From Bolinopsis microptera (taxonomy: Eukaryota > Ctenophora > Tentaculata > Lobata > Bolinopsidae), in NCBI RefSeq assembly GCF_026151205.1, contig NC_087080.1:2583096-2647095 (forward strand): a DNA stretch of 64,000 nucleotides, in the 5' to 3' direction. How positions within the stretch are numbered: the first letter of the stretch is position 1; each line of letters begins with the position of its first letter. This document shows, piece by piece, positions 1 through 64,000 of the stretch. Both the position numbers and the translations under genes were made by a program. The notes below the pieces were generated by a model. That model was not told the origin of the DNA, did no database searches, and saw only the letters and a program-made list of their open reading frames with translations.

Positions 1-84
1 ATAAGTGACGTGAACCGACCCGACGAATCACTTAATGGTCCATAAGAAGGATAGGATGTGACCTGAACTTGAAAATAAGTCAGG

Positions 85-216
85 ATATTTTGTCGCACTA
101 AAGTACGCTACCTGGATAGTAGTGCGACACGTACTGTAGTGCGACAGAGGGTGTTTTTGTCTGACTTCGCACTAGAGTACGTGTCGCACTAGAGTACGTG
201 TCGCACTACAGTACGA
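85..216. repeat. Short direct and inverted repeats of a ~20-bp motif
   Basis: A motif reading GTGTCGCACTAGAGTACG or close variants occurs several times in direct orientation near 165-216. Its reverse complement (CGTACTGTAGTGCGACA) lies near 129-145. The copies could fold into hairpins. This is probably the remnant of a transposable-element end, but no coding part is visible. The stretch 1-1286 otherwise holds only this, the MITE at 470-655 and AT-rich DNA. Confidence 0.6.
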
Positions 217-469
217 TTACCCAAACATGAGTACATAGTATAAATTGATAAGAGAATAAAACTGTGTATAATACTAATATAGTATAGGAGATAAGTATAA
301 GATTTAACGTTTAGGATTATAGGATTAATTTCAAATGTCAGTGAACTTAATTTAACCCTAAATCTACAGCAGCTCTCATCGATCAAATACTCCGTGTTCG
401 GCCAGGTGAATACCCGCGTGTGTGTGACTTGGTGGATTAGTGTAGTGTTATAGAGTCTCATGATTTGAT

Positions 470-655
470 AGTTCTTTCATTCAAATTTCTGATTGTTTTT
501 AATACTTTCAACACTACTGTATAACAAATAATTTAAGAATATGAAATATGAATATGACGTAGAAATTTCGATACGTTATTCAGCTATTTATTTCCATTAA
601 AATCTGTCTTCACTGAGTCTATTCAGAAACAATCAGAAATTTTAATGAAAGAACT
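470..655. mobile_element. MITE with ~30-bp terminal inverted repeats
   Basis: The left end (470-499, beginning AGTTCTTTCATTCAAATTTC) matches the reverse complement of the right end (626-655) at about 28 of 30 positions. The interior is 126 bp, AT-rich and has no coding capacity. A piece of the interior (about 496-543) recurs at 4219-4265, which supports a dispersed family. No clear target-site duplication could be seen. Superfamily unknown. Confidence 0.7.
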
Positions 656-1286
656 GTGTGTGACTTGTCAAGCGCATTTTTCGACGCTTCAATTTCTGAT
701 TTTTATTTGTGAAAATATAAAGTGATGTAAACCAGTTTTCATTGTCGAGCTACTTGCACAATATGTAGCTTACATTGAAGTTTATAATCTCCCCAAAATC
801 ACAGCTCTATGAACTCGTCAGTGTTCAAACTACAGTCACCGATGCCAAAAATGCGGTACTATTATAATATGCACAACGCACACTTCTGGCCTTAACTCTG
901 ATTTATTGATCAAATTTCGTGTGTTGAGTGTCTTCTTTAGTTTGTCTGGTATTATCCGCAATTTATAACTGATTGGATATTCTTTTATCCCGGGTGCTAC
1001 TCCTTATTCATCCTAAATATCATAATTTTTTCTGTTTTAAATTCTCACATAGAATAAATTGCAAATATCCCAGATCAGTTTTGGCAAAATTGGGTGACCC
1101 ATAGTAAAAATGTGTCCTCATCTAACTTGGGTGGACTTTAACCTTCTTTTATTTTGGTACAACTTGTTTAAAAGCACTTTATTTATACATAGTGATGGTG
1201 TGCGTAGTTTATTTAAAAACAAACTACGCAAATTAATAAATTTCATGAAGACTAATTTATTTCTCACCAGACGAAGCTACACGAGC

Positions 1287-2064
1287 ATGGACAGTGGAGT
1301 TCACGACACAGCAGTCAGCCCAATGAACGACATCGCAATACAAACGATAGAAGATACTAAGGCATCAGCAGTACAGTGCTCAATGCTCAACGTATCACAT
1401 TTGCAGTCCATCATGGGAGAAATAGACGCTCAGATTGTTTCAGTAAGGAAGAAATGTTGGATTTAAAGTTGCGACTATAGAATTTTTCCATATTGTTGTA
1501 TTAGCCTGATTTAAATTGAAATTCAATTGCAATTCATCGCAAGCCGTCGTAAATGCGCATGAAAACCACAATGATTTTATAACGATCTAGTCAACATGTG
1601 AAATATGAATCAGTAGTTTTAAGATGGGTTAGAAAGCAGCTTTAAACATATCATTTAAGCATGTAAACCGGATTATATTCAAAGCTACTCTAGATTTCTG
1701 TAGAATAAGCCTATCTAATTTGGATATAATATAGCACAATCTTGGAGCTTTGTATTACCAAATCAGAAGTGTTCACTAAACGATTTCATCGAGAACAAAT
1801 AGAGTTGCTTTCTTGATTTGCGTGCAACTTGTACGAATAAAGTTGTTCTGGGTGTGACTTGTAAGAATGTAAAACAAACTGTTGCAGGTGGACGAGATAA
1901 TCACACAGAACAAAACAAGTCTATCAGTGTTAGATAGTTTATTCGAGAGTGAAGCGGAAGTAGTGGAGGAAGATGATAGCAGCAGTGAAAAAGATAGCAG
2001 CAGTGATGATGAGATGGCAGCAATGAAGACTGCTGCAGTGATAGACGCAGTTTTAGTGTCCTAG
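1287..2064 (+). CDS. Small acidic protein, two exons, function unknown
   Basis: Two exons join cleanly in phase 0: 1287-1442 (ends before GTAAGG) and 1888-2064 (after an acceptor ending GTTGCAG). They give about 110 residues. The start is the ATG at 1287, just after a possible acceptor (TTCTCACCAG ends at 1270), so an upstream 5'-UTR exon is likely. An open frame continues upstream to 1110, but that part looks like intron. The middle (residues about 40-72) could be helical or coiled coil. After it comes an acidic Ser/Asp/Glu run with the repeated motif DSSSEKDSSSDDE, a likely casein-kinase-2 type target (inference). The family was not recognised. The gene is tail-to-tail with the RABL6-like gene, whose stop is only 83 bp away. 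Confidence 0.5.
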
Positions 2065-2146
2065 ATCTGTACAACTGATATTTGATAGGGACAGATTAGA
2101 TGTAAATTAATGAAGAATTATATTTAAAATTAAATTGAAACTTAAG

Positions 2147-4674
<2,528 letters not shown>

Positions 4675-4727
4675 CTGAGAAATAAAATCATTATTATGAG
4701 GTTTATCACCACTTTCGCTAAGAAATT
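4675..4727 (-). repeat. Partial tandem duplication of a splice acceptor and exon start
   Basis: Read on the minus strand, TTTCTTAGCGAAAGTGGTGATAAA (near 4723-4700, given here as two overlapping parts TTTCTTAGCG and AAAGTGGTGATAAA) repeats the true junction TTTCTCAG/TGAAAGTGGTGATAAA of the RABL6 exon that begins at 4674. The upstream copy keeps a TAG acceptor and the first dozen exon bases but then diverges. Confidence 0.65.
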
Positions 4728-5321
4728 AAATCAATATCAGACTTCTATTGATTTATCTAAACAACATAATAAAAGAATTTGACTTGTTGTCAATAAGGGA
4801 CATGTATCAAATGAAAATTAGCGTAAAATTCGACGCGAAAGATCGCGGGTAGATACGAAGCTGTCAAGTGCACGTGATAAAATACTCAAGTTTTAGCAAA
4901 ATTATAGAATCGTAAATGTTTTTCAGGATTGAGCGGTTCAATTTGATGACGAATTAATTCATTATACTGCCCACATGGAAAAGGATAGCTATAGTTTGTT
5001 TGAACGTTTTAACCATGATCGTTGAATAAGGATTAAAATCACAATCTTTTACTTTCGTGAGTAGGTGGGAGAAACGGATTGCCTGTAATAATATCCAAGG
5101 TGGACTTCTTGCCGTTTTTCTAAACAATCTACAACTCAAATTGGTACACCAAACTACTAACTAGATCAAAGCGATATTACCACACCTAAAATACGTCAAC
5201 AGCCCAGAAGCTTCACATCGATACCCTTGTTTTCTTCTTTTTGTAGACAAACAAAATAACTAATAGTTTTCAAGATAATTCGAAAGATTAAGATTAACAC
5301 AACATATTCACATCACCATAA

Positions 5322-7000
5322 TCATAATATCGCTAACTCGGCATTATCACCCTCCCACATAACAGGGCTCGTCCTCAGGCCCATATATTCGCCTGATACC
5401 TGCAACAAATCTTCTGGAGAGTTGAATATAGTTTCGTTTTCAAGGACACACAGAAGCTTAAAGTGAATGTTTGATAATTGGCGGCGTAAGAATGGTAAGC
5501 CCCTATGTTCCTCCCGGCACGCTGTGATAATCTGGAATGTCTGGCCAGGTTCCGTGTACAAGGGAATCTTACACCACCCACTGCCGTCTGACTTCCAATT
5601 CAAAGCGTAAAGGTAAAAACGGAACGACCCTAAATAGACGTTGGAGCTTTGTCTTTTAAGGCTCACTTCAGGGATTTTATCCCGAGATAACTTTACTCTC
5701 ATATCAAGTAGGCGTATGTTAAATTTGAAATTACCAGTTTTCTGGCCAGCAAAAAGATTGATTTCAATTAATTGGTCCCCGAATATAACATTTTCAATAT
5801 TCAAATCAGTTTGTTCAAGAAGGTCACTCATGTCACAAGATGTAGCAAATTCAGCTGCTTCTTGACATTGTGGGGTCCACAGCTTCAGCAAGGTTGCCTC
5901 TTGTATAGACTCTACATATAACTTCAAGGAACATTTCCTGGTATTTCCAGTTAAATTGAGAATAGCTTGCACCAAAACTTTTCCAACAACGTCCAGATTA
6001 TCCGACGATTTGTTCACAGATATCCAAGAAAGAAGACACTCTATCAAACAAAACTGGTCTGATTTATCTCTAAATACTGTGGGAAGCAGCGAAATTTCAT
6101 CAGCTTTGAGAACTTTCCAACTGGAGTACATGCTGCCACTTTCTTTTACGCACGTAAGTGAGTGAACTTTTGCCATTTTCTCGAAAAGTGTTGTCTTGTA
6201 TCTGCTCAGTTGTTTGTATTTTGTGAATGAGATATTATCAAAATCTTCTATCTTCTCGAATAGCTCCTCGAATTGAGAACGGGAACACAAAGACATGGCA
6301 TTCGAAACATCTGAAAAATCCAGGGAATGCAGGAAGATATTATAATTGGATTGATCTATGATTCTCTTGACAAAAGGGAGATGGCCAGGGATAAGATCTT
6401 TGTGCATTAGCAAGGCTATCAGCTCATTTTTATCGCAGACTTCTGACATAATCCACTCATTGCGCTGTCTAGGTCTCTGTACCTCTCATCATCACTATCA
6501 GGGAGGATCATTTTCGGAATGTTTTCACCTAGAAACAGACGGCAAGGCTTGTAAATTTCCTGCATGAATTCCAAATTATCATCATGAAATCTAAAGAAAT
6601 TATAAGCTTTAGCAGCAACCATAGACCCGTTGATAAACGTGCTGATGTAGTCCAAATCCAATGTTTCGAAGTTAAGCATCCAGTCCAATATCTGTCTCCG
6701 TGCTACTGGAATGTCAAAAGCAGTCATGAATTTCAGTATATCTTGAAAGTTATCCAGGGTAATGCTAACTGAGCCACCGTAGAGAATGTTCAGACATTCT
6801 CGTACGTGTTTGTTGTCATCCAGAAAAAGCTCATTATCTTTCATCACGTAATCTCTCAGGACATGGCTGTGTTGGGACAGCAGTATCCCGCTGCACTTGA
6901 TGACCTCAGTTTCCGTCACAACTTTAACTTGGTCGTTGAACATATCGTACTCCAGGAAACTTGTGTAATCAGTGTTGAAATTATCTAGTTTGACAGTCAT
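5322..7000 (-). CDS. BTB/POZ-domain protein, intronless, with an internal -1 frame shift
   Basis: Two long minus-strand frames overlap by 31 bp. The first (7000-6419, 193 aa) starts at an ATG. Residues about 20-110 look like a BTB/POZ domain (VKVVTETEVIKCSGILLSQH, then LNILYGGSVSITLDNFQDIL and FDIPVARRQILDWML). The second (6449-5322, 375 aa) is open to its stop and has ordinary protein composition, ending in a beta-rich region (NVYLGSFRFYLYALNW, HFKLLCVLENETIF). Joining them needs a -1 shift within the overlap, where the sequence GCG ATA AAA ATG offers an A-run. Explanations are a sequencing or assembly indel, a recently broken gene, or programmed frameshifting. A 38-bp intron starting at GTACAG does not restore the frame. 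BTB proteins often act as Cul3 adaptors, but no partner domain was recognised here. Confidence 0.65.
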
Positions 7001-7195
7001 CGCTGCGCTCTTTCTAGTTTCGGCAGAACAAGATCAAGGTGGCTATACAGTTTGAAGCTTCGCAAACAACCGTGCTAAGTCCACAACACACGAGGAAATA
7101 CCGAATAATTCACAAAATAAAGGTTGGGGATAATGCTTGTCATATGATATTATCTTAACGAAGGCTGTGTCATATTACTGTCTACTGAATCACAT

Positions 7196-7258
7196 GTTTT
7201 GAAGTTTAATATCCAGTCCAAAATCTTTCTCCGTGCTACGGGAATGTCAAAAGCAAAT
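7196..7258 (-). pseudogene. Fragment of a second copy of the BTB-domain gene
   Basis: The plus-strand segment TCCAGTCCAAAATCTTTCTC...GGAATGTCAAAAGC closely matches the coding sequence of the BTB gene near 6664-6720 (TCCAGTCCAATATCTGTCTC...GGAATGTCAAAAGC), in the same orientation. Only about 60 bp is preserved. It suggests that the BTB gene belongs to a duplicated family, with this as a decayed relic about 200 bp beyond its start. Confidence 0.6.
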
Positions 7259-8250
7259 GTCAAATTTCTTATTCTGTCGGAGGAGCGAAGATAAGTTCAA
7301 AAATCGAAACACGTACGCTATTTTCATTTCTACACAATAATTTGTAAAATATAAATTGATAGCGGAGGGGCCTAAAAATTACAAAAGGCAAAAAAGGGCA
7401 CTCAGGATATAAATTTGCTTCAATGGTCTTTTCATTAAACGATCAGCATGACAGGCGTTTTATTTGCATTAATTATTAATTATTGCCGCCACATTGCGAT
7501 TATTGAAACCTAAAACATTTACATTACAATTTATGATTGTAGTTGTACCATTGCTACCTACAAAGAATGGATAACAAACTCACTGTTATATTGAATGCCT
7601 TTAGAGAATCTCTTCTGTAAGTTGGGTCCAAGTGTGCTCATGCCGTGCGGCACCGCGGCACCATTACCCGGCACCACAGCACCAGTGCGCGACTGTTCAG
7701 CACCCATTGCAGGAGTCCAGTAACGGGAGGGTTAGTTGGTTTGGACTTTTACATTGCTGACATTCCTACAGTGGAAAGTGTTGTGAGGTAACGGAGTATT
7801 AATGCTAAATTAATTTGTTATTTTCGTCATCATCTGTTAAGAATCTTTAGATGAAATTAATATAAATCTTTGAAAATTATTTGCAATTTTTGCCAACGAT
7901 TGCGAAGAATTTGCGAGAACTGAATGTTACTAGATTCAATCAATGCAATGGTGATGTCTCCCGGCCCCCACCAACTAATACCTCGGTGACTTTAATGAAA
8001 AAGTAAGAGACGCCTCGCTTGATTTATTAGCTTATACAGATGGGTAAGTTGTATAAAACTATCCAAACAATTTAATAATATTATAGCAACAAATTGGCCA
8101 ACAGTTGTGCACAACAGAATAGAAAATGAAATAAATTACAAATACAATGAAATAGAACAAAAGTCGTGTTCTCTAGCTATAGTAAAAAGTTCACAAGATG
8201 CTTTAAATAGATCGTTACATAGAAAACATCACACTCAGGATCACCTTATG
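7259..8250. other. Intergenic, no recognisable gene
   Basis: AT-rich DNA between the BTB gene and the UBOX5-like gene. No coding frame, RNA gene or element end could be supported. A short stretch at 7645-7700 is rich in GGCACC/GCACCA repeats of unknown meaning. Confidence 0.5.
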
Positions 8251-8385
8251 TACCACCTGGTCGATGGTTTTACCACCTGGTCAATGGTTTACCACCTGGT
8301 CACTGGTTTTACCACCTGGTCAATGGTTTTACCACCTGGTCGATGGTTTTACCACCAAGTTTTACCACCAAGTTTTACCACTTGG
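8251..8385. repeat. Minisatellite, ~20-bp unit
   Basis: About five copies of TACCACCTGGTCGATGGTTT (variants CAATGG, CACTGG), followed by two or three shorter TACCACCAAGTTT units. It lies just beyond the stop codon of the UBOX5-like gene, probably in its 3' UTR or downstream flank. Confidence 0.9.
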
Positions 8386-8404
8386 TGACCTGGACCCTGG
8401 TGCT

Positions 8405-11400
8405 CTAAAACAACTCCAACCTCTCCTCATGCCTAGCTATCAACTGCAATGTCCGCTCCACGCTAGATAACCCACTATTCCCTTCATTAGAATCAAGTGT
8501 TACAGTGCTATTACTATTAGAATTAACAGTAACTACTTCAGTATTATCATTATCGTTACTGTTATTTCTCTGATATTTACTGAGACCGGTGGCATCTGTT
8601 TGAGAGTGAAGTGTTGTTTCTGTGTTACTGGTTACATTAGGTGGTGTTGTTGGGTTGCAGGGTTGCTGGAACTTTTTTAGTCTTTTCCGCCGAGTTTGGG
8701 AGGATTTGTCTTCGTCAACACGCATTCTGAGGAATTAAGCTGTCTATTTAAAGCCGTGTGTTAACCGGCGTTATGTGATCATCGACAGATTATGAGATTA
8801 CCGAATAGCCGATTTCGCATCATTATGAATTAAAATTTGAAATCACCATGGTTCGTCTTTTATCTTATCGCCGGCTGTGCACGTTGAGATAAAATGAAAT
8901 ATAAAACCAACTTAAAAATCATGAGTAGCTCTTATCAAGCAGGAATACTTGTCACTTGTCAGTACTCTCTGACTCACCTCTTTGCTTGTTTGTTGAGTAT
9001 CTGTTCGGAAAGAGACACTCCAGAGGAGGAGGCCGCAACACCGACACACCGCCCATAGTGTGGTGACCCCACCCCAGCTGGTGGTGTCCCAACCCCACCA
9101 CCACATTCCTCACGCCACTTGTCTATCCTTTCTGTTAGGGTGGTGTGATGTATTGGCCGGCACTCCGCACTAAACGGCATACCAGTGAATGGGTCTGAAC
9201 TTTCTCGGCCCCATTTTAACCCTGCCGCTGTGTGCTTGTCAACCGTGCTGAAAGTAATGATTTACATGTTGATTCCTCAAATCAGGCTCTCTCTCTGAGC
9301 TACTTGTTTTTCAAGTGGTCACCTCCAACTCGGTTTCATGTAGACTATAATAGAGACTGTCCTCAAGATTATTGATACGTAAACAGACTGCTTAATCTAA
9401 CTTAAATCAAAACAATGGAATATTGTCAATCGTCAGTTTTAGCTACTACATTTTGAAAAGTTTAACTTCCAGTCGACCGCATATTCATAAGTAGTCAACC
9501 TTTTTTGCTTGTTATTGCTCAGTAAGTACTAAACTGTTGCTAGTTTTAATATCTTCATCACTCTTAGAGTAGGAAGTCTTTCATCGCTATCGGCAGCTCC
9601 TTTGCAGTTTGCACTAGCCGAAAGTTTTAACCTTTATATTCGAATAAAACATTTTTAGAGCTCCTACTAAAAGAAGTAGATACACAATGGTTTTCAGTTT
9701 AGTGCATTGTTTTCTCCGATATTACGAATGGAGTATGGCAAGCATCTCCGCCGTTAAAGTGCAGCCATACTCTGGAACGTTCAATCTAAAATTAAAAAGC
9801 TGCATGCTAAACTAGAATTAGATTAGTCGCTTGTTTCGTCTATAGGTATTGCTACTCTTTCGTATCTAGATATGTATTGGTTGCAGCAGTGCTGGCGATG
9901 TTCTTGTGACTTTTCCGTTTTAATGAACCTAAAAATCTGGTAAAAACGTTTTTACCAGGACTCCTGAACGATGGACAACAAAGAGATCTTATTCTTCAGA
10001 AACAATCTCAAACGGACAATTCTCTCCCAGTCCCGGTACCTTTGCCCCAGAAAAAGAGTCCAGCCTGCCACGAAGACCCTCTACACTTCACAAAGCGTAC
10101 CCTTGCTTCCTGGATCTTGTAGGAACATCCTACCAGGCAGTTCGTTACCAAAATCCATCAGTTCAGAAAGTGATGACTTCAAATCTGCCACATCCCTTAC
10201 AACAGAGATCAGCCGGAAGACAGGGTTGGCAAGGAAGTGTCTGAAAGTAACAATACCAACTGCTCGACCATGGTCCTGCTACTCTGATGACAGTTCATTT
10301 CAGTCGTGCTATTCATCAGACAGCAAATCTTGGAATAATCTCAGTCCTGTTTACATAACAAAGCCAAGTCATAGTGTGACGTCATCAAGCCGCCAAGACA
10401 CGTCATCAGAACACCCTGTGACGTCATCAGATCGCCGAAACACTTCATCAGGCCAAATTGTGACGTCATCAGATCGGCGAAACACTTCATCAGGCCAAAT
10501 TGTGACGTCATCAGATCGGCGAAACACTTCATCAGGCCAAATTGTGACGTCATCAGATCGGCGAAACACTTCATCAGGCCAAATTGTGACGTCATCAAAC
10601 TCAAGCACATGGGGAAGTTTTGCGGAGGAAACACCGGACGATTTCAGGGTTAGAAGAGAATCAGAGAAACGGTTATCAGTGGGTTTGGGAGAGGGGAGTG
10701 TTAGATCTGACGACAGTAATCAGCTGGCCAACGTGATATCGGGGGTTTGTTTGCTGGACTCTCTGGAACAAATGAGTAACAGGGGAAACAGGGGGTTACA
10801 ATTTGCAGCTCCTATTAAGGGTGTAAAGTCTGTGTTACACAGACAAATACCTTAGGTGTTCTCTGTTACGCAGATATTCTGTGTTACATCGTGACCGTAT
10901 CGAACCCAGCTGAGGGTTAATTTGATAGAGGAGTGGTGGGAAATGTTTAAGGAGTAAGGAGAACGGTGAAAATGTGGGCCCCGAGACGAGGTTTTATGAA
11001 TGTTAAACGAAGTGAAATACGTGGAGAGATAGTTTAACTTACCTTGAATCGACGACATTGCCACTGGGTAATATTACTGGACATGCCATGACATGTCGGG
11101 TGATGGCATCTAGAAATTCCTCAGGAACAGAAGTTGTACTCGTTGTGCTCTCGGAATGTGAAGTCTCTGATTTAGTTTGAAGTAATGAACAGTGTGGGAT
11201 TATTCTAGCTTTCCTTTCTTGTTGAGATTTTTCCTGTAAAAGAATAAAATTGACGAAAGCCCTTTGTTAAAAAACCCTATTGTTTAAAAAAGTGTATTTA
11301 TGGAATGGAAAACTTTTAAACGGCCGGAAAACAATTGCCGAAACCTCTTGATGCACCTAGTGCACATTTTGAACGATTACCTTTTTGATTTTATCTTTAA

Positions 11401-12857
11401 CATCCTCAACTAACTTTTCGATGTCTTTCCGTGTAATGTTTTCTAAAATGTTAAATGAATACAAATATCTCTGAATATCTTGACACAGTCAAGAAAAGCA
11501 AATGAATCCTCGCACAATCATGAACCAATCAACGACCACACATCCTCATCTCTCTCATGAGTCATAACAATAAAATCGTTAACCCTCCAACGACACATAC
11601 CTCTATTAAGATAAGCCCTGCTCAAAACGCCTACACCCCCAAATATTCTGAGTCCCCTCAAGCACCGGTCCTGTCCCATGGTCTGCACCACAATCCTAAC
11701 ACACTGACACGCCCTGGTGTCACGTGACTCAGATAAAGGGAGGATGGGAGTGTCTCTGGGGAGGTGATGAGAAGAGAGGGTGGAGGAGGAGGATAGGATG
11801 ATGGTAGAGGAGGTTGGGCTGAGCGGACAGGTGGAGATAAGGGACATGGGGAAGGGTCTGGTGGTCTTTGTTACAGCAGGGATGTTCTGAGATACCCACA
11901 CTTGAGCCTGAAATAGCGTTGTAAGAGTGTTAGTATAAATATAAAATAAATAATGTTGTCCTAGGGTACAACTTAAAGTAGTCATTATTAAGACTCAGTA
12001 CTCACTGTGCGGCGAGAGTGGGCTTAAGAGCACTAAGTTATATAATTCAATTCCAAAAAAGTACAATTAAGTCAGTCAAGTATGGATCTATAGCCTATAA
12101 CATTGCATCTAAACATTATCTTGCAAGTTGCACTTCGTATAGCAAAAACTTCAACTGTCAGACACAGCTTCTATGTTGTGGTCTGGCGCTAAACTTATTG
12201 TTGTCTGGCGCTAAACTTGTTGCTTAACTTGAGTTTAAACTACTATTAAAACTGTATTAGCAATCATCTAATTTTAAAATGTATCCGTTTTAACATCTAG
12301 TAGTTGAATATCACCTGGGTGGGTTTCGAAGTGGCTGTAGTGAACTGAACTGTATACAAGGTAACAGGGAAGGGGAATATAACATCAACTGCTATGATAC
12401 CACCAATATACAGGGCCGGCTTGTACCCTGAGTTTGGAAATGTCAAGACATGAAAAAACTTGATGACTCATCAACTACAAAATACAAGTAATGTAACATG
12501 GACAATGCAATAATACATCTCAGTTTTCGACACGTATTTTAAAGTATAAGTAAGTTGGGAATATAGTGCTATGTATTATAATGTACATCACAACAAAAAT
12601 TGAACGCAACAAAAATTGAACGACACGTCAGGTAAATGAAAACTTATGGGAACAGTGGAGGGTGTAAATTTGTCACGTGTCAAAACAAATTTGTTGGCCC
12701 ACCCAATCAGCTTCAAGTCCGGAAAGTTAATAATATTCTAACCTGTATCTCGTTTGTGGGGGTCAGTACTGATAAGGTTGTTTATCACATGAACATCATC
12801 ATCCAGAGCGCTAGCTCTAACAGTAGTTCCAAGCCTTCTATCGCACAAGTCTATCAT
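8405..12857 (-). CDS. UBOX5: RNF37/UBOX5-type U-box E3 ubiquitin ligase
   Basis: Seven minus-strand exons join with matching phases: 12857-12743, 12427-12315, 11907-11601, 11442-11381, 11233-11043, 9247-8978 and 8726-8405, giving 459 aa. The start MIDLCDRRLG matches the family start (human MVINLCLP), and the N-terminal domain contains KPALYIGG and VIFPFPVTLYTVQF. The U-box lies at about 235-305: VPEEFLDAITRHVMACPV, LPSGNVVDSSTVDK across a splice, and SSDPFTGMPFS. It is followed by a Lys/Arg cluster (RKRLKKF) that may be a nuclear localisation signal. U-box proteins recruit E2-ubiquitin; vertebrate RNF37 is nuclear and also has a C-terminal RING finger. That RING is missing here: the protein ends after a Ser/Asn/Thr-rich tail. 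The intron 9248-11042 holds a plus-strand ORF. Confidence 0.9.
9971..10855 (+). CDS. Ser/Thr-rich repeat ORF nested in a UBOX5 intron, function unknown
   Basis: A single uninterrupted 294-codon frame starts with ATG at 9971 and lies antisense within the UBOX5-like intron 9248-11042. The protein is basic at the N terminus (NNLKRT, PRKRVQ). It has a central block of five 14-residue repeats of the type TSSDRRNTSSGQIV, from the 42-bp DNA repeat at 10376-10597, and a non-repetitive C-terminal part (DSLEQMSNRGNRG). No known domain, signal peptide or membrane segment is seen. The non-repeat parts have normal composition and stay open, which favours a real gene, perhaps one exon of it. Part of the antisense frame is also open, but only across the repeat. 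Real protein is likelier than not, but unproven. Confidence 0.5.
   Translation: MDNKEILFFRNNLKRTILSQSRYLCPRKRVQPATKTLYTSQSVPLLPGSCRNILPGSSLPKSISSESDDFKSATSLTTEISRKTGLARKCLKVTIPTARPWSCYSDDSSFQSCYSSDSKSWNNLSPVYITKPSHSVTSSSRQDTSSEHPVTSSDRRNTSSGQIVTSSDRRNTSSGQIVTSSDRRNTSSGQIVTSSDRRNTSSGQIVTSSNSSTWGSFAEETPDDFRVRRESEKRLSVGLGEGSVRSDDSNQLANVISGVCLLDSLEQMSNRGNRGLQFAAPIKGVKSVLHRQIP
10376..10597. repeat. 42-bp tandem repeat carrying TGACGTCA palindromes
   Basis: Five units plus a partial sixth begin at 10376, 10418, 10460, 10502, 10544 and 10586. Each starts GTGACGTCATCA, so the palindrome TGACGTCA (the full consensus CRE/ATF site) occurs six times at exact 42-bp spacing. The first unit is the most diverged (GCCGCCAAGACACG); the last four full units are nearly identical. 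Confidence 0.95.
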
Positions 12858-12938
12858 GTGACAATAGAAAGATACATAGAGTCTTGAAATAAAAGAGTTA
12901 GGGATTTGAAATTCTGGGTTGTCCTGACTTATATTTAA

Positions 12939-12981
12939 CAGTGTACAGTGCACACTGTGTACAATGTACACTGTACACGAC
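12939..12981. repeat. Palindromic GTACA/TGTAC cluster
   Basis: CAGTGTACAGTGCACACTGTG is followed by TACAATGTACACTGTACAC (split here), making overlapping inverted repeats able to form a hairpin. It lies about 85 bp upstream of the UBOX5-like start codon and about 245 bp downstream of the CIAPIN1 stop. Confidence 0.6.
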
Positions 12982-13224
12982 CTCGTGTATGGAATGTGTA
13001 AGGAATGCAGCAATTAAATTTTATAGAAGTTATGGTTAATAAATGCAATGAAACATTGTCTTTTGTGGTATAATGTAATGAAAATTCATCCATATCTTTT
13101 ATCAACACTACAATCTCCATCGATGTTAAACCAGAGAAACTTCAGATAAATAGTTAAGATAAATGAAAGAGCTTGATTACAGTGACTTGCAGCGTATCTG
13201 TGAGGGCGGGATACCGGGTAGTGT

Positions 13225-13926
13225 TCACAGTGCTAGTTTAACATCACCACCAGGCTTAAAGGCGGGCTGACCAAGGAAGGGACAACTGGCGCACCTGAAC
13301 GCATCTCCCAAATAACAACTGCCACACGCTGACTTGAACTCTGGAGCAGGAGCCCCCGACAGTTCCTCCGCAAAACCACAACTACAGTTCTTACACGCTT
13401 TCTTCTTATCGCTTTTAGGCCCACATTTGTAGGTGGTTTTGTTGGGTGCAACTTTGTCTTCTTCAGTTAACAAATCGTCCGGATCTATGAGGTCGTCCAG
13501 ATCGTCTTCAGTGTCTAACTTCCACACTTTTGGGGCTGATTTTATTGCTGTGGATGTCCCAAAGGCAGACGCTGGTGATTTAGCGATTGTAAGTGTCTGA
13601 GAAATTTGCTGCGAGTCACTGAATCCATTAATCAACAAGTCTAAGGATAAAGAAGAATTATCACCATTGAAAATAGCAATTACTCCGCTAGGTTTCATGG
13701 ATTTCTGGATCAACTCATAGTCTACATCTTTCTCTGCCCGAAACAATCCCAGAACAACAACATTATACAGTGTATCTGATGCGGCCAATCTCTCCAAAAG
13801 TTCGAATGATACTGAAATTCCCTCGAGGGAGGACATAGCATGCTGTAGACTGTCTACAGTTACATCTGCGGGTCTTATCACAAGTACTGTGGAGTTGGGG
13901 TCAAGATGCGGCTTCAAGGCTTCCAT
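13225..13926 (-). CDS. CIAPIN1: Anamorsin / CIAPIN1, cytosolic Fe-S cluster assembly
   Basis: A 233-aa single-exon frame. The C terminus carries both Fe-S motifs of the family: a [12 protein letters not shown] block preceded by another Cys (motif A type) and the CX2CX7CX2C motif [15 protein letters not shown], then the invariant PAFKPGG. An acidic linker ([13 protein letters not shown]) precedes them. The N-terminal ~130 residues are the degenerate methyltransferase-like domain. The family's known role is to pass electrons from the diflavin reductase NDOR1 in cytosolic Fe-S assembly; it also has anti-apoptotic roles in vertebrates. The protein is shorter than human anamorsin (about 312 aa), mainly in the N-terminal domain. 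The start at 13926 follows an acceptor-like AATTACAG, so an upstream non-coding exon may exist. Confidence 0.95.
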
Positions 13927-14377
13927 GATCTGTAATTTAATGGTTAAGATGACAGGTTTTGTTTATCATATTCTAGAATTTAGGTAATCAAAGCAGCGAA
14001 AACCTGTCATAAATGATTGTTTTTTTTTTCAAGTATGATTTAGAATTTTAAATACGTTTATAAATTTGAGAATTAATTAAGATCTGAATGCATTATATCT
14101 GGAGGAATGTTGTCAATGTTATACAAGTATTATAGTGTTCATGTGGTGAATCAAATACAACAATACAGTCAAAATTTAGAAATTCTGTGTTATAAAGTCC
14201 GGGACAAAGAAATAAAATCATATCTACCCATGTGCTTGTAAATTAGCTTAATTAATTCTATAATGTAGGAACATTAACTCACTCAATCGGATGAATCCCA
14301 GTATGACAACTAATGTCTGAATCAATTGAAAATCGACCAGCTCAGATGAAATACGTGATTATAGTTACACTAAATAC

Positions 14378-15541
14378 TCAGTCATTTGTATACAACTTCG
14401 ACACATCCTCATAAGGAATATCAGTAACCGTCCTCCCTTTGCAAACCCCTGAACCAATAGTCACGTCCACAGTAAAGTCGTCAACATTCAGTTTATCAAG
14501 AATTGCCCTGGAGCCCTCGTAGGCACCGTTTAAGACAAGAATCTTTCTGCCAACTTGGGGTATGACAGTTTCCAAATGAGACTGATCTAATTTCACCTTC
14601 TTTCCAGTTTTTATGACTTTCACTTTAGCACCGTATGTATCAAATACTTCTTCGATAACACATTTTGCTTTGTAGAAATCTTTTCCCAAATCCTTAGCAA
14701 CAATTTTTACTACAATGTTTTCAGCAAGCCAGGAGTCTTTCTTCTTTTTCCGCTTCTTTCCCGCCTCATTTTCAGCCATCAGCTCTTCTATAGCAGACCT
14801 CTTCTTCTCGCCACTCTTTTTTGGCTTGCTGCTGTGATTACTTACTTTATCACTATCAACCTGCAAAGCATTATTTTTTATCACAGGTTCCACTTTTAGT
14901 TTCCTGGGTCCGATAGATTTGGGCATAGCAAACACCACCTTTTCCTCACTCTCTTCGTCTCTTTGCAGCACTGTGCTTACAGATGGACCAGCATCAGTGT
15001 TGTGAGCTTTAGCACGCTCCATCTGTTCCAACAGGAACCTTTCTTGTCGTTCCTCGTCAGTTGATGCCATCTTGTTCTTTTTCTCTGCTCTTGCTATAGC
15101 TTCAGGGTCTTTATCTATGTAAGTTACAAACCAACCTTTCTCTGTGTCATCAGCCTTCACAATACCCTCTCGACCAAGCCATTTAACAAATTCAGTTAAA
15201 GTCTCCCACTGTGTTGAATTCATATGAATATGTTCTCGGTCAGCGATGTACTCTTGGTACGCATGATTCGCATTGACTCGACGACCATTAAACCGCCTTT
15301 TCAACAAACCAACATACTCATCTTTGAACTCTAAAGAAAACTGATCGAGATAAGAGTCTGAGTTATCTGCGAAGAGAAGCAGCTGGCGTTGATGGGACTC
15401 AGACAAAGTGTGACACTTAAATCCGTTCTCGTCTCGACACTGTTTTTGACACATTTGACAATAGAATTTTAGTTTCTGCAAACCTTTCGATTTTATTCTG
15501 TTGCCTATCGCTTTCGGTGTCATGAATCCGTGTTTCCCCAT
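14378..15541 (-). CDS. KIN: DNA/RNA-binding protein KIN17
   Basis: A 387-aa intronless frame (human 393 aa). The N-terminal zinc finger is complete: C28, C31, H44 and H50 in CQMCQKQCRDENGFKCHTLSE (only the first 20 of these shown: CQMCQKQCRDENGFKCHTLS). The winged-helix domain follows (HIHMNSTQWETLTEFVKWLG). After a charged linker with basic clusters (KKRKKKKDSW) comes the C-terminal tandem SH3/KOW-like domain, with KLDQSHLETVIP and KILVLNGAYEG. KIN17 is a conserved nuclear protein linked to DNA replication and repair and to pre-mRNA processing. Upstream is the AK3-like gene on the same strand and downstream is CIAPIN1. The lack of introns is notable beside intron-rich neighbours. Confidence 0.97.
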   Translation of the reverse strand: MGKHGFMTPKAIGNRIKSKGLQKLKFYCQMCQKQCRDENGFKCHTLSESHQRQLLLFADNSDSYLDQFSLEFKDEYVGLLKRRFNGRRVNANHAYQEYIADREHIHMNSTQWETLTEFVKWLGREGIVKADDTEKGWFVTYIDKDPEAIARAEKKNKMASTDEERQERFLLEQMERAKAHNTDAGPSVSTVLQRDEESEEKVVFAMPKSIGPRKLKVEPVIKNNALQVDSDKVSNHSSKPKKSGEKKRSAIEELMAENEAGKKRKKKKDSWLAENIVVKIVAKDLGKDFYKAKCVIEEVFDTYGAKVKVIKTGKKVKLDQSHLETVIPQVGRKILVLNGAYEGSRAILDKLNVDDFTVDVTIGSGVCKGRTVTDIPYEDVSKLYTND

Positions 15542-16057
15542 TGCTTGAACTTGCCTAAAAAGGAGAATTAATTAGAAATGGTGAATGGATTTATAGTTAT
15601 GTGTTATAATAATACATTTTTGATTTGATCATAAGTACCTAATGTGTGCGTTGTGAGATGCATTGAACAAAATTAGAAGTTAATCTGCAAAGATAGGCGT
15701 TTTAAACTGTGAAGCATGAAATGTATGATAGTGAAATAATGATAAACAAATCTTATTGTTCAAACTTTAGTTTCAATCAAATCTTGACAATTGACGTGAT
15801 ATAACTTACCTATCTAATAAAATCAGCATCTACATAAAGGTAGCAATAAAAATATATTGATTATGATCATCTCAGAAACTTAAATCATAAAAATCATTCG
15901 TCAATCTGAACAGTTAACATAATAAAATACTAAATTTAGAAACACCAACTTTAAAAACAGCAGTATGCAAGGTGTACTTTCCAATAAATTATAAAGATTT
16001 GTGTGCGTTTTAAATCAAATACGATCCCCAAGTTTAATTAAGAGAATGTTGCAGTTG
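15542..16057. other. Intergenic, nothing recognised
   Basis: An AT-rich spacer between the KIN17 start and the AK3-like stop. It probably contains the KIN17 promoter and the AK3 3' UTR. No coding sequence or element end was seen. Confidence 0.5.
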
Positions 16058-19000
16058 TCAATTAATTGAAGCTTCAGTTTTCTCTTCTAAATATTTCTGG
16101 ACAAGAGGCCATATCACATTCGTTTCTGTTCCAGAGAATGAAATCACTTTGTCTTGGTCACTGAAAGGTTGAGATTTTATCAGTAAATAACAACACACTA
16201 CCCAATACCCATGCAATAATTATTCAACCGAATTGAATCATACCTTAGCATTCTTTGAGTTTCCAATAGTTTCAAGACTTAGAATGGTATTTTAGAATTA
16301 TTTCACAGTCTAGTTATAGGAAACAAATGTACAATTTCGTTCTTACCTTACTCGGGAATATTATGACTGGGATAAAGTGGTGGGTTTTGGAAAATTCCGC
16401 CATATTTTTCCCGGTCATTAATTTTCCCATTCATAAATTAACCCGCTATAATGTTCCCGAGTAAGGTAAACTAATAGTAATACATTTTGATGCTTGGTGG
16501 GTTTTGGAAAATTCCGCCATATTTTTCCCGGTCATTAATTTTGCCAGTCATAAATTAACCCGCTTTAATATTCCCGAGTAAGGTAGGTGAAATCAAAAAG
16601 GGGTTAATAATTAAAGCTATATCCACCTGTAATAATCGAGCAAGGGCTTTGTCATGTTTGAATACAGCTCCAGTCGGTTCTGCACTGATTCAGGCTGAAG
16701 TTATGGCCATTGGCCAACCGTTATTTAACATGTAAATTACATACGATTTTGTGAATGAATTTTCAGAAAATCATAATAATAAGATGAGCCAAACTTATAA
16801 TTTTTAAAATACCTAGTTGTAACAGCCTATAATAATCAAGGTGGAAACTCTGAGAGTTCTTTCAGAAACTGGTTTTCCACCAACATTGTGTCAGCTTACT
16901 TCATTGTTAGAGTATGTATCTGGATCATTATTGCTTAAATATTTTCCATAAAAGTCGATCATGCATTGAATTATCTGTGTACAATACAAAATACCTTATC
17001 ATCTTCTCTTTGCACAAGGTCTTCACCAGTAATGTCATCTTTACCCTCGATGTTTGGTGCATTAAAGTCTAGATTATAGGTTCTACCACTACCGGGGTGG
17101 ATCCATCTTTTCTGAAGAGATTTTACGCGTATCATTAACTGTCTGATCAGTTAGAAGTTTTCAAAATAACAATAAAATTCATAGGGATACCCAGTTCAAA
17201 GTGTTAAATCGGTATAAAATGCACATTAAACCAATCATCTTAGTGTAAAATTTGTGGACTTTCACGATAAATAAAATCAATTTAATAATGGAACTTATGT
17301 AAGGTGGTCTACAAAGTAACAACGAACAACATTGTAAAGTTACTCACTGAAATGCGGTCAGTAATTGTTTCAAATGGAACATCGAGATTCAGCACCATAT
17401 CCACATTGTAATTTCTATCAAGTTCTTCGGCTTGTGAGACTGTCCTTGGATACCCTAAATATGATGTACATTATTAATATAAGTGAAATTCACCTTCTTA
17501 TATGGAGTCTAAATTCCCTGAAGAGCAGGAAGCAAATAATGATACCTTACTCGGGAATATTATAACCGGGATAAAGTGGTGGGTTTTGGAAGATTCCGCC
17601 ATATTTTTCCCGGTCAAAAATTTTACCAGTCATAAATAAACCCGCCGACTCAGATTATGGGGTTCCAAGGGGGTGGTGATCATCATATATTTTACCTGAA
17701 GTCTCATATGTGCTAGAGAAGACTTTTGAAGCAGTGGATGGAGGGCTGTAACTTTATTGGCGGTTGCTACCATAATTTGGTTATAAAAATCACAATTTGG
17801 TTATAGAAATCAGATTTCAGGGTGGACCGTGAATCTCACTTCTCTTGCCCATGAATCAGTGAATTGTAGAAAAGACAACAATTTATATGTTATAGAAGAA
17901 AAAGAAAATAATAATAATATATAATATATATTATAATAATAATGTCTCTAAAGATTGATCGCTTCTCGTGTGCAGTGTGTAGAATAAAGAAAAAGGGAGT
18001 TTTTCCCGTTAAAGTAACTTGTGGCCACATCCCGCTAGAAGTGAGTAAACTGTGCCACTATGTCATGGTCCACGGTGGATTGATTACTGGAGCAGTTGAA
18101 GATGCAAAGCCAAGACGTTCCCCAATACCAAGCGGTGGGCAGGAAATTAAGCTCCGGCTGACCTTCAGAGCAGTAGCCCCATTAGCGGACAAAATGAAAG
18201 TCTTGTTAAGACAACAATACAACTTCGAATTTGACGGTCAGCAGCTCAGGGGGATATCAATAATGATAATGGCGGGGACATTAGCGATAATGAGAATGAG
18301 AATACGCTTTAATGAAGATTTGACTTATTATTGCTTAGATTTATTTTCCTTTAAATAGACGTGTCTTTTTTTTCTATTTCTGAGTAATATCAATAACTGT
18401 AAATTGAAATAAATTCTTTAACAAGTAACAAAAACAGAAATTTCGGTTGAAAATTTGTTGACTTCTGAAAAAAAACTTGAAAGGTCGGCCACCGGTAAAT
18501 ACATGACCGGGATAATTTGGCGGGTTTTGGGAAAGTCCGCCATATTTTTCCCGGTCATTAATTTTCCCAGTCATAAATTAACCAGCTATAATATTCCCGA
18601 GTAAGGTAATATAATAAAATCATAAAATGGAGAAATAAAAAAATCCTCCACTGGCTTAAGTAAAAGAAATGATACCTTCCAACTTTCGAGAATTAATTCA
18701 AACCATCTAGTAGCCAGCTTTTTTCTCCAATAGACTTCAACTCAGCCAGAACAACTTTAGTAACTAGATTATCAGGAACAAGGAGTCCACTGCTTGTGAA
18801 CTTTTTCGCTTCAAGTCCAAGCTCTGTGTTACCACTGGATGATTAATTTAATTAATTCATTTTGGCTAATCTAGTAATTGCTTGGTTAGAGTATACCATT
18901 TACAAGTAGTGCAAAAATTCTTGCTAACCGGCAAATATATGAGATTTTATCCTTCACTGTACCTGATATGATGTCTCAAAATGTCTCCACTGCTAATATG

Positions 19001-19253
19001 ATTTAAGCTGAACTTTTTGACTATACGAGAGCTAACAGTTCCCTTGCCTGTGAAAGAATATTGCATTTTAGTCTATGATCATTGCAATTGGTCAAGGTTA
19101 TATTATCAATTAAATAAAAGTTCTTAAATGCTCAATCACGTGAGTTAATTGAATTATATAGATTTAGATCAATAATAATATGCATATGTTCAAACCTGAT
19201 CCAGGAGGTCCCATAATGATGGCTTTAATCAATGATAAAGGTCTGGGAGGCAT
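16058..19253 (-). CDS. AK3: Adenylate kinase 3-like (GTP:AMP phosphotransferase)
   Basis: Seven minus-strand exons with consistent phases: 19253-19196, 19047-18963, 18834-18704, 17454-17348, 17111-16995, 16694-16627 and 16160-16058, giving 222 aa (human AK3 is 227). The start [15 protein letters not shown] leads into the P-loop GPPGSGKGT, which is split by the first intron. Further hallmarks are SSGDILR, the DGYPRT motif (DG from one exon, YPRT from the next), the LID segment [27 protein letters not shown], and the C-terminal [13 protein letters not shown]3/AK4 enzymes act in the mitochondrial matrix and regenerate GDP from GTP plus AMP. The LID lacks the zinc-binding Cys set, as in animal AK3. 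Introns contain four copies of one MITE and a plus-strand ORF at 17942. Confidence 0.96.
16344..16468. mobile_element. MITE, TACCTTACTCGGGAA family, complete copy
   Basis: 125 bp bounded by the inverted repeats TACCTTACTCGGGAATATTA and its counterpart ending TTCCCGAGTAAGGTA. The terminal TA may be a target duplication, as in Tc1/mariner-type MITEs. The inner sequence (GGTGGGTTTTGGAAAATTCC, ATATTTTTCCCGGTCATTAA) identifies the family. It lies in the last intron of the AK3-like gene. Confidence 0.85.
16496..16585. mobile_element. Same MITE family, left end missing
   Basis: Starts within the element at GGTGGGTTTTGG and runs to the right terminus CCCGAGTAAGGTA. It lies 27 bp after the complete copy and in the same orientation. 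It is probably a partial tandem duplication of that copy, since the internal sequences are nearly identical. Confidence 0.85.
17543..17644. mobile_element. Same MITE family, right end missing
   Basis: Begins with the full left end TACCTTACTCGGGAATATTA and continues to AAATAAACCCGCC, where similarity stops. It lies in the AK3-like intron between exons 17454-17348 and 18834-18704. Confidence 0.85.
17942..18358 (+). CDS. Hypothetical 138-aa ORF nested in an AK3 intron
   Basis: An ATG-started frame antisense to the AK3-like gene, inside its largest intron. It starts [19 protein letters not shown] and has a loose Cys/His set (CAVC, CGH, CH) that is not a recognised finger. The middle ([19 protein letters not shown]) looks like ordinary protein; the end is Met/Ile-rich and AT-driven. 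No homologue was recognised. It may be a decayed fragment of a mobile-element gene, because MITEs flank it on both sides (17543 and 18504). Weak support as a real gene. Confidence 0.3.
   Translation: MSLKIDRFSCAVCRIKKKGVFPVKVTCGHIPLEVSKLCHYVMVHGGLITGAVEDAKPRRSPIPSGGQEIKLRLTFRAVAPLADKMKVLLRQQYNFEFDGQQLRGISIMIMAGTLAIMRMRIRFNEDLTYYCLDLFSFK
18504..18608. mobile_element. Same MITE family, left end missing
   Basis: Runs from TGACCGGGATAATTTGGCGG to the right terminus ATTCCCGAGTAAGGTA, lacking the first ~20 bp of the family consensus. It is the fourth copy within one gene. Confidence 0.85.
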
Positions 19254-19827
19254 TGTAGCCAATAGAATGATAATAACTTTATAAAGCCACACCTATTGGA
19301 AAACATCAATTAATGATTCATTCTTGGTAAGTCATCATGTAGCTTGCAAATAACATCGAACCATTTAAAGTTAACTAACAAATTTATTTTCTTGTAAACA
19401 ATTGATTTGGTAATATCCTGCCCATTATGCTTACAAATATGAATAATGGTGCTTATGACAGAGAAAGAACATGACAATTCAAGATAGTTAACAAACCAGC
19501 AAATTAACTGATATTGTCCAAAAAACGGTATATTATGAATATCGAAATTGATATGAAAATCAAAATTGAAATTATAAAAAAGAGATACATCAGCCATTCA
19601 AGCAAGACCAGAGGCGGCTTGTGTGACCTAGCTGGCGGTTTACTAGGGCGTGGACGGACTCAGGGTTTAAAAAAAATATCAAATGAATAATACAATACAT
19701 GCATACGCCACACAACAAACTAAAACGAAATGAGTGTAAACTGTAAAGTGTAACCAAACCAAATACCAATATTTCTCTTGCAAGAGAACACCACATGTGC
19801 TACACATCAGCCACGCAAGACACCTAA

Positions 19828-19925
19828 GTATCTTTGTATCCTTGTATCCTTGTATCCTTAAATTCTAGTATCCTAGCATGCTAATATCTTTGTATCCTTG
19901 TATCCTTGTATCCTGGTATCCCTGT
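19828..19925. repeat. GTATCCTT-type minisatellite
   Basis: An irregular array of TATCCTTG / TATCTTTG octamers (GTATCCTTGTATCCTTG and variants) over about 100 bp. It marks the boundary between the AK3-like upstream region and the transposon-rich tract to 24.2 kb. Confidence 0.8.
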
Positions 19926-20031
19926 ACCTTTTTACTACAACTATAAAAAGTATTCAAACAATATGTACACACAATATCACTGTGTAGTACACATTTCCCT
20001 TCTAATATTGACTGAACTACTTGAAATTCAC

Positions 20032-20400
20032 AATTGACCTTGTGGCTCTAAATTTAAGTGGCTCTAGAATATCTACAAAGTTCTTTCTTGCATCTCTGTC
20101 TCCCCGGAGAGAAGTTACTGTTGTACTAAGGATTACAAATCGAAGATGCTTCCTTATACAGTAAAACCCCTATAAACCGCGCCACGATTTACTGCAAACC
20201 CTGATATACCGCAGACATTTCCTTTCCCCCAAATAGGGCTAAACATACATAATGTAAACCAAATTAAAACCCAATTTACGGCGGACCCCGATTTAAATAA
20301 GAGTTTTACTTATATCCTTGAACCGTATTTGATATTCCATCTTACTGGCCAGCTTCTTCGCCAGTCTTTCCGCACGTGTAGTAGTGGTTGCTCTATCCAG
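20032..20400 (-). pseudogene. Degenerate 3' end of a retroelement ORF, interrupted by a MITE
   Basis: Minus-strand translation gives AERLAKKLASKMEYQ near 20390-20345. After an insertion it continues as KHLRFVILSTTVTSLRGDRD near 20145-20080. The better preserved copy at 21183-21500 has the same order (AERLVKKLASKMDYH, then KRLRFEILRTTVIYLRGDRG). Such GGMG-containing C termini are found downstream of reverse transcriptase in invertebrate retroelement proteins (recollection). Frame breaks show that it is dead. Confidence 0.6.
20159..20311. mobile_element. pogo/Tigger-like MITE inserted in retroelement remnant
   Basis: The left end CAGTAAAACCCCTATAAACC and the right end (CCCGATTTAAATAAGAGTTTTACTT, shown as CCGATTTAAATAAGAG and TTTTACTT) are imperfect inverted repeats. 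The CAGTAAAACCCC start resembles pogo-class termini, and TA dinucleotides flank both ends. About 153 bp with no coding capacity. It splits the retroelement fragment around it. Confidence 0.65.
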
Positions 20401-20506
20401 AGCCCTTGCGCTTGCAGTGGCGCGCGCCCGCCTCACGGCGGTAAAAACTTGACTTGTGGAACAAGCGCGCCCGCAGTGGCGCGAAAGCACATGGTTAGGT
20501 GAATAG
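20390..20506. repeat. GC-rich inverted-repeat arm (left)
   Basis: A GC-rich block (TGCTCTATCCAGAGCCCTTG to GCACATGGTTAGGTGAAT) whose two halves reappear in reverse orientation at 21841-21897 and 22396-22462. Here they are contiguous. On the right they are separated by about 500 bp, so the right arm seems to have been split by an insertion. Confidence 0.8.
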
Positions 20507-20576
20507 TAGTGCAGTAAAAATAGCAGAATTAGATATAAATTTGGAGCCAGTTCTTTAAACTGGCTTACTTATATAA

Positions 20577-20787
20577 TAATTATTCAAACAATATACACAT
20601 AATATAGCAATGACCCTATATAAAATCAACCCTTTAAGAATTCAAAAAATTCCCTTAACAATTGGCTTACTTATACTACTTGAAGGGTGTTTATAAATTT
20701 TATTTAGTTTTCTATTGAATTTATATTGAATTTTTATATAGGGTAATTGTTATATTATGTGTATATTGTTTGAATAATTTTTTTGTC
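20577..20787. mobile_element. Fold-back MITE with ends AATTATTCAAACAATATACA
   Basis: The left end reads AATTATTCAAACAATATACA and CATAATATAGCAATGACCCT. The right end (20740-20787) is its reverse complement with few changes. A further left-end copy lies at 21090-21176, and a diverged one is near 19948-19975. No coding capacity. Confidence 0.75.
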
Positions 20788-21089
20788 TTTCCGCTTCACT
20801 ACCCATTCCACGAGATGTTGAGAAAACTAACGTTGTGAAGCTTTCTTTCTCCACTTCGAGAACTCTTCGTTTAAACACCGTTTTTTCTCATTTTCATGGG
20901 ACTGGTACATTGCTGGGATCGATTAGCTTGCAATGGTGGAGGGGGCTGAGGTATGGAACAACCTAACGTCATAATATGGCCTCTCTGAAGCATTCCAAAT
21001 TGATCATGCAGAAATGTCCAACCTAGCTTGGTTTACTATATTCTACAATTGTTCCCTTTTTTTTTTTTCTTTTTTTTTTTTAAGAAGGA

Positions 21090-21176
21090 AAATTATTCAA
21101 ACAATATACACATAATATAGCAATGACCCTATATAAAATCAACCCTTTAAGAATTCAGAAAAATTCCCTTAACAAT
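21090..21176. repeat. Second left-end copy of the fold-back MITE
   Basis: Nearly identical to 20578-20665 (ATTATTCAAACAATATACAC ... CCTTTAAGAATTC ... CCCTTAACAATT). It lies directly downstream, on the minus strand, of the retroelement fragment at 21183, so this repeat may be the 3' tail of that element rather than an independent MITE. Confidence 0.7.
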
Positions 21177-21182
21177 TAAAAA

Positions 21183-21557
21183 TTACCCTTGGCCTTGTGG
21201 CTCCAAGTTAAGATCTAGACTGTTTATATCAACAATATTTTTTCTCGCACCTCTGTCTCCACGGAGATAAATCACTGTTGTTCTGAGGATTTCAAAGCGA
21301 AGGCGCTTTCTTATGTATCCTACGGCGTCTGAGTATCTCTGGCCAGTGTGGTAATCCATCTTACTGGCCAGCTTCTTGACCAGTCTCTCAGCTTCACCAC
21401 CCATTCCACCAAAAGTCGAGAACACTAAAGGTGTGAAGCTTCCTTTCTCCACTTCAAGAACCCTTGCATTGTAACATTGTTCCCTTTTAGTCAGTGTAAT
21501 AAGAAACAAGCGCGAGCACAAAATTTTTTCCTCCGATTTTGATAAATTTGGCATCAA
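21183..21557 (-). pseudogene. Best-preserved C-terminal fragment of a retroelement protein
   Basis: A 124-codon minus-strand frame with RVLEVEKGSFTPLVFSTF, GGMGGEAERLVKKLASKM, RYSDAVGYIRKRLRFEIL and YLRGDRGARK. This block resembles the C-terminal region after reverse transcriptase in large retroelement proteins of invertebrates. No reverse-transcriptase or endonuclease part is present, so the copy is 5'-truncated, as is usual for non-LTR elements. Related decayed copies lie at 20032-20400 and near 20800-20880 (antisense of GAAGAACTCTTCG-type sequence). Confidence 0.6.
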
Positions 21558-21840
21558 AAGTTGCTTCTAAGTGTGAATAATGCAAATTCACCGTAAAGCA
21601 CGATAACGTCGACCTGTATGTGGGCCTTTTGTGCAATTCAAGAGTGTAAAAAGGACGAAAAACAGGTAATTTTTTGCTTAAAATGCACATAACTTCTAAA
21701 ATATTGAATATTTTGAAATAATTTTACCGAGAAAAACAAAATAATTGTAGCGCGATGCGTTATTGTGCCCCGCCTCTCTAGATCGGCGAGATGCGCTACT
21801 GTGCCGCGCCGAGCTGAGATGAATTGACATCGTCAATTAA

Positions 21841-21897
21841 ATTCACCTAACCATGTGCTTTCGCGCCACTGCGGGCGCGCTTGTTTCACAAGTCAAG
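21841..21897. repeat. GC-rich inverted-repeat arm (right, part 1)
   Basis: Reverse complement of about 20450-20506 (starts ATTCACCTAACCATGTGC and continues through GGGCGCGCTTG). With 22396-22462 it makes the right arm of a ~2-kb fold-back structure around the retroelement remnants. Confidence 0.8.
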
Positions 21898-22395
21898 AAA
21901 AGCACCTATCCACGAACCCCGATGGGAAGGTTCGTGCGCGCGCGTGCAGTGCTGACAACAGCGTCTATGTAGCGAAGGAAGTCTTGGCACTTCTCCCTCC
22001 AGTATTTAGTAACCACTTTTCAGGTTTCTATAATGCACTGTGACCGTGTATAGGGGTTAATTAGGTATAAACTACAATACAGCTGTACTTACACCTACAT
22101 TCACAAGCATGCAAGCTCACCTGGTCCAATAGCGGGAAACGGAGGACAAGGTCTGGTGACGTCATAGTCACGTGACCTCATAGGCTCATAATTAGGTGAC
22201 CTCAGACCCAATCAATGATCAATTAGGTTTGAGCATGGTCAGCCCCCTGTCATCCGATCTTTAGGTGACGTACGACACCTCGTTTACACAATCAATGTCT
22301 AAAAGGCTACACACGTTGCATATGAGGACAAAAGCGCGGGAAATTTTGGCACCACTGTACAGTGGTGCCAAAATCGTTGGGTGGGTTCATGGCTA

Positions 22396-22462
22396 GAGCC
22401 CTTTTTACCGCCGTGAGGCGGGCGCGCGCTACTGCAAGCGCAAGGGCTCTGGATAGAGCAAT
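22396..22462. repeat. GC-rich inverted-repeat arm (right, part 2)
   Basis: Reverse complement of about 20390-20449 (TTTTTACCGCCGTGAGGCGG through AGGGCTCTGGATAGAGCA). It is separated from part 1 by about 500 bp that has no counterpart on the left. Confidence 0.8.
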
Positions 22463-23690
22463 CAATTAAACAAAATTAAAAAAAAAGAAAAACAAAATGT
22501 TTATTTACCTAAGAACAATCAATAAATAATGTTATATTCAGTAAGTATAAATTATGACATAACATCTTGTCATACGTTGTATGACCCGCCGCGCACGAGT
22601 GCGCGGCTCCCCCTGTATGATCGTGAAACGACCGTGGGGGTCGCAACGTGATACATGATACAAATATAAATAACATCATCACTAATTTTTACAAAGTATC
22701 ATCACACTACATGGAAAAATAACTATTTCATACTTATCTATCAAATTTAAAGGTAATAATTTATTAAATATTAATCATGAATAAAAAATAACATTAAACA
22801 ATTTAGTTTATTCATACTTCCCAGTGGAGTAAATATTTATAAAAGGTTTTTTGTTACATAAGGATGAAACCATAAATAATCATTGTGTATTTCCTTATTA
22901 TTCATAAATAAAGTAAAATTCGAATTTCAACGATATATACCTAGCCCGCCGCGCACACAGCACCACATGACATTGTTGAGAAATCCTTCTGCCTTAGGTA
23001 CGGATATGATATAAGCGCCGCGCGCAGCGAAGGGTCTATTCAATTGTTATATTACAATTACATGTCCAATGTTACATTTATTAATGTGACATGGATCGTA
23101 ATAATGCGGCAGGATCGTAATAAGCTTAGTTTTAAAGCAATTCCTTTCCTGATAAATGCATTTTTCCTTGTCGCATCAAATAAAATGTCCACGAGATCAA
23201 TACAAATGTACACAAGAATACATCGCATTGTAATAAGTTTAGTTATTAAATGCAACTACAAACTGAAACTTTTGGTACCAAAATTATATATATATATATT
23301 TCGTTGCTGTACTCCTACACATTAAAAGTCGGCGTTGATTAAATCTTCGAAATTCTTTGCATCATTTATTAAACATCGTTATCTCAATAAATGTAATAGA
23401 TTTGTAGTGTTGTAATTAGTTTAAATATAGTTTTATATATATATACTTACTTTGGTTACTTTGGTTACTTTGGTGTGCTTCATAGAATCCTCTATCGGGT
23501 CATCAGATCAGAGTTGCTGACCACCCGGACAGCGAGATCGCTGCCTTTATTCCACTCTAGTCCAGTAACGAGTTCCCATTTCGACAGCTGTATCCTGCCA
23601 CTATAGTCTCATCCGGGAATGATTTCACAAACGTGGTAAGCATTTCTTTAAAGTGCAGTGGATCTTCGATAGTATGCATGTTTGGTGGGA
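22463..23690. other. AT-rich intergenic DNA, no gene recognised
   Basis: Mostly AT-rich, with isolated GC-rich islets containing CCGCCGCGCAC near 22587 and 22947. These islets resemble each other and may be ends of another dispersed repeat. The longer frames here have no recognisable protein content. Confidence 0.45.
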
Positions 23691-24110
23691 TTAAGTTCCA
23701 CAATCGAGGTCCAAATACTGCATAAGAATTGACGTAGAGCGTTTGGCTGCGCTGACTGCTAGATTTATTCAGAGTGGGAATAACTGCCTTTTGGCTGTGT
23801 CAGAGTGTTGCGGAAAACTGGATGTTGACATCATTTGGGCACTTTCCACATGTGGATGATAGTATGTCGTTCTCTCCTCCGTTGCAACGATATCAAATTT
23901 AAGGCCTTGAGTCTCTGCCAGTAGTTTAGATGCTGTATGCCATCTATTCTCGTTGTGAACGTACGCTGATCCCCTTCCAGTTGTTGGATGTCTGCACTCT
24001 TGGAAATATTCCATAAGGGGCAACAGTACTCGAGATGGCTTCTGATGAGAGATTTGTAAAGGGTCAGCATGGTGACTTTGTTCCTCGTTTTAAACGCACT
24101 CAAAACCCAA
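23690..24110 (-). pseudogene. Non-LTR retrotransposon reverse-transcriptase C-terminal fragment
   Basis: The minus-strand frame 24103-23831 reads FKTRNKVTMLTLYKSLIRSH, LEYCCPLWN, DIQQLEGDQRTFTTRIDG and YWQRLKALNLISLQRRRER. This is the typical post-catalytic thumb region of jockey/CR1-like reverse transcriptases (Y-K-S-L-I-R-S-x-L-E-Y, then L-E-x-x-Q-R-x-F-T, then Y-x-x-R-L-x-x-L). The frame then shifts and continues toward 23700. Only the C-terminal part remains, so it is a dead 5'-truncated copy. Confidence 0.85.
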
Positions 24111-24882
24111 GCAGCAACTTTGCGAGCACGTTCGTGATAATATTATTTAAATCTTCTGATATTAGTACTAAAAGTTTTTTCTCGATGAGCTGTCAGCTGA
24201 TTGCCATAATAATTATTCCGTAATAACAAAAACTGTGGAAGTTATAATCCAAAAACTAACAAGAATTGCGCCCGTTGTTTTGTTTTGGCGGACGCTAGAT
24301 TTCCATTTCACATTTACTATAAATTTAAGTATAAGCTCCAATCAGCTCACTTCAATCTTCATGATAATAATATTGATATATTATGCATCAAATACGGGAA
24401 ACACTTGAAATTCAGTTCAATTGTGAATTGCCGTAGAACTTAACTTGTATCTGTAATTCAAGAAATTATCAGCATAGGTAAAATATACTCGTGTACACAT
24501 CAATACACAGACACTATGCGTGCAGTGCCACGTACAAATTGGGCGTATTACCTAATAGTAATATTATACATTACATTTAACGGGTGATACTCGTTAAATA
24601 TCTGTTCCATATAGTCGACGAGTCCAACTCGGCGCGCGTCCTGGTAGGTTGTAAACCTACAAACATTACATGCATCATATACATTAAAACACAGTTGCGC
24701 CGCGCATTCATAGATCACAGGCTATCTATACATCACATCTCCGCAAGCAATCCTCGCGCGTGCGCAACTTTTTCGTTGCATGGTAACGGACGGAATGACA
24801 TCATATTCAGACCCGCCTACTGCTATCTCCAAAATCCACGTTTTTCTGCAAAAACCTCCATTCGTAACCTTTCACTATTGCC

Positions 24883-26460
24883 TTTTTTCAAAAGGGTGAA
24901 AAGGAAAAAATTTGTGTGAAAGGCTCGCGCGGTGAACAGGCGCCGTGCAGCATTTTTAGCGAAAATTGCTACACGTGGTGGAATTATTTTATTCACAATT
25001 TTAAACAACTTTTGGTACCAACTTTATCAAATCGGAAAAAATTCTGTGTTAGCGTGTCTCTGTGGTATGGCAACCCTAGTTTAGTATATAGGGAAGGTTG
25101 CCGGAGAAATCAAAGTGTATATTATATAGTGGAGGATGTGAGAAAGTGTTATAATCTGAGGGAGATGAGCTGTGTCATGAGGGAACGCTTAAATGTCAGC
25201 TGGGCCGGTTGTGAATCGAGCGTCAAAAATTTTGTTTGAGCAGTGAGGGAACCAATTATGTTATTAATAAAGAAAAGCATAATGAATTTCTTAGGTTTAA
25301 TCCCCATGTTGCCAAGAAACGTTTTATTAACTTATAATCAGGCAGTTTTTTACTGGGTCTTTGAACCTAGAATTTTATTAAAATGTTTAAATTTTGTATA
25401 AATATTTAATTTAGTTCTTACCAGGCATTAAAGCTTTAGCATGAGCTTATAGAATATGTCTCTAGGGGAAACCCAGGGATAAGACTGTAGAATAGTCTCT
25501 CATCCTCAGTGTGTAGCTTGGAACTGTTCTGCTCACAGTTGTTTCAAATCCTAACATCAAGTTTAAAGTTGTCATATTTGCACCTTTACAGTGTTAATTA
25601 ATGATGATTAGGATGAGACTTTTACACTAATTTATTTAAACCTCTTTCTAGAATCTTTTATCAGAGATCCCCAGAAACCACAAAATTGTGTTTGCATGAT
25701 TTCAGGAATCACTTCAGAGCTGCAAGTATCTGTGGAGATAGTTGGGTTTTGTTGCGGAGTTTTGTTGGAGAATTGCTTGTTTCTCTTATATCATCAAGTT
25801 TGCTTATTGAAAATATATAAAGATTATTATTAATATTGCTTACTGTAATAAAGTTCACTGAAGCCTAATACATGACCAATGACCATTCAGGTATGAGGTG
25901 ATATTGTCAAAAGAACACCAGTTACATTGAATCACATCATGCTTCTCCTGTTACTCAGCCTATTTGGACTTTCTCTTCAGTTCAATCTTGACACTCAATC
26001 AGTTCAAATATTAACAAGTGACAATGGCATGTTTGGCTACACAGTCGCATTGCACAAAAAAGGTGCAGACGAAAAATTAATATTAGTTGGATCTCCTGAT
26101 GCGAATACAGGCATACCAGGGGTTGTGGAGGGAGGAGCAGTGTTCAAATGCAATGTTCCACGTCTAGATGAGGTTTCCTCCACACCTGTTGAGTGTGTTG
26201 AAACCATTGATGCTTTTAATGATGGTGGTAATGCCTACTATGACGATTTTGGACTAAAAGAGCCAGAGGAAAGTGATATTTATACTATACTTGCTGAGAA
26301 TAAAAGCCGACAGTTTCTTGGTGTATCAATGGCTGCAACTGATGATTATGTTGCTGTGTGTGGTCATCGATATGAGCACAGATTCTGGCTGAACAGCTAC
26401 AAAGGGGACCTTCCAAGACAGCTCATTGGTCGCTGTATAGTGGTAAGCTGACACGATTAG
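24883..26460 (+). repeat. Upstream copy of a 1.58-kb duplication with integrin exon 1
   Basis: The segment 24883-26460 reappears at 30677-32254 at a constant offset of 5794 bp. Both long open frames encoded in it (107 and 174 codons) are identical in the two copies, so divergence is very low. The copy stops at the sequence GCTGACACGATTAG, where the satellite begins. A frame at 24916-25239 lacks an ATG at its start and has no recognised domain; it is best treated as non-coding. Confidence 0.9.
25939..26442 (+). pseudogene. Orphan first coding exon of integrin alpha (upstream copy)
   Basis: Identical in protein sequence to exon 1 of the integrin alpha gene at 31733: a signal peptide (MLLLLLSLFGLSLQF) and the first beta-propeller blades, ending at an intact GTG/GTAAGC donor. 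It is followed by satellite DNA instead of exon 2. It could in principle splice over about 6.2 kb to exon 2 and act as an alternative first exon; otherwise it is a relic or an assembly duplicate. Confidence 0.75.
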
Positions 26461-29400
26461 TTGTGGACACAACAAGAAAATTGAGAATAATCTTGTGCGA
26501 GGGTAGGGACCCAGATGTCGTTTCTAACCCAAATAAACTTTAAGGAGGCTTCTCATCAGTAGCCGCACCTCCTTACTCGGTTTCTGAACTGGAATTCTAT
26601 GGGCTTCCAGACGGCCAGACCGAGTATTACCATCCCATCCTTCTAGAGTTCATCACAAGTAGCACCCACCTTGAAGATCTTTGACACCCAGACACACCCC
26701 ATTGGCGAACAAACTTTGGATATAATCTTACATGCTCCCGAAGGAATCCCTGGTTTATGGTCTTTCTCATCGTCACCAGCACTTTCACTAGGTCACCAGC
26801 TCTTTCACTGAAGTCATCAGCCCTTTCACTGAAGTCATCAGATGTGACTCTGATCAACGGTATAGTTGTGGACACAACAAGAAAATTGAGAATAATCTTG
26901 TGCGAGGGTAGGGACCCAGATGTCGTTTCTAACCCAAATAAACTTTAAGGAGGCTTCTCATCAGTAGCCGCACCTCCTTACTCGGTTTCTGAACTGGAAT
27001 TCTATGGGCTTCCAGACGGCCAGACCGAGTATTACCATCCCATCCTTCTAGAGTTCATCACAAGTAGCACCCACCTTGAAGATCTTTGACACCCAGACAC
27101 ACCCCATTGGCGAACAAACTTTGGATATAATCTTACATGCTCCCGAAGGAATCCCTGGTTTATGGTCTTTCTCATCGTCACCAGCACTTTCACTAGGTCA
27201 CCAGCTCTTTCACTGAAGTCATCAGCCCTTTCACTGAAGTCATCAGATGTGACTCTGATCAACGGTATAGTTGTGGACACAACAAGAAAATTGAGAATAG
27301 TCTTGTGCGAGGGTAGGGACCCAGATGTCGTTTCTAACCCAAATAAACTTTAAGGAGGCTTCTCATCAGTAGCCGCACCTCCTTACTCGGTTTCTGAACT
27401 GGAATTCTATGGGCTTCCAGACGGCCAGACCGAGTATTACCATCCCATCCTTCTAGAGTTCATCACAAGTAGCACCCACCTTGAAGATCTTTGACACCCA
27501 GACACACCCCATTGGCGAACAAACTTTGGATATAATCTTACATGCTCCCGAAGGAATCCCTGGTTTATGGTCTTTCTCATCGTCACCAGCACTTTCACTA
27601 GGTCACCAGCTCTTTCACTGAAGTCATCAGCCCTTTCACTGAAGTCATCAGATGTGACTCTGATCAACGGTATAGTTGTGGACACAACAAGAAAATTGAG
27701 AATAATCTTGTGCGAGGGTAGGGACCCAGATGTCGTTTCTAACCCAAATAAACTTTAAGGAGGCTTCTCATCAGTAGCCGCACCTCCTTACTCGGTTTCT
27801 GAACTGGAATTCTATGGGCTTCCAGACGGCCAGACCGAGTATTACCATCCCATCCTTCTAGAGTTCATCACAAGTAGCACCCACCTTGAAGATCTTTGAC
27901 ACCCAGACACACCCCATTGGCGAACAAACTTTGGATATAATCTTACATGCTCCCGAAGGAATCCCTGGTTTATGGTCTTTCTCATCGTCACCAGCACTTT
28001 CACTAGGTCACCAGCTCTTTCACTGAAGTCATCAGCCCTTTCACTGAAGTCATCAGATGTGACTCTGATCAACGGTATAGTTGTGGACACAACAAGAAAA
28101 TTGAGAATAATCTTGTGCGAGGGTAGGGACCCAGATGTCGTTTCTAACCCAAATAAACTTTAAGGAGGCTTCTCATCAGTAGCCGCACCTCCTTACTCGG
28201 TTTCTGAACTGGAATTCTATGGGCTTCCAGACGGCCAGACCGAGTATTACCATCCCATCCTTCTAGAGTTCATCACAAGTAGCACCCACCTTGAAGATCT
28301 TTGACACCCAGACACACCCCATTGGCGAACAAACTTTGGATATAATCTTACATGCTCCCGAAGGAATCCCTGGTTTATGGTCTTTCTCATCGTCACCAGC
28401 ACTTTCACTAGGTCACCAGCTCTTTCACTGAAGTCATCAGCCCTTTCACTGAAGTCATCAGATGTGACTCTGATCAACGGTATAGTTGTGGACACAACAA
28501 GAAAATTGAGAATAATCTTGTGCGAGGGTAGGGACCCAGATGTCGTTTCTAACCCAAATAAACTTTAAGGAGGCTTCTCATCAGTAGCCGCACCTCCTTA
28601 CTCGGTTTCTGAACTGGAATTCTATGGGCTTCCAGACGGCCAGACCGAGTATTACCATCCCATCCTTCTAGAGTTCATCACAAGTAGCACCCACCTTGAA
28701 GATCTTTGACACCCAGACACACCCCATTGGCGAACAAACTTTGGATATAATCTTACATGCTCCCGAAGGAATCCCTGGTTTATGGTCTTTCTCATCGTCA
28801 CCAGCACTTTCACTAGGTCACCAGCTCTTTCACTGAAGTCATCAGCCCTTTCACTGAAGTCATCAGATGTGACTCTGATCAACGGTATAGTTGTGGACAC
28901 AACAAGAAAATTGAGAATAATCTTGTGCGAGGGTAGGGACCCAGATGTCGTTTCTAACCCAAATAAACTTTAAGGAGGCTTCTCATCAGTAGCCGCACCT
29001 CCTTACTCGGTTTCTGAACTGGAATTCTATGGGCTTCCAGACGGCCAGACCGAGTATTACCATCCCATCCTTCTAGAGTTCATCACAAGTAGCACCCACC
29101 TTGAAGATCTTTGACACCCAGACACACCCCATTGGCGAACAAACTTTGGATATAATCTTACATGCTCCCGAAGGAATCCCTGGTTTATGGTCTTTCTCAT
29201 CGTCACCAGCAGTTTCACTAGGTCACCAGCTCTTTCACTGAAGTCATCAGCCCTTTCACTGAAGTCATCAGATGTGACTCTGATCAACGGTATAGTTGTG
29301 GACACAACAAGAAAATTGAGAATAATCTTGTGCGAGGGTAGGGACCCAGATGTCGTTTCTAACCCAAATAAACTTTAAGGAGGCTTCTCATCAGTAGCCG

Positions 29401-30675
29401 CACCTCCTTACTCGGTTTCTGAACTGGAATTCTATGGGCTTCCAGACGGCCAGACCGAGTATTACCATCCCATCCTTCTAGAGTTCATCACAAGTAGCAC
29501 CCACCTTGAAGATCTTTGACACCCAGACACACCCCATTGGCGAACAAACTTTGGATATAATCTTACATGCTCCCGAAGGAATCCCTGGTTTATGGTCTTT
29601 CTCATCGTCACCAGCACTTTCACTAGGTCACCAGCTCTTTCACTGAAGTCATCAGCCCTTTCACTGAAGTCATCAAATGTGACTCTGATCAACGGTATAG
29701 TTGTGGACACAACAAGAAAATTGAGAATAATCTTGTGCGAGGGTAGGGACCCAGATGTCGTTTCTAACCCAAATAAACTTTAAGGAGGCTTCTCATCAGT
29801 AGCCGCACCTCCTTACTCGGTTTCTGAACTGGAATTCTATGGGCTTCCAGACGGCCAGACCGAGTATTACCATCCCATCCTTCTAGAGTTCATCACAAGT
29901 AGCACCCACCTTGAAGATCTTTGACACCCAGACACACCCCATTGGCGAACAAACTTTGGATATAATCTTACATGCTCCCGAAGGAATCCCTGGTTTATGG
30001 TCTTTCTCATCGTCACCAGCACTTTCACTAGGTCACCAGCTCTTTCACTGAAGTCATCAGCCCTTTCACTGAAGTCATCAGATGTGACTCTGATCAACGG
30101 TATAGTTGTGGACACAACAAGAAAATTGAGAATAATCTTGTGCGAGGGTAGGGACCCAGATGTCGTTTCTAACCCAAATAAACTTTAAGGAGGCTTCTCA
30201 TCAGTAGCCGCACCTCCTTACTCGGTTTCTGAACTGGAATTCTATGGGCTTCCAGACGGCCAGACCGAGTATTACCATCCCATCCTTCTAGAGTTCATCA
30301 CAAGTAGCACCCACCTTGAAGATCTTTGACACCCAGACACACCCCATTGGCGAACAAACTTTGGATATAATCTTACATGCTCCCGAAGGAATCCCTGGTT
30401 TATGGTCTTTCTCATCGTCACCAGCACTTTCACTAGGTCACCAGCTCTTTCACTGAAGTCATCAGCCCTTTCACTGAAGTCATCAGATGTGACTCTGATC
30501 AACGGTATAGTTGTGGACACAACAAGAAAATTGAGAATAATCTTGTGCGAGGGTAGGGACCCAGATGTCGTTTCTAACCCAAATAAACTTTAAGGAGGCT
30601 TCTCATCAGTAGCCGCACCTCCTTACTCGGTTTCTGAACTGGAATTCTATGGGCTTCCAGACGGCCAGACCGAGT
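26461..30675. repeat. 405-bp satellite, 10.4 tandem units
   Basis: Units start at 26461 and every 405 bp thereafter to 30511, followed by a 165-bp partial unit ending GACCGAGT. Units are almost identical; single differences were noted near 27300, 29211 and 29676. Each unit contains an internal ~24-bp repeat (CTTTCACTGAAGTCATCAG twice). The 82- and 63-codon open frames on both strands repeat only because the unit does; they show no recognisable domain. Confidence 0.97.
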
Positions 30676-30676
30676 T

Positions 30677-32254
30677 TTTTTTCAAAAGGGTGAAAAGGAA
30701 AAAATTTGTGTGAAAGGCTCGCGCGGTGAACAGGCGCCGTGCAGCATTTTTAGCGAAAATTGCTACACGTGGTGGAATTATTTTATTCACAATTTTAAAC
30801 AACTTTTGGTACCAACTTTATCAAATCGGAAAAAATTCTGTGTTAGCGTGTCTCTGTGGTATGGCAACCCTAGTTTAGTATATAGGGAAGGTTGCCGGAG
30901 AAATCAAAGTGTATATTATATAGTGGAGGATGTGAGAAAGTGTTATAATCTGAGGGAGATGAGCTGTGTCATGAGGGAACGCTTAAATGTCAGCTGGGCC
31001 GGTTGTGAATCGAGCGTCAAAAATTTTGTTTGAGCAGTGAGGGAACCAATTATGTTATTAATAAAGAAAAGCATAATGAATTTCTTAGGTTTAATCCCCA
31101 TGTTGCCAAGAAACGTTTTATTAACTTATAATCAGGCAGTTTTTTACTGGGTCTTTGAACCTAGAATTTTATTAAAATGTTTAAATTTTGTATAAATATT
31201 TAATTTAGTTCTTACCAGGCATTAAAGCTTTAGCATGAGCTTATAGAATATGTCTCTAGGGGAAACCCAGGGATAAGACTGTAGAATAGTCTCTCATCCT
31301 CAGTGTGTAGCTTGGAACTGTTCTGCTCACAGTTGTTTCAAATCCTAACATCAAGTTTAAAGTTGTCATATTTGCACCTTTACAGTGTTAATTAATGATG
31401 ATTAGGATGAGACTTTTACACTAATTTATTTAAACCTCTTTCTAGAATCTTTTATCAGAGATCCCCAGAAACCACAAAATTGTGTTTGCATGATTTCAGG
31501 AATCACTTCAGAGCTGCAAGTATCTGTGGAGATAGTTGGGTTTTGTTGCGGAGTTTTGTTGGAGAATTGCTTGTTTCTCTTATATCATCAAGTTTGCTTA
31601 TTGAAAATATATAAAGATTATTATTAATATTGCTTACTGTAATAAAGTTCACTGAAGCCTAATACATGACCAATGACCATTCAGGTATGAGGTGATATTG
31701 TCAAAAGAACACCAGTTACATTGAATCACATCATGCTTCTCCTGTTACTCAGCCTATTTGGACTTTCTCTTCAGTTCAATCTTGACACTCAATCAGTTCA
31801 AATATTAACAAGTGACAATGGCATGTTTGGCTACACAGTCGCATTGCACAAAAAAGGTGCAGACGAAAAATTAATATTAGTTGGATCTCCTGATGCGAAT
31901 ACAGGCATACCAGGGGTTGTGGAGGGAGGAGCAGTGTTCAAATGCAATGTTCCACGTCTAGATGAGGTTTCCTCCACACCTGTTGAGTGTGTTGAAACCA
32001 TTGATGCTTTTAATGATGGTGGTAATGCCTACTATGACGATTTTGGACTAAAAGAGCCAGAGGAAAGTGATATTTATACTATACTTGCTGAGAATAAAAG
32101 CCGACAGTTTCTTGGTGTATCAATGGCTGCAACTGATGATTATGTTGCTGTGTGTGGTCATCGATATGAGCACAGATTCTGGCTGAACAGCTACAAAGGG
32201 GACCTTCCAAGACAGCTCATTGGTCGCTGTATAGTGGTAAGCTGACACGATTAG
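30677..32254 (+). repeat. Downstream copy of the 1.58-kb duplication
   Basis: Matches 24883-26460 at offset 5794. It contains the presumed promoter and 5' UTR region and exon 1 of the intact integrin alpha gene, and it continues into unique intron sequence at 32255. Confidence 0.9.
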
Positions 32255-35200
32255 TTTATTGTATTTGATAATTAAATCTACATGAGTCTGATTTTAGCTA
32301 ATATTTTTTGTTGTTGATTACTTTTGTATTTTACTAATCAAGAAATGAGAGTGAACTTCCTTATCTTGCGAACCCTACGTTTGGAATCTTACCTACTTTG
32401 TTACAGCTTCCTTATAAATTGAGAACATTGACTGATATTGTCTTGTTTAATAAGAGACTTAAAAGACTCATATTTTTGAAAGAGTATTCATATAAGTTTC
32501 ATAAAATAACTTCCTCATAAAAACCCATATCTGATAAAATGCTAAGTTCTTATGTACAATATAATGTTCATGATTCGCTTTAGATGGCTTGAACTGAATC
32601 TTTGGATTTTGAGTTCTTTTTTACTATAAATCAATGTATAAATTTCTAGTTATTATCATTATTGTTATAATAAATTGTATTTCAGACTAATGGTGATCTT
32701 GATACCTGGGACCTACGAAACTTTAAACCCTGTGATAACAACCAAGATGCGGGTTACATGACTTACGGTTATTGTCAAGCTGGTATGTCTGTTGCCCTAC
32801 GCGATGATACCATCGTACTAGGTAAGTTATACAGGTCTTATATATCAACTTTTATTGAACTCAATTAAATAACTTAGCTCATAGTACTTTTCTTTTTAAT
32901 CAGTATTTTAAGCAATTTCTCTTAATATAAGGAATTAAACACTATCCGTTTAAACACTATGTGATTGGTTTCAGGGGCTCCCGGAACTGATCAAGCACTT
33001 GGTCGAGCCTTCATGTACGATCTTCTAAATCCCGTGGATGAATCTATCGACATTGTAAAGATTGCCACCCCTCAAAATGTACCAACCACTGACAAATACA
33101 TGGGCTACAGTTCTGTTATTTGTAATATGGATGGAGATCAAGATTGGAATGGTTACGAAATGGTATTTGGCGGGCCGAGAGGTGAAATGTATTCAGGAGA
33201 GGTAAATTATAAAATTTCTATCGATCACTTTTGCCGTACAAATCAAAATAATCCATAAATTTAAATAACAAACTATTTTAACCATGAAAAGTCTGTATCT
33301 AGATAAGTATAATATGAAGAAACGGAGCTAATGTTTTCAATTTAAAATTTAAATCATCATAATTGTTCAGGTCAGAATTTATTCATCGATGATGGAGGGT
33401 ATGCCAGCACAGGCTATGGAACAATTTATTAATGACGAAGAGCCTGGTTGGATATACAACTTCGCTGGAGAACAAATGGGCAGCTATTTTGGACACAGTT
33501 TAGCTTGTGCAGATGTCAATGGTGATGGATTCGAGGATGTAATAGTCGGAGCTCCTTGGTTTACTGATTATACCGCCCATGACATTTTCGCTGATACAGG
33601 TATCACAGAATTTTCTTTATGTAATTGAAAAGTGAAATATAGCCCTTACATACATTTTTGTATTACAATCTTTAACATCGTCCTTAATACATTAATTAAG
33701 TATATGCAAATTAAAATGCAATCGATTTTCATGTAGATATATTGCTTTTAAAGAGACCATCAATCACGTGGCATTCGCATGACTACGGCACGCACAATTT
33801 ATTCTGATCCTTTCCAGGAAAAATCTACATCTTGTATGGATCTGACTATTTGGACGACTTTGACGCACTAGAAAACCCAACGTCTATAATGGGGGACCAG
33901 GCCAACGCAGCATTTGGTTACTCCCTATCTAACGGTGGAGATATGAACGATGACACTTACGCAGACATTTTCGTTGGAGCTCCTTATTATGATGACGGTG
34001 AAGGAGCTGTATTCCTCTACCTAGGTGGGCCGGCTGGTCTCCAATCCAAATACTCCCAACTCATCAAACCTTCCACTCTCAACGTTTTGGATAATATCAG
34101 GACGTTTGGTTGGAGTCTCTCACCTGGAAAAGATATGGATGGAAATGGATATCCGGATATAGCTATTGGAGCTTATGAATCTGGGCACGTGGCGTTCATT
34201 AGGAGCAAAAGTATCATTGATGTTGTTCCTGATCTGACATTCAAGTTGACTACTTTTAATGACACACACAAAGTCACCTCTTTACAGGTCAGTCACCCTC
34301 AGTCACCCTCAGTCAACTGGTCGACCTTTACTAAAACAGCTTATTATAGATTCAATTCACGTTAGGAATTATCTATTGCTATTTTATGTTATAATTGACT
34401 CTATTTTCTGGCCCAATGATGTAAAATTAACCGCTCAGATTTTCAATTCAACGCATCAAATTGAAAATAGCCATTTATTAGTAGACTGTATGTTATTAAT
34501 TTGTTGATTTAACACAGGTGTGTTTGCACTACGAAGAGCGACTTGATCGTGATCCTATTGCTATTGACGAAGTTCCCATCAAGTTTAGCATCACTGTCGA
34601 CCCTGAATACTTCCGCCTGTCATTCTCGGAAAGCGAACGAGTTCGAACCTGGGTACCTCTGACAATGAACGTATCTACTCAGACTGGCTCACCATTCTGT
34701 ACCAACAACCAGAAGATATACTATGACAACAGCACTGGACATGTCAACCCCATGCCCGTTATCATGACCGCCGAGATTGACGATCCAACCCTAACGTCAT
34801 TGGTTTTGAACCAGGAGATTATCAAGGGCCAGAGAAAGGAGCTGTCTATTCAGTCGGAGTGCCACCCTGATACTGGTATCTGTACAGCTGATCTCTCCGT
34901 GGAGCTTGATCCTGTGGTGACTTTCTCTCAGAGTAATCTCTACCCCTCAGTTGTTTTTGGATACGTACCATCCTTTACTCAGATGATAACTGTTTCCAAC
35001 ATTGGACTTGACGAATACAACTATGTTTACAACGCTGCTGTTAACATATCATTCCCCGCTGAAATGATCTTTTCTACCGTTTCAATAGATGCTGCTAATG
35101 TGAACTGTCAAATGATGGAATCCTATCTTCTCTGCAAAATCTCGGATGATGGACCGATCAACAAGGACGAAAAAGTTCACACTTTTGGAATAGAGTTCGA

Positions 35201-36850
35201 TATCCCCGATATCACACAGCCAACTTATCTAGATATAAGTGTAGAGGTGGTCGTAGATGATCCTACTATTGATGAAGATTTTAGCAACAATGTAGCTGGG
35301 AGAGTGATTGAGGTGAAAGAGTTGGCTGATTTGATGATAAATGGCGGAGCTAGTCGATCTAAGGTTGCATTTAACAACCAATATACTGTCGTGAACAAGG
35401 CTATTGGTAGTCCCGGCATCGAAATCAAGTTAGTCAAACAATTTACTTTATTTAAAAAAAACTGTATCTAAAGATCTAATCTGATATTATTCGAGAAAAT
35501 TCTAGTTATCTCACTGTATACTGATAATATATTTTGTCTAGGCACGAGTACTCGATAGAACTGAGCGAAGACGCCCAGCAACCTTCTGTGGAGGGTGTGG
35601 CAGTGAGCATTTACTGGCCCCAGAAAGTTCCAGTAAAAGATATCCACATTGTGCCTCTCTACAACATAAGTATGAGGACCCCAGATGATATGGAAGTGTA
35701 CTGTACTCCCTCTCTTGCAGAACTGTACCCTGCACCAGTACGTTCAGATTGAATTTGTTTTCTGTTGATTCTAGCTGTGGGTGAAATAGCTGCGATTGGA
35801 AACTTAAGTGTTTCCTTATAAAATTCCCGATTTCCCAATTTATTTGATGAAATAAAGCCATTAATATTATTCGTTGAAATGTAACGCAAGTTTCATGTCT
35901 CAATCATAGTTCCCTTCCAGGTTGGCGACAAAAAATCGCTACAGATAACAGATGACCTAGTACTACCAATCACTGATAGAGACGACGACTTTTCAATTCC
36001 TGAGAGTATGAACTGCGTTGCTAACCCAGAAGCTTGTCTCCAACTTAATTGCAGCATCAACAACATAAATAGAGGTTCCGGATTTAACCACGGCTTCAAA
36101 ATCTCTCTATTCGGCAAGGTTTGTGGTCGTAAAGTCGATTATAAACAGATTATAAACAGATTATAAACAATGGAAATACGAACCAAAATATTACTGTCAG
36201 CTATAATCGTGTGATTATATCTTTACCCACTGTACGTTAGACTTGTTCCTTAACTTCATAATTTATTTCAGGTTCACGAGGCCAATTTGTATAACAGCCC
36301 GGGAGTTAACATAACTTCGTTTGCTAGGATATCTGGTGTCGCACATGACTTGGTACTGCCCATTAAACGATCCGCTAATGCTAGAAGTGAACTCTATCCC
36401 TCAGTGGTAATTGATTTAAATTAATTTTGTTAATTTTTTATAAGAATTTTGGCCCTCCTGAAGGTTTTTATTAGAGGCGAGTTGAAAAGTTTACCGATAT
36501 TTAAAATATTGCATCCTATTTGTAAGGTCGGTTTACCCGATTGCCGCTAAATAATCGGGATGATCACTAAATAATTGTGCTACCATGCGTGCCGTTCTGA
36601 AATTAATTATAATTCACTAATTATAATTAATTAATTATAATTAACTAATTATAACACCTCTCCTTCTTTTCAGAGAAAGAGCACAAACATGTTATGGGTT
36701 ATAATCGGAGCAATTATAGGTGGTATTCTCATCCTCTGCCTCTTCGTGCTGTGTCTCTGGAAGTGTGGCTTCTTCAAACGGAAACAACCTCCAACTATCA
36801 AGGCTGACAAGGTTGACGAGCAGATTGATATGACCGTTTACGGTCAGTAG
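31733..36850 (+). CDS. Integrin alpha subunit (first of tandem pair), full length
   Basis: Ten exons join in frame: 31733-32236, 32686-32821, 32975-33201, 33371-33599, 33818-34287, 34518-35428, 35542-35737, 35921-36118, 36272-36406 and 36674-36850, for 1060 aa. The signal peptide MLLLLLSLFGLSLQF opens a seven-blade FG-GAP propeller. Divalent-cation loops include DVNGDGFED (337-345), DMNDDTYAD and DMDGNGYPD. No inserted I/A domain is visible. The large exon 6 encodes the thigh/calf beta-sandwiches. Membrane span about 1008-1031, then KCGFFKR (1032-1038), the alpha-subunit motif that clasps the beta subunit, and a tail ending DMTVYGQ. It pairs with a beta subunit at the cell surface to bind matrix and signal. 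Exon 1 is duplicated upstream. Confidence 0.96.
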
Positions 36851-39065
36851 GTTAGGAGGCTGAGTGTAGCAGAGTACTAGTACCCTTATATGGGCATCAC
36901 GTGTAGTTCTGTTGAACTGAACTGTTTAACCAATATGTTATCGTGGGGATAGGACTGTAATTTGCGCCAGCTAAATTCAGTGAAATGGAAAAATTGGGTA
37001 AGCCACCGAAGCTATGATCAAAGGCTATGAAGAAAATTGAGTTTGTGCTGGTCGATCCCCAGGGTCAGTTAGATATTAAAATCGTTTTTAGGATAAGATT
37101 CTTTTTTGGTAATTAATGGAGCTGTATTAATTTCTAATTCAAAGAAAAATTAATCAGCAATAATTAATTAATCAGTTTTAACTTTTCTACTTCATATATA
37201 TAAATTGTAATCACGAATCACAAGATTAGATATATTTGTTATTTTCACTATTTATTACCCTTCGCATTCACCACGAGCACCCAGTATATGTTCAATATAA
37301 TATAATTGAATGTGAGTAGAACATAGGAAAAAATTCATTAGTTCATAACCATGGTAGGTGGAGAATTTCTTGCTTTTATTTTGTAATTTATACCCGTTCA
37401 TAGTCACGACCACGTTTATTTGTATTTATTGATTAGTAAATTAATAATTTGTGCCGAAAATCTTATGTTTATACTGATTTTGTAATGAAAGATTTAATAT
37501 TAATAACTATTAAGTTCGTTTGATTTAAGTATTAAGTATTATTATATATCAGTGAAGTAGTTAAGTAGTTATTATCAAGGTTAGATATCTGATTATTTTC
37601 TAAGTCGACTGTTTGTACGCTTTGTTTTGAGATGTAAATAATTTTGAAGATTTAACACATGTTACCTGTTAATAATGCATATCTTTTACAGTAATATATC
37701 TGCTACTGAATTCTGAAAGCTTAATCCAAGCTACATCATTATTGTAAAGGAATGATTCTTCTAAATATGACGATTTGTAGATTGTTCGAGGGACCCTGAC
37801 AGTTAATTATCATTTTCTTTCACTTTCTAACGTTTGTAAATCACTTTCTTATATACATACTGAAGATACTAAACGGAATAGATTTCCTTATATCGGTTCA
37901 TGATATTGGTATTATTAGGTCTAATTAGGTATGATTACATAATGGCGTCAGTTCAAGAACTAACAATTAAATAATTATCCCGGAAACGCATTATCCGACC
38001 ACTTGAAATGGATTTGTCCTGCTGCTTGTCCTGATTTGAAATGAAGAGATGATGACATTTGTCTCGCTGCTGCCACGGTTTCGTTTGTATTTTGAATTTC
38101 AAAGATTGTGCTACCAAAAATCCAAAAGGCAGAGTTCTAAAACCGAAATGTTTTATCTTGAAGTGCTATTTTTAGACTGGGATGAATTTTAATGGTATGG
38201 GTTTCCTAAAAGTTTGTACCGTTCAACATTTCGGGATGTCAACTGTTACGGTTTAATCTATATTTGAGTATTATGGGCTGATGTTTTTATTTGTTTTATA
38301 CAATTTTTTATGCTCACAAAACGAGATATATAATTATACAGTTTCTTTTTATTATTCTTTATATTTTAGTTTTACCTTTGTTAAATTCTTAAATTCACAT
38401 CACCCGTCCAACATTGTTAAGAACAATACATTGATTCACTAAAAATTGAAAATTATATTATATCTACCTTAATATTTGATTGATACTTCGAAATCTCCGT
38501 GCTTAAATGATTAAAATTAACAACGATGTTCTGCATGAGACTTAATCAGTATTTGCTTATTTATGTCTATTAATAAAAGAAGATATTTGGACATGATATT
38601 TGTTAAAATGATAAAAGAATGTTATGAAACATATCCGGGAGCGTTATTTGCAACTTATTATTTGTAAGATATATTGTTTTTATCCATAACAGTGTTGTGT
38701 TGGATCTACTCGACTCTTATTACACCATTTTACGAAATTGTGTTGTTTTTTTTGTGACTTTTAAACTATAATGATGATCCTAAAAAGCTGATAACTTATC
38801 TTCTGATTTGTTGCTGAAGATTAACGAATTAGTTTGAATTCTTAAATATATATAAGATGAATTGTGATCATTTCAAATTTGTTAAAACAAAAATACACCA
38901 ATATTTATGATAATTTTGGTCTCCCAATTATGCCCGTCTCTAATTATGAAAACTCTAGCTATGACGCAACAGTGAAACAAGCTCGGACGGAAAAAGGATT
39001 AATTCCAACAATTCCTGACGATAATTGAGATCGATTAACACCAGAGATCCGGATCAGATCAACAG
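36851..39065. other. Spacer between the two integrin genes
   Basis: AT-rich sequence holding the 3' UTR of the first integrin gene and the promoter side of the second. AATAAA-type signals occur (for example near 38570), but the cleavage site cannot be fixed. No other coding frame is supported. Confidence 0.5.
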
Positions 39066-42000
39066 ATGTATTATCAAAACTATTTACTGCTAATTTCCTT
39101 GCTATTTAACGCTATCTTCTCTTATAATATTGATGTTCAATCCCCCTATGTGGTAAAGGTGAGTTGAAATTGTATTATTTTAATGGTCTAGCAAGTCGTG
39201 ATATCATGTCCCGTCATTACAGTAGAATATGATTTAATAGTAGCTCTGTGAAGGCTTCAAATTGTTAGCTCCGAACCAACCGTCCTATAAATTTGGCTAT
39301 TTTAAATCACTTTGACAAGTTCTATGAATTATTTAGATTTATATTTTAATCTTCATGATAATATTATGAATTGAATATAAGAGCTGGATAATATATGTTC
39401 ACGGTGATACTATTTTAGGTCCAGGCCAACCAGGAGGGGTCATTGTTTGGATTCTCTACAGCTCTTCACATATACAACGGCGAAAAGTTCATTTTAGTCG
39501 GTGAGTTAACCATATTGCAGCGTGATCTATACTTAATGTTAGATTCTGTGGGAGGCAGGCACGAGTTTGATTTTCACGAACGTAACAACTAACAACTAAG
39601 TAAACTCTAGTTTAGGAATCTATTTTGTCAGCTTCACTATTTTATCTTGTTAAGGTGCTCCACGAGCAAACTGGACGTCGGGTACTGGAGTAGGGCTTGA
39701 CAGTCCAGGAGCTGTTTACAAATGTCCCCTGGATGACTCCATTGCTAACCCTGATTCTGAAGCTACGTGTACAGAACAGGTTAGAAAAGCCTGCCCGTAT
39801 AAACATCTAGTTTTCTGACCTGAACATTTATAGTAGATCATGATATTTTAAAAGCAACTTTAAAACCCTCATTATTTTGTTTTAGATAACGCATTTCACC
39901 AACGACAACGAGCGAAACGAAGCAAAAGAAGATAAGGCAAATCAATGGCTGGGTGTAAACATTCAGTCGACTGATAACCACGTGACAGCATGCGCGCACA
40001 GGTACATTTCTTTATTTTTATTGAATTTAGCTGAACAGGGTCATCATTATTCTCCTTCTAAATTTGGAACCTATTACTTTTGAATTCTTTAAAAAATTAC
40101 CATCCGAATGACTCAGTTTACCATGTAAAGTATTAAAAATAGTAAAACTGCAAGGTTTGAAATTGACTGTATCTCAGATACGTGTCTCTGGAGGGAGGAG
40201 ATAATAAAAGGATGCCGATAGGTAAGTGCACTGTGATCGGACCCTCTCTTGAAGGAAATGATGGTGTTGAAAAGAAGACATTGTTTCCTTGCAGAGATAG
40301 CGCAGGCCTCAACCTCGACAGTGGCTCTTGCCAGGTATGTGATGACATTATTGTGAGGAAACGACCGGCTTAAATTCATTTGTTTTTCTCAAACAACTGT
40401 TACTTACTCAAATGTAATCGCTCAAATTGCACAACCCACTAGAATCTAACCCCCGCCCCCCCCCCCCCCCTCTAGAATCTAACCCCCCTCCCCCTCTAGA
40501 ATCTAACCCCCCCTCCGTCAGGTTGGTTCAAGTCAAGTTCAGTACAAAGACGGTAGTAAGTCCTACCTGCTGTACGGAGCACCCGGTGTAGATATCTGGG
40601 AGGGAAGTGCTTATCTAGCTGAGAGTCTGGACGATGTTAAGTCATCTAAAAAGATTGACAAGATGGATCCAGGTCCGAGGGACTTTAATCAATATAACGG
40701 ATACGCAGTAGCTATTTGCAGGATGAGTGGTGCTGACCAACCCCTCGACTTAATTACCGGTATGTTTATCTTATATTTGATCTCATTATCTCTAATTTCT
40801 ATATTTGAATAATTAGCCGGATAAGCAAGTTAGCAGCTGTTATCATCTCAGTTCAGGGATCTTACAATGAACCATAAGTTAGGAAAGTTGGCACTTGACA
40901 TACATTTGATATACACTTGACATACACTTGACATACATTTGACATACATTTGACATACATTTGACATACATTTACAGTTGACTTGTATTTTCAGCGGCTC
41001 CTCGTGCTAACAACTACCTTGGCATACTGTACTTCTTCGTCAGTGACAACACCAACACAAACGAGAAGACTCTACTCAGGAACAGCAGATTCAACGAACA
41101 ACTCACAGGTTTGTGGATACAAGGATACAAGTATACAAAAGTGATAATTATTTTATTGAGTACACAATAGTTGTAATTCTGAAATAATTTAAGTTACACA
41201 ATACTAATTATTTACAAATGTGTAGGTTTGTGTGTTCTGTCAAACTTTAGAGCAGCCTGCCCTGTCTCAATATACTGATTTAATGAACTCTAGTTTGTCT
41301 TACAGTGAACCTGATGATTTAAATGCAGCAGAAAATAGCCCTGCTTGTTAAATTAATTCATTTCAATTCTAATAATTCACGAATTTAATCCCCGACCTTC
41401 TTAACAGGTGACCAGATGGGGGCTTATTATGGCTACTCAATGGCGTGTGGTGATCTGGATGGTGATGGTAACGACGACCTGGTTGTCTCCGCACCTTGGT
41501 ACTCAATGGTAACCAACTCCAAGTCTTCCATTGTCAGTGTGGGACGGGTTTACGTGTACTACGGGGATCCCAACAAGGTTGTGGCTAATGCCAACAAACC
41601 CACTATTATTGGTACGTTTACAAGGTTGTGGCTAATGCCAATAAACCCACTATTATTGGTACGTTTAAATTTGGAGTTCTTATATATCATTATATCTTGT
41701 GATCTTATACAGGATTATATTGTGATATTAACAGATTTTGTGGTGTCTAGTGAGCTAGTGATCTCATTCCGTCGCGCTCTAGTGATTGGATTGTATTAAA
41801 TTGCACAGATTTGATATATTTTACAAGTCAAATTGTTTAATATTCGTTTTAAAATTTATGTATTTAAAGTCTAACTTGTATGTTCTCATTTTACAAGTGC
41901 ATCTTATGGAGTTTTTTGTCCGTTATTGCTGAAGGAGTGTCCATAATATTAACCATATTCGTACGTAAATCGATTAAGTTAATTGGAAAATAAGGCGATA

Positions 42001-45000
42001 TTACAAACTATGTAACATTATGACATGGACACATTATACAATTTACATCTAATGTGCAAAATGAAATATGTATGTACTTATTTTAAGTAATTAATGTTAA
42101 CAAATATTACAGAGGCGCCCCACACCACCACTTCTGCGTTTGGACTGGGTTTAGCCCACATTGGTGACATCAACAAGGATGGTTACCAGGACTTTGCTAT
42201 CGGAGCACCGTATGAGAACGACTATAAAGGTAAAGCTCATGTCCATATAAGGAATAATTGACTATACGTCTAACAAGATAACTGATAAGGATACATGACT
42301 GTACATGTACACTGTACATTACTGAACATTACTGTGCATTACTGTACATTACTGTACATTACTGTACATTACTGTACATTACAGTTGTACAATCAGTTGT
42401 CATGTGACAGTTACCGGTGTCGTGTCTGCTACACTGATAGTGTGGTTTTAAAAAGCTCTGGTGGATACTGTAGTGATGACGAAATGACGATCATATTATT
42501 TTATTTGTCGATCCAAGCGGAGAGTATTTTGTCCCTCAAACTTAAAAAGTACTTTCAAACCGACTATGATATGTTTTTATCATGGTCTCATGGTCTGCGT
42601 CTCAGCCTGATCACGATTTTTAAATGATTAATAAATTATGACACAAACTATTGTTCAGGTGCTGTTTACATATACCACGGCTCAAGAAACGGCATCAAGA
42701 AAACTCCTGTCCAGGCCATCTACCCAACTGAGCTAGGAAATGGATTAGGAGGTTAGTTTAGGATTTCATTTAGCGAGTTCAGAATTAATACCTCTCGTAT
42801 CCGTTCTCCTGTCTACCTATTAGTTAATAGATACTCTAATTTCTTCAACCTAATCAGAATATAACAATGACACAATTAACAATATAGCGTCAGTTCTAAA
42901 GCGCTGTTAAGATACATACTTGAGCTATGTGTATAATACGTGTAGTGTGTGACTAACGTGTTATGTGTGACTAACGTGTTATGTGTGACTAACGTGTAGT
43001 GTGTGACTAACGTGTAGTGTGTGACTAACGTGTTGTGTGTATAATACGTGTAGTGTGTGACTAACGTGTAGTGTGTGACTAACGTGTTATGTGTATAATA
43101 AGTGTCGTGTGTGACTAACGTGTAGTGTGTGACTAACGTGTTGTGTGTGACTAACGTGTTGTGTGTATAATACGTGTAGTGTGTGACTAACGTGTAGTGT
43201 GTGACTAACGTGTTGTGTGTATAATACGTGTAGTGTGTGACTAACGTGTAGTGTGTGACTAACGTGTTATGTGTATAATACGTGTAGTGTGTGACTAACG
43301 TGTAGTGTGTGACTAACGTGTTGTGTGTGACTAACGTGTTGTGTGTGACTAACGTGTAGTGTGTGACCAACGTGTAGTGTGTGACTAACGTGTTATGTGT
43401 ATAATACGTGTTATGTGTATAATACGTGTAGTGTGTGACTAACGTGTAGTGTGTGACTAACGTGTTTTGTGTGACTAACGTGTTTTGTGTATAATACGTG
43501 TTATGTGTGACTAACGTGTAGTGTGTGACTAACGAGCTATGTGTGACTAACGTGTTTTGTGTATAATACGTGTTGTGTGTGACTAACGTGTATAATTTCA
43601 GACAATCTGCTGTCCTTTGGTTGGTCCATATCGGCTAACAAGGACATGGACAGTAACGACTACCCTGATATGGCTATTGGAAGCTACATGTCTGAAAGAG
43701 TGGTAATTATGATAATATTACATTAATTAATTGTTTAATTGACGTGTATGAAATGTTCATAAAATAGAGATAACCTCTATTGGTTACGACATCTTTCCCA
43801 AACTGTTCTGTCGTTTTTATCTGTTCTACTATATTTAAACAGTTTTCAAACCCCGCCATTGCAACCACAACCTCTCAGGTGTATCTCCGATCTCTTCCAA
43901 TTGTTGATCTAAATATCGAGATAGTGATCCCTTCGGACCCGGTGGATCTAGAAGATGAGACCAAGAACATTCCTGGCTCTGCCCCAGTCCAGTCTTACCC
44001 TGGCACTACTCTCAAGATCTGCTTCAGAACTTACAGTCAGTTCATATTTACATTTCTTTTAAACTGATATTTACTGTTCTGATAGTCAGTTGAGGATAAC
44101 GGGCGTATTTCTTAATTGTAAACCTTTGTAAAATAAGGATGTGCAGTAATGTGATGAATACCTAAAATACAAAATTCCCCTTTTTGTTTTCTTACATTTC
44201 ATCTTTCAAAGGACAAAGTGTTGGTAAATACGAGATAAACTACGAAGTAGAGCTCGACTACAAGCAAAGCTATGCTCCACGTGCTTTCTTCCAGGAGAAT
44301 GCAGCCAGCAAAATTGAGGTTCCCTTGAAATGAGTTGTTTAGTTTTTTTTGTCGCATTGAAGTTTTTTGACATTTTTTGTTTCTGTCTCTTTTTCTGATT
44401 CTGACCGATATTTCTACCACAGTTCAAGAAGAGTGACACAAAGTTGATAGACATCAACTCACCTGAGATACAGTGTACACCCGAATGGACAGTGTTCCTT
44501 AAGAAGAAAGATCAGATGTTCGACGCGCAGACTTACATTGAGGTCAACATGACAGCTAATATCAAGGTAACTATCTTCAACTTTATAATGATAATATTAT
44601 CTGCTCTTATCTAGTAGTAACTAGTAACTGATCACTTAATTCTCGGTCAGGACAAAGAGTGGTCTGAAAATAAATGGCACTGCACAGTGCTCCTTCAATT
44701 GTTACGTATATTAGCCAAAAGTTTTTGTGTACCGGAATGCATAGCAAATACCCCGTAACTCAACATTCACCATATTATCCAATATCTATAATGAGTAGTA
44801 AACATTCCCACCCTAGGAATCAGACGATATCGCGGACAGAGCAGTGCTGAAGCAGGAGCAGGTGACAGCAGCCAAGGGACGGATTGTTATCAAGTCTATC
44901 TGCACCTCCGACACAGGAATATGTCAGTGTGATGTTAGTCTGAAGGAGCCCAGTGTTACTTATCTACCCGCTGGTTACGATAGTATAGTGCTGGATAACG

Positions 45001-48000
45001 TTAACCAGGTAATAATGTATAATGTATAATGTACACTTTATAATAATGTATAATGTATAATGTACACTTTATTAGTTTGACAACTTTGTTCAATGTAGCA
45101 ATTTGATGTCCATGATGATTGGTTTGTAACTTAGGTTTATCAAGCCTACAGGACTAACATTTGAATTTTTGAATCTATGCTTAAAGAATTATTTTAACAA
45201 AGCAGATAGTATCAATTAATATATTGTGTAGATGCCCGATACCTTATCAGTTGATAACCATACTGATTACAGGTGATAGTGAAGTATGAAGTAGAGAACC
45301 TGGGACCAGATAACGCTCATGTTCCTACCCTGATATTAGAACTCCCACCGAAAGTTACCTTCATCAGAAGGGTAGGTTCAAGCACTGATAATAATTGTGG
45401 TATTCAAGTTGGGGCTTTCTTTAAACTTAAATCTTAAAACGTCAATAAGGGTTGTCTTGAATTATCCATTGCTATTTGCCTGCGAGGATAAGTTTCAATA
45501 GTTGGAGTATCTTTTTTGTGTTTTGTTTCCCACACGTGTCACGTATCGCTTTTTCAAGTTTAAAAAAGTAGCAATTAGCACATAACTTCTTTACTTTACT
45601 TAATATCTCAAACTAAGTTAACATATCAACTTCTTTTGTTAAGTAATGAAAGGTGGGTTAGAACTGACATCTGATATATAATACGGCTAGTCCTGATAAC
45701 ACATATCACTGTGATGACAGTACTATACTAATATGTGAACTATCAGAACTGTTAATTTTAGCTCACCTTGCATTACCTACACAGGGCTACTACATTTTCC
45801 TAGATATAATATTCCAAATTACGTGTGTAAAATAACAGTCTGTGTGTAAAAGTCGGACGTGTGACCCTTATATCCCACCCTTAGACCACCCATGGAGCAG
45901 TTAAGTAGTTTACAGTCTTTCTCGTCAGGCAAAGTTCCCCTTTGCACGACAGCACTGTACAGCCGACTAATTAATTAACAAATTAATTACCAGCAGAGTA
46001 TTTAGTGTTTTCTATTTCACATTTCACGTCCGCCTCCTCACTTATGTACACGAGTACATTCCATGCATTATGTACAACTTATGCTATGCATAGTATACCC
46101 TGTATACAGTATACATTTAAACCTTTGGCTTATTATAAGGAATCTGGAGATCTTAGTAGAATCCAAGAAGCCTGCCACAGCTGCACTAGGCGGAATTCCA
46201 CCATGGATTTTCACCGCGCTGTGTTTGGCTTCTTAGATTCTGCCGAAACCTAGTCAAGTTAATAATCAAAAACCCGAGATGAGATTATCTTTTCCCACAA
46301 TGATTATCCTTTACAAGGTTAACTTTGACTAGATTCCAACCAGATTGTTTCTTAAGAATTTGTCACTTTTTCCTCGCACGTCCCAGGATCTAATTCGTTC
46401 CGAAATAGCCTCTTTTAAATTTTAAAATATTTTTGTTTTCGATTTAAGCGGGTTCGATAACATATTAATAATATTCGCCGAATTTTCTCGGATATTCACT
46501 AATAATGCACTGAGTATCATCTAATCAACTTTGACGCAGGAATGAGTGAGATTACTTGAATGTAAATAACACTGCAATCTGAATGTGATATGTGCTTTGT
46601 ATTGGGTTGTTCAAATTTTAAATGAAACAAGAAAATTAAATTCATGCAAAATTAAAGCTTTTACTTTTACTCAGATCAATCACTAAGATTAAAACATCTA
46701 CTTATCCTTTCTGAACTTTATCTCCCATATTTAGACGCCAGTAGATGATCAGACAGAGGCTGACGTTTCTCAGATAGCCTGCTCAGAAATAGAAGCTAAT
46801 GATAAGAATTACGTAATGTGTTTCCTTCAAGATCCCCTTAGGGTGGGCGAACCCTCAAAGTTCGGGATCAAGCTCGATACAATGAGCTTAACTGATGTTG
46901 AGGCTATTAAGTTGACTGCCAAGGTAAGTTTTGTTTTTAGAATAAGAAATCCAAACATTTAGACGATTGAACCCAAGGAGCTGGTTTTTGTAAGATCTAA
47001 TTAAAATCGTAACATTCTTCAGGTGAACATTGGCTCTCCTAGCGAGGAGAAAGAAGGTAAAAAAGGAAATAACGAGCAAACAATAACACTTGATGTTGGA
47101 GAACAGGCTAATCTGGAAATCCGGGGCACCTCAGCAACTGACCAGAATGCTATCAGGCCAGACCTGGCTCTACTTGAAGACAATGCCTTCCTCAGAAGCA
47201 TCAAACTCGAGGTTTGCGGTCGAACCATCAGGAATTATTGTGCGAGAATTCCTGCTGTTATAATTCAATGAGACCCCGTACATTTTGTGGTACAGGACAA
47301 CCGACCGAGTTATTTTAACTGTTAAAAGTTTATACACAACATGTTACTGAAATGTTTGTAGGTTCGACATACAGTGTCAGTACTGATAAAGGAGAGCGAT
47401 AAGAAAGACGGGGATGAAGATGGAATTACAAACATTGTTGTCGAGGTCAGCTGGCCAATGCGGGACCATGATGGCAATTATTTGCTTTATCTTAGTGAGG
47501 TAATTATGAAATTAAGATAATTCATGAAATGAAATCGTTATAACAATCCCTTTTGTAAACGTTCTGGTGAAGTTCGTGTATTAGTTTTGATCGGAACGTC
47601 TAAAGAACTTGTAGTCCAGCCAAACATTGACTTTCTTAAATTTATGAAAAAGGATCATAATAGCTTAACAACAACCATCTTCAGGTGTATGTGAAAGATA
47701 ACCAGATCAAGGATAACTTCATAGTCGACTCCAACGTTATAGACCCTAAATGTTTCTTCGACTACAACGAGGACTGTAAGAAGGCTCCAGAATTCTCTGC
47801 TGTGTCGGAAGGGGAGAAAACAGAAGAGGAGATGGAGCGAGCAGCAAATGCAGCTGTTCTTAACACCAACTGTAGCATTCCCGATCCAGGGTGTGAGAAA
47901 TTCAACGTCACTATCAACCTGCTCAAGGCAGGCAGTATCAACATGAAGGACCTTGAGTTTGAGATGCGGTCCATTATTTGGCTCCCTAACGTTATTAACC

Positions 48001-48254
48001 GCGGAGATTTCAACGCGACGTCAACCGCACGAATTGTCTCAGTCGGACAAAACCTCGTTATTCCTCCTGGATCATCAGTTGAGATGAGGACGAGGGTCTT
48101 TGAAGAAACTGAAGAGAAAAGAGACGTGTTATGGATCATTATTGGGTCCGTTATCGGGGGAGTAGCAATTCTCGCCATTCTTATTGTAGTTCTTTGGAAG
48201 GTCGGTTTCTTCAAGAGGAAGATGCCACCCCGGGATGGTAATGGTGGAATGTGA
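39066..48254 (+). CDS. Integrin alpha subunit (second of tandem pair), full length
   Basis: Twenty exons join in frame for 1074 aa: 39066-39158, 39419-39500, 39655-39779, 39886-40001, 40178-40334, 40522-40759, 40995-41108, 41408-41611, 42113-42229, 42659-42751, 43602-43702, 43879-44035, 44212-44318, 44423-44566, 44817-45008, 45273-45371, 46735-46923, 47023-47211, 47362-47499 and 47685-48254. The start [19 protein letters not shown] is a signal peptide. Propeller cation loops are DLDGDGNDD (about 324-332), DINKDGYQD and DMDSNDYPD. Thigh/calf domains follow, with the motif [16 protein letters not shown] resembling CHPDTGICTADLSVEL in the first gene. Membrane span about 1033-1056, then KVGFFKR and a tail of only 18 residues. 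It is far more intron-rich than its neighbour; the two are old tandem paralogues. No I domain. Confidence 0.96.
40440..40516. repeat. C-rich tandem repeat at an intron 3' end
   Basis: Three units of TCTAGAATCTAACCCCCC with a poly-C run of about 17. It is directly upstream of the exon-6 acceptor (CCGTCAG at 40521) of the second integrin gene and takes the place of a normal polypyrimidine tract. Confidence 0.85.
40893..40974. repeat. 11-bp minisatellite TTGACATACAT
   Basis: About seven units of TTGACATACAT/TTGACATACAC in intron 6 of the second integrin gene, ending about 20 bp before the exon-7 acceptor. Confidence 0.9.
41576..41668 (+). repeat. Tandem duplication of exon-8 end and its splice donor
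   Basis: The sequence AAGGTTGTGGCTAATGCCAA followed by CAAACCCACTATTATTGGTA and CGTTTA occurs at 41575-41618 and again at about 41621-41664 with one or two changes. Each copy carries the donor ATTATTG/GTACGT. The first donor keeps the frame into exon 9. Confidence 0.9.
42309..42382. repeat. 10-bp minisatellite ACTGTACATT
   Basis: About seven units of ACTGTACATT (variants ACTGAACATT, ACTGTGCATT) in intron 9 of the second integrin gene. Confidence 0.85.
42925..43592. repeat. 18-bp minisatellite filling integrin intron 10
   Basis: About 37 units alternate between GTGTGACTAACGTGTAGT and GTGTATAATACGTGTAGT types in mixed order. The array runs to within 10 bp of the exon-11 acceptor (TATAATTTCAG), so its last unit contributes to the branch/acceptor region. 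The Thr/His-rich antisense frame across it is a repeat artefact. Confidence 0.95.
46159..46241. other. Intronic hairpin (imperfect inverted repeat)
   Basis: AGAATCCAAGAAGCC (46159-46173) pairs with GGCTTCTTAGATTCT (46227-46241) with one mismatch. A second inner pairing involves GCCACAGCTG and CGCTGTGTTTGGC. It lies in the 1.36-kb intron 16 of the second integrin gene. It could be a small fold-back MITE or a structured RNA; neither is proven. Confidence 0.4.
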
Positions 48255-49917
48255 AACTGAGACTTAGTTAATTTGATATTTTGTGATACGAGTGTTTACT
48301 TTTATTCATTTGCAGTCATTTCAAGCAGCAGTCTGTGAAAATTGGTTACAAATTTGGGAATATTAAGTTGCACATTGTTTAAATATCGTTTAAAGTTTTG
48401 TCATTCTTAATAACTATTGGAAGTAAGTGCCGTTGTGTTTAGGTGTAAAGTGTGGACACTTATCTAAATTTCATAGTATCATTCCTTGTGATGTCAATAA
48501 TAGTCTAGATTGTTCTATCATATCTGGAGGTTGGGTGGCCCCTAAGTGCTGGCACTTTAATTTTGAGGTTTCATTTTTGGGATGCAATACAATACATACT
48601 TAACACGGTGCATTGAATTCTCAACAAAAATATCATCGTAATTTTGAAATATGAGTTACAGTGGGAATCCTAGGGGTATGGTGTTGGTATCTCTGATTTT
48701 AAATTTTAAATTTTATGAGAAAAAGTGTGATGATGATTCGTTAAAATAACTTAGTATAATCGTTTTAGTGCCATTTAATTTAGGTTTAAACGGGTTAGGA
48801 CAAATTTGTAGTTAATAAACCAAATGTTTTAAAATACGTCGAGTTGTCGAATGTAGTTGATTTGATATTTGCATTCAGGCTTCACAGACCATATTTCATC
48901 TTTGCAGCTTTTTCATTACTTTCTACCTTTTCGATACTAGAATTTTAAGAAATTATAAAGAAACTAAGGAACTTGAATGCTGAAACGGAATGATTCATTT
49001 TTTCGTATTTTTGAATCTTCAGAAGAGCCTTAATGATAACTAGAAATTTATATTATATTGATGAAGAATAATATGTTCTTTTTAGACTTATTTAAATGTT
49101 TTTATCAGAAATTTATTTTTATCGATAACTTATTTTCCAAAATTCGTTTTTATAAGCGGATTTTGGGAATTTAGATCCAGAAATTTGAATTTCAGTTTTG
49201 GGTGAAAAACGTTCGGCTCCCACTCAATCGGGAAGTTCAAAAATCCACTTAAGTTTAATTAATTATTTCCTGCTTCTAATGATTACGTTAATTCATTTCA
49301 ACGAGTCTATAATGATGTAGATAATATTTTTATTTCATTTATTCGTTGTTACGCTGAATTTTTACAGATTTTGATACCAAGTCATATCTTTGATACTGAG
49401 TATTGACTGTTTCAAAATATTATGCGTTTCATATAATATATCAAGTCTCCACATCAGTTATTGAGCACAAACTCTTATTGCTAATAGAGAATATAAGATT
49501 TAGTTTTTTTGACATAGTTAACACAGTTTACCATTTGTTCGTGCGGTCTAGTATGTACTTTGTGTTAAGTAGTATTATATATATTTTGTAAATATTAACA
49601 TTATAATATTACTTATTTCAACCATGTTCAACCAACAATAAAATCTCATCATTAGTGTTTGTAATTACGGTGTTCAATTCATTAATTACCAAACTAAATC
49701 TGCTACAAAATATGGTCTGCATAATTGCATGCAGTAATTTCCTTATAAATCTTACAACCAGCATTTACAGCCTAGATACAATTCCATTCCGTTAATCCGA
49801 GAGGTAAATCTCTTGAATCAAACCTTGAAATTTCAACAGTAGACCTCCAAACAAACTTTACTTTAGTAAGTACCCTAAGTAACACTTGTTTACGCAGTAG
49901 GCAAGTAAGAAGTCAAC
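48255..49917. other. Integrin 3' UTR and eIF3G upstream region
   Basis: AT-rich spacer. An AATAAA at 49637-49643 (CAACAATAAAATC) could end the integrin transcript, about 1.4 kb after its stop, and the last ~250 bp would then be the eIF3G promoter. No coding sequence was recognised. Confidence 0.45.
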
Positions 49918-52900
49918 ATGACGATTGATCAACAATGGGGAGACATGATGGACGAAACCGAGTTTGGTAGGTTACATTCCTGGTTACATTCCTGTGGGAT
50001 TCTTTCTTTATCTAGGCCCACTATTTTTGTCTGTCTGTATGTAAAGGAGGGATTCGCGAACCCTGGCCCTGGTGCGGCAAGTAGCCCCAATTCAGTTCCT
50101 TTAACATTGTTTGTCTAGTTCTGTTGAATACGACAATCAGTACAGTACCCTGTACCATACAATATAGTACCCTCAATATTGTACCCCTAGCAGCAACAAC
50201 AATCACCTGTTGAATTGTAGATTAAACCTCCACTTGAGTAGATGAGCTGAGCACCGCGTATTGTTCAACATATTGGATATTATTTATAGCCCCTAAGTTG
50301 TAATTGTGATTGCAATAATCCCCAATGATCTCGCCCATTATCAAATATTAGCACCATGTAAACTAGGAACTCTCCCAAAGACAAAAACATAATTTATACA
50401 ACTTGTAATTATCTGATGCAGATGCCTACAATTCAAATGCTCAGGAATGTGCTCTAAATTGAAATTAGTCCTAAGTTTGGGGACAACAAGATTTGTCAGA
50501 AGAAATTTACAACAATTCTCCAGATTCTTCTTCCGACATGATGTACAGTGATATTAAATATAACAAATAGGATTATGATGAGTGTACAGTGTTACAGTAT
50601 ACATGGTTCAGTATTAGGGTGGGATCACTGATTACAGTGTAGGAAAATGTTTGCTAATATTATCTACTCATCACAACGAGCAGCCAGGCCATGGTCATAT
50701 CATGATTTTTGAGGTGTAAAAAGGGTTATAATATTAAAAGTAAAATGGATTATAATGTTATTAAGTAAAATCACTCTTGAGATTATCCCTCACGTAACGC
50801 TCAGTCGCCGCTGAATGAGCCAAGCCCAATAATAACCATGGTTACTTGTACTTCCAAAGTTCAAACTGATGACAAGCTTTATACAGCTTTACACCCGCTA
50901 ATAATATGCATTATATAATAATCTGAGTAATTGAGAGGCAATGTTTTGTTGCTGTATATCAGTGCCATTCATCGGAGAGCCTCCCAAAATTTGAACGCTC
51001 GTAATCTCTACCAGGTATAACCTTATGTAGTAAGTAGTGAGGAGGTGATATCACGTCCCCACTAATATGAGCACACTAATCTGTAAGGGGAACACTTCTC
51101 ACGATAAGGCACTTGCCAGGCTGCAACACCAGCTAAGCTTTTTGTCGTTACATTACAGAAGCACTCTTCGCTCTCTGACGTCCCTCCCTCCCTAATACTC
51201 ACTAGCCAATCACAGTCCAGTGTCCGTATCACGTGAGGTTTCATTAGCCAATCACAGCTAAGTGTTGTGTCACATGGCAGCAGCATCATAAAGTATACAC
51301 TCGGCGATTGACAGTTTTTGTCATCACCATGGCTTCCAAAACCCTAACACGTGCAGAAAAGTCTGGCTCCCTATTGGGCGGTGGTGTGGTCACGTGTTCG
51401 CTAAGCCTCTCCTGATTGGCTGATGTCCCCAATTCTGCCATCTGATTGGTTAGTGTGTTGGAGCCTATTTTTTACCAGAACTCTGGGCTTGTTACACTGG
51501 GGGTGTACATTGCAAAGCAGCTAAAGCTGCAATGTGTGTGAGCTGGAGGTATCTTGTAGGGGTTCACTGAGGCGAATCCTCCAACTATTTATAGAGTTAA
51601 GGTTTCACATCAGCATATCCTTTGTTTTTCTAGATCATACCCGAATAAATCACGATATGTGATCCATATCAGGCTTGGTAAATTAGGTTCAAATATTTAC
51701 ATGCTAAACATTTTAGACTTTTTCTGTGAAATATGAAGGATGTCAAGATTCAAGAATAGCATGTTAATTGTTAGGACCAGGGTACGGTGTTGTTGTTAAC
51801 AGTTATTTTAGGTATACATACCACTCCCAGTCTCAGAGTCAGTCTGTATCAGTATAGCAGAAGCACTATAATATAGTGCACTATATTATAATAGTGCACT
51901 ATAATATAGTAGTTCACCACATATTATAAGTATGTTACTCTGTGATATATTATGATAAGTTATAATTTGTAGTACAACAACATAGTGTCAGGCCATGACA
52001 CCTTCTGCCTGACCTAAATAGTATAAGATCATCTTTCTGGGTTCCTTCCACATTTCAACAGGTTAAATATCTAACGTTATTTAAGTTATTCCTGAAATAT
52101 CTGTCATTTCAGGGTACCCGCCCCAAACCGAGACAGTCGAGGGAGATATTAAGAAGATAATATCCTACGAGGACCGGGACGAGAAAGTATGTAAGGTAAC
52201 CAGGTATTACAAGCTTACCAAACTCAAGGTAGCTAAACCGATCGCTGAGCGAAAGAAGTGGAGGAAGTTTGGAGATTGTGCTACCGACGTATCGGGAATC
52301 AATCCAGCTAACAGCATGGTAAACTAGATCATTATCAAGTTTGTAGATATTGTTCAACATTAGCAACAGTGATTTAGCTTCATTACACCCTTCTTTCAAC
52401 ATTAAAAGCTCACTCTAGCTCTGAGACACACTGATTTGTCATGATTACGGGAGATTTTAATTAAACCTAGATTTGAGCCTCTAAAACTATGCCTGCTCAG
52501 TGCTCGCCTACTTTTACTACTTTTACTCACATATTTTACACAAACCTTATCTCTCAGCACATGTTTTTACCCCTCCCTTATCCAGGTGGGAGACGCTGTA
52601 TTCCTTACACTTGCTACCAAGAAAGAGCAGCAAGACAATAAGGACGACGATGTTGCGGTTAGTTATATTTCTCACTTCTAACCGTAAATACCTACTAACC
52701 TAGTCCTACTTATACTCCCTTAATGATAGTGTGAGGCGTGTGGGTTATGCAAAAATGATTTAACGAATCTTCCGCATTGTATTTTCTAAACTCTACAATA
52801 ATGTGAGGTTGTCTAAAAGTTTCAAGTTGATAAAAAAGTAAATATTACATAAATGTTACAGGAGAAGATGGCTAAACTGAAAGCCAGTGGTCAGGGCATG

Positions 52901-54976
52901 GTTGTATGCAGGATATGTAAGGGACCCCATTGGACTAAACAGTGTCCTTACAAGGACACTTTGGGCGTGGCTCTGGATGTGCAACAAGGAAATGGTAAGT
53001 TCAGGTGGTTCAGGTGGTTAGTTATTGGAGCGTACGAAATGGTGTACAGATTTATATTCTTATTTCATATCTATTTTGTTATAATAACTAGAAGTATTGT
53101 GTGTTAACTTCTGCGTTTGTTGTTTTCTAACTTGTTGTGAAAAGTAATTAACACTTTCTGGTGTGAAAATAGAAAACTCCCATTAAACCATGGCAGATGA
53201 TGTAAAAACAAGTCTAGAATATCTAGGAATATGTAAGGCGCAATGTTAAAAACCCTGCTTTCCGTGATTTCACAGTGTAACTGAGTAACGCCTAGTGATT
53301 ACATAACAGCACGTCATTCAACGTGTTGAAATGTTGAAATGTCAACGTGTGTTCTAGGGCACTGGCTTTACTACCCAGACACTTGACGCAGAAGGGTGTT
53401 TTTAAAGTTTGTGGAAAGTGATGCCTTGTGAAGGCCTGTCTCATATAATACGTGTGAAACATGGGGTTCGTTATGTCGTGTGGTTAAAATGTGGTTGACA
53501 TCATATGACATATCCGTTCAGTTCTCAAATTATAAGTTTGAAAGATATGTGAGAAAATATGGAAATTGTTTCGAATACTTTAACTTCCCTATAGATTCTA
53601 GAATTTTGTGTTCAGTAATTTGAGCTAATATTTGTAATTTTCATCATTGTCCTCGTCTCGAATAGCACCTGTTAAAACTCGTTCCTCTCCTCTGATACAC
53701 TTGATGTTTAACGTTATGTAATCTACCATTACGTGTTTAACTGGAATGTGCAGAAAGGCAACACTTACTTGACGTTCCCGCTGAAGAAATGAACCATCTA
53801 GTACTGGAATCAAGGTGAATTTTTATACACGCAGTGTTACATTGCAATGCAAATGAAATTAAGTACAGACTATAAAGTGGATAAATTAGGAAATTTATGT
53901 ACATGATATTATTTATAGTATTATGTTTCCTCATATTAAACATTCATAAAATGGACTGCATACCTTTCAACATATTTGAGCGTATAGTTTACATTCCTCA
54001 TGAGTGTGTGTGTAAGTAGTGTATGATATGAATGTTTAATTTTGATTTGTTTATCTTGTGCTTCATGACTACGTTACCTCATTGAAGCAATTTTGCCACA
54101 TTTTCAGACGAATCTAACAGTACTGCTTAGAATGTACTGGAAAAATGATCTTATCTTTGAAGATAAATTCGAATTATGTCATTCCTGAAGCTGTTCTACC
54201 TTTACACAATACACATACACACTATGACCATCCGCCTCGATTAGATAATTAGATATAACGACAATATCTGAACATTTTGGAAACATTCCCTACTCAAGTT
54301 CCATGATATGTCATTAATATAACACCTTGCAGAACAAACAGCACTATACGAATGTGATAAGATATGCTACACTCGCATTTGTAGATAAAATGAGAAATAG
54401 TTACATAAGTTACAAATAAGTTAGGTGTTACAAATAAGTTAGGTGTTACAAATAAGTTAGGTGTTACAGTACGTCTGGGAAGTTCACACTGTCTCCAAAT
54501 TATTACTGTTTACGATGTTAACCGTTGTTCAGTTATAAAAACTGGATTCCACTAGATATTCTTGAACGAGTTCAAAATGAACTTTTGAGGGTTTTCCATA
54601 TCGATTATCGAAGCTTCACAGCTTCACATTCATCTACATTCAAGAATCCACCTTGACCAGCGTCTAAAATTCCAAGTCTCTAGGTTTAACGAAGTAAATT
54701 ATTGTAATCCTAAAGATAACTTCAATAAACAGCTTTGAGATACAGCTTCTTGATTTGCCACCTTCTAACATCTCCCGTACGCGTAGTTTGTCTGACAACG
54801 TGCTCTCCTAACTACTTGCTTCACTACTTGCTCACTACGACACTACTTACTTCACGCTGCGTTACAGCCCACTGCGTTATTATCCCTACACAATATGACA
54901 ATACAATAACCCACCCAGACTTAAAGGTCAGGTTTAATTACTACACAAGCAGCCAGCAGGTTCACAATACTAACAT

Positions 54977-55067
<91 letters not shown>

Positions 55068-58000
55068 CGACAGGATGCTCACTGTCTTCTTTTAATTATC
55101 CAACTTGAGCATCCCCTACACTACAACCTGTTAGCGTGACTGTGTACACTAGTAGTGTATTGTTTACAGTGCAGAATATATTAAAGTACGGTATGTAAAG
55201 TTAGCGAACTGTAAATAATATGTGGCCTAGGCCTCTGCTGTTTAGCACAGTCTCGTCATCTTTATCAAGTACCCTCTAAACTTGACGACACCGTGACTGA
55301 GTCTATTTCAACATTCCAATTTGGCAGCGAGCCTACTTCCATTTAATATTATCCAATCGAGCTGATGAACATTGGTTTCCTTTTAAGGTATGATTGGTAA
55401 CCACTAAACGGGGGGTGTATTAATGTGATAGTGGTACATTTGCTTTAAATGTTGTCAATCTTGTGAGTGGTAAATTTCATTAAATGTAATATTTACTGCT
55501 CGTAAATCGTAATCACTGTAATTAATGGGGAGGTAATCAATAGAATAGGATATCAATAGCTGAGTAAGAACAATTTGCGGTTAACAAATTTACATTTCTT
55601 ATAAATTGGTCCAAACGTTTGTAACGCTGCAACGCTCCAGGAAGTCTACATTTGTGGGTAGAGATAATTATCTTCTAGCAGCTTTACTCTGCTAATCATT
55701 TCCAGGATTACCAAACCATATCCTATTCGTTTCAACCAATAGGTAATCATCTTTCATGTTACCTGACATGTTTTATCCAATGAGAAGTAAGCCTCAAGAC
55801 ACGTGATATTTTTAATCCAACCAAAGATCATTTCAGTTATCACGTGATACAGTTATGTTTCCTGTCAAGGGTTCTTGATGTTAATTTCCGTGTTTAATTT
55901 CAGCTTGGGTTAAAACGATTATCCTTAAAAACTGGGAGGATTACCTATCAGAAACTGCTCAAAATTTACAGAAAATGTAATCATTCTCTAATATCGGCCA
56001 TGTTAGCTTTGTTTGGTAATGTTATATTAAGTGTTCGAATGTTGTTCAATGATGTCATGTCACACTTTGAACTAGGATAACATTTTGACTATAGCTTGAC
56101 AAATCGAACATTATTCCTGAAAGTGCGAAAGTGTGAGTTGTATTATAGCAAGAACATTAGCAATAATTATTAATTACATCTGTATGGCTGTAATTATTAT
56201 TGCAATAATTGGTTCTGACGACGGTGAAACCTTTTACAAACCGTTTGTTAATGAAGTTAATTAAATAATTCTAACTGATAACTCCATATAATTATAATAA
56301 CGAAGCTGTCAAAATTATAATATGTATAAACATGAACAAAAGCAGGTGCTGCTTGTTTCATAGTTATTTCATTCTCTAAAAACCACACCACTCATCAGAA
56401 TCTTCTATAAGTGTTATCATGTAAATATTTCCTATATTAGTGTATAATGATATGAACTAGTGTATAATGATTTGCTTAATATTTAAATAATAAAATGCCT
56501 ACTATTTACTAGAATGCCCAATATCCGAGTACTAAAATGCCCACTTTTTCAGAGGAAGCTAACTCCGTGAAGCCACCAACCCGGGCACCAGGAGCCTACG
56601 TTCCACCCTCAATAAGAAAAGGAGAACCTGCAGACTCCCAGACAAGGCAACGAGGTAAAATAACATACCATCATGCTATTAGTATAATTAGTGCTGTTAG
56701 TGCTATTAGTGCAATTAGTAACCCACATTCCTCAACCGGACCATCTCATATCGGTTGGGGCACAAGTTGTGAGAGCTATCGCTTTCGCAGTCAGATTATT
56801 TATTACGTGCACGACGATCTACAAATATATTACCTACTATACAACCTACTACTTAGTACTTACATATATATATACAGTATATACTATACTACCTAGATAA
56901 GGAAACGTTACTCGGAAGTGTATAATTCTGCTTGTTGCAAGAGCGAATGTACATCTAGTGTTCTATATTATGTTTATTACCGATGATTTCATTTAGAATG
57001 TCTAGCAGTAAATTCTCTCAACTATTCTGTTATCAAGACATCTAGTTCTTGAAATGATTTTGTTTTTTATTTGAGTGAGTTTGATTGTGTCAATTTGTTG
57101 TGCATGTTGAAATCATGTTGACTTCAGTATGTTTACATTAATTTGATGGCAAATTCCTCACGGTGCAGTATTGACACGTTATTGTAATACGTTTAATTTC
57201 AGATGAAAATCCAACCATTCGTGTTTCAAATCTGGCTGAAGAAACGTGTGAAAAAGATTTGCAAGATTTGTTCAAACCATTTGGGCCAGTCTCAAGAATT
57301 TATCTCGCCAAAGATAAGAACACTGGAATTTCAAAAGTGAGTACCACTCCCCTAAGAAAAATTCTTATAAGGGGGAGTCCCCTTATAACTTTATAAGCAT
57401 TTTCTACAATTTTGCAGACCCACTCACACCTAATCTCATCGTTCCTAAAAATCCTACACCCACTTTCCCACAAATCAATACATATCACAGAGCTCACGCC
57501 GTGTTACCATGTGTTACACTGAGTACAAGTGTAATGATATTTGATACCAACTCGAAATCCTCGGCGCTTCATCGCCTTCCTCGCGTTAAATCATTGACTG
57601 AATCATTTATGACGTGTTATGATTAACAGTAAATATCCTGCATGCCACCATGACTTGAGAACAGTAAATATAAGACACCTATGTGACTTTCCGTTCACAT
57701 GTAATGTAAATCTCGTATTAATTTCAATCATATAAATGATTTTATATCTTTCCCACGAAAATCCCTCCATTAAACCGCGCAACTTTGGGACACTTAACGT
57801 CAAAGGGGCGCATCTGCGGCACGCGCGAAACAAATGTAACCATGAAAATATGGAGGCTCTTGGTCCATATTTACGGCGCGTAGAGCCGCGCATTACATTT
57901 CAAAGTTTGCGACACTTTTAGGGAAGCGGGGCAGCCCTTCTAGACCAGGATACAACTGACAATAACAATTAAAATGTGATTAATTCCAGGGGTTCGCATA

Positions 58001-58413
58001 CATTACGTATAATAGGAGAGAGTCAGCTGAATCCGCTTTACAAACGTTACATCGGTTCAGATATGGACATCTTATTTTGCAAGTCGAATGGGCCAAGTAA
58101 GTATCCACTATCCAATATGTTTTTAAACCAAGCTGAGAGATATTAGTTCATTCGTTGTCTTATAGTTTTTAACAGATGTCAGTTTATAACACAAGTGACA
58201 TTCTTCGTGTAAGATATCGAAGGGGCACATTTCATGTGGCTCATATACCATACTGTGTCAAACTTTAACACGAACAAGTTTTTTTCTCGTGTAAACAATG
58301 CGCCTTTCTGTCACATTGTTTATCTTAAGATTAACAACATGGTGTATGGGGCTCTGTTGTAGTGTAGTATATTATAAACTAATGTCTCCCATTTCAGACC
58401 TTCTGGATCATGA
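49918..58413 (+). CDS. EIF3G: Translation initiation factor eIF3 subunit G
   Basis: Eight exons join in frame for 272 aa (human 320): 49918-49966, 52113-52318, 52586-52657, 52862-52994, 56553-56654, 57203-57336, 57990-58096 and 58398-58413. The start MTIDQQWGDMMDETEFG is acidic, as in the family. ARRK-like AERKKWRKFG follows. The zinc knuckle is CRICKGPHWTKQC (C125, C128, H132, C137). PGAYVPPSIRKG matches the TGKYVPPSLRDG motif of vertebrate eIF3G. The C-terminal RRM has IRVSNL (RNP2) and KGFAYITY (RNP1, across a splice) and ends VEWAKPSGS. eIF3G is a peripheral subunit of eIF3 that aids scanning on the 40S ribosome. Introns 1 (2.1 kb) and 4 (3.6 kb) are long. Confidence 0.97.
51201..51450. 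promoter_or_regulatory. CCAAT-box and E-box cluster in eIF3G intron 1
   Basis: Five CCAAT pentamers lie within 250 bp: CCAAT at 51206 and 51248, and ATTGG (reverse orientation) at 51373, 51415 and 51445. Several are in the strong NF-Y context AGCCAATCA or TGATTGG. Three CACGTG E-boxes are at 51230, 51348 and 51391. This density is typical of promoters or enhancers. It may be an internal promoter or intronic enhancer for eIF3G, or the promoter of an unseen transcript; no TATA box was identified. Confidence 0.45.
51868..51912. repeat. AT-rich palindrome
   Basis: CTATAATATAGTGCACTATA and TTATAATAGTGCACTATAAT are overlapping self-complementary blocks around two GTGCAC centres, in eIF3G intron 1. 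They are capable of cruciform or hairpin formation. Confidence 0.7.
54409..54470. repeat. 18-bp tandem repeat GTTACAAATAAGTTAGGT
   Basis: Three units and a partial fourth in eIF3G intron 4. Nothing else is recognised in the intron stretch 52995-56552 apart from the CT repeat at 54979. Confidence 0.85.
54979..55063. repeat. (CT)n microsatellite
   Basis: About 85 bp of pure CT dinucleotides inside eIF3G intron 4, the reverse-complement type of the GA array at 3376-3506. Confidence 0.95.
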
Positions 58414-59199
58414 TGACCTATGACAGGCAGAGCATGACGCGGGACATCAGAAGACTTATTTATTTGAGTTATATTCGTTGTTTTAATATATGACACGATA
58501 TCTGCGTTTCATTTTGTCAGTTAAACAATTAACAATAGAACGTTTACCAGTTACGATATAAGGTTGTATTATTTGCGTGGCTCCAGAGCCAGGCTTTGTT
58601 AATGTTTCGATCGCCCAAAAATTATCACGTGACTTGGATTTTGCAGCCGAACTAAACGGCTTCACAAAAACCCGAAGCTAACCCCACAACGATCGAATTT
58701 GCGTTCTACTAGCTTGTCACGTGACCAAAAACAGCTGCTTTGCCACTAACTCCTCTGGGGAGTATTTCTATCCTATGTCATGACGGTGACTCTGAATCAG
58801 TGTCAAAAATAGTCAATTTTAAATAGCCTCACAAGATTTTTCAAAGATTTGGGCGAGCGATTTAATGGGAGCGCCAGGTGCCACCTTTGTCAATATTCAT
58901 ACAATGAAAGATAACGTGTAAAAATAAATTAACGATAAAACGATCATTATACACAATAATTGAGCTCTTAATAACACATTATATACGAAAACAAAAGATC
59001 GCTCTGAAATATCAAGCCGACCTAAAAGGATGCTCAACTGAAGTACATAACTCAGAGATAACTCTCCGATAATAGATCAAAACTCAAAGTAATTCATATG
59101 ATTCAATCGTTAATAATTTCCAATTAGAAGATGAGTCTTCGCCTGCAAAGACTGTGTCCTGATAATCAAATAAAAGGCTTCCATAATCTATATCCTTTT
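58414..59199. other. Convergent spacer between eIF3G and ATP6V0B genes
   Basis: Contains the 3' UTRs of both convergent genes. No further coding frame is supported. AT-rich signals are present on both strands, but the poly(A) sites cannot be fixed. Confidence 0.45.
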
Positions 59200-62100
59200 C
59201 TAAGCACCACCGACTTTCTTGTTGTTACCCTGAAAAGAAACTGGTATCAAATCTGAAAGCTACAATTCATATCATCATTTAACACATTTACTGCTTGACG
59301 AGGTAATGATAGAGGTATGACCGTAAAGAGTAATCTCTCACTGATTTGCTCAGTTCAGTTTATTCTAGTTATGAAAACAGTCCTGTAATGTTAGATGAAG
59401 TAGCTTACCAGTAGGACCGCAATAATGACCCCGAACAGTCCAATAGCACTACCGAAGATTTCAATCACCAAAATCTGTGGATATTTAAGAATTGTCAAAA
59501 CAGATCGCATTGTTAAACAAGTTCTACCCCGGATATTGGGTCAAACTGTTTCAAGTAATATCATTAAACGGAGTTTTTGTTATTGATACGCCATGTAAAA
59601 GCTATGATCATATCATGCTGCTCACATCATGTAAAGAGTGCTTATTAATTTAAACAACTTACCCTGACGAATAGATCTGAGTTCTGTGCATCAGCTAGGG
59701 CGGCCCCACTGAAATGGTTCTGTGATTACATCATTACACTTGACACTGGTGTGATTGAATCAGTCTTGACTCTCGTACACTCCGTAAGCTTGGGATCAAC
59801 CGGATACACCAATTGCGCGCAGCATCTATTGCTAGTTTTTAGTGCCGACAGTCACATGCTGCATGTATACGCGCGTATAAGTTCCGGGCGCGCGGTAGAC
59901 CCTTCAAATAATTATGTGACAAAACATGGCACACACTCGTGATGGAATTTACACAAGGCAATGAAATGTAACTCGATCATTAGGTCACAATACTGTAGTG
60001 ATGACCTCTATCACCAGGGAACGGGACAGGTTTTTGTTTCAGACTTTTCCGTTAACATTGATGATACAAAGCAGTCCTCTTTCATTTGCTTTTTAATCGA
60101 TGCTTGTTAAATGTGAGCTCATATTTCACCCTTCTTCATGAATATTAATATGGTCAGAAATACCTTGGCTCATAGCAAGAAGTATAATTAGAGCCAAAAC
60201 ATAAGTAAGCTCATCATTACCTTTATAGTAAAACTGTGTGTGAGTATTAACTATTACATGAAAAGAAGTGCACTAATTGATCCAGGTGCTCAGGTGGCGT
60301 GTAAGCAATATGTTGCTACTCCGAGAAAAGCACACTATTATGTTGACTCATCTGGTTCCTACTTCCTTAAATACTTAAGGAACTCGTTAAGCGAGTCGGT
60401 ACAATGTTTCTAGATGCTGTGTCCTCATAACACATCCTACGTTAACGTAAACACTGTAGTTCTGTAACTACTACTGTAGTTCTGTAAGAGAATAGTGCTT
60501 TAAAGATCACGTGTTAAAGATCAGGTGTTAAAGATCACGTGTTAAAGATCACGTGGTGGTACAAACCAATTAAAACGCACCTGCCGACAATACCAACACA
60601 TATCCCACAGGCTAGATTACACAGTCCAGTCAGGAGTCCAGCGAAGAAGAGACAGTATCCTGAAATTGGCAAGCAATCAAATATACTGCATATTTAGTTA
60701 CATATAACATATGTAACATATTTAGCTGCATATGAAACCACTATATGATCTGACTACAGGCAGTGTAAAAGTTCATTATAAAACACCATCATCATGTGAG
60801 CTACATCATGAAACGTAAGACTTGTACTAGGATTTACAATGAGACTCAATGTTATTCCAAGTTACCGTTGTAGACGTAAGTAAAGGTTAAAGTTACCGTT
60901 GTAGACGTAAGTAAAGGTTAAAGTTACCGTTGTAGACGTAAGTAAAGGTTAAAGTTACCGTTGTAGACTACACTATACTATTACTACTACTCTCTACTAT
61001 GTTATTCCAAGTTACCGTTGTAGACGTAAGTAAAGGTTCAAGTTACCGTTGTAGACGTAAGTAAAGGTTAAAGTTACCGTTGTAGACTACACTATACTAT
61101 TACTACTACTCTCTACTATGTTATTCCAAGTTACCGTTGTAGACGTAAGTAAAGGTTCAAGTTACCGTTGTAGACTACACTATACTATTACTACTACTCT
61201 CTACTATGTTATTCCAAGTTACCGTTGTAGACGTAAGTAAAGGTTAAAGTTACCGTTGTAGACGTAAGTAAAGGTTAAAGTTACCGTTGTAGACTACACT
61301 ATACTATTACTACTACTCTCTACTATGTTATTCCAAGTTACCGTTGTAGACGTAAGTAAAGGTTCAAGTTACCGTTGTAGACTACACTATACTATTACTA
61401 CTACTCTCTACTATGTTATTCCAAGTTACCGTTGTAGACGTAAGTAAAGGTTCAAGTTACCGTTGTAGACGTAAGTAAAGGTTAAAGTTACCGTTGTATA
61501 CGTAAGTAAAGGTTAAAGTTACCGTTGTAGACGTAAGTAAAGGTTAAAGTTACCGTTGTAGACGTAAGTAAAGGTTCAAGTTACCGTTGTAGACGTAAGT
61601 AAAGGTTAAAGTTACCGTTGTATACGTAAGTAAAGGTTAAAGTTACCGTTGTATACGTAAGTAAAGGTTAAAGTTACCGTTGTAGACGTAAGTAAAGGTT
61701 TAAGTTACCGTTGTAGACGTAAGTAAAGGTTAAAGTTACCGTTGTAGACTACACTATACTATTACTACTACTCTCTACTATGTTATTCCAAGTTACCGTT
61801 GTAGACGTAAGTAAAGGTTAAAGTTACCGTTGTAGACGTAAGTAAAGGTTAAAGTTACCGTTGTATACGTAAGTAAAGGTTAAAGTTACCGTTGTAGACG
61901 TAAGTAAAGGTTTAAGTTACCGTTGTAGACGTAAGTAAAGGTTAAAGTTACCGTTGTAGACTACACTATACTATTACTACTACTCTCTACTATGTTATTC
62001 CAAGTTACCGTTGTAGACGTAAGTAAAGGTTTAAGTTACCGTTGTAGACGTAAGTAAAGGTTAAAGTTACCGTTGTAGACTACACTATACTATTACTACT

Positions 62101-63922
62101 ACTCTCTACTATGTTATTCCAAGTTACCGTTGTAGACGTAAGTAAAGGTTAAAGTTACCGTTGTAGACGTAAGTAAAGGTTAAAGTTACCGTTGTAGACT
62201 ACACTATACTATTACTACTACTCTCTACTATGTTATTCCAAGTTACCGTTGTAGACGTAAGTAAAGGTTCAAGTTACCGTTGTAGACTACACTATACTAT
62301 TACTACTACTCTCTACTATGTTATTCCAAGTTACCGTTGTAGACGTAAGTAAAGGTTAAAGTTACCGTTGTAGACGTAAGTAAAGGTTAAAGTTACCGTT
62401 GTAGACTACACTATACTATTACTACTACTCTCTACTATGTTATTCCAAGTTACCGTTGTAGACGTAAGTAAAGGTTCAAGTTACCGTTGTAGACTACACT
62501 ATACTATTACTACTACTCTCTACTATGTTATTCCAAGTTACCGTTGTAGACGTAAGTAAAGGTTCAAGTTACCGTTGTAGACGTAAGTAAAGGTTAAAGT
62601 TACCGTTGTATACGTAAGTAAAGGTTAAAGTTACCGTTGTAGACGTAAGTAAAGGTTAAAGTTACCGTTGTAGACGTAAGTAAAGGTTCAAGTTACCGTT
62701 GTAGACGTAAGTAAAGGTTAAAGTTACCGTTGTATACGTAAGTAAAGGTTAAAGTTACCGTTGTATACGTAAGTAAAGGTTAAAGTTACCGTTGTAGACG
62801 TAAGTAAAGGTTTAAGTTACCGTTGTAGACGTAAGTAAAGGTTAAAGTTACCGTTGTAGACTACACTATACTATTACTACTACTCTCTACTATGTTATTC
62901 CAAGTTACCGTTGTAGACGTAAGTAAAGGTTAAAGTTACCGTTGTAGACGTAAGTAAAGGTTAAAGTTACCGTTGTATACGTAAGTAAAGGTTAAAGTTA
63001 CCGTTGTAGACGTAAGTAAAGGTTTAAGTTACCGTTGTAGACGTAAGTAAAGGTTAAAGTTACCGTTGTAGACTACACTATACTATTACTACTACTCTCT
63101 ACTATGTTATTCCAAGTTACCGTTGTAGACGTAAGTAAAGGTTAAAGTTACCGTTGTAGACGTAAGTAAAGGTTTAAGTTACCGTTGTAGACGTAAGTAA
63201 AGGTTCAAGTTACCGTTGTAGACTACACTATACTATTACTACTACTCTCTACTATGTTATTCCAAGTTACCGTTGTAGACGTAAGTAAAGGTTAAAGTTA
63301 CCGATGTAGACTACACTATACTATTACTACTACTCTCTACTATGTTATTCCAAGTTACCGTTGTAGACGTAAGTAAAGGTTAAAGTTACCGTTGTAGACT
63401 ACACTATACTATTACTACTACTCTCTACTATGTTATTCCAAGTTACCGTTGTAGACGTAAGTAAAGGTTTAAGTTACCGTTGTAGACGTAAGTAAAGGTT
63501 AAAGTTACCGTTGTAGACTACACTATACTATTACTACTACTCTCTACTATGTTATTCCAAGTTACCGTTGTAGACGTAAGTAAAGGTTAAAGTTACCGTT
63601 GTAGACGTAAGTAAAGGTTAAAGTTACCGTTGTAGACGTAAGTAAAGGTTAAAGTTACCGTTGTAGACTACACTATACTATTACTACTACTCTCTACTAT
63701 GTTATTCCAAGTTACCGTTGTAGACGTAAGTAAAGGTTAAAGTTACCGTTGTAGACGTAAGTAAAGGTTAAAGTTACCGTTGTAGACGTAAGTAAAGGTT
63801 AAAGTTACCGTTGTAGACGTAAGTAAAGGTTAAAGTTACCGTTGTAGACGTAAGTAAAGGTTAAAGTTACCGTTGTAGACGTAAGTAGCGTAGTTTTCCT
63901 TGAAACCCTCCTCAGTCGAAGC
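59200..63922 (-). CDS. ATP6V0B: V-ATPase 21-kDa proteolipid subunit c'' (3' part; 5' end outside window)
   Basis: Five minus-strand exons join in frame: 63922-63871, 60659-60581, 59708-59663, 59474-59409 and 59229-59200. They encode the C-terminal ~90 residues: EEGFKENYATYVYNG, then CLFFAGLLTGLCNLACG, GICVGIVGSGAALADAQN and ILVIEIFGSAIGLFGVII, ending NNKKVGGA. The IEIFGSAIGLFG block is diagnostic of subunit c'' rather than c, and its Glu lies in the last helix. In the membrane ring of the vacuolar H+-ATPase these proteolipids carry protons into endomembrane compartments. Upstream exons lie beyond position 64000. The intron 60660-63870 is almost wholly a minisatellite derived from the preceding exon's end and donor. 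Confidence 0.93.
60501..60556. repeat. 14-bp tandem repeat with CACGTG E-boxes
   Basis: Four units of TAAAGATCACGTGT (the second has CAGGTG). CACGTG therefore occurs three times, 25 bp beyond the exon at 60581 of the ATP6V0B-like gene, inside its intron. CACGTG is the core of bHLH-Zip sites; in vertebrates TFEB/CLEAR elements controlling V-ATPase genes have the core TCACGTGA (established knowledge), and TCACGTG is present here. Confidence 0.85.
60862..63870. repeat. ~3-kb compound minisatellite (31- and 57-bp units) built from a splice donor
   Basis: The plus-strand short unit is GTTACCGTTGTAGACGTAAG followed by TAAAGGTTAAA (31 bp; variants TATACG, GGTTCAA, GGTTTAA). The long unit begins GTTACCGTTGTAGACTACAC and ends TATGTTATTCCAA (57 bp). 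They alternate irregularly from about 60862 to the exon border at 63870. On the minus strand each short unit reads TTACGTCTACAACG/GTAACT, which is the same as the true end of exon 63922-63871 plus its donor. Larger blocks of units also repeat, for example 61435-61760 against 62530-62865. Confidence 0.97.
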
Positions 63923-64000
63923 CTGTGAAATATTAATTAATACAAAGCATGGTCCAGCTGCCAACATGTTGCTGCCGTACATGGAAATGAAATATGCATG

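Follow-up and report, generated by a model that had tools for sequence, protein, structure and literature searches.

Tandem duplication across splice signals has been described in several settings. The closest to the locus reported here are the "mirages" of amphioxus, minisatellite-like tandem duplications of a 5' or 3' intron-exon boundary whose intronic copies keep the AG/GT signals; the cited reports describe them at a handful of loci (Adh3, the globins BflGb6 and BflGb9, troponin C and PGBD5) and give regular splicing as undisturbed (PMC3087553, PMC3902484). A functional analogue is human IFI6, where an exon-end minisatellite has donor-bearing units, and downstream units serve as donors that generate isoforms (PMC4526556). 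Variable internal tandem repeats have also been reported where exons meet introns in duplicated human genes (PMC2812944), and the Rogers model derives new introns from tandem duplication of AG/GT proto-splice sites (cited in PMC3087553).

Here we describe an array of this kind in the ctenophore Bolinopsis microptera, in a 64-kb stretch of genomic DNA hereafter called the window. It lies in a minus-strand gene for V-ATPase subunit c'', modelled with eight exons and GT-AG introns and encoding 213 aa. The protein matches PF00137 (E 1.5e-26), and a PDB search returned V-ATPase c'' as the closest entry (E 1.5e-62). In the five alignments shown, the join of exons 4 and 5 carries zero to one extra residue relative to the PDB c'' sequences; as there is no insertion across the join, the end of exon 4 is placed correctly at 63871, where the first-pass annotation had put it (exon 63922-63871, followed by donor repeats). 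A search of the genome for a c'' paralogue found none, its two matches being exons 2 and 3 of the same gene, and an Rfam scan of the window gave no matches at gathering scores. The relevant features are the following.

63871..63922, minus strand: exon 4 of V-ATPase c'', 52 nt; the repeat unit takes its exon part from the final 17 nt (63871-63887)
60660..63870, minus strand: intron 4, 3,211 nt, GT-AG, phase 1; donor G+1 at 63870
60859..63887, minus strand: donor mirage (minisatellite of the junction), with 82 donors in 62 units of 31 bp and 19 of 57 bp
60581..60659, minus strand: exon 5, GYCLFFAGLLTGLCNLACGICVGIVGS
59200..59708, minus strand: exons 6-8 (59663-59708, 59409-59474 and 59200-59229)

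Intron 4 opens with 82 copies of the donor CGGTAACT, the first at 63870 and the last at 60865, with the core ACG/GTAACT in 81 and TCG/GTAACT in one. The tandem units combine the final part of exon 4 with the start of intron 4, and the 81 further donors all lie within intron 4. These counts bear out the earlier proposal that 31-bp and 57-bp units with dozens of donors arose by amplification of the exon-intron junction: the last 17 bases of exon 4 recur exactly in 54 of the 62 31-bp units and with one change in the other eight, and are common to the first, second and last copies, while the first unit past exon 4 is also the commonest (37/62 identical). The donor is present in every unit of either length, and 18 of the 19 57-bp units retain nine exon nucleotides exactly. 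The final copy of the array continues into GTAACTTGGAATAACAT, which also begins the 57-bp unit. With such a copy number, a chance origin is excluded. CTTACGTCTACAACGGTAAC has 55 exact matches in the genome (264.65 Mb), every one of them inside the array, as are all 32 matches of a 119-nt two-unit query, obtained with a search that passes over very common words.

The 81 units comprise only six distinct sequences, and the 31-bp units differ by 2.2% on average; this uniformity indicates concerted evolution, though recent origin or assembly error could give the same picture. Two 798-bp blocks (60921-61718 and 62033-62830) are one base apart, and one run of 26 units is present twice. Because of these near-duplicate blocks and of an assembly made with wtdbg2, gap closing and pilon (PMC10232365), the exact copy number in this single assembly is unproven.

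The array shares with the amphioxus mirages its tandem, minisatellite-like duplication of an exon boundary, intronic copies that keep the splice signals, and concerted evolution. Its class is therefore already known, and the copy number here is high: the amphioxus BflGb6 haplotypes carry three and six units, against 82 donors in c'', and unit lengths are 10-72 bp (Adh3) and 150-160 bp (globins) in amphioxus as described, versus 31 and 57 bp here. The phylum also differs, and splicing of the c'' array is predicted from the DNA sequence. Unlike the boundary repeats of PMC2812944 and the Rogers scheme, both models of how new introns form, the c'' array leaves a single ordinary junction between exon 4 and intron 4, and neither a new intron nor a new exon is shown.

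We tested the coding consequences of using six of the donors (1, 2, 3, 4, 7 and 82), and the full 213-aa protein was obtained from donor 1 only, in line with the earlier claim that splicing must choose the first donor or rely on NMD. The stop predicted for the next donor is also real, although the peptide had been given wrongly: donor 2 adds 31 nt, and the protein reads ...NGNFNLYLRLQRILSLLRWTPDWTV before terminating. From donors 3, 4, 7 and 82 it reads NGNFNLYLRLQR and then stops, so that the stop codon lies 11-24 codons past the normal junction for the later donors tested. In contrast to IFI6, these downstream donors would break the protein. The array donor itself is of ordinary strength, ranking 21st of 29 by a local matrix and 23rd of 29 by U1 duplex energy, in a comparison of 29 introns from which an uncertain 34-nt exon (47023-47056) was left out along with the intron spaces flanking it.

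Similar anatomy was found elsewhere in the genome. Among ten AGGTRAGT arrays examined on C1, five span a junction, in genes for a dynein, a ubiquitin hydrolase, two sushi-like proteins and a copine. An array in a Cep192-like gene was found in an arbitrarily placed stretch, and the window itself holds a short two-copy case in which donors 41612 and 41659 are preceded by 16 identical exon-side bases before the first mismatch.

L059: ubiquitin hydrolase exon, donor-junction array
L054 and L060: sushi-like exons, donor-junction arrays
L061: dynein heavy chain exon, donor-junction array
L071: Cep192-like gene, junction array
41573..41667, plus strand: integrin-like (FG-GAP) donor-junction duplication; the end of exon 41408-41611 and its donor TTG/GTACGTTT are copied once into the intron

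The remaining five of the ten C1 arrays do not evidently span a junction. L053 and L055 share both unit and flanks and belong to a single dispersed family. L056 is found upstream of a methyltransferase ORF (Pfam E 7.6e-10) encoded on the opposite strand, L058 forms an intronic tract next to the acceptor of an opposite-strand zinc-finger exon and has no exon copies, and L057 is an ambiguous case.

Overall, the intron 4 array is probably a donor-side mirage that expanded in a near-neutral manner, with the exon-adjacent copy spliced through exon definition. A segment that took in the final 17 nt of exon 4 together with the start of intron 4 would have been duplicated in tandem, after which slippage or unequal exchange may have enlarged the array to 82 donors, with segmental copying within it during growth. 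Growth would have been close to neutral because a complete junction always remains beside the real exon and the extra copies are all intronic. The exon-adjacent donor is most likely the one used, since no other copy has the whole 52-nt exon and its 3' splice site immediately before it, and none is transcribed earlier. The junction arrays in the ubiquitin hydrolase, sushi-like, dynein heavy chain, Cep192-like and integrin-like genes support this reading, as does the undisturbed splicing reported for amphioxus mirages (PMC3087553, PMC3902484). One general observation counts against it: when 5' splice sites are duplicated identically in vertebrate test genes, the copy closest to the 3' splice site is often favoured, and the same preference in intron 4 would select the last donor and destroy the protein.

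Inflation of the copy number or of the near-duplicate blocks by assembly and polishing, in part or for the whole array, is unlikely. The single base separating the 798-bp blocks, the 26-unit run present twice and the assembly procedure (wtdbg2, gap closing and pilon; PMC10232365) would fit such an error, but comparable arrays built from other units are present on C6 and at further places on C1, the window holds the short two-copy case, and dozens of donors remain even if one 798-bp block alone is kept. It is quite improbable, too, that the array is a regulator in which equal donors dilute correct splicing and array length tunes c'' mRNA through stop isoforms or decay, or in which array-bound U1 shields the pre-mRNA from early cleavage. 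Premature stops from all five later donors tested and the identical nine-base core in 81 of 82 donors would fit a regulator; however, mutations are few anywhere in the array (six sequences, 2.2% among 31-bp units), and with units so alike donor constraint cannot be read from them and donor conservation is uninformative. Like arrays in unrelated genes (dynein, ubiquitin hydrolase, sushi-like, Cep192-like) are more readily explained by a general process than by a switch specific to c'', and normal splicing is reported for the amphioxus mirages (PMC3087553). Folding two array unit sequences revealed no RNA structure beyond that of shuffles (z +1.1 and +2.0). Together with the ordinary donor strength and the similarity of the units, this leaves the donor decoy, U1 platform and expression tuner suggested in the first-pass annotation unsupported.

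The 17 nt identical between exon end and unit could also mean that the repeat came first and that a shifted splice site later recruited the end of exon 4 from it. We consider this very improbable, since the zero to one extra residue relative to mammalian c'' marks the exon end as ancestral, and the exact 20-mer is absent elsewhere in the genome. Hardly credible is a reading of the 57-bp units as in-frame microexons, 9-nt exons coding VYN that splicing could insert, possibly stepwise. Each unit begins with GT, is closed by an AG 48 nt later and continues with TCTACA(A/T)CG and the donor, giving 19 cassettes GTAG/TCTACA[AT]CG/GTAACT, and with TCTACAACG inserted the reading frame stays intact and free of stops. 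The AG, however, lacks a pyrimidine tract, and the first cassette scores -1.16 against 1.53 to 5.94 for the gene's seven acceptors. Exons of 9 nt are rarely spliced without strong enhancers, which we likewise count against this reading.

A mirage with 82 nearly equal donors behind one exon constitutes a natural experiment on spliceosome site choice. The first-pass annotation called a repeated functional donor at this copy number unusual; that such a repeat is unusual in itself is not supported, given the named amphioxus class (PMC3087553) and the further arrays in B. microptera, and what looks new is the prevalence of mirages in this genome. By match count, the triple AGGTRAGT motif exceeds its reversed control about 10- and 15-fold genome-wide, with an impure control (two of its arrays, C2:855369 and C2:13538826, carry GGTGAGT), against 1.2-fold for the single motif. 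Pure neutrality does not by itself explain this excess. Unlike the few amphioxus loci, the genome-wide counts point to a common feature. Ten arbitrarily placed 8-kb stretches yielded one donor mirage and a probable acceptor mirage, and the Cep192-like gene holds both. Counting arrays with a basic unit of at least 25 bp and at least five copies, two of three lay at an evident coding junction in the first five stretches (both in one stretch) and none of three in the second five; L078:3639-3911 was left out for its 22-bp basic unit, though TRF also gives 32 and 44 bp.

We see an even chance that splice junctions are preferred birth sites of minisatellites in this genome, with donor mirages, and fewer acceptor mirages, in hundreds to thousands of genes, far above random tandem duplication. 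Each such locus would have to splice one exon-adjacent copy among many identical ones, and the genome would offer, on a large scale, a natural test both of exon definition and of how introns are gained when junctions duplicate. If the counts hold, mirages would occur in hundreds or more genes of this ctenophore, junctions would be hot spots of tandem amplification and a source of material from which new introns could arise, and exon definition could be tested with RNA reads in bulk.

On the acceptor side, the triple TTTCAGR motif was matched 2,409 times and its reversed form 808 times, a weaker excess than for the donor motif and one without a single-motif base rate. The edges of five fetched TTTCAGR arrays showed no clear acceptor mirage; L083, whose unit falls within an open frame, is ambiguous. 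We also scanned exons automatically with a score threshold in the window and, of the arbitrary stretches, in the first five (35 and 7 exons), a procedure that overlooked the L071 exon. The donor recurred in 2/35 window exons and 0/7 stretch exons, the acceptor in 1/35 and 0/7, and a mid-exon word in 0/35 and 0/7. A word taken 60 nt inside the intron recurred in 3/35 and 1/7, and repeated junctions are thus no commoner than plain intronic repeats.

The array occupies most of intron 4 in the gene for V-ATPase subunit c'', whose gene model has consistent phases and GT-AG introns throughout. The encoded protein carries an ATP synthase C domain (PF00137, E = 1.5e-26 in a Pfam search) and has mammalian V-ATPase c'' as its closest PDB match (E = 1.5e-62). 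The introns measure, in order, 284, 164, 295, 3211, 872, 188 and 179 bp, which makes intron 4 the size outlier, with about 3.0 kb of it taken up by the array; the GC content of the window is 37.7%. Because the join of exons 4 and 5 (..YVYN-G-YCLFF..) needs only 0-1 extra residue relative to mammalian c'' in the five alignments shown, exon 4 fills the ancestral place.

Features of the c'' locus
65034 (past the window end, read from the fetched stretch L009) to 59200, minus strand: V-ATPase subunit c'' gene, 8 exons, 213 aa
63922 to 63871, minus strand: exon 4, 52 nt
63887 to 60859, minus strand: junction minisatellite
Past the window end, in L009, minus strand: CTAAC array in intron 1 of c''

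The array contains 82 copies of the donor CGGTAACT, from 63870 to 60865, spaced by 62 units of 31 bp and 19 units of 57 bp. Each 31-bp unit joins the first 14 nt of intron 4 to the final 17 bases of exon 4; the exon bases are exact in 54 of the 62 units and carry one change in the other eight. The 57-bp units keep the last 9 exon nt (exact in 18 of 19). The array fits the anatomical definition of a mirage, a minisatellite arising by tandem duplication of an exon-intron boundary; in amphioxus, where the name originated, the reported loci include troponin C and PGBD5 (PMC3902484). Directly after the last donor stands GTAACTTGGAATAACAT, beyond which the intron is unique. The 57-bp unit begins with these 17 bases as well, an indication that they represent the old start of intron 4.

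Only six distinct unit sequences occur (37, 18, 10, 8, 7 and 1 copies). The 31-bp units differ by 2.2% on average, and 37 of the 62 are identical to the first unit after exon 4. A 20-mer of the unit has 55 exact matches in the 264.65-Mb genome, all inside the array. A run of 26 units is present twice, and a pair of 798-bp blocks shows a single-base difference; such near-duplicates are as expected under either unequal exchange or assembly error. The Bolinopsis microptera assembly is described as built from PacBio reads with wtdbg2, followed by closing of gaps and polishing with pilon (PMC10232365).

We computed the coding outcome of splicing from donors 1, 2, 3, 4, 7 and 82. The exon-adjacent donor 1 yields the 213-aa c'' protein, donor 2 a 164-aa product ending in RILSLLRWTPDWTV, and donors 3, 4, 7 and 82 products of 151 aa each, ending in NGNFNLYLRLQR. 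A working c'' gene would require use of the exon-adjacent donor. ACG|GTAACT is of unremarkable strength in this genome: among the 29 local donors it places 21st by a leave-one-out matrix built from them and 23rd by U1 duplex energy (-5.2 kcal/mol), and GTAACT is also present in another local donor. No special RNA structure appeared in two folded unit sequences (z = +1.1 and +2.0). The copies carry neither the 52-nt exon nor its 3' splice site, so a preference for the exon-adjacent donor would most likely come from exon definition. In principle, each 57-bp unit could be spliced as an intron of 48 nt followed by a 9-nt exon that keeps the frame, giving 19 cassettes, but the acceptor of such a cassette is weak. 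Human IFI6 offers a functional cousin to the c'' array, in that downstream minisatellite units are reported to act as donors (PMC4526556).

After a duplication across a donor, the exon would still have a normal junction at its edge and the spare copies would fall within the intron, so that the array could grow almost unseen by selection. Junctions may be mutationally favored as array sites or merely tolerated.

Across the genome, runs of three AGGTRAGT motifs at 5-35 nt spacing matched 2,112 times, versus 206 for the reversed motif; at 35-65 nt spacing, where short-unit arrays are also counted, the figures were 3,295 and 212. The single motif occurred 19,232 versus 15,615 times. Match counts reflect copies, and arrays are therefore the weightier measure. 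Among the matches listed, the donor motif formed seven arrays within the initial 9.4 Mb of contig C1, while the first 100 reversed matches formed about six over the whole of C1 plus 13.5 Mb of C2; donor-motif array density is therefore about fivefold higher, on small numbers. The acceptor motif showed a weaker excess (2,409 versus 808). Greater harm from upstream acceptor copies would fit this difference, in a comparison of raw match counts between unlike motifs.

We fetched the edges of all ten donor-motif arrays among the matches listed, every one of them on C1: the seven with 5-35 nt spacing and three more with 35-65 nt spacing. On inspection of these edges, five (L053, L055, L056, L057 and L058) spanned no junction.

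Mirages on C1
L054: donor mirage, sushi-like exon (E = 0.024, below cut-off)
L059: donor mirage, ubiquitin hydrolase (PF00443, E = 3e-16)
L060: donor mirage, sushi-like (E = 0.0026, below cut-off)
L061: donor mirage, dynein heavy chain (PDB match, E = 5e-13)
L062: acceptor mirage on the other strand, copine (E = 1.5e-4, below cut-off)

The fetched stretch of L062 holds three acceptor copies, the last and the previous being identical over 17 exon-side bases. In the four donor mirages and L071 (below), two compared copies have 7 to 41 exon-side bases in common. Within L061 (C1:884500-885300), the dynein exon is apparently duplicated internally, with an extra in-frame NARNSEANVLKSREVYRPLAV..FLPVF copy upstream of the junction array.

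Two less biased samples were also examined. The first covered 29 introns, taken from the gene model of c'' and from those of two integrin-like genes predicted by our own small gene finder (FG-GAP repeats, E = 6e-24 and 3e-16). Allowing up to three mismatches, a 16-nt junction word recurred in the intron for two donors, with 81 copies in c'' and one copy after exon 41408-41611; no acceptor junction word did so. For the second, one 8-kb stretch was taken at a fixed round coordinate on each of ten chromosomes; together these stretches held six arrays with a basic unit of at least 25 bp and at least five copies. Two of the six were mirages, both in L071 on C6, whose gene looks Cep192-like (domain 4, E = 2e-5; domain 3, E = 0.08; both below cut-off). 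By eye, no coding junction was evident in the remaining four (L072, two in L075, L078).

Mirages in L071
43 bp x 46.7: donor mirage following exon ..PGEEATCQ; the next exon continues VSYFPVVTEHVTGLLTLSLEA
69 bp x 9.4: probable acceptor mirage, 8 exact acceptor copies, exon read only up to the stretch end

As a rough estimate, about 4% of random arrays with 50-bp units would span one of some 230,000 junctions, a figure for which we assumed the gene and intron numbers. Two of six exceeds chance on that expectation, yet depends on one gene. Scaled from one per 80 kb, the genome would hold about 3,000 donor mirages, with more than tenfold uncertainty downward. In an automatic exon scan of the window and the first five stretches, junction words showed no excess over intronic control words, so the reading of junctions as hot spots is tentative. 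Among titles and abstract starts, mostly outside the subscription literature, we found no report of ctenophore junction arrays; a search on mirages within the same scope brought up papers on amphioxus genes.

CTAAC-bearing, branch-point-like tandem units stand directly before acceptors at 40458-40521, at 42938-43601 and in the L009 array, and two of the three carry C-rich tracts. The last 150 nt of these introns contain 3, 6 and 5 CTAAC, whereas the remaining 26 of the 29 introns have none or one; amplification may thus extend to branch-point and pyrimidine signals. At 45010-45072, a perfect 31-bp duplication without exon copies starts one base past the first intron base of the integrin-like donor CCAG|GTAATAAT. 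An integrin-like open frame of the first-exon region occurs twice within 24868-32242; its copies lie 5.8 kb from each other and flank a 405-bp x 10.4 array (26458-30675, 99% matches). Finally, an 885-nt open frame at 9968-10852 contains an internal 42-bp (14-residue) tandem repeat of about five copies, for example VTSSDRRNTSSGQI.
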